This document shows positions 1 through 20,466 of a stretch of 20,466 nucleotides of DNA, piece after piece. A program made the translations under genes and the position numbers. Below the pieces are notes generated by a model. That model was not told where the DNA came from, searched no databases, and saw nothing but the letters and a program-made list of their open reading frames with translations. The first letter of the stretch is position 1; every line of letters starts with the position of its first letter. Source of the DNA: a virus. The stretch covers positions 1 to 20,466 of the IMG/VR virus record IMGVR_UViG_3300021962_000816. One strand, given 5' to 3'.

Positions 1-78
1 TCCTCCTACGTTTAGAGTTCCATTGAAATCACCATTAATAGTAATACTTTCTGATAGAAATTGTTGAAAACTTTTCAT
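1..78 (-). CDS. Partial gene, N-terminus resembling a T4 capsid-targeting sequence
   Basis: Only the first 26 codons are in the window; the gene runs off the left edge. The start ATG (78-76) overlaps the TAA stop (80-78) of the upstream 557-aa gene as TAATG, which suggests translational coupling. The visible start reads MKSFQQFLSES, followed by ITINGDFNGTLNVGG. In T4, internal head proteins such as IPIII begin with a similar short peptide (MKTYQEFIAEA) that directs them into the prohead and is then cut off by protease gp21 after Glu in an L/I-x-E context. Here L-S-E followed by S is at the matching place. The rest of the protein cannot be seen, so its function is unknown. A head-interior role is inferred only from this N-terminus. 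The reading frame and start are well supported by the overlap; the targeting role is a hypothesis. Confidence 0.65.
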   Translation of the reverse strand, partial: MKSFQQFLSESITINGDFNGTLNVGG

Positions 79-1751
79 TAGCATCTCCAGCGACGGCGGG
101 CTTTACAAATTGCTTTATCTGGGTCTTTTGAGCAATCAATGTTATGCATGTCTTGCTGACCCTTAGAGCGGGCGCAGAAAGATTTGCGTCTCTTTGCTCT
201 CTTACCACCAGGATTCTTTTCAGTTACCGCAGTTTTAAGTTTTGAACCTGGATTCTCACGACGATACGCGTCAACTGCTTTCTGACTCATACCATCCGTC
301 TTATCACCTTTATTGACTGATTGCCAATCTTCTTTTACTTCACCCTTTTCCCAACCTATTCCATCACCATCATCATCCCACCAACGCTTTACTTTTTTCT
401 TTTTATCTTTAAGTGGTTTTGCTTCAATGATGTTAATGGTTTCGAATTCCAGTGCTTGAAAATCATCTCTCCAGTTAGAAAACTCATAACCTTCATTCTT
501 GGTCTTGTTACCCCAGTTTGCAGCACCAACCTTGCGACACTTAACTAATGCACCAGATGCATATGCACTTGGCCAAACTTTATAACGAGACTTTACTTTA
601 CTGTAACAAGCATCTTTTTCTTCCACTACACTAAACTCTGGCATTTCTTTTTCAAATGCCTTTTTGCCGTACTTATTTCCTGCTGCTGAAATTTTCTGTC
701 TTGTAGTTTGCGTAGCCGATGGTGGAATTATATCACCAACTTTATATGGTTGATTTTTTTGTTCAATAAGATCACCTTCAAGTTTATTGGATTGACTCAA
801 TAATCTTTGGATCTCTGCATTTTGGCGCATTCTTGCATCACCAATTCCAGCACCAACTCTATTCACCATACCACCACCTCTGGCGTTGGGAAGAACTTCT
901 TTTTTAGTCTGTTTCTTAGCAAAAGGATTTTTAATATCGAGATTTGGATGTCCAATATAACCATCACCTGGTTTTCCACCAAGAAACTCATTCAATGATT
1001 CCGATTCTGCTCTCCAATTTGAATATGAAGCATTCAAGTTTTTCTTTCTTTTGGACTCAGTTGCAACGTTCTTTGCCTTTCCTTTGCGATTTGGATTTGG
1101 ATCTTGTGTTCTTTTTCTTTTTGCTGCAGCGTCCTCTTCCTTATCGCTCATTGCTGCTGCCATTTTTGAAGATCCGCACTTTGGTTTGGTTTTCTGTCCT
1201 GGTTGTTTTGCACAGGGTTTTCCTGCGTATTTACCACCCAATTGAACCCAACCAGGGGTGCCATCAGAAGCGCGACTCTTAGTAAACCAGTCATGCAAAG
1301 AATAATCACCACTCTTCCTCGCTTCACTTACATCACCTCCTTCTTCATGTTCACTATCTTTCATTAGATCACCATTATCCATTACATGATGACCCTTGGG
1401 AATTCTCTTACATTTTTCATCAGTTCTACACCAATATTCACCTTCTCCACACTTTTTCTTTTCCTCTCCCATATATGAAGCAGCAGCATCCGTATTATGT
1501 TCAGTATCAGTCAATTTTGCCTGAACCCAAGCAGGGAGATTGTCCGCATCAGTTTTCTTTGCAAGAACTTTTGCAATCTTTTTAAGGTTATCAATTGAAC
1601 CCTTTACTTGTGCCTTTGCCATTGACACTTCATGGTCTTTTTCTTTTGCTTCGTTCATTTTCTTTTTACGTCCCTGACAATGAGCACGCTGAGAAAACCC
1701 TTTTGGGTTGTCGCAATTGATTGACTTCTTGTATTTCTCAGACCAACTCAT
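78..1751 (-). CDS. Basic Cys/Lys-rich mosaic protein with DUF5872-like module, probable virion protein
   Basis: This 557-residue protein is very rich in Lys and Arg and has scattered Cys pairs. It looks like a string of short modules rather than one fold. In order: an N-terminal segment with GFSQRAHCQGRKKK (18-31); LPAWVQAKL (72-80); a Cys-rich EYWCRTDEKCKRIPKG (105-119); a DUF5872-like block with SLHDWFTKSR and DGTPGWVQLGGKY (151-175) plus two Cys; SNWRAESE (244-251); ACYSKVKSRY, WPSAYASG and ALVKCRK (381-407); SNWRDDF (425-431); WWDDDGDG (457-464); and a C-terminal AYRRENPGSKLKTAV block ending in three Cys (494-557). I recognise several of these as recurring in marine T4-like phage proteins of unknown function, often annotated as virion proteins. 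The charge suggests DNA or capsid contact, but no catalytic motif is visible. It starts 13 bases after gp16 with no clear Shine-Dalgarno. One site, I-I-E followed by A (441-444), fits the prohead protease rule. Confidence 0.85.
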   Translation of the reverse strand: MSWSEKYKKSINCDNPKGFSQRAHCQGRKKKMNEAKEKDHEVSMAKAQVKGSIDNLKKIAKVLAKKTDADNLPAWVQAKLTDTEHNTDAAASYMGEEKKKCGEGEYWCRTDEKCKRIPKGHHVMDNGDLMKDSEHEEGGDVSEARKSGDYSLHDWFTKSRASDGTPGWVQLGGKYAGKPCAKQPGQKTKPKCGSSKMAAAMSDKEEDAAAKRKRTQDPNPNRKGKAKNVATESKRKKNLNASYSNWRAESESLNEFLGGKPGDGYIGHPNLDIKNPFAKKQTKKEVLPNARGGGMVNRVGAGIGDARMRQNAEIQRLLSQSNKLEGDLIEQKNQPYKVGDIIPPSATQTTRQKISAAGNKYGKKAFEKEMPEFSVVEEKDACYSKVKSRYKVWPSAYASGALVKCRKVGAANWGNKTKNEGYEFSNWRDDFQALEFETINIIEAKPLKDKKKKVKRWWDDDGDGIGWEKGEVKEDWQSVNKGDKTDGMSQKAVDAYRRENPGSKLKTAVTEKNPGGKRAKRRKSFCARSKGQQDMHNIDCSKDPDKAICKARRRWRC

Positions 1752-1764
1752 TTTGAGTTATAAA

Positions 1765-2190
1765 CTATTCTTTATTATTTAGAAAACCTTGCTTGAGAAG
1801 TTTTGACAATTCACTTGTAGATCCAACAAACAGTGCGTTATTCGTTACATTATTTGTTGTCTGTTTCGTACTTTCATCTTCAAGATCTTTAAGTTTCTTT
1901 TGAAGATCTGCCAATTTATCCGTTGTATCAGCAACACTCTTGATAAGTTGTCCAGCAACTTCATATGCTCTTGGACTTGCACTTTCTCCCGCAAGTTCCA
2001 TAATGCCATTAATTGCTTCTTGTCCCTTTTCTATAAGAGAATATAAGTTTGCACGAGTATACTCATAATCTTTTCTTATATCATTTTTTTCTAATGGGAT
2101 AGAAGGTTTTTGAATTGTGGTTGGTTCTGCTTCAACAATGCTACTCTCAATATTGAGTGCTTTGTCAATAGAATCATAATTATCTTTCAT
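1765..2190 (-). CDS. gp16: Small terminase subunit, gp16-like
   Basis: This 141-residue protein is probably the small terminase subunit. In T4-like phages that subunit forms rings, binds concatemeric DNA and regulates the large subunit gp17 during packaging. T4 gp16 is 164 residues, so the length is close. The sequence has an acidic, flexible N-terminus, a central helical region (about 45-110) with heptad-like KLADLQKKLKDLED, and a polar tail ending SKLLKQGFLNNKE. A long central coiled coil is typical of T4-type small terminases. The assignment rests on this architecture and on position: directly after gp15 (5-base gap), as in T4. There is no clear Shine-Dalgarno before the ATG, only TAATAATC. 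In T4 gene 17 follows directly; here a 557-aa basic protein and at least one more gene follow instead. Confidence 0.78.
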   Translation of the reverse strand: MKDNYDSIDKALNIESSIVEAEPTTIQKPSIPLEKNDIRKDYEYTRANLYSLIEKGQEAINGIMELAGESASPRAYEVAGQLIKSVADTTDKLADLQKKLKDLEDESTKQTTNNVTNNALFVGSTSELSKLLKQGFLNNKE

Positions 2191-2195
2191 GATTA

Positions 2196-3044
2196 TTATG
2201 GGAGATCAATTTGGCGAGTTGGGCTGTATTCTTTTCCGTCCGAGAACATTGTCCATTCTTCATCGAATCCAAAATTATCTCCTGGTTGAAGAAGTGCATG
2301 ATCAAGTTGATTAATTACACCATCATTGTTTTTATCTTCCAATGCTTTTGGTGTGACTGTATATCTCATTTCGCGTTTTGCAGTTGCAATATCAGTGCTT
2401 GTATACAAATCAACTTGAACCTTACGAATGAGACCATCACTGGTATCTGCAATTGGACCAAACAGATATGTTTTTGCTGTAAATGATAGTGTATGTATTA
2501 AAGCTCTTCTAGTATCAAAATTTCCTTCATAATCATCTTGGAAATTGACTGATTCTAAAATAATTGGAATATCTCTCTTTTCCCCAATAGAATCGACTAA
2601 GTCAATTGTAAGATTGAAGTGTGGTTGAAAATATGGCAATATTTGCTCTAAAATTTGTAAAGAATCATCATTGAGTTTTGATAAAATATTTAACTCAAAT
2701 CCGATATTGTAAGGAACTGGCATAAAAACTTTCTTTGCCTTAGTTCCATCCTCGCAAGTTTTAAAAGTTTGAACCAGACTAGATTTTCTTGTTGGATCAT
2801 ATTGAATAGAAGTCATTTCAAATGAAATTCTAGGCATTGTGATTTGAATTGGTTTATTCAAATCTGGTTGTTGAGTGACTTTTGCTAAAAACTTTTGACT
2901 TGGTCCATACGCCAAAGGAACTTTAAGATCGCTGATATCATTTCCGCTCTGATCTTGGTGGCGAATGTGAATATCATTAAACAGCGTTCCAAACGCTATA
3001 ATTGTTTTTCTGATTATCTCGTGATAATAATAAGTTCCTAACAT
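2196..3044 (-). CDS. gp15: Tail completion and sheath stabiliser protein, gp15
   Basis: gp15 forms the terminator ring on the distal end of the finished tail tube and sheath and provides the surface that docks to the neck. At 282 residues it matches T4 gp15 (272). Diagnostic segments are the N-terminal MLGTYYYHEIIRK, the PRISFEMTSIQYDPTRK stretch (71-87), QILEQILPYFQPHFN (130-144), which is nearly identical to T4, RDIPIILESV, and the DGLIRK motif near residue 205. The C-terminal 46 residues differ from T4 and contain an EF-hand or dockerin-like loop, DKNNDGVINQLD (237-248). The start ATG overlaps the gp14 stop as TAATG, so translation is probably coupled. The order gp13-gp14-gp15-gp16 is that of T4. 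The assignment is very secure; calcium binding by the tail loop is inference. Confidence 0.95.
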   Translation of the reverse strand: MLGTYYYHEIIRKTIIAFGTLFNDIHIRHQDQSGNDISDLKVPLAYGPSQKFLAKVTQQPDLNKPIQITMPRISFEMTSIQYDPTRKSSLVQTFKTCEDGTKAKKVFMPVPYNIGFELNILSKLNDDSLQILEQILPYFQPHFNLTIDLVDSIGEKRDIPIILESVNFQDDYEGNFDTRRALIHTLSFTAKTYLFGPIADTSDGLIRKVQVDLYTSTDIATAKREMRYTVTPKALEDKNNDGVINQLDHALLQPGDNFGFDEEWTMFSDGKEYSPTRQIDLP

Positions 3045-4486
3045 TAATATGTACCAAATGGATTTGACTCACTGAAATCTAAAATAGATTTGCCAAGAGC
3101 TTCGAATTCGTCGTTCTCGGTATATTTATCGTATGTATCATCCTGTATATAATATTCAACAGGATATGATGCACCGGATTCTTTACCTATCAAGAGTTCT
3201 CCTGGATAGAATCCAAACTGAGTAGATCCAATACTTACATTGGAAATCTTAAGAATCTTAGTGTCTTGATCCCACTCTTTGACTCTTGCTTCCGTTTTGG
3301 ATCTTGATCCATAAACAATTTCGTTGAAGTAAAAAGTTCCAAGACCTGCCGATAAGGATTCTGGATCAGAAATAGTAACTTGTGGTGAAGAACTATATCC
3401 TCTTCCAGGATCTTGAATGTAAATTGCTTTAAGAACCGAACTCGATCCTTCATATCCAATAGATGCAATACCAATTGCAGTTTTTGCAATACCACTAGAT
3501 GGAGGTGCAGCAACTGTGACTATTGGTGTTGATCCGTAACCAACGCCACCATCGGTAATAGAGAATCTTATGACTCCTTGTCCAGATGTTGTAATTGAGG
3601 CAGTTGCAGCAGCACCTACGCCACCACCACCCGTTATAGTTATGATTGGTGCTACCGTATAACCAGCACCAGCGTTTGTTAGTAAAATCTTTTCAATCGA
3701 TGTTACACCGCCTCTGGTTGTTATAAATCCAACAGCAGTTGCATTATCACCGACCTGTCCAGTTGGAGAAGATGTGATGCCAATAGTTGGAACTGATGTA
3801 AATCCAGATCCATCATTATTTAAGAAAATCTCATTGACATACCCACTTGATACTGTTCCAGAAATGAAAGCAACTGCCGTTGCTGTTCTACCAACACCAA
3901 TAAGTTTGAGAGTAGTAATATATCCTTCATCTTGAACTTGCGTATCAACTTCGCTAAGTGAAGTATCGATAATTTCATCTTCATACTCAAAGAGTTCACA
4001 TTTTAATTCATAAACGTAGTTTTTCCCCAATTGGAAAAATGGATTCTCATGCTCTACAAATTTAACTTCAAACAACCTTTCCCCAAGAGGAAAATAAATT
4101 AAATCTCCTTCTCTTGGACGTGTTGATAAAATTATCTCCCCCTCACCAGTACCATCATCTAAACCTGCCATGAATGGTGCGATAAAGTCTTCAAATCTTT
4201 CTTTTGATATTGTCAATACAAGTTCATCTCTGATACTTACACCAAACTTTGTTAAGATATCACCGGCACCAGAGTATCCATCATAGTTATTGACATATGC
4301 CTCAATAGCAAAGTTATCGTCAAATTTTGATGATTGAACTTCTTCTATAATTGATTTTGTATTGACATACTTTCTTGGTATATAAATTACCTCTACACCA
4401 TGAAATTTTAGGTGCTCATTAATTATATCCTGAACAAGTCTCTGCTCAGAAGCGGTTCCCTGTAGAAAAAAAGGATTAAGTGCCAT
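3044..4486 (-). CDS. gp14: Neck protein gp14 with a large repeat insertion
   Basis: gp14 joins gp13 to form the neck that closes the packaged head and receives the tail. T4 gp14 is 256 residues; this one is 480. The N-terminal part (1-190) carries the conserved MALNPFF start, the PRKYVNTKSIIEEV segment, RPREGDLIYFPL and NPFFQLGKNYVYELKCELFEYE. The C-terminal part (about 386-480) carries FGFYPGELLIG, DNDEFEALGK-like acidic sequence and the conserved end FSESNPFGTY. Between them lies a Gly/Thr/Ile-rich block of roughly 190 residues made of four units with a GxG(Y/F)xxxPxIxI core (GSGF 226, GAGY 273, GVGY 314, GRGY 361). The extra length is therefore explained by an insertion, not a fusion at an end. 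Both its start and its stop form TAATG overlaps with gp13 and gp15. Confidence 0.92.
   Translation of the reverse strand: MALNPFFLQGTASEQRLVQDIINEHLKFHGVEVIYIPRKYVNTKSIIEEVQSSKFDDNFAIEAYVNNYDGYSGAGDILTKFGVSIRDELVLTISKERFEDFIAPFMAGLDDGTGEGEIILSTRPREGDLIYFPLGERLFEVKFVEHENPFFQLGKNYVYELKCELFEYEDEIIDTSLSEVDTQVQDEGYITTLKLIGVGRTATAVAFISGTVSSGYVNEIFLNNDGSGFTSVPTIGITSSPTGQVGDNATAVGFITTRGGVTSIEKILLTNAGAGYTVAPIITITGGGGVGAAATASITTSGQGVIRFSITDGGVGYGSTPIVTVAAPPSSGIAKTAIGIASIGYEGSSSVLKAIYIQDPGRGYSSSPQVTISDPESLSAGLGTFYFNEIVYGSRSKTEARVKEWDQDTKILKISNVSIGSTQFGFYPGELLIGKESGASYPVEYYIQDDTYDKYTENDEFEALGKSILDFSESNPFGTY
3123..3130 (-). promoter_or_regulatory. Possible late promoter before gp15 (GATAAATA)
   Basis: The minus strand reads GATAAATA within the gp14 C-terminal coding region, 79 bases before the gp15 start. 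The first base differs from the T4 late consensus. It is listed only because of its position upstream of a gene start. Confidence 0.22.
3332..3913 (-). repeat. Four GxGY...P protein repeats inside gp14
   Basis: Four units of about 41-47 residues have the core GxG(Y/F)xxxPxIxI: GSGFTSVPTIGI, GAGYTVAPIITI, GVGYGSTPIVTV and GRGYSSSPQVTI. They are separated by Gly/Ala/Thr-rich linkers such as VGAAATAS. They account for nearly all of the extra length relative to T4 gp14. The units diverge in DNA and are recognisable mainly at protein level. Confidence 0.8.
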
Positions 4487-5331
4487 TATCCAATAAAGTC
4501 GAGAGGTGGAAGTTCATATTCCATTGCCATTCTGGATCTAATATCACTTAGTTCTTGCTCTGCTGCCTGATAGATTTCTCCTCCATTGAGTTCAATGCCA
4601 CCAGGAAGTTTAACGCCTTTGAATTTGCTAAGATTTTGTCCCCACTGCCTCTTGATCAAGGCAGTTAGATATCTTTTTAAGAAACTGTCATTATAAATTT
4701 GTGAAAAAGATGCTGGATCGAGTGCTCTATAGCATTCAAGAACTATAAAATCTCCTTCCGCTTGTGATCCCCAATCAATGTCCAAATATAATCTATCTTG
4801 TCTCTTATTAAATCTAATTTGTTTATCCGTTGTGAGTAAGAAATCAATATCTTCAAGATATGATTTTGTCATAGCATACTGCAAAAGTTCAACGGAATTG
4901 AAATAGTATAAGTCATTCAAGAAAAGTTGATATTTGATGCTGAACATTCCACCAGAAATTGTACTAGTATCAAAGCGGAATATTCTTTCAATACCAATTA
5001 CCGAATCTGGAACTTGGATAAAATTTGATGTCTCATAAAAATTGGAACTAATAGTTCCATATCCACTGATGTTGGTTGATGTTCCTGTTGTAGTTACAAT
5101 GCCAACACCAGATGTTCCAGATGCTTTTCCTCTATCAACATCATTTTGGGTAATTTTATATTTGAGAAACATCTTCTCAACACCATCATAATGACGCTCA
5201 TTGAAATATTGAATGGCATCATCGACTAGATCATCAATTTGATCATCATCAACGTTGATTTCCAATACGGGAGCACCAAGTTGACGTAAACAATAATCAA
5301 TTAATCCTTGCCTAGTTGATGGTTTTGCCAT
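4486..5331 (-). CDS. gp13: Neck protein gp13
   Basis: gp13 attaches under the portal after packaging and, with gp14, completes the head-tail connector. At 281 residues it is slightly shorter than T4 gp13 (309). The N-terminus MAKPSTRQGLIDYCLRQLG followed by acidic INVDDDQIDDLVDDAIQYF (25-43) is the conserved helical start. NDLYYFNSVELLQYAMTKSY, the DIDWG segment and ALIKRQWGQNLSKFKGVKLPGG lead to the conserved end MEYELPPLDFIG. A Gly/Thr/Ser-rich loop (about 67-98) interrupts the N-terminal half and probably marks a surface insertion. The start follows the 70-aa gene by 5 bases with a weak AAAGA ribosome site. A near-consensus late promoter box, AATAAATA, lies 43 bases upstream. Position and motifs agree, so confidence is high. 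Confidence 0.93.
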   Translation of the reverse strand: MAKPSTRQGLIDYCLRQLGAPVLEINVDDDQIDDLVDDAIQYFNERHYDGVEKMFLKYKITQNDVDRGKASGTSGVGIVTTTGTSTNISGYGTISSNFYETSNFIQVPDSVIGIERIFRFDTSTISGGMFSIKYQLFLNDLYYFNSVELLQYAMTKSYLEDIDFLLTTDKQIRFNKRQDRLYLDIDWGSQAEGDFIVLECYRALDPASFSQIYNDSFLKRYLTALIKRQWGQNLSKFKGVKLPGGIELNGGEIYQAAEQELSDIRSRMAMEYELPPLDFIG

Positions 5332-5336
5332 TCTTT

Positions 5337-5549
5337 TTACCCTTCAGACTTCTTAGATCTCTTTAGTGCATCATATTTATTTTGAAGATCAAGATTTGCT
5401 GCTAGAAGATTATTTTTTTCCTGATTGAAGTCATCAGTCAAAGTTTGTAATTTTGCTTCTAGCAGTACATTTTGATTTGTTAATCCTGCCAATTTTTGAT
5501 TATATAAACGAATCAAAACATTAATGTCAACTTCACTATCTTTTGTCAT
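5337..5549 (-). CDS. Small coiled-coil protein of unknown function
   Basis: This is a 70-residue protein that is almost entirely predicted coiled coil. Leu and Ile recur at heptad-like spacing through LIRLYNQKLAGL, NQNVLLEAKLQTL and AANLDLQNKYDALKR, with a charged tail KRSKKSEG. It has no signal peptide or membrane segment. It lies between the fibre-like gene and gp13, in the interval where T4 has wac (the fibritin whisker coiled coil), but it is far shorter than fibritin (487 residues) and no sequence match can be claimed. A role as a structural or assembly coiled coil at the neck or fibre is a guess from position. The start is preceded by GGAGGA inside the end of the 579-aa gene. The tight packing and conserved layout make a real gene likely. 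Confidence 0.8.
   Translation of the reverse strand: MTKDSEVDINVLIRLYNQKLAGLTNQNVLLEAKLQTLTDDFNQEKNNLLAANLDLQNKYDALKRSKKSEG
5374..5381 (-). promoter_or_regulatory. Possible late promoter before gp13 (AATAAATA)
   Basis: The minus strand reads AATAAATA, one base from the T4 late consensus at its least critical first position. It lies inside the 70-aa gene, 43 bases before the gp13 start. In an AT-rich coding region a chance match is plausible. Confidence 0.35.
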
Positions 5550-5552
5550 TTT

Positions 5553-7292
5553 TTAGAATGTTCCTCCGTCAAGAGTAGATGTCCAGTGTGGTTTATTAGT
5601 ATATATTACCGATACATTAGATGGGATTGAAGTCAAATCGGTAATGAAACCATTTTGACCTTCTCTTCTGATGTTATAGGTAGTTGTAAATGTTCCTTCA
5701 ACTCCTATAAGATCAACTGTTGATGAGCTACTAACAGATGTTTCGACAACACCATATGCATTAGAAGAATCCTGTCTAATTACATCACCAGCAGTTGCTG
5801 TAATTGCTGTACCGAGTGTTAATGTATTCTTTGTAATTGCTGTTAAGACCTGTTTTGAAGTTATAACAGGTGAAGCAGGATTGTTAGTCGATCTTTGCAG
5901 ACCAGTATCATCAAAGAATACAACACCATTGGTACTAAAATCACCAGCCTGGTAATATATACCTTTGATATCTAAGAAACCTTTTGTTCCAGTTACAACA
6001 CTATTTGTTATAGCTGCATCTGGAACATAAGTCCATCTTCTGCTGTTATCTGCATGTGTTCCATTTGTTAATGGAGTAACACCACTATCTGCGATTGAAC
6101 TATCATCAAAACCAAAGAACCCAACCTTATTGTTTGATGTTCCTGTGCTTGTGTTATAATTAAATCCAACACCACGATCCGTGTTTGTATCGAATGCGTG
6201 TGTAAAAGTTAATTGGGATGTTGTACTAATTCCACCAGTAACATTATCCTGAATAGTGATAATCTTATTAACACTATCATAGGATGTTACAGTAGATACT
6301 CCAGATATTGAAAGATTTGCGTTTCCACTAACAACATCACCTGTATTAATTCCTATTACGGAATCTAATCTAATCGTGTTTACACCGACAACAACCGTTT
6401 CCATTACGGTTCTTGCGCTTGTTACATCACCAAGGATGATAATAGCATCATTTAAATCAACCGTTGTTGAATTTACAGCAGTTGTTGTACCATCTACTTG
6501 GAGATTTCCTTTGATTACGACGGTTCCTTCATTGCTCAAACCGTCAGGATATGGGTCAATGTATAACGTATCGCCACTACCACTTAATGTCGATATTACG
6601 TTGTCTTCAATTTTAACAGAATCAAAGATGGCAGAACCAGATACACTAATATTTCCGCCAACATTGAGATTCTTCTCAATACCAACACCACCTTCAACTA
6701 CCAGTGCGCCAGTATCTTTATCTGTAGATTCGGTTGAATCTCCAATGACTATCTGAACGCCGCCATCAAAGTACCAATCGGCACCCTCAACCTCAAATCT
6801 ATCGTCGGTTGTTTCATCATAACGCATTCCTACGTTATTGTCATCACCAAATGATAGATACGTATTATCTGGAAGTCTTACGCTACCAATTCCAGCTGGA
6901 TCGATATTGATGTTGCCATCAGTATCTGTTGAGGTAATCGTATTTCCGTCAATTCTTAAATTATCTACGTTCCATTGATCAACTTTTAATGACTCTGCAC
7001 CACCTAATGCACTGTTTGTTGCAGGAGCCATAACGGCAACGACGCCGTTATCTTGATTTCTTGTATTCTGGACACCTGAGACAGCACCAGGAGAGTGCTC
7101 CATCATCGAGGTGTAGTAATAACCACCAACGGGATTGGCGTTAGTACCATCATCACCTAAGAAAATTCTGTCCTTGTATTGGTTTAGTCCACCGTAACTA
7201 CCAATACCTGTTACATAACCAAGTTCGCCCCATTGTAATGATGATGGTTTGTTAGTACCCGAGGATCTTTTGATCCTGATAATACTTGCCAT
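5553..7292 (-). CDS. Fibre-like virion structural protein
   Basis: This 579-residue, Thr/Gly/Asn-rich, beta-prone protein is built like a phage fibre. The N-terminus MASIIRIKRSSGTNKPSSLQ with GELGYVTG is a recurring attachment-type start in marine T4-like structural proteins. It is followed by a DGNTITSTDTDGNINIDP segment (115-132), SFGDDNNVGMRYDE (147-160), TGALVVEGGVGIEKNLNVGG (194-213) and NLQVDGTTTAVNSTTVDLND (263-282), all known fibre-type repeats. After NDAIIILGDVTS (281-292) comes an inserted segment of about 75 residues before FDTNTDRGVGFNYNTSTG, which resumes the usual fibre sequence. It ends TSTLDGGTF, echoing the NINGGNF-like end of the gene upstream. It could be a neck whisker, a collar fibre or a side tail fibre; nothing visible decides between these. 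A GGAGG ribosome site lies 11 bases before the ATG. The gene is probably driven by the late promoter at 7554-7547. Confidence 0.85.
   Translation of the reverse strand: MASIIRIKRSSGTNKPSSLQWGELGYVTGIGSYGGLNQYKDRIFLGDDGTNANPVGGYYYTSMMEHSPGAVSGVQNTRNQDNGVVAVMAPATNSALGGAESLKVDQWNVDNLRIDGNTITSTDTDGNINIDPAGIGSVRLPDNTYLSFGDDNNVGMRYDETTDDRFEVEGADWYFDGGVQIVIGDSTESTDKDTGALVVEGGVGIEKNLNVGGNISVSGSAIFDSVKIEDNVISTLSGSGDTLYIDPYPDGLSNEGTVVIKGNLQVDGTTTAVNSTTVDLNDAIIILGDVTSARTVMETVVVGVNTIRLDSVIGINTGDVVSGNANLSISGVSTVTSYDSVNKIITIQDNVTGGISTTSQLTFTHAFDTNTDRGVGFNYNTSTGTSNNKVGFFGFDDSSIADSGVTPLTNGTHADNSRRWTYVPDAAITNSVVTGTKGFLDIKGIYYQAGDFSTNGVVFFDDTGLQRSTNNPASPVITSKQVLTAITKNTLTLGTAITATAGDVIRQDSSNAYGVVETSVSSSSTVDLIGVEGTFTTTYNIRREGQNGFITDLTSIPSNVSVIYTNKPHWTSTLDGGTF
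5563..5567 (-). promoter_or_regulatory. Ribosome binding site GGAGG for the 70-aa gene
   Basis: GGAGG on the minus strand is formed by the Gly-Gly codons of the LDGGTF end of the fibre gene, 13 bases before the ATG at 5549. The spacing is longer than ideal, so its strength is uncertain. Confidence 0.45.
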
Positions 7293-7293
7293 G

Positions 7294-7521
7294 TCAGAAA
7301 TTTCCTCCGTTGATGTCTAAATTCTGAGTTGCCCCTGGTGTGAGTTCCAACGTTGCTTCCCACTTTCTAATGCTACTGTTATAAACAAGTACCATACCAT
7401 TTTGTAAGTTAGAAGCACTAACATCACTGAGTTCTGCCAAAGACAGTCCCTGGGCACCTGCAAGCGAAGATATAACTTTTACTGCTGGTTGTTGACCTAC
7501 TCTGACTTTGATTTCAGCCAT
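7294..7521 (-). CDS. Small structural-type protein with C-terminal INGGNF motif
   Basis: This 75-residue protein has a beta-rich N-terminus (MAEIKVRVGQQPAVKVISSL), a middle LAELSDVSASNLQNGMVLVY, and WEATLELTPGATQNLDINGGNF at the end. The LSDV...LxNGxxLVYNS...KWEA pattern is one I associate with short fibre-associated proteins or fibre C-termini of marine phages, but I know no assigned function. It ends one base before the 579-aa fibre gene and shares the final (N/D)GGxF signature with it, so the two products may interact or come from a common ancestor. It is the first gene after an exact late promoter box that ends 25 bases upstream of its ATG. The leader has no obvious Shine-Dalgarno. Confidence 0.82.
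   Translation of the reverse strand: MAEIKVRVGQQPAVKVISSLAGAQGLSLAELSDVSASNLQNGMVLVYNSSIRKWEATLELTPGATQNLDINGGNF
7304..7308 (-). promoter_or_regulatory. Ribosome binding site GGAGG for the fibre gene
   Basis: GGAGG on the minus strand lies 11 bases before the ATG at 7292, inside the last codons of the 75-aa gene (the Gly-Gly of INGGNF). Most other genes here lack a clear site, so this one stands out and supports the chosen fibre start. Confidence 0.65.
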
Positions 7522-7546
7522 TTATATACAGTTCAGGATCTAAGAA

Positions 7547-7554
7547 TATTTATA
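7547..7554 (-). promoter_or_regulatory. T4-type late promoter box TATAAATA
   Basis: The minus strand reads TATAAATA exactly, in the 36-base gap between the 57-aa gene and the 75-aa gene. T4 late promoters consist of this -10 element, read by the sigma-like gp55 with the clamp-activated polymerase. Transcription would start a few bases downstream, giving a leader of about 20 bases before the ATG at 7521. It would drive the 75-aa gene, the fibre gene and probably the neck genes. Confidence 0.85.
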
Positions 7555-7557
7555 TTG

Positions 7558-7731
7558 TTAAGATCCCATGAGAGAGGTAACAACCTCTTGCTGTTTAAAG
7601 TAAAGTTTTACGTAAGATTTTGCAAGATTACGTAAATCTTCCAAAGAATCAACCTTGTCAATTTCAGACGCTATTTTGAAATATTCAAAACTTTTGGTTA
7701 GATTTTCCAACTCAATTTTGTCTGGATCCAT
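7558..7731 (-). CDS. 57-aa conserved-type small protein
   Basis: This is a short gene. It encodes MDPDKIELENLTKSFEYFK, then IASEIDKVDSLEDLRNLAK, then SYVKLYFKQQEVVTSLMGS, ending in TAA. The acidic N-terminus followed by an amphipathic helix with NLAKSYVKLYFKQQEVV resembles a small protein family I have seen repeatedly in T4-like cyanophages near the tail genes, with no assigned role. The start overlaps the end of the upstream 75-aa gene by 20 bases in another frame, and the stop falls just before the late promoter box. There is no other gene in this interval, and the compact packing elsewhere argues that the stretch is coding. The helical, charged composition would suit a small assembly chaperone or core-binding protein, but that is speculation. 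Confidence 0.8.
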   Translation of the reverse strand: MDPDKIELENLTKSFEYFKIASEIDKVDSLEDLRNLAKSYVKLYFKQQEVVTSLMGS

Positions 7732-7939
7732 TTGTAAGTTCCTTTAATAGAGATTTAATTTCTTCAATATCACTTTTTATTTGATTAAGTTCATCTTTTT
7801 CTCTTTGTTTCTGCTCTTTCATCCTAATATAATTCGAATATGCAGATTTATCTGTATTAACGATAGCACCAGTAAATCTATCCCTAAAAAGGTTACTGTA
7901 ACCCTCTACAGGTATTAGGTCCTCATTGTCATTGTTCAT
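7712..7939 (-). CDS. Small protein with C-terminal coiled coil
   Basis: Starting from the ATG at 7939 this is a 75-residue protein. A TTG five codons upstream (7954) is also in frame, but the ATG lies 1 base after the stop of the giant gene and begins the conserved-looking MNNDNEDLIPVEGYSNLFRD, so I prefer it. The N-terminal half holds the pattern LIPVEGYSNLFRD...TGAIVNTD, and the C-terminal half is a charged coiled coil (KEQKQREKDELNQ, then SDIEEIKSLLKEL). I recognise the VEGxxxLxRDxxTGAIxNxD pattern from small conserved genes of marine T4-like phages, without known function. No Shine-Dalgarno is evident, so translation may be coupled to the giant upstream gene. Its end overlaps the next small gene by 20 bases. 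Confidence 0.83.
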   Translation of the reverse strand: MNNDNEDLIPVEGYSNLFRDRFTGAIVNTDKSAYSNYIRMKEQKQREKDELNQIKSDIEEIKSLLKELTNGSRQN

Positions 7940-7940
7940 A

Positions 7941-10900
7941 TCATGCAAGAGCAATTGCTCTGAAATCTTTGAGTTTTACTGGTGTCGATTCATTCGTAGA
8001 AGAAAGAACAACCTTAATAACGAATGCATCAAATTGATCCAGATTATTTGCAGTAAACTGATATTCTGAGAATGATTGTGGAGTATTGGGAGATACAAAA
8101 GCATCAGCTTTTCCACTATTTTTGCTTGGATCAATTACTTCATCTCCAAATCCATCACCATCAGTATCCTTCATATTATCATATCCAGGGAAAGGAACGA
8201 ACTTCTGAGTAATCTCAGAAGAATCTGCCTTAAACAGTTTATAGAAGACTCTGAAATCAGCACCTTCTTGTCTGTTTGCACCGATCATAACACGGAGACT
8301 TGTTGCTGGTTGTTGTAAACCAGTCATCTTTGTGACGAATACTGCACCATGAGGATCACTAGTAACTTCATTTGATCTACTATCCTCCACATAATTATCA
8401 ATTGGGTTATTTGATTTGTTTCTTCCAAGAACAAACGTTGCATTCTGAATATCCATTACAGGAGACAGATCTTCGTTTTCAGTCTTAAAGTCTACGCTTA
8501 AAGTCAGTGATTTATTTGAAGGAAGATTTGTAAGTCTTGTTGTTTCATTGATTCTGGAAGCAACCATTCTTGGTGTGCGGAAATGTAGAACTCTATTCAG
8601 TGGAACAGATTCAAATCCCTGATCAATGAATGAAGTTTCATCTCCACCAGCACTTGTTCCAGAAATTGTTCTAATTCTGCTGCTTGCAGCGGTTCCTTTT
8701 CCTGGAGTGATCAAATTGAATATTGGTTCAATTGTACTAAACTGATGGTTTTGTGAAATTCCAACAGTATTTCCACCAAATCCTTTTTGTGATGCAAAGT
8801 TGAGCATACTTCCACCAGAAGATCTGTTGGTTGGGGTTGATCTATCAAATTCCAAATAGTAGTTGTCAAGATTAGAACTTTCGTTCTTATAATATGTTGA
8901 AGGAATGTCATGTGTAGTATTGATTCTCATAAGAGAAACACCATTTACTTCATATGGTTGAATGAAATCGGTTGATGGGTGGTCAACTTTAACCGTCCCA
9001 TTCAGATTTCTTCCATCAATTGTAAGAGTTCCTGCTCCACCAGAACCTGCTGTAATAGCACTATAAGAAACGACTTCATTTTGAATCAGAGCATAACCAC
9101 GGCTAGTTGTAATTCCTTCAAAAGTGCCAAATGGTACTGTGTTTGCAACAGATACGGTAGTATCATTCAATCCAAAGTTGGAATTTAATGCAATCTTTTC
9201 TCTGTCTGGAAGAACATTAGTAATTTCAATCTTATTGTTTCCACCATGATGTGCATGGTTATACTGTTTGATTCTGAAAACATTTCCAGTGAATCTATCA
9301 TCAATGAGACTTGAAGTTCCATTTACTGTGGTTGGACCAGAAGTATTTGTTCTTGTAGTTTCATCAAATTGGTTTGTGTAATATACAATAGTTGATGAAT
9401 TAGTGAAGTTTTCACCTTGTACATTTGTGAGATAAATGGTATCAAATGTATTGTGTGCCTGAACACTGATTTTTGCACCAGCACCTCCACCAATACTTGC
9501 TGTTGTGATACCCAGAACTTCACCGTCAACATATCCATTACCGGATGTTGTAATGTTGACAGCAGTAATTACATTTCCAGTAACTGTAATAGTTGCCTGA
9601 GCGCCAGTTCCTTTTCCTGAGATCGAATACAGAGGTATATTGCTGTATGGGGATCCAGAACTTGGATACTGACTTCCAGATGTTAAAATACTTACACTTC
9701 CAGTTCCTGTTGGAATTCCTCCACCAAGATTTTCAACAATACCAGTAATGCTTGGACTTGTTCCCTGACCAATTCTAACTCCTGGTTTGATATTAGAAAT
9801 ATCTGTTGCATTAACACCAGATACTGAGAGTTTCAGTTTTCTTGGTAAACCTTCTATTGGATTGTTCACGAGTTTGGAAACGTTTGTTCCGTTTGGAGTA
9901 ATATCAGAATTATGGAATGTAAGAGTACCAGATGGAACAAATTTTGCTTTATAAAGTTTGAATGTCAGATCTTGATATTGGCTTGCTGTCCAAATTGTAC
10001 CATTTTGAGACTTGAACAGAGATCCACCAATATACTGCTTAGTGACAACAACATTTTGAACGTTTGGTAAGTTTTGAGTTGTAACTGTCTTCTTACCCAT
10101 TGTCGCAGTCCACATCTCATATCCATCAGATGCGGGAGAAAGAATTACAATTGCATATTCCTTATTCGCCTCAAGATAAACAGGAGATGGGAATCTGACT
10201 CTTGTTGGAACTGGTTCGAATGGATTTGCCTCATTGATATTAATATTTTCTGGATTAAGAGCAATTTGCGTATAATCCTGAACCAAGAATGATGTTGGAG
10301 TTCCGAGTTCAACTGTTCTAAGTTCAACATAAATTTTTGCACCAGGATCTTTGGTTGCAAAATAAAGATCAAATGATGTTAAGAATGCACCTCTTCCATC
10401 AACAGTAAACGATTGTGCAAGAGGGTCTCTATGTGGTGCTTTAACTTCGACATTAACTTCTGTTGCCTTTGCTGCTGGTTTGGGTGGATTTCTAACTGCA
10501 ACACGACTTGTTTCTTGTGTAAGAATCGTTCCAGATCCACTATATGATCCAAGTGCTTCACTAGCAAATACTGTCGATCCAGGAAGTGGAGTAACACCAG
10601 GTGGAACTGCTGTAACTTTTACGGTTTTTGTTCCACTCTTAACCTTTACGGGTGGTGGTGGACTTCCATTTGGATCTCTGAAGAAGAAGTTTGCAACAAT
10701 ATCTCCCCAGTTATCAGATACGAGTTCTGCTCTGGTAATTTCGGCAATTGCACCACTACTTCTACCAACAACTCTTGCACCAGAAGTTACATAACCATAA
10801 TACTTTTCATCAGTTGCCAGTGCTCTTACACCAAAGTTGATCAGTTTTGATGTTGGTGAATATGATTCTCCAGGTGCGGGACGTGTTCTATCGTATGGAT

Positions 10901-13900
10901 CAACACTATATGTCTCAACCAATACCGCAGGAGATCCTAATCCAGCACCAATATCTGGTCTGCCTGTATCTCCAAACTTATGATTTGGTTTTTGAACTCT
11001 AATGTAACCAATCTTTCTTCCACCATAGAAGACATCTGCATCTTCAAATACCTGGAAAGTTCCAGAAACCATTTCGATTTCGCAAAGTTTTGGTACAATA
11101 TCAACTTGCTGACTATCAAGATAATGATAATGCTTTGTAAATGGTCTCAATCCATTAGCATTAAAATATACGTTTCTTGAACGCATATATGGATCAACAG
11201 TTCCAGAAATCTTAACGTCTTCAACGTAATTAAATTCTCTTGAAGGACCAGTAAGTTTTGGAGTGTATGCTGTTGTTGTGGTTGTGGTTGTTGTAGTAAA
11301 GGCTTTGGTTACCTTTTCTCCTCTACCACCACCTTTTTTGTAGGTTACATATTCGGTTTGATTATCAACATTAACGTTTACCTTTGCTTCCTGCACCCAC
11401 TCAGCACCAGTTGATTCTACTCTATGGTCATCAATATAAATTGTTCTGACCCAGTTATCGGATTGTGGATCGAGTGCAATACCACCGACAAACACAATAA
11501 CATTGAATGGGTTAACATTTTCAACGTTAGTTGCATGTGGTTGAGTAATCCAATCAACTTCCGTATATGCAAGTGTTAATAAATCACCTGTCTTTTGGAT
11601 ATTTGGATCAAGAAGTTTAAGGTTCTGGGATAAATCTGCTTTGGTTCTATCGATACCAGGATCGAGTGCTAATTCGGCTTGCATTGACCAAAAGTCAACA
11701 GGTGCAATTGCAATAGCACCCTCTTTACTTACATCAACAGTGCTGTATCTGGGATCTGCAAGAGATTTGTCCTTGAAGTCGCTAACAATAAATCCAGATT
11801 TGAATCTATTTAAACCATTTGCATCAGTTACTTCCAGTGTCTTTGCATTCAATTCAAGCATAGACAAACTGGTAACTTCTTCAAGATTTTCAATTCTTTC
11901 TTCAAGTTTTGCGATATCACGCATCGTGAATCTTCTATTATCACGAAGAAGAATTTTTGGATCTTTTGCTGGATTGTAGAGATATGCTGGAAGTTTAATT
12001 TGAGCAATTTCCATTGCATCATCAGCAAGCACAGGTGCTTGTGGTGTATCACTTGGTTCACCTTGTACGACCTCAACTTCACCGAGACGGTTCAGTGTAA
12101 GTAAGTCAATTCGTGGCAGATAGTAACTATATCCAATAAATGAAGTTTCGTCTGGTGAAACAATATATCTGTAGTTTGATTCATATGATCTGCTGCTAAA
12201 CGCAAATGGCGATGCATTTGTGCTTGAAGGATCAAATTCATTAACTCTTGGTCTAAAATCGAGAAGATCTGTTACTCTGACGCCATTTGGAATGGCAGGA
12301 ATATCAGAGGTATATCTTTCTTGGGTATATGAGTTAACAGTGAAAATATCACCACTATTTCCAGGGGCAACTTTATAGTAGTTAAAGATGGCAAGAAGTT
12401 GTTTTGATGGAACTGTACTTCCTTGCTTTCTTCTAATTCTGGAATAATCACAATACTGATTCTTATGACCCTTGTCGAGGATATAATTATCAGTTCTATC
12501 TACATAACTGCCGTTTGTTACTTCCTGAATTACTGCACTAATTGAAGAATCTTTGAATTTAACAGTTTCCCCAACTTCAAAGTTTTCTTCGTTCAGATAA
12601 ACAAAGTCTATTGTTGTTGCAGTTTTATTGACTACCTGAGCAACTGCTCTGCTATTTTGACCAACAATTTTTTCACCAGTAATAGCATTTGTATCAAGAG
12701 CCAGACCAGTTGCAAATGTTAATTTGTCTAAAACTGGTGCTGATGTATTAGTTGACTCATAAATCGCAATAACGTTCACTACGTCTGGAACGTTCAGTGA
12801 AATTTCTTCATCTTCAACTCTTAAACCATAATAAACACTTGTCGTAAGACCAGATGCGGTTGAAGATCCACTTGTTCTTGTGACTGATACTTGTCTACTT
12901 CTTTCAAAGTTCTTGGATTTGTTGGTAACGTTTCTCTTCTTCAGAGTTACGTTTACTGTTACATTATTTGTTTGGCTTGCAACAAGATTTGTAAATGAAA
13001 TTGATGCGCCATTTGGTCCAAGAGTAAATTGATCAGATGTTAGATCTTCTGTTGAACCATCATTATAATGAATCGAATATCTCTCAGCATCAAATGCTTC
13101 AAAGAATGCGCTAGAAATTCCAGCAGCAGCGTCCAATACTTCACTAGTTGTGATTGTAAGTGTGCCAGTAGCACTTGTTGTTTTTCCAGTAATCTGTTTA
13201 GTAATCGTTAATTCGGAAGATGCAAGATCTACTGATGAGATATTAGATTCTGGGAGTTCTGCATAAAGACCAGAAGCATCAACACGACTGATCTTTGGTG
13301 CCATGATTCTAAAAATAGAATCACCATTATCAACGTTTGCTCTTGCAATACCAGAAACACTAGAATCTAATGCTGCAAGTCCAATCGTTGTTCCATTAGA
13401 AGCAATTGAAGTAATTCTATTGTAGTTTGGATCTGTCTGACCACTTGTTTGGTATGCAATAATTGCTTCTGTTTTGATTCCAGTTACTGCACTAAAAAAT
13501 CTACCTGGAACCGCACCAGTATTTCCACCACTAACAGTCAACTTATCTGTAATAGAGAAGTTTGGTGGCATGTATTCATAAAGAACAGTATCTGCAATGA
13601 AGTCTGTTCTCAATGATGCATTCAATGTATCAGAATTTTGCCATACGGATTTGATATCTTCTACTACATGAGCATCGATGGCAGAAATACCAACTTTATA
13701 CTCTGGATTTTCGTTAATGATTACTTGCTCACCAACTAAAAACTCACCAGAAGTTTGTGATAGACTAAATGCTGCATTATTTGGTTTTGCTGCAAGATAT
13801 CCAGTTGCTCCACTAGAAAGACCTCTTACAAATGAAGTCAGTGGAACTTGTAATGTAGAGTATTCCTTACCGAGGTAAAGTGTGGTATATGTTTGAATAT

Positions 13901-15323
13901 CATAGAGATAAAGATCCCATTCTGTGGTTGCTCCTGTATATGGAGCATCAGAAACACCATACCAATATACTCTTGCCTCACCAATCTTCAGACCAGTTCC
14001 TGCATTAGTTGTAGCAGTGTTTCTTCTTCTGTTATAAAGTTCGATTACATTACTTCCACTTCCAACAGGAGCACCAATATTGAGATAAGGAACACCATAT
14101 ACATTATTAACCTTTAAAAGACTTCCCATTGCAAATGGGACTAATGCACCATCAATTTTTTTGGTTGTTCTTGGTTTGGGGACATCTATAATTGTAGAAC
14201 CAACAAGGTCAATATCAAAACCTTTAACGTATGCGGTTCCAGCAGATGCTCTAACACACATCAAATCATCATTAGGTAGATTACCCTGCTCAGTTCTTTG
14301 TCCCTCTCTGTAAAGGCCTCCGTTGCCAGTCTCGTTGTTCAGTGAATTGACGACATCAACCTTAAATGGATCGATTGCGTAGTTACCAGACTCTTCAAAA
14401 GTTCTCTTCGCAAAGTAATCTCTTATGAGACTATATTGAGACTTATCTTGAAGTTTTTTGATTTTGCCCTGATCAACTTTTACAAGCTCTACAAAGTTTG
14501 TATCTTCATAGTCTAAAAGTTGTTTCTTCGCTAGTTTAACACTTATTTTTAATCTATCTGCACCTGGTGCTGCATAGTTAGTAAATCCTTTCGCATTATC
14601 ATTCAATGATGAATCATCATCGGAATTGATAATTTCTTCTAAGATATCAAATCCAACTCTATAAGATGGTTCATTATTATATGGATCGAGAATAATTTGA
14701 GTTGTAGGAACGTCTACAAATACTCCTCTGATAAAATAAACACCCTGAGAAACTCCAACTGCATATCCAGTTGCCGACGCATCTACTGGAAAAACAGTCA
14801 GTGCAGTATCACCACTGTTTAGAGTTGTGTTGCCGTATGTTACATTCTCTTCGAGTACTAATATCTCACCATCTTCAAATTCAACTGTTTCTCCATCAGT
14901 TGCTCCGTCACGATATTTGACAAATAGAGTAATCTCTTCAACACCCTCAGATGGTGGAAGTAAATATCCCTTTAATGTACCAACAATGCCAGATGATTGA
15001 CCTCTTACCTTCGTACCTTTGCCATTATTCGCATTAACTATGGCATCAAGATAGACGGTAATATCAATACCCAAATGATCTGGATTTACCTTTATAGTAG
15101 TGAAGGCATTATCACAAGTAACCCCACCAGGGATTACCATAGATCCTTCTTTAAAGATATGACTTCCAAAAGACTCTAATTGATTTTGTAAAATCGATTG
15201 AAGACCTGTAAGTTCTCTTGCCTGAACTGGGTGTCCAGGTTTAAAAAGAACCCTATAAAAGTTATCCTCCTTATCAAAATCGTCATAATAAGGATTTACA
15301 TTGAGATTAGTCTTTTGTGGCAT
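7941..15323 (-). CDS. Giant DUF4815-type tail/baseplate structural protein
   Basis: At 2460 residues this is the largest gene in the window. Its N-terminal part carries the DUF4815 signature: NPYYDDFD, FYRVLFKPGHPVQARELTGL (22-41), HIFKEGSMVIPGG (55-67), and later AKRTFEESGNYAIDPFKVDV and AYVKGFDIDLVG. A conserved coiled-coil segment follows DNRRFTMRD at about 1136-1160. A run of nine Thr (1343-1351) looks like a flexible hinge. From about 1633 there is a DPLAQSFTVDG...FLTSFDLYFATKD domain, ending with SLFKSQNGTIWTASQ near 1770-1790. GxGY-type repeats lie around 1890-1945. The C-terminal domain has a DTDGDGFGDEVID loop (2386-2398) and ends DFRAIALA. It follows gp8 by 3 bases, in the place of T4 genes 9-12 and wac. 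It is probably a peripheral baseplate or tail-fibre-anchoring component; adsorption specificity is possible but not shown. No enzymatic motif was seen. Confidence 0.88.
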   Translation of the reverse strand: MPQKTNLNVNPYYDDFDKEDNFYRVLFKPGHPVQARELTGLQSILQNQLESFGSHIFKEGSMVIPGGVTCDNAFTTIKVNPDHLGIDITVYLDAIVNANNGKGTKVRGQSSGIVGTLKGYLLPPSEGVEEITLFVKYRDGATDGETVEFEDGEILVLEENVTYGNTTLNSGDTALTVFPVDASATGYAVGVSQGVYFIRGVFVDVPTTQIILDPYNNEPSYRVGFDILEEIINSDDDSSLNDNAKGFTNYAAPGADRLKISVKLAKKQLLDYEDTNFVELVKVDQGKIKKLQDKSQYSLIRDYFAKRTFEESGNYAIDPFKVDVVNSLNNETGNGGLYREGQRTEQGNLPNDDLMCVRASAGTAYVKGFDIDLVGSTIIDVPKPRTTKKIDGALVPFAMGSLLKVNNVYGVPYLNIGAPVGSGSNVIELYNRRRNTATTNAGTGLKIGEARVYWYGVSDAPYTGATTEWDLYLYDIQTYTTLYLGKEYSTLQVPLTSFVRGLSSGATGYLAAKPNNAAFSLSQTSGEFLVGEQVIINENPEYKVGISAIDAHVVEDIKSVWQNSDTLNASLRTDFIADTVLYEYMPPNFSITDKLTVSGGNTGAVPGRFFSAVTGIKTEAIIAYQTSGQTDPNYNRITSIASNGTTIGLAALDSSVSGIARANVDNGDSIFRIMAPKISRVDASGLYAELPESNISSVDLASSELTITKQITGKTTSATGTLTITTSEVLDAAAGISSAFFEAFDAERYSIHYNDGSTEDLTSDQFTLGPNGASISFTNLVASQTNNVTVNVTLKKRNVTNKSKNFERSRQVSVTRTSGSSTASGLTTSVYYGLRVEDEEISLNVPDVVNVIAIYESTNTSAPVLDKLTFATGLALDTNAITGEKIVGQNSRAVAQVVNKTATTIDFVYLNEENFEVGETVKFKDSSISAVIQEVTNGSYVDRTDNYILDKGHKNQYCDYSRIRRKQGSTVPSKQLLAIFNYYKVAPGNSGDIFTVNSYTQERYTSDIPAIPNGVRVTDLLDFRPRVNEFDPSSTNASPFAFSSRSYESNYRYIVSPDETSFIGYSYYLPRIDLLTLNRLGEVEVVQGEPSDTPQAPVLADDAMEIAQIKLPAYLYNPAKDPKILLRDNRRFTMRDIAKLEERIENLEEVTSLSMLELNAKTLEVTDANGLNRFKSGFIVSDFKDKSLADPRYSTVDVSKEGAIAIAPVDFWSMQAELALDPGIDRTKADLSQNLKLLDPNIQKTGDLLTLAYTEVDWITQPHATNVENVNPFNVIVFVGGIALDPQSDNWVRTIYIDDHRVESTGAEWVQEAKVNVNVDNQTEYVTYKKGGGRGEKVTKAFTTTTTTTTTAYTPKLTGPSREFNYVEDVKISGTVDPYMRSRNVYFNANGLRPFTKHYHYLDSQQVDIVPKLCEIEMVSGTFQVFEDADVFYGGRKIGYIRVQKPNHKFGDTGRPDIGAGLGSPAVLVETYSVDPYDRTRPAPGESYSPTSKLINFGVRALATDEKYYGYVTSGARVVGRSSGAIAEITRAELVSDNWGDIVANFFFRDPNGSPPPPVKVKSGTKTVKVTAVPPGVTPLPGSTVFASEALGSYSGSGTILTQETSRVAVRNPPKPAAKATEVNVEVKAPHRDPLAQSFTVDGRGAFLTSFDLYFATKDPGAKIYVELRTVELGTPTSFLVQDYTQIALNPENININEANPFEPVPTRVRFPSPVYLEANKEYAIVILSPASDGYEMWTATMGKKTVTTQNLPNVQNVVVTKQYIGGSLFKSQNGTIWTASQYQDLTFKLYKAKFVPSGTLTFHNSDITPNGTNVSKLVNNPIEGLPRKLKLSVSGVNATDISNIKPGVRIGQGTSPSITGIVENLGGGIPTGTGSVSILTSGSQYPSSGSPYSNIPLYSISGKGTGAQATITVTGNVITAVNITTSGNGYVDGEVLGITTASIGGGAGAKISVQAHNTFDTIYLTNVQGENFTNSSTIVYYTNQFDETTRTNTSGPTTVNGTSSLIDDRFTGNVFRIKQYNHAHHGGNNKIEITNVLPDREKIALNSNFGLNDTTVSVANTVPFGTFEGITTSRGYALIQNEVVSYSAITAGSGGAGTLTIDGRNLNGTVKVDHPSTDFIQPYEVNGVSLMRINTTHDIPSTYYKNESSNLDNYYLEFDRSTPTNRSSGGSMLNFASQKGFGGNTVGISQNHQFSTIEPIFNLITPGKGTAASSRIRTISGTSAGGDETSFIDQGFESVPLNRVLHFRTPRMVASRINETTRLTNLPSNKSLTLSVDFKTENEDLSPVMDIQNATFVLGRNKSNNPIDNYVEDSRSNEVTSDPHGAVFVTKMTGLQQPATSLRVMIGANRQEGADFRVFYKLFKADSSEITQKFVPFPGYDNMKDTDGDGFGDEVIDPSKNSGKADAFVSPNTPQSFSEYQFTANNLDQFDAFVIKVVLSSTNESTPVKLKDFRAIALA
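9500..9660 (-). repeat. GxGY-type repeats in the giant protein
   Basis: The region encodes SISGKGTGAQATITVTG, then ITAVNITTSGNGYVDGEVL, then SIGGGAGAKISV. This is the same strand-GxGY-strand pattern with a Gly/Ala linker seen in gp14 and the gp7-like protein. Confidence 0.6.
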
Positions 15324-15326
15324 TGT

Positions 15327-16886
15327 TTAAAATTCCAGTATAACTTTAATGTCTTCTTTTTGACGTAAGTTCCTAGAAATACTAGGTCTATTATCAAGAT
15401 AGATTAAATCTCCTGATCCTTTATTTATTTCAGGAGTTGCCAAACCATTTGTAAAGTTAACACCAAGATTAACTAACTTTGTTCCGGTGGGATTTGTGGT
15501 TATACCAGCAAATCCAGTATCAATTGAAGCGGTAAATCCTGAAGATTGTCCACTAATAAAGTTTGATGATGATTCAAAATCATATACTCTACCATTGGTA
15601 GATATTCCAACATAATCCTGTTGATCGTATGTTGTTTGGTTATAATAGAGGGAACGATCTCTAAAATACTTCATAACACTGGTTTCAGAATCCCAGGAGG
15701 CAACATATCCGTATGCCTTACCAACTCCACCAGATACGGATTGCTCAATTTTTTCACCAATAGTTGGAGATCCTGTGATTGAAGAGAACTTCAATGAATA
15801 TAATCCAGTAAATGTATTGTCAGTATAGGTTTGAGTTGATCCAATTGAAGTTGGATTTTTTACGATACCTACCTGAGCAAAACTTGTATCTACTGGGAAA
15901 TCTTTTGTGGAGTCATCAAATCTTGCATAAACTAAAACTTTATCAGTACCAAGTTCCTTGTAGATATCATATCCATGACCCTTTGAGGGAGGAATGATGG
16001 GAACAAGTTTTGCACTAGTTCCTGTCGTATTTGCATTTATTGCACCCAAATCGACAAGAGCATATGTGTAACCCTTTCCACCAGAAGTAACAACCGCGTT
16101 GGTTATTTTTCCACCTTCAACATCAACTCTAACTTTTCCACCAGTTCCATCACCAAGAATGTTTAATTCTTGTCCAAGACCATTGGAGTAATTTGATCCA
16201 GATCTTTCAATATAAACTGTTTTAATTTGATTGTCATTTACCGAAGAATCTGCCGATTCTCTTATTGCTCTTATTTGTGGATCTGTTGAAGACCCCCAAG
16301 CATTTGGAACAGTAATATATTCGGTAGAATCAAACTTAATAATGTCACTGGGAGATATAGTGAACAAATATTTCCAGATATAACCATCACCACTATCACC
16401 AGCTCTTGATGGTTCTAAATCCGTAAAGGTTGGTTCATCCTGAGAAACATTACCTTTCAGATTCGTCCCGCTAGAACCATTTTCAATACAGATATAAACA
16501 CGGTAATCCGAATTCATCACATAGTAATTTGCATCATAGAGTCTCGATGCATTAGTCAATGGGGAAGGATTGCTGACACTGTAATCATCACGATACATTT
16601 CATATCGGTTTCCAGAAACCCAATCTATTCTTCTAATGATTCTTCTAATATTTGCCGAAGTTATTCTCTTTCCATACAAAGAAATATCTCCCGAGTGCGT
16701 GTTGTAAGCAAAGTTATCAACAGGTGCAGGAGGATTTGTATTCCAAGTAGTAGACCTCCCAAAACCAACTGCTGTTGGATTTGAGAGATTTACCGTAATA
16801 TAATAGGAGTTAGAGGAGGATTCGACTGACTCTACAAAATTACTGGCATTCAGAATTCTAAACTGATCAGTAACAATCGCTGACAT
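15327..16886 (-). CDS. gp8: Baseplate wedge protein gp8
   Basis: gp8 is a dimeric component of each baseplate wedge that binds gp7 and gp10 in T4. This copy is 519 residues against 334 in T4. Conserved T4 features seen in order are AIVTDQFRILNASNF near the N-terminus, VGFGRSTTWN (40-49), IRRIDW (84-89), DGYIWKYLFTI (167-177), EYITVP (189-194) and the C-terminal IYLDNRPSISRNLRQKEDIK leading to the hydrophobic end VILEF. Most of the extra length lies after residue 215: a Gly-rich stretch with ERSGSNYSNG and TSGGKGYTYALVDLG (222-283), which is a copy of the GxGY repeat type found in other virion proteins here, and a further segment up to about 480. An exact late promoter box ends 18 bases upstream of the ATG. 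The ribosome site is weak (AGATAAAAG). Confidence 0.93.
   Translation of the reverse strand: MSAIVTDQFRILNASNFVESVESSSNSYYITVNLSNPTAVGFGRSTTWNTNPPAPVDNFAYNTHSGDISLYGKRITSANIRRIIRRIDWVSGNRYEMYRDDYSVSNPSPLTNASRLYDANYYVMNSDYRVYICIENGSSGTNLKGNVSQDEPTFTDLEPSRAGDSGDGYIWKYLFTISPSDIIKFDSTEYITVPNAWGSSTDPQIRAIRESADSSVNDNQIKTVYIERSGSNYSNGLGQELNILGDGTGGKVRVDVEGGKITNAVVTSGGKGYTYALVDLGAINANTTGTSAKLVPIIPPSKGHGYDIYKELGTDKVLVYARFDDSTKDFPVDTSFAQVGIVKNPTSIGSTQTYTDNTFTGLYSLKFSSITGSPTIGEKIEQSVSGGVGKAYGYVASWDSETSVMKYFRDRSLYYNQTTYDQQDYVGISTNGRVYDFESSSNFISGQSSGFTASIDTGFAGITTNPTGTKLVNLGVNFTNGLATPEINKGSGDLIYLDNRPSISRNLRQKEDIKVILEF
15422..15429 (-). promoter_or_regulatory. Possible late promoter before giant gene (AATAAATA)
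   Basis: The minus strand reads AATAAATA within the end of gp8, about 99 bases before the giant-gene start. It differs from the late consensus only at the first base. It codes for part of the gp8 C-terminal region, so chance cannot be excluded. Confidence 0.3.
16038..16223 (-). repeat. GxGY-type repeat insert in gp8
   Basis: Residues 222-283 of gp8 hold one degenerate unit (ERSGSNYSNG...LNILGDG) and one good unit (ITNAVVTSGGKGYTYALVDL), in a region absent from the shorter T4 protein. The pattern of a hydrophobic strand, then GGxGY, then a strand matches the gp14 repeats. Confidence 0.65.
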
Positions 16887-16904
16887 CTTTTATCTTTTTT
16901 TATG

Positions 16905-16912
16905 TATTTATA
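16905..16912 (-). promoter_or_regulatory. T4-type late promoter box TATAAATA before gp8
   Basis: This is an exact TATAAATA on the minus strand in the 28-base gap between the gp7-like stop and the gp8 start, and it ends 18 bases before the ATG. It is the second of only two exact copies I found, and both are in the only intergenic gaps longer than 15 bases. It likely drives gp8 and the giant gene. Confidence 0.85.
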
Positions 16913-16914
16913 GG

Positions 16915-19900
16915 TTATATGTTAGAAAGTTTTCTAATCGCTCCACTATTTCTCAATCCAAAGGTTCTTCTTTGAATTGATGGGAATGTTGATAATCCAG
17001 AATCAACAGTTAATCCTGTGACTCCGATAGAAATTGGATTAGATCTTGCAGTGTAATTATATATTCTACCCCAGGAAATATTTCCTAATGGCATTGCGGT
17101 AGATCCTGTGGTTGCGATTCCAACAACAGCACTAGTGCTGTGAATATTACACAATATCTCAGCATCTGGTCCAAAATTAACCTTAGAATTTACAATATAA
17201 ACATTATCTAAGAAAGCAGTACCTATTGCAACAATCGAAGAATCTTCGCTGTTAACAGAAGTTACGCCAGTTCCAACTGTTGTATTGTAAACAAGTAATG
17301 GATAACCAACTTGCAAGTCATTAGCGTCTGATGCATTTGCACGGAAATTAATCTTAAGTGCAAGAGGATGACCACCAGTTCCTGTTGATGTGCTGATTCC
17401 AGTAATAATTCCAGAGAATCCTTGGATATTTTGGATTCCTGCAATTAATTCTTTGGTCATTCTAGGAACTTCTGCAATAATTTGTGGTGGATTTGTATTT
17501 GTATATCCAAATCCTGGATTTGTTATAGTGATAGAAGTTACCGAACCGTTAACAACAGATGCTGTGGCAGTTGCTGTTGTTCCAACTCCAACTCCAATAT
17601 GAGATGGAGCAGCAAATTTAACAGGAATTGATGCAGTAGAATATCCAAGACCAGGGTTTGTAATTGTAACTGCACTTATTGTTCCTGCAATTGATACTGT
17701 TGCAGTAAATGCTGCCGAAACGGGATCAGATCCCTGAACAATCAATCCATCAACGGTATTAATTGTAATTCCATAATTATTTTCTTCATAGTTGAAGAAC
17801 TGTGCATCATCAACAAATATATCTGTTGATCCTGAATTTATATCTCCAATAATCTTTCCTGTTGGATAAATTTGTGGTTCAAGAGAATCTCTTGTCTTAT
17901 AAACAATATCACCCTTGATGTACTTATCACTCTTTTGCTTGATCCAATCAAAAGGTCTGAATATCGTTTCATCAATACCAGTACCAACATAGATGTCGGT
18001 TTCAATGGTATCAGATCCTAAAAGATCTGCAATGGTTCTCTGGCGAAGTTGATTTACGGTTTGTTGATATAGTGGATGCTTTTTAACAAAAACGTCATCA
18101 CCAATCTTGATGGTTTCATTTATGTCTATCAATCTAACATCAATGCCATCTTGACCAACATAGAAGAAGATGTCAACTTTATCTGATACTTTTGGTGCTT
18201 CTGTGAATATAAATGATGTTCCACCACTAAATTGATATGCAACTCCTGGTTGTTGTAGTACACCATTAACAAATATAATAAGAACGGCATCAAGATCAAT
18301 AGCACCAGAAAGAGGATTATTTGGGTCAATTTCAAAACTCAACAATTGACCATTGTAATAAAGTGGGAATCTTGTTCTATATCCATCTTGGAGTAATCTT
18401 GTATTATCAATATAATCCATTTCTCCGAACGACCATGAGGAGAAGAAGTCATTAAAGGTTTCTACAACTTCAAGTTGGAAATCTGAAACTGGTTCTGCAT
18501 AATCTTTTGCTGTAACAAGTCCAACAACTTTCATAACATCACCAACTTGGAATCCATATCCAGGTCTTGTGATTTCAAACGAATCTACAATGAATAGAGT
18601 TGATCCAATACCAACATTTGTACTTGCCGCACCTATTTTAACGTTGAGCAGAAGGTTATTTCCAGTTTCGGTGGTTGCACCAATACCAAGTCTAGAAACT
18701 CCAATAACTGGCATGTTTTCATAAACTGGTTGTGGAATATCAATGTATGGTTCAACATATCCAGATCCACCACTGTTAATTACAAATCCAAGTGTTCCAC
18801 CAGCACCAACAACTGCGGAAATGCTTGCCGCTGTTCCAGAGTGATTTGGATCAGTAACTCCAATCGAAACTGAATCTCTATATCCAGAACCATTATTCAG
18901 ATCAAAGTACTCATAAACAGTACCAAATCCAACGTAATTGTGTACAATCGTGCTAGGACCAACATTAACTGTTAATGATGTAGTTGAAAGAATATTAACA
19001 ATATCATAAGCGCGGTCAATTTGATTTGGTTGATCTTCTGGGAAGAATGAGGTGATTCCAGGATTGGTTGGACAAGTGAATGCTAATCCAACTAATTTTA
19101 CTCTATCACCACCACTCAAACCGTGTGCCGATGTGGTTTCAATTTCAATAATACCGGAGACATTATCATAAGATGCTGTGCTAACTCCCAAACTTGCCCC
19201 AGTAATTGTGGTTCCAATGCTAATAACATCAACAATAGAACCAGATCCATCAAGAACTGCTCTAACCTTTGCCCCTACAAGAGGTGCGTAACCGAGACCA
19301 GGAGTAGATCCGAGAGAAACGATTAAACCACCTCTTGGGAGTTGATTCTGGTTGATATCAAAGTCAGATTTAATGTATGAACCGTCTGTGGATGTAATTC
19401 CAGTGAAGACAACACTAGAAATACCAGCAACAGTATCATTTTCATACTCGTAGTTATTACCAGAATTGTTTATAGTAGTTGGTGTCTGGAATACTCCATT
19501 AATGAATAGGATGCCATTACCAACATCAACACCAGTAGTATTGATACCTTGAACGGTTAATGTATAAGTTTTTCCAATACCAGTGAAAGTATCAGAAATA
19601 TCATCAAAGACCATATTCGTGTCATAATTTGATCTCAGGAAAGTTCTTCCAGAATATTGTGCCTTCACATATGGAAGGTTGCTTTCGTTTCTTCTCGCTC
19701 TTGAATTTCCTTTTGGTGGATCAATAAACCAAACCTCATTACCTACAATATTGATGGATCCTCTATAAATCTGAACGTTTGTCCCATCAGTGTGAGTGGT
19801 TGCTGCACTTCCAACAGATCCTCTTATAACAGATACTGTTGGGAATGTGGCAGCACTACCTGCTTGGATGATTCCGTTAATTGGACCGAGAAGAGCTCCA

Positions 19901-20466
19901 CCAACGTTACTGCTAATTCCAACTTCAACAACCTTCATGTACTCATCATCAATCTTGATGAGGTCTCTTGGTTGAATTGAAGAAATTCCAGTAAGATTAA
20001 ACGTTGCAATACCAGCAGAAATAGAACCACTATTATAATCTAGTGTATGTGATATTGGTGTATATGTAATTGGTTGCTGAACAATTCCATCAAGAGAAAT
20101 AACACTCTTAGAAAGTTTCTTGGTAAGTTCAAATTCATGAGCATTACCGACACCAGCATCCGTAAATGTTACATAAATTCCAGCATTTGCGTATGCTCTT
20201 TGTGTTGATAACCTGAATGTATCTGGGGTAATTGCGATAGGATAAACTCTTTCTGGTAATCTATCAGTAACAACTCCAAGATAGTTTGCAGTTGCTCCAA
20301 TACCCATTGCACTTTGACCAACACCAATAAAGGATGATTTTGGTGTATAGATTAATTCCTCACCCGTATTGAAGAAGTGGTTTCTAATTGTAAAGACACC
20401 AGTTCCAAAATCAACAACATTCGTATCAGATGGTGAGAAGGTCTTCTTATAGATCGGAATTCCCTG
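16915..20466 (-). CDS. Probable baseplate wedge initiator, gp7-like, N-terminus outside window
   Basis: The reading frame is open through the right edge: translating 20466-20308 gives GIPIYKKTFSPSDTNVVDFG, then HFFNTGEELIYTPKS, running without a stop into the Met at 20307. That Met is therefore internal, and at least 1183 residues of a larger protein are present. It is Gly/Thr/Ile-rich with many GxGY repeats (near 19300, 18890, 18755, 18555, 17650 and 17515). It has a non-repeat segment at about 18500-17850 with SWSFGEMDYIDNTRLLQDGY, VDVRLIDINETIKIGDDVF and DETIFRPFDWIKQKSDKY, and a conserved-looking end with FPSIQRRTFGLRNSGAIRK. Its position directly before gp8 is that of T4 gene 7 (1032 residues), the wedge initiator to which gp10 and gp8 bind. 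I infer gp7 from synteny and size; sequence similarity to T4 gp7 cannot be confirmed by eye. Confidence 0.6.
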   Translation of the reverse strand, partial: QGIPIYKKTFSPSDTNVVDFGTGVFTIRNHFFNTGEELIYTPKSSFIGVGQSAMGIGATANYLGVVTDRLPERVYPIAITPDTFRLSTQRAYANAGIYVTFTDAGVGNAHEFELTKKLSKSVISLDGIVQQPITYTPISHTLDYNSGSISAGIATFNLTGISSIQPRDLIKIDDEYMKVVEVGISSNVGGALLGPINGIIQAGSAATFPTVSVIRGSVGSAATTHTDGTNVQIYRGSINIVGNEVWFIDPPKGNSRARRNESNLPYVKAQYSGRTFLRSNYDTNMVFDDISDTFTGIGKTYTLTVQGINTTGVDVGNGILFINGVFQTPTTINNSGNNYEYENDTVAGISSVVFTGITSTDGSYIKSDFDINQNQLPRGGLIVSLGSTPGLGYAPLVGAKVRAVLDGSGSIVDVISIGTTITGASLGVSTASYDNVSGIIEIETTSAHGLSGGDRVKLVGLAFTCPTNPGITSFFPEDQPNQIDRAYDIVNILSTTSLTVNVGPSTIVHNYVGFGTVYEYFDLNNGSGYRDSVSIGVTDPNHSGTAASISAVVGAGGTLGFVINSGGSGYVEPYIDIPQPVYENMPVIGVSRLGIGATTETGNNLLLNVKIGAASTNVGIGSTLFIVDSFEITRPGYGFQVGDVMKVVGLVTAKDYAEPVSDFQLEVVETFNDFFSSWSFGEMDYIDNTRLLQDGYRTRFPLYYNGQLLSFEIDPNNPLSGAIDLDAVLIIFVNGVLQQPGVAYQFSGGTSFIFTEAPKVSDKVDIFFYVGQDGIDVRLIDINETIKIGDDVFVKKHPLYQQTVNQLRQRTIADLLGSDTIETDIYVGTGIDETIFRPFDWIKQKSDKYIKGDIVYKTRDSLEPQIYPTGKIIGDINSGSTDIFVDDAQFFNYEENNYGITINTVDGLIVQGSDPVSAAFTATVSIAGTISAVTITNPGLGYSTASIPVKFAAPSHIGVGVGTTATATASVVNGSVTSITITNPGFGYTNTNPPQIIAEVPRMTKELIAGIQNIQGFSGIITGISTSTGTGGHPLALKINFRANASDANDLQVGYPLLVYNTTVGTGVTSVNSEDSSIVAIGTAFLDNVYIVNSKVNFGPDAEILCNIHSTSAVVGIATTGSTAMPLGNISWGRIYNYTARSNPISIGVTGLTVDSGLSTFPSIQRRTFGLRNSGAIRKLSNI
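17464..17710 (-). repeat. Two adjacent GxGY repeats in gp7-like protein
   Basis: This region encodes AVTITNPGLGYSTASIPVKF, a linker with GVGVGTTATATASVV, then SVTSITITNPGFGYTNTNPP. The two units are close copies of each other (ITNPG(L/F)GY) about 45 residues apart, and the linker resembles the TATAVAFIS linker in gp14. Confidence 0.72.
18540..18910 (-). repeat. Three GxGY-type repeats in gp7-like protein
   Basis: Reading on the minus strand, NNGSGYRDSVSIGV, FVINSGGSGYVEPYIDIP and ITRPGYGFQVGDVMKV follow each other at about 40-65 residue spacing with Ala/Gly/Thr linkers. They are diverged members of the same repeat pattern as the pair at 17464-17710. Confidence 0.6.

Follow-up and report, generated by a model that had tools for sequence, protein, structure and literature searches.

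Results

Genes of the Window and Positions of the Repeat Units

The window analysed here is a 20,466-nucleotide stretch of viral DNA (positions 1 to 20,466 of IMG/VR record IMGVR_UViG_3300021962_000816), and all genes and features described below are located on its minus strand. The minus-strand order is the C-terminal part of gp7, gp8, a giant protein of 2460 amino acids, small proteins, gp13, gp14, and gp15, and the same gene order is found in Prochlorococcus phage P-SSM2. By gp14, the nearest phage in the annotated collection is Marine virus AG-345-E02 (genus Salacisavirus, family Kyanoviridae). The source phage is a marine T4-like phage.

Four virion proteins of the window are of interest. 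The gp14 neck protein (head closure Hc2; 3044..4486) belongs to PF11649 (E 4e-30) and matches gp14 in the PDB (E 3e-24), with residues about 3-179 corresponding to the T4 gp14 core, i.e., the neck core domain. The baseplate wedge protein gp8 (15327..16886) matches PF09215, and its predicted model recovers the T4 gp8 fold with a Z score of 15.1. The giant virion protein (7941..15323) matches DUF4815 and phrog_358. The gp7-type baseplate wedge protein (16915..20466), of which the C-terminal 1183 amino acids are present and which runs past the window edge, was identified by phrog_2885 and by synteny with the 5195-aa gp7 of P-SSM2.

A module of ca. 43 residues built around a GxGY turn recurs in these proteins, with four units in gp14, two pairs and additional single motifs in gp7, and one pair in gp8. 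In gp14, the repeat block (residues 196-395; 3302..3901) precedes the C-terminal barrel and consists of unit 1 (GSGF; 3716..3850), unit 2 (GAGY; 3584..3715), unit 3 (GVGY; 3449..3583), and unit 4 (GRGY; 3311..3448), each supported by the motif and by profile matches. Residues 386-470 (3077..3331) form a different, second shared module, the small beta barrel that receives the GxGY block. The gp8 pair (GSNY and GKGY) occupies residues 219-300 (15987..16232). Profile matches define gp7 pair A (GSGY and GSGY; residues 510-600, 18667..18939) and pair B (GLGY and GFGY; residues 925-1012, 17431..17694). A single divergent gp7 unit at residues ca. 620-665 (GYGFQVGD; 18472..18609) emerged from the comparison with the domain I profile described below, and is nearest in pattern to GSNYAVGD of T4 gp18. 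A lone GLGY motif at residue 388 of gp7 (19207..19344), known from the motif count alone, may be a single or degenerate unit. The giant protein carries one pair (GSQY and GNGY; residues 1866-1955, 9459..9728), placed there by profile matches; this is a weaker case than gp14, gp7, or gp8.

The Repeat Is One Shared Module

GxGY motifs were counted and compared with the numbers expected from residue shuffles. The counts were 4 versus 0.14 in gp14, 5 versus 0.40 in gp7, 3 versus 0.20 in gp8, and 2 versus 0.44 in the giant protein. Two motifs were rejected as module units: the one at gp8 residue 164 (GDGYIWKYLF) belongs to the conserved T4 gp8 core, and the one at residue 2387 of the giant protein (DTDGDGFGDE) looks like a calcium loop. 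The original prediction of four units in gp14 thus stands, while its "one or two" in gp8 and in the giant protein becomes a pair in each, the two extra motif matches being false.

For profile-profile comparison, a profile of ca. 130 to 300 homologous rows was built for each protein, and 112 reversed segments served as decoys. The gp14 block (residues 205-395) had its top match in gp7 901-1000 (E 8.6e-10), followed by gp8 201-300 (E 2.3e-6), gp7 501-600 (2.5e-6), and gp7 951-1050 (3.1e-6); the giant protein segment 1851-2000 was the weakest case, at E 4-5e-4 per comparison. Scores were 28-60 throughout, and all exceeded that of the best reversed decoy (17.8), which confirms the predicted presence of one repeat module common to all four proteins. 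The check originally suggested, a profile made of the four gp14 units only, failed: it detected gp7 weakly (10 bits), and neither gp8 nor the giant protein was found; this test was under-powered. A profile widened with close gp14 homologues only became gp14-specific. A multi-source unit profile, built in part from the window host proteins themselves, matched all of them. Independently built PHROG profiles cross-match the same regions of gp14, gp7, gp8, and the giant protein; they do so because these profiles include the GxGY unit, which is contained in phrog_460, 438, 701, 708, 2885, and 5342. PHROG families are, however, whole-protein families named for the host proteins, and none of them defines the module.

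Searches of Pfam, NCBIfam, and PDB sequences returned no named family for the unit, and no Pfam Ig-like or Big family matched the window host proteins at E<=1. No description of the repeat turned up in the literature searches, which covered open-licence papers.

The gp14 Insert Changes in Steps of One Pair

The modules of gp14 and gp8 were predicted to lie in regions that T4 homologues lack, and this is the case: the block is missing from T4 gp14, and T4 gp8 is considerably shorter than its counterpart here. Among Kyanoviridae gp14 proteins, the block interrupts the small barrel, which is uninterrupted in P-RSM6, S-RIM44, and S-SSM4 (no units). Two units are present in S-WAM2, ACG-2014d, and S-RIM12, and four in P-SSM2 and in the window. 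The distance between the EGDL motif and the barrel falls into classes of ca. 80, 160, 250-270, and 520-530 amino acids with nothing between, though the viral-contig loci behind these classes were picked by similarity, and class sizes are not frequencies. The median unit spacing in gp14 is 43. We conclude that the gp14 insert varies by one pair at a time, with none, two, or four units present.

Sister phages differ in this respect, as the comparison of gp14 with and without the block among relatives revealed. A neck-core tree places S-WAM2 (two units) as sister to S-RIM44 (none) with support of 100/99, and ACG-2014d and S-RIM12 (two units) cluster with S-SSM4 (none) with support of 100/100. Since gp14 proteins with no units and with two units are sisters twice, there were at least two independent events of gain or loss of the block.

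The same gp14 loop accepts other domains, which have different folds. The longest class contains, together with the GxGY pair, seven FG-GAP repeats in one locus (L477) and six in another (L486), the loop matching FG-GAP_2 at E 8e-75. In Sf-FS3 gp14, a LamG domain (E 3e-7) is found in the GxGY loop region. FG-GAP or LamG insertions were seen in three of the gp14 proteins examined. The GxGY block therefore interchanges with an FG-GAP propeller and with LamG at one gp14 loop.

Predicted Fold of the Unit Pair

An AlphaFold2 model of gp14, made with 58 gp14 sequences, contains repeated strand triplets at residues 191-400, with pLDDT values of ca. 80 to 94. When the model was compared with PDB structures, gp18 was not among the matches listed; the N-terminal core of the model was of low confidence. 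The barrel region of the model gave weak matches only, to translation-factor-like barrels and to a JBD30 baseplate protein.

The predicted gp8 module (residues 222-300), whose confidence is middling (pLDDT 73-90), superposed on residues 99-188 of T4 gp18 in three T4 entries, with Z scores of 5.4-5.6 over 72-74 residues and an rmsd of ca. 3 A. The KP1 sheath was also matched (Z 4.7). The matched gp18 residues are exactly domain I, and the alignment spans the whole of it. T4 domain I has been described as a barrel of six strands with an added helix; the domain projects outwards from the sheath, has no part in gp18-gp18 contacts, and has as its binding partners the baseplate and the long tail fibres in their retracted state (PMC3004832). 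Its six strands fit two three-stranded GxGY units. The Z values are modest, too low to rule out a merely common arrangement of strands, and sequence was therefore taken as an independent test.

Sequence Similarity to T4 gp18 Domain I

The T4 gp18 sequence contains IDYTISTPGSNYAVGDKITV and, further on, GKIKKINIPTGKNY, which read as two units with turns GSNY and GKNY. The T4 gp18 mutations G106S, S175F, and A178V inhibit fibre retraction (PMC3004832). These substitutions fit the gp18 sequence only when the initiator methionine is not counted, and in this numbering G106, a known mutation site, is the first glycine of GSNY.

A domain I profile of 33 Straboviridae rows gave its highest scores to GxGY segments, which lie in the giant protein, gp7, and gp8 (29.1 versus 17.8 for the best decoy). 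It also scored gp8 351-450, a segment outside the GxGY pair and within another module, so part of its signal may be generic beta sequence. In the reverse direction, a profile was built from 11 sequences of cyanophages and pelagiphages and searched against the T4 genome, and its sole match at E<=0.01 was gp18 domain I (E 0.0079). In a held-out test, in which training was done without Straboviridae and 147 Straboviridae ORFs were the target, the top matches were all at gp18 residues ca. 100-150, with up to 17.0 bits versus a decoy maximum of 10.3. Similarity between the GxGY module and domain I thus exceeds that of composition-matched decoys in both directions, although its strength (Z 5-6 and 10-17 bits) is modest. 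Taken together, the predicted fold and the sequence comparisons support distant homology as the most likely relationship between the GxGY pair and T4 gp18 domain I.

The Pfam family of this domain, PF22639 (Gp18_dom_I; cut-off 27 bits), has no match in the window and none in any cyanophage searched; the P-SSM2 and P-RSM6 sheaths also lack a match. The best sub-threshold scores in cyanophages and pelagiphages (13-16 bits) all fall on GxGY units. PF22639 is a tail-sheath insertion, whereas in the window the hosts are gp14, gp8, gp7, and the giant protein. Judged by these scores, the module does not belong to PF22639 as filed but is related to it in a divergent form. The original prediction recognised no named family, and Pfam and NCBIfam indeed name none for the unit, yet a related family does exist.

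Spread and Age of the Copies

The module occurs in the four proteins as predicted, but it is not confined to them. Profile matches numbered 12 in P-SSM2, 12 in ACG-2014f, 17 in Sf-FS3, and 4 in HTVC008M; P-RSM6 had 22, most of them in one 8573-aa protein. Whole cyanophage genomes thus contain 12-22 matches. A search with the unit consensus found the unit in bacterial genomes, where two loci code for tail tube proteins of the siphophage type. One of these is lambda-like, with a pair inserted inside the domain, and the other has a pair at its C-terminus. The remaining bacterial loci code for long multidomain proteins, one of which contains a GH64 glucanase domain. Copies in such chromosomal proteins show that the unit can occur independently of fibres. 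A plasmid search for the unit gave no match.

Within the window genome, the best pairwise identities between units are 24-40%, while the window units tested are 50-71% identical to P-SSM2 units at the same positions. The spread is therefore old, and the intragenomic copying suggested in the original prediction, if taken as recent, is contradicted in the case of the window genome.

Discussion

The GxGY module is common to several virion proteins, is inserted in pairs, has been gained or lost repeatedly, and has exchanged places with FG-GAP and LamG domains. What it may do is suggested by its probable relatives. We consider it reasonably likely that the module is a small, promiscuous docking or adhesion domain of the virion surface, inserted pairwise and probably homologous to gp18 domain I. 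The building unit would be a long strand, the GxGY turn, and two more strands, ca. 43 residues in all, and the working domain would be a pair of units with about six strands. Such a pair would be inserted whole into loops of gp14, gp8, gp7, and the giant protein, leaving the host cores undisturbed, and would form an exposed knob that holds fibres or adjacent tail parts to the particle, much as T4 domain I does for the baseplate and for long tail fibres in the retracted state. Alternatively, the knob may touch the cell surface in a weak, multivalent manner. In T4, residues 178-256 of gp14 are disordered until the tail is joined, after which they bind gp15 (PMC12270204), so the gp14 inserts probably project at the neck-tail joint. 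We infer that the module is exposed on the particle of the window phage and has a docking or adhesion role. Of the original idea of a beta-domain at the virion surface, the beta fold is borne out by the predicted models, and the surface role is made plausible by the link to gp18 domain I and by the binding-type domains that occur in the gp14 loop.

The likeness to T4 gp18 domain I (PDB 3FO8/3FOA, PF22639) includes the two units with GxxY turns, the size (ca. 85-90 residues), and insertion in one piece into a loop that belongs to a different domain; it may extend to the fold, as the modest structural match of the predicted gp8 pair suggests. There are also differences: the module is found in neck, wedge, and giant proteins rather than in the sheath, with up to four units in gp14, and T4 domain I has an extra helix, with GSNY and GKNY in place of GxGY. 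Phage Ig-like domains (Big_2, FN3) are promiscuous add-ons that vary among close relatives and occur in the tail tube, too (PMC8718954). The GxGY module shares this promiscuity, being added to virion proteins in some relatives and absent from them in others, but no Ig-like Pfam family matches it, and gp18 domain I is its predicted relative. We regard the module as a probable mobile add-on of the virion surface for docking or sticking, not a core structural part.

Several other roles were considered. The pairs might act as a weak carbohydrate-binding adhesin that touches glycans of the host or of the particle, which by analogy to Ig-like domains (PMC8718954) is possible, though we think it rather unlikely. 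LamG and FG-GAP domains can take the place of the units in the gp14 loop, and a bacterial protein that contains a GH64 glucanase domain has an array of units; both observations agree with such a role, but the module has no significant match to solved lectins (best E 1.5).

A role as cement, with units packing on neighbouring subunits and bracing the neck and baseplate and no binding of fibres or cells, appears unlikely. Units do occur in core assembly proteins of three sub-assemblies, and stability has also been proposed for added sheath domains (PMC9230969). However, sister phages without the whole block keep gp14 otherwise intact, which makes the block dispensable, and T4 domain I lacks gp18-gp18 contacts (PMC3004832).

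It is equally doubtful that the gp14 copies replace the T4 fibritin collar (wac) and hold tail fibres along the neck, in the way that domain I holds them along the sheath. Retracted fibres are bound by T4 domain I (PMC3004832), wac is reported absent from cyanomyoviruses (PMC2984593), and in our alignment, which is uncertain there, cyanophage gp13 is short of ca. 40 residues close to where the domain of T4 gp13 that binds fibritin (PMC12270204) is located. The missing wac and the shorter gp13 make a collar-replacing role conceivable; yet the same family includes phages whose gp14 has no units, and the units of gp7, gp8, and the giant protein sit elsewhere on the particle. We give a similarly low chance to a broader proposal, in which one domain family would be used as a plug-in surface unit in phage neck, baseplate, tube, and giant proteins as well as in bacterial proteins, with the neck copies of marine T4-like phages replacing fibritin docking. 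The one solved structure that we recognised within that domain family is T4 sheath domain I.

Convergence of Gly/Thr-rich beta repeats, through composition and turn preference and without common origin, is very unlikely: the motif is short and unit identities within the genome are low, but reversed and shuffled decoys of equal composition fail to score, the similarity covers whole 80-residue pairs, and PHROG profiles built by others cross-match. Recent copying from one gene to the others, which several copies per genome might suggest, is hardly credible for the window genome given the higher identity to same-position P-SSM2 units.

The shared repeat has consequences for annotation. It is part of the profile of phrog_460, "head closure Hc2", which explains how annotation by whole proteins can mislead; the HTVC008M protein at the gp7 position carries the name "head closure Hc2". 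While gp18 domain I was known, a divergent relative of it as an insert common to several virion proteins of the window phage is new. T4 gp18 domain I provides a structural anchor for a repeat that recurs in virion proteins of abundant marine phages and is nameless in Pfam and NCBIfam. Since a single unit pair in one neck protein distinguishes sister phages, the role known for T4 domain I may be tested here by comparison.

Distribution of the GxGY unit beyond the phage neck and baseplate

The GxGY unit, a repeat module of about 43 residues, was found in chromosomal contigs from many bacterial phyla (loci L530–L569), where its carriers include long multidomain proteins, one of them with a GH64 domain. 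A pair of units is placed inside a lambda-like tail tube protein encoded on a Pseudomonas contig, and another tail tube protein, from an Arthrobacter contig, carries such a pair at its C-terminus. The two loci (L541, 2656–3393, and L545, 2455–3222) are presumably prophages.

The protein at the gp7 position of phage HTVC008M, I899_gp055 (L087, 33435–36485), is annotated as head closure Hc2, while Pfam assigns it to baseplate wedge subunit. The Hc2 label probably arises because the repeat is contained in the PHROG family phrog_460.

Other features of the virion proteins

A second module, distinct from the GxGY unit, is common to gp14 (residues 386–470; window 3077–3331), gp8 (residues 351–450) and the 2460-residue giant protein (residues about 51–200, 451–600, 801–950, 1451–1600, and 1901–2000). 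It has the pattern GExIxGxxSGA and forms a small beta barrel; its copies scored 24–32, versus 16 for the best decoy. DTDGDGFGDE in the giant protein (residue about 2387; window about 8136–8165) and DKNNDGVINQLD at the gp15 C-terminus (near 2280–2330 of the window) resemble calcium-binding loops; a dockerin match to gp15 was weak (E 0.04). Around the fibritin-binding domain, where the alignment is uncertain, T4 gp13 is longer than gp13 of all cyanophages aligned (gp13 occupies 4486–5331 of the window).

In gp14 of some relatives, the loop of the GxGY pair holds FG-GAP repeats, matched at E 8e-75, and in others it holds a LamG domain, matched at E 3e-7 (L477 and L486, both with FG-GAP, gp14 ORF at 1492–3595; L444, 301–2592). 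The loop is therefore an insertion site for surface-type domains.
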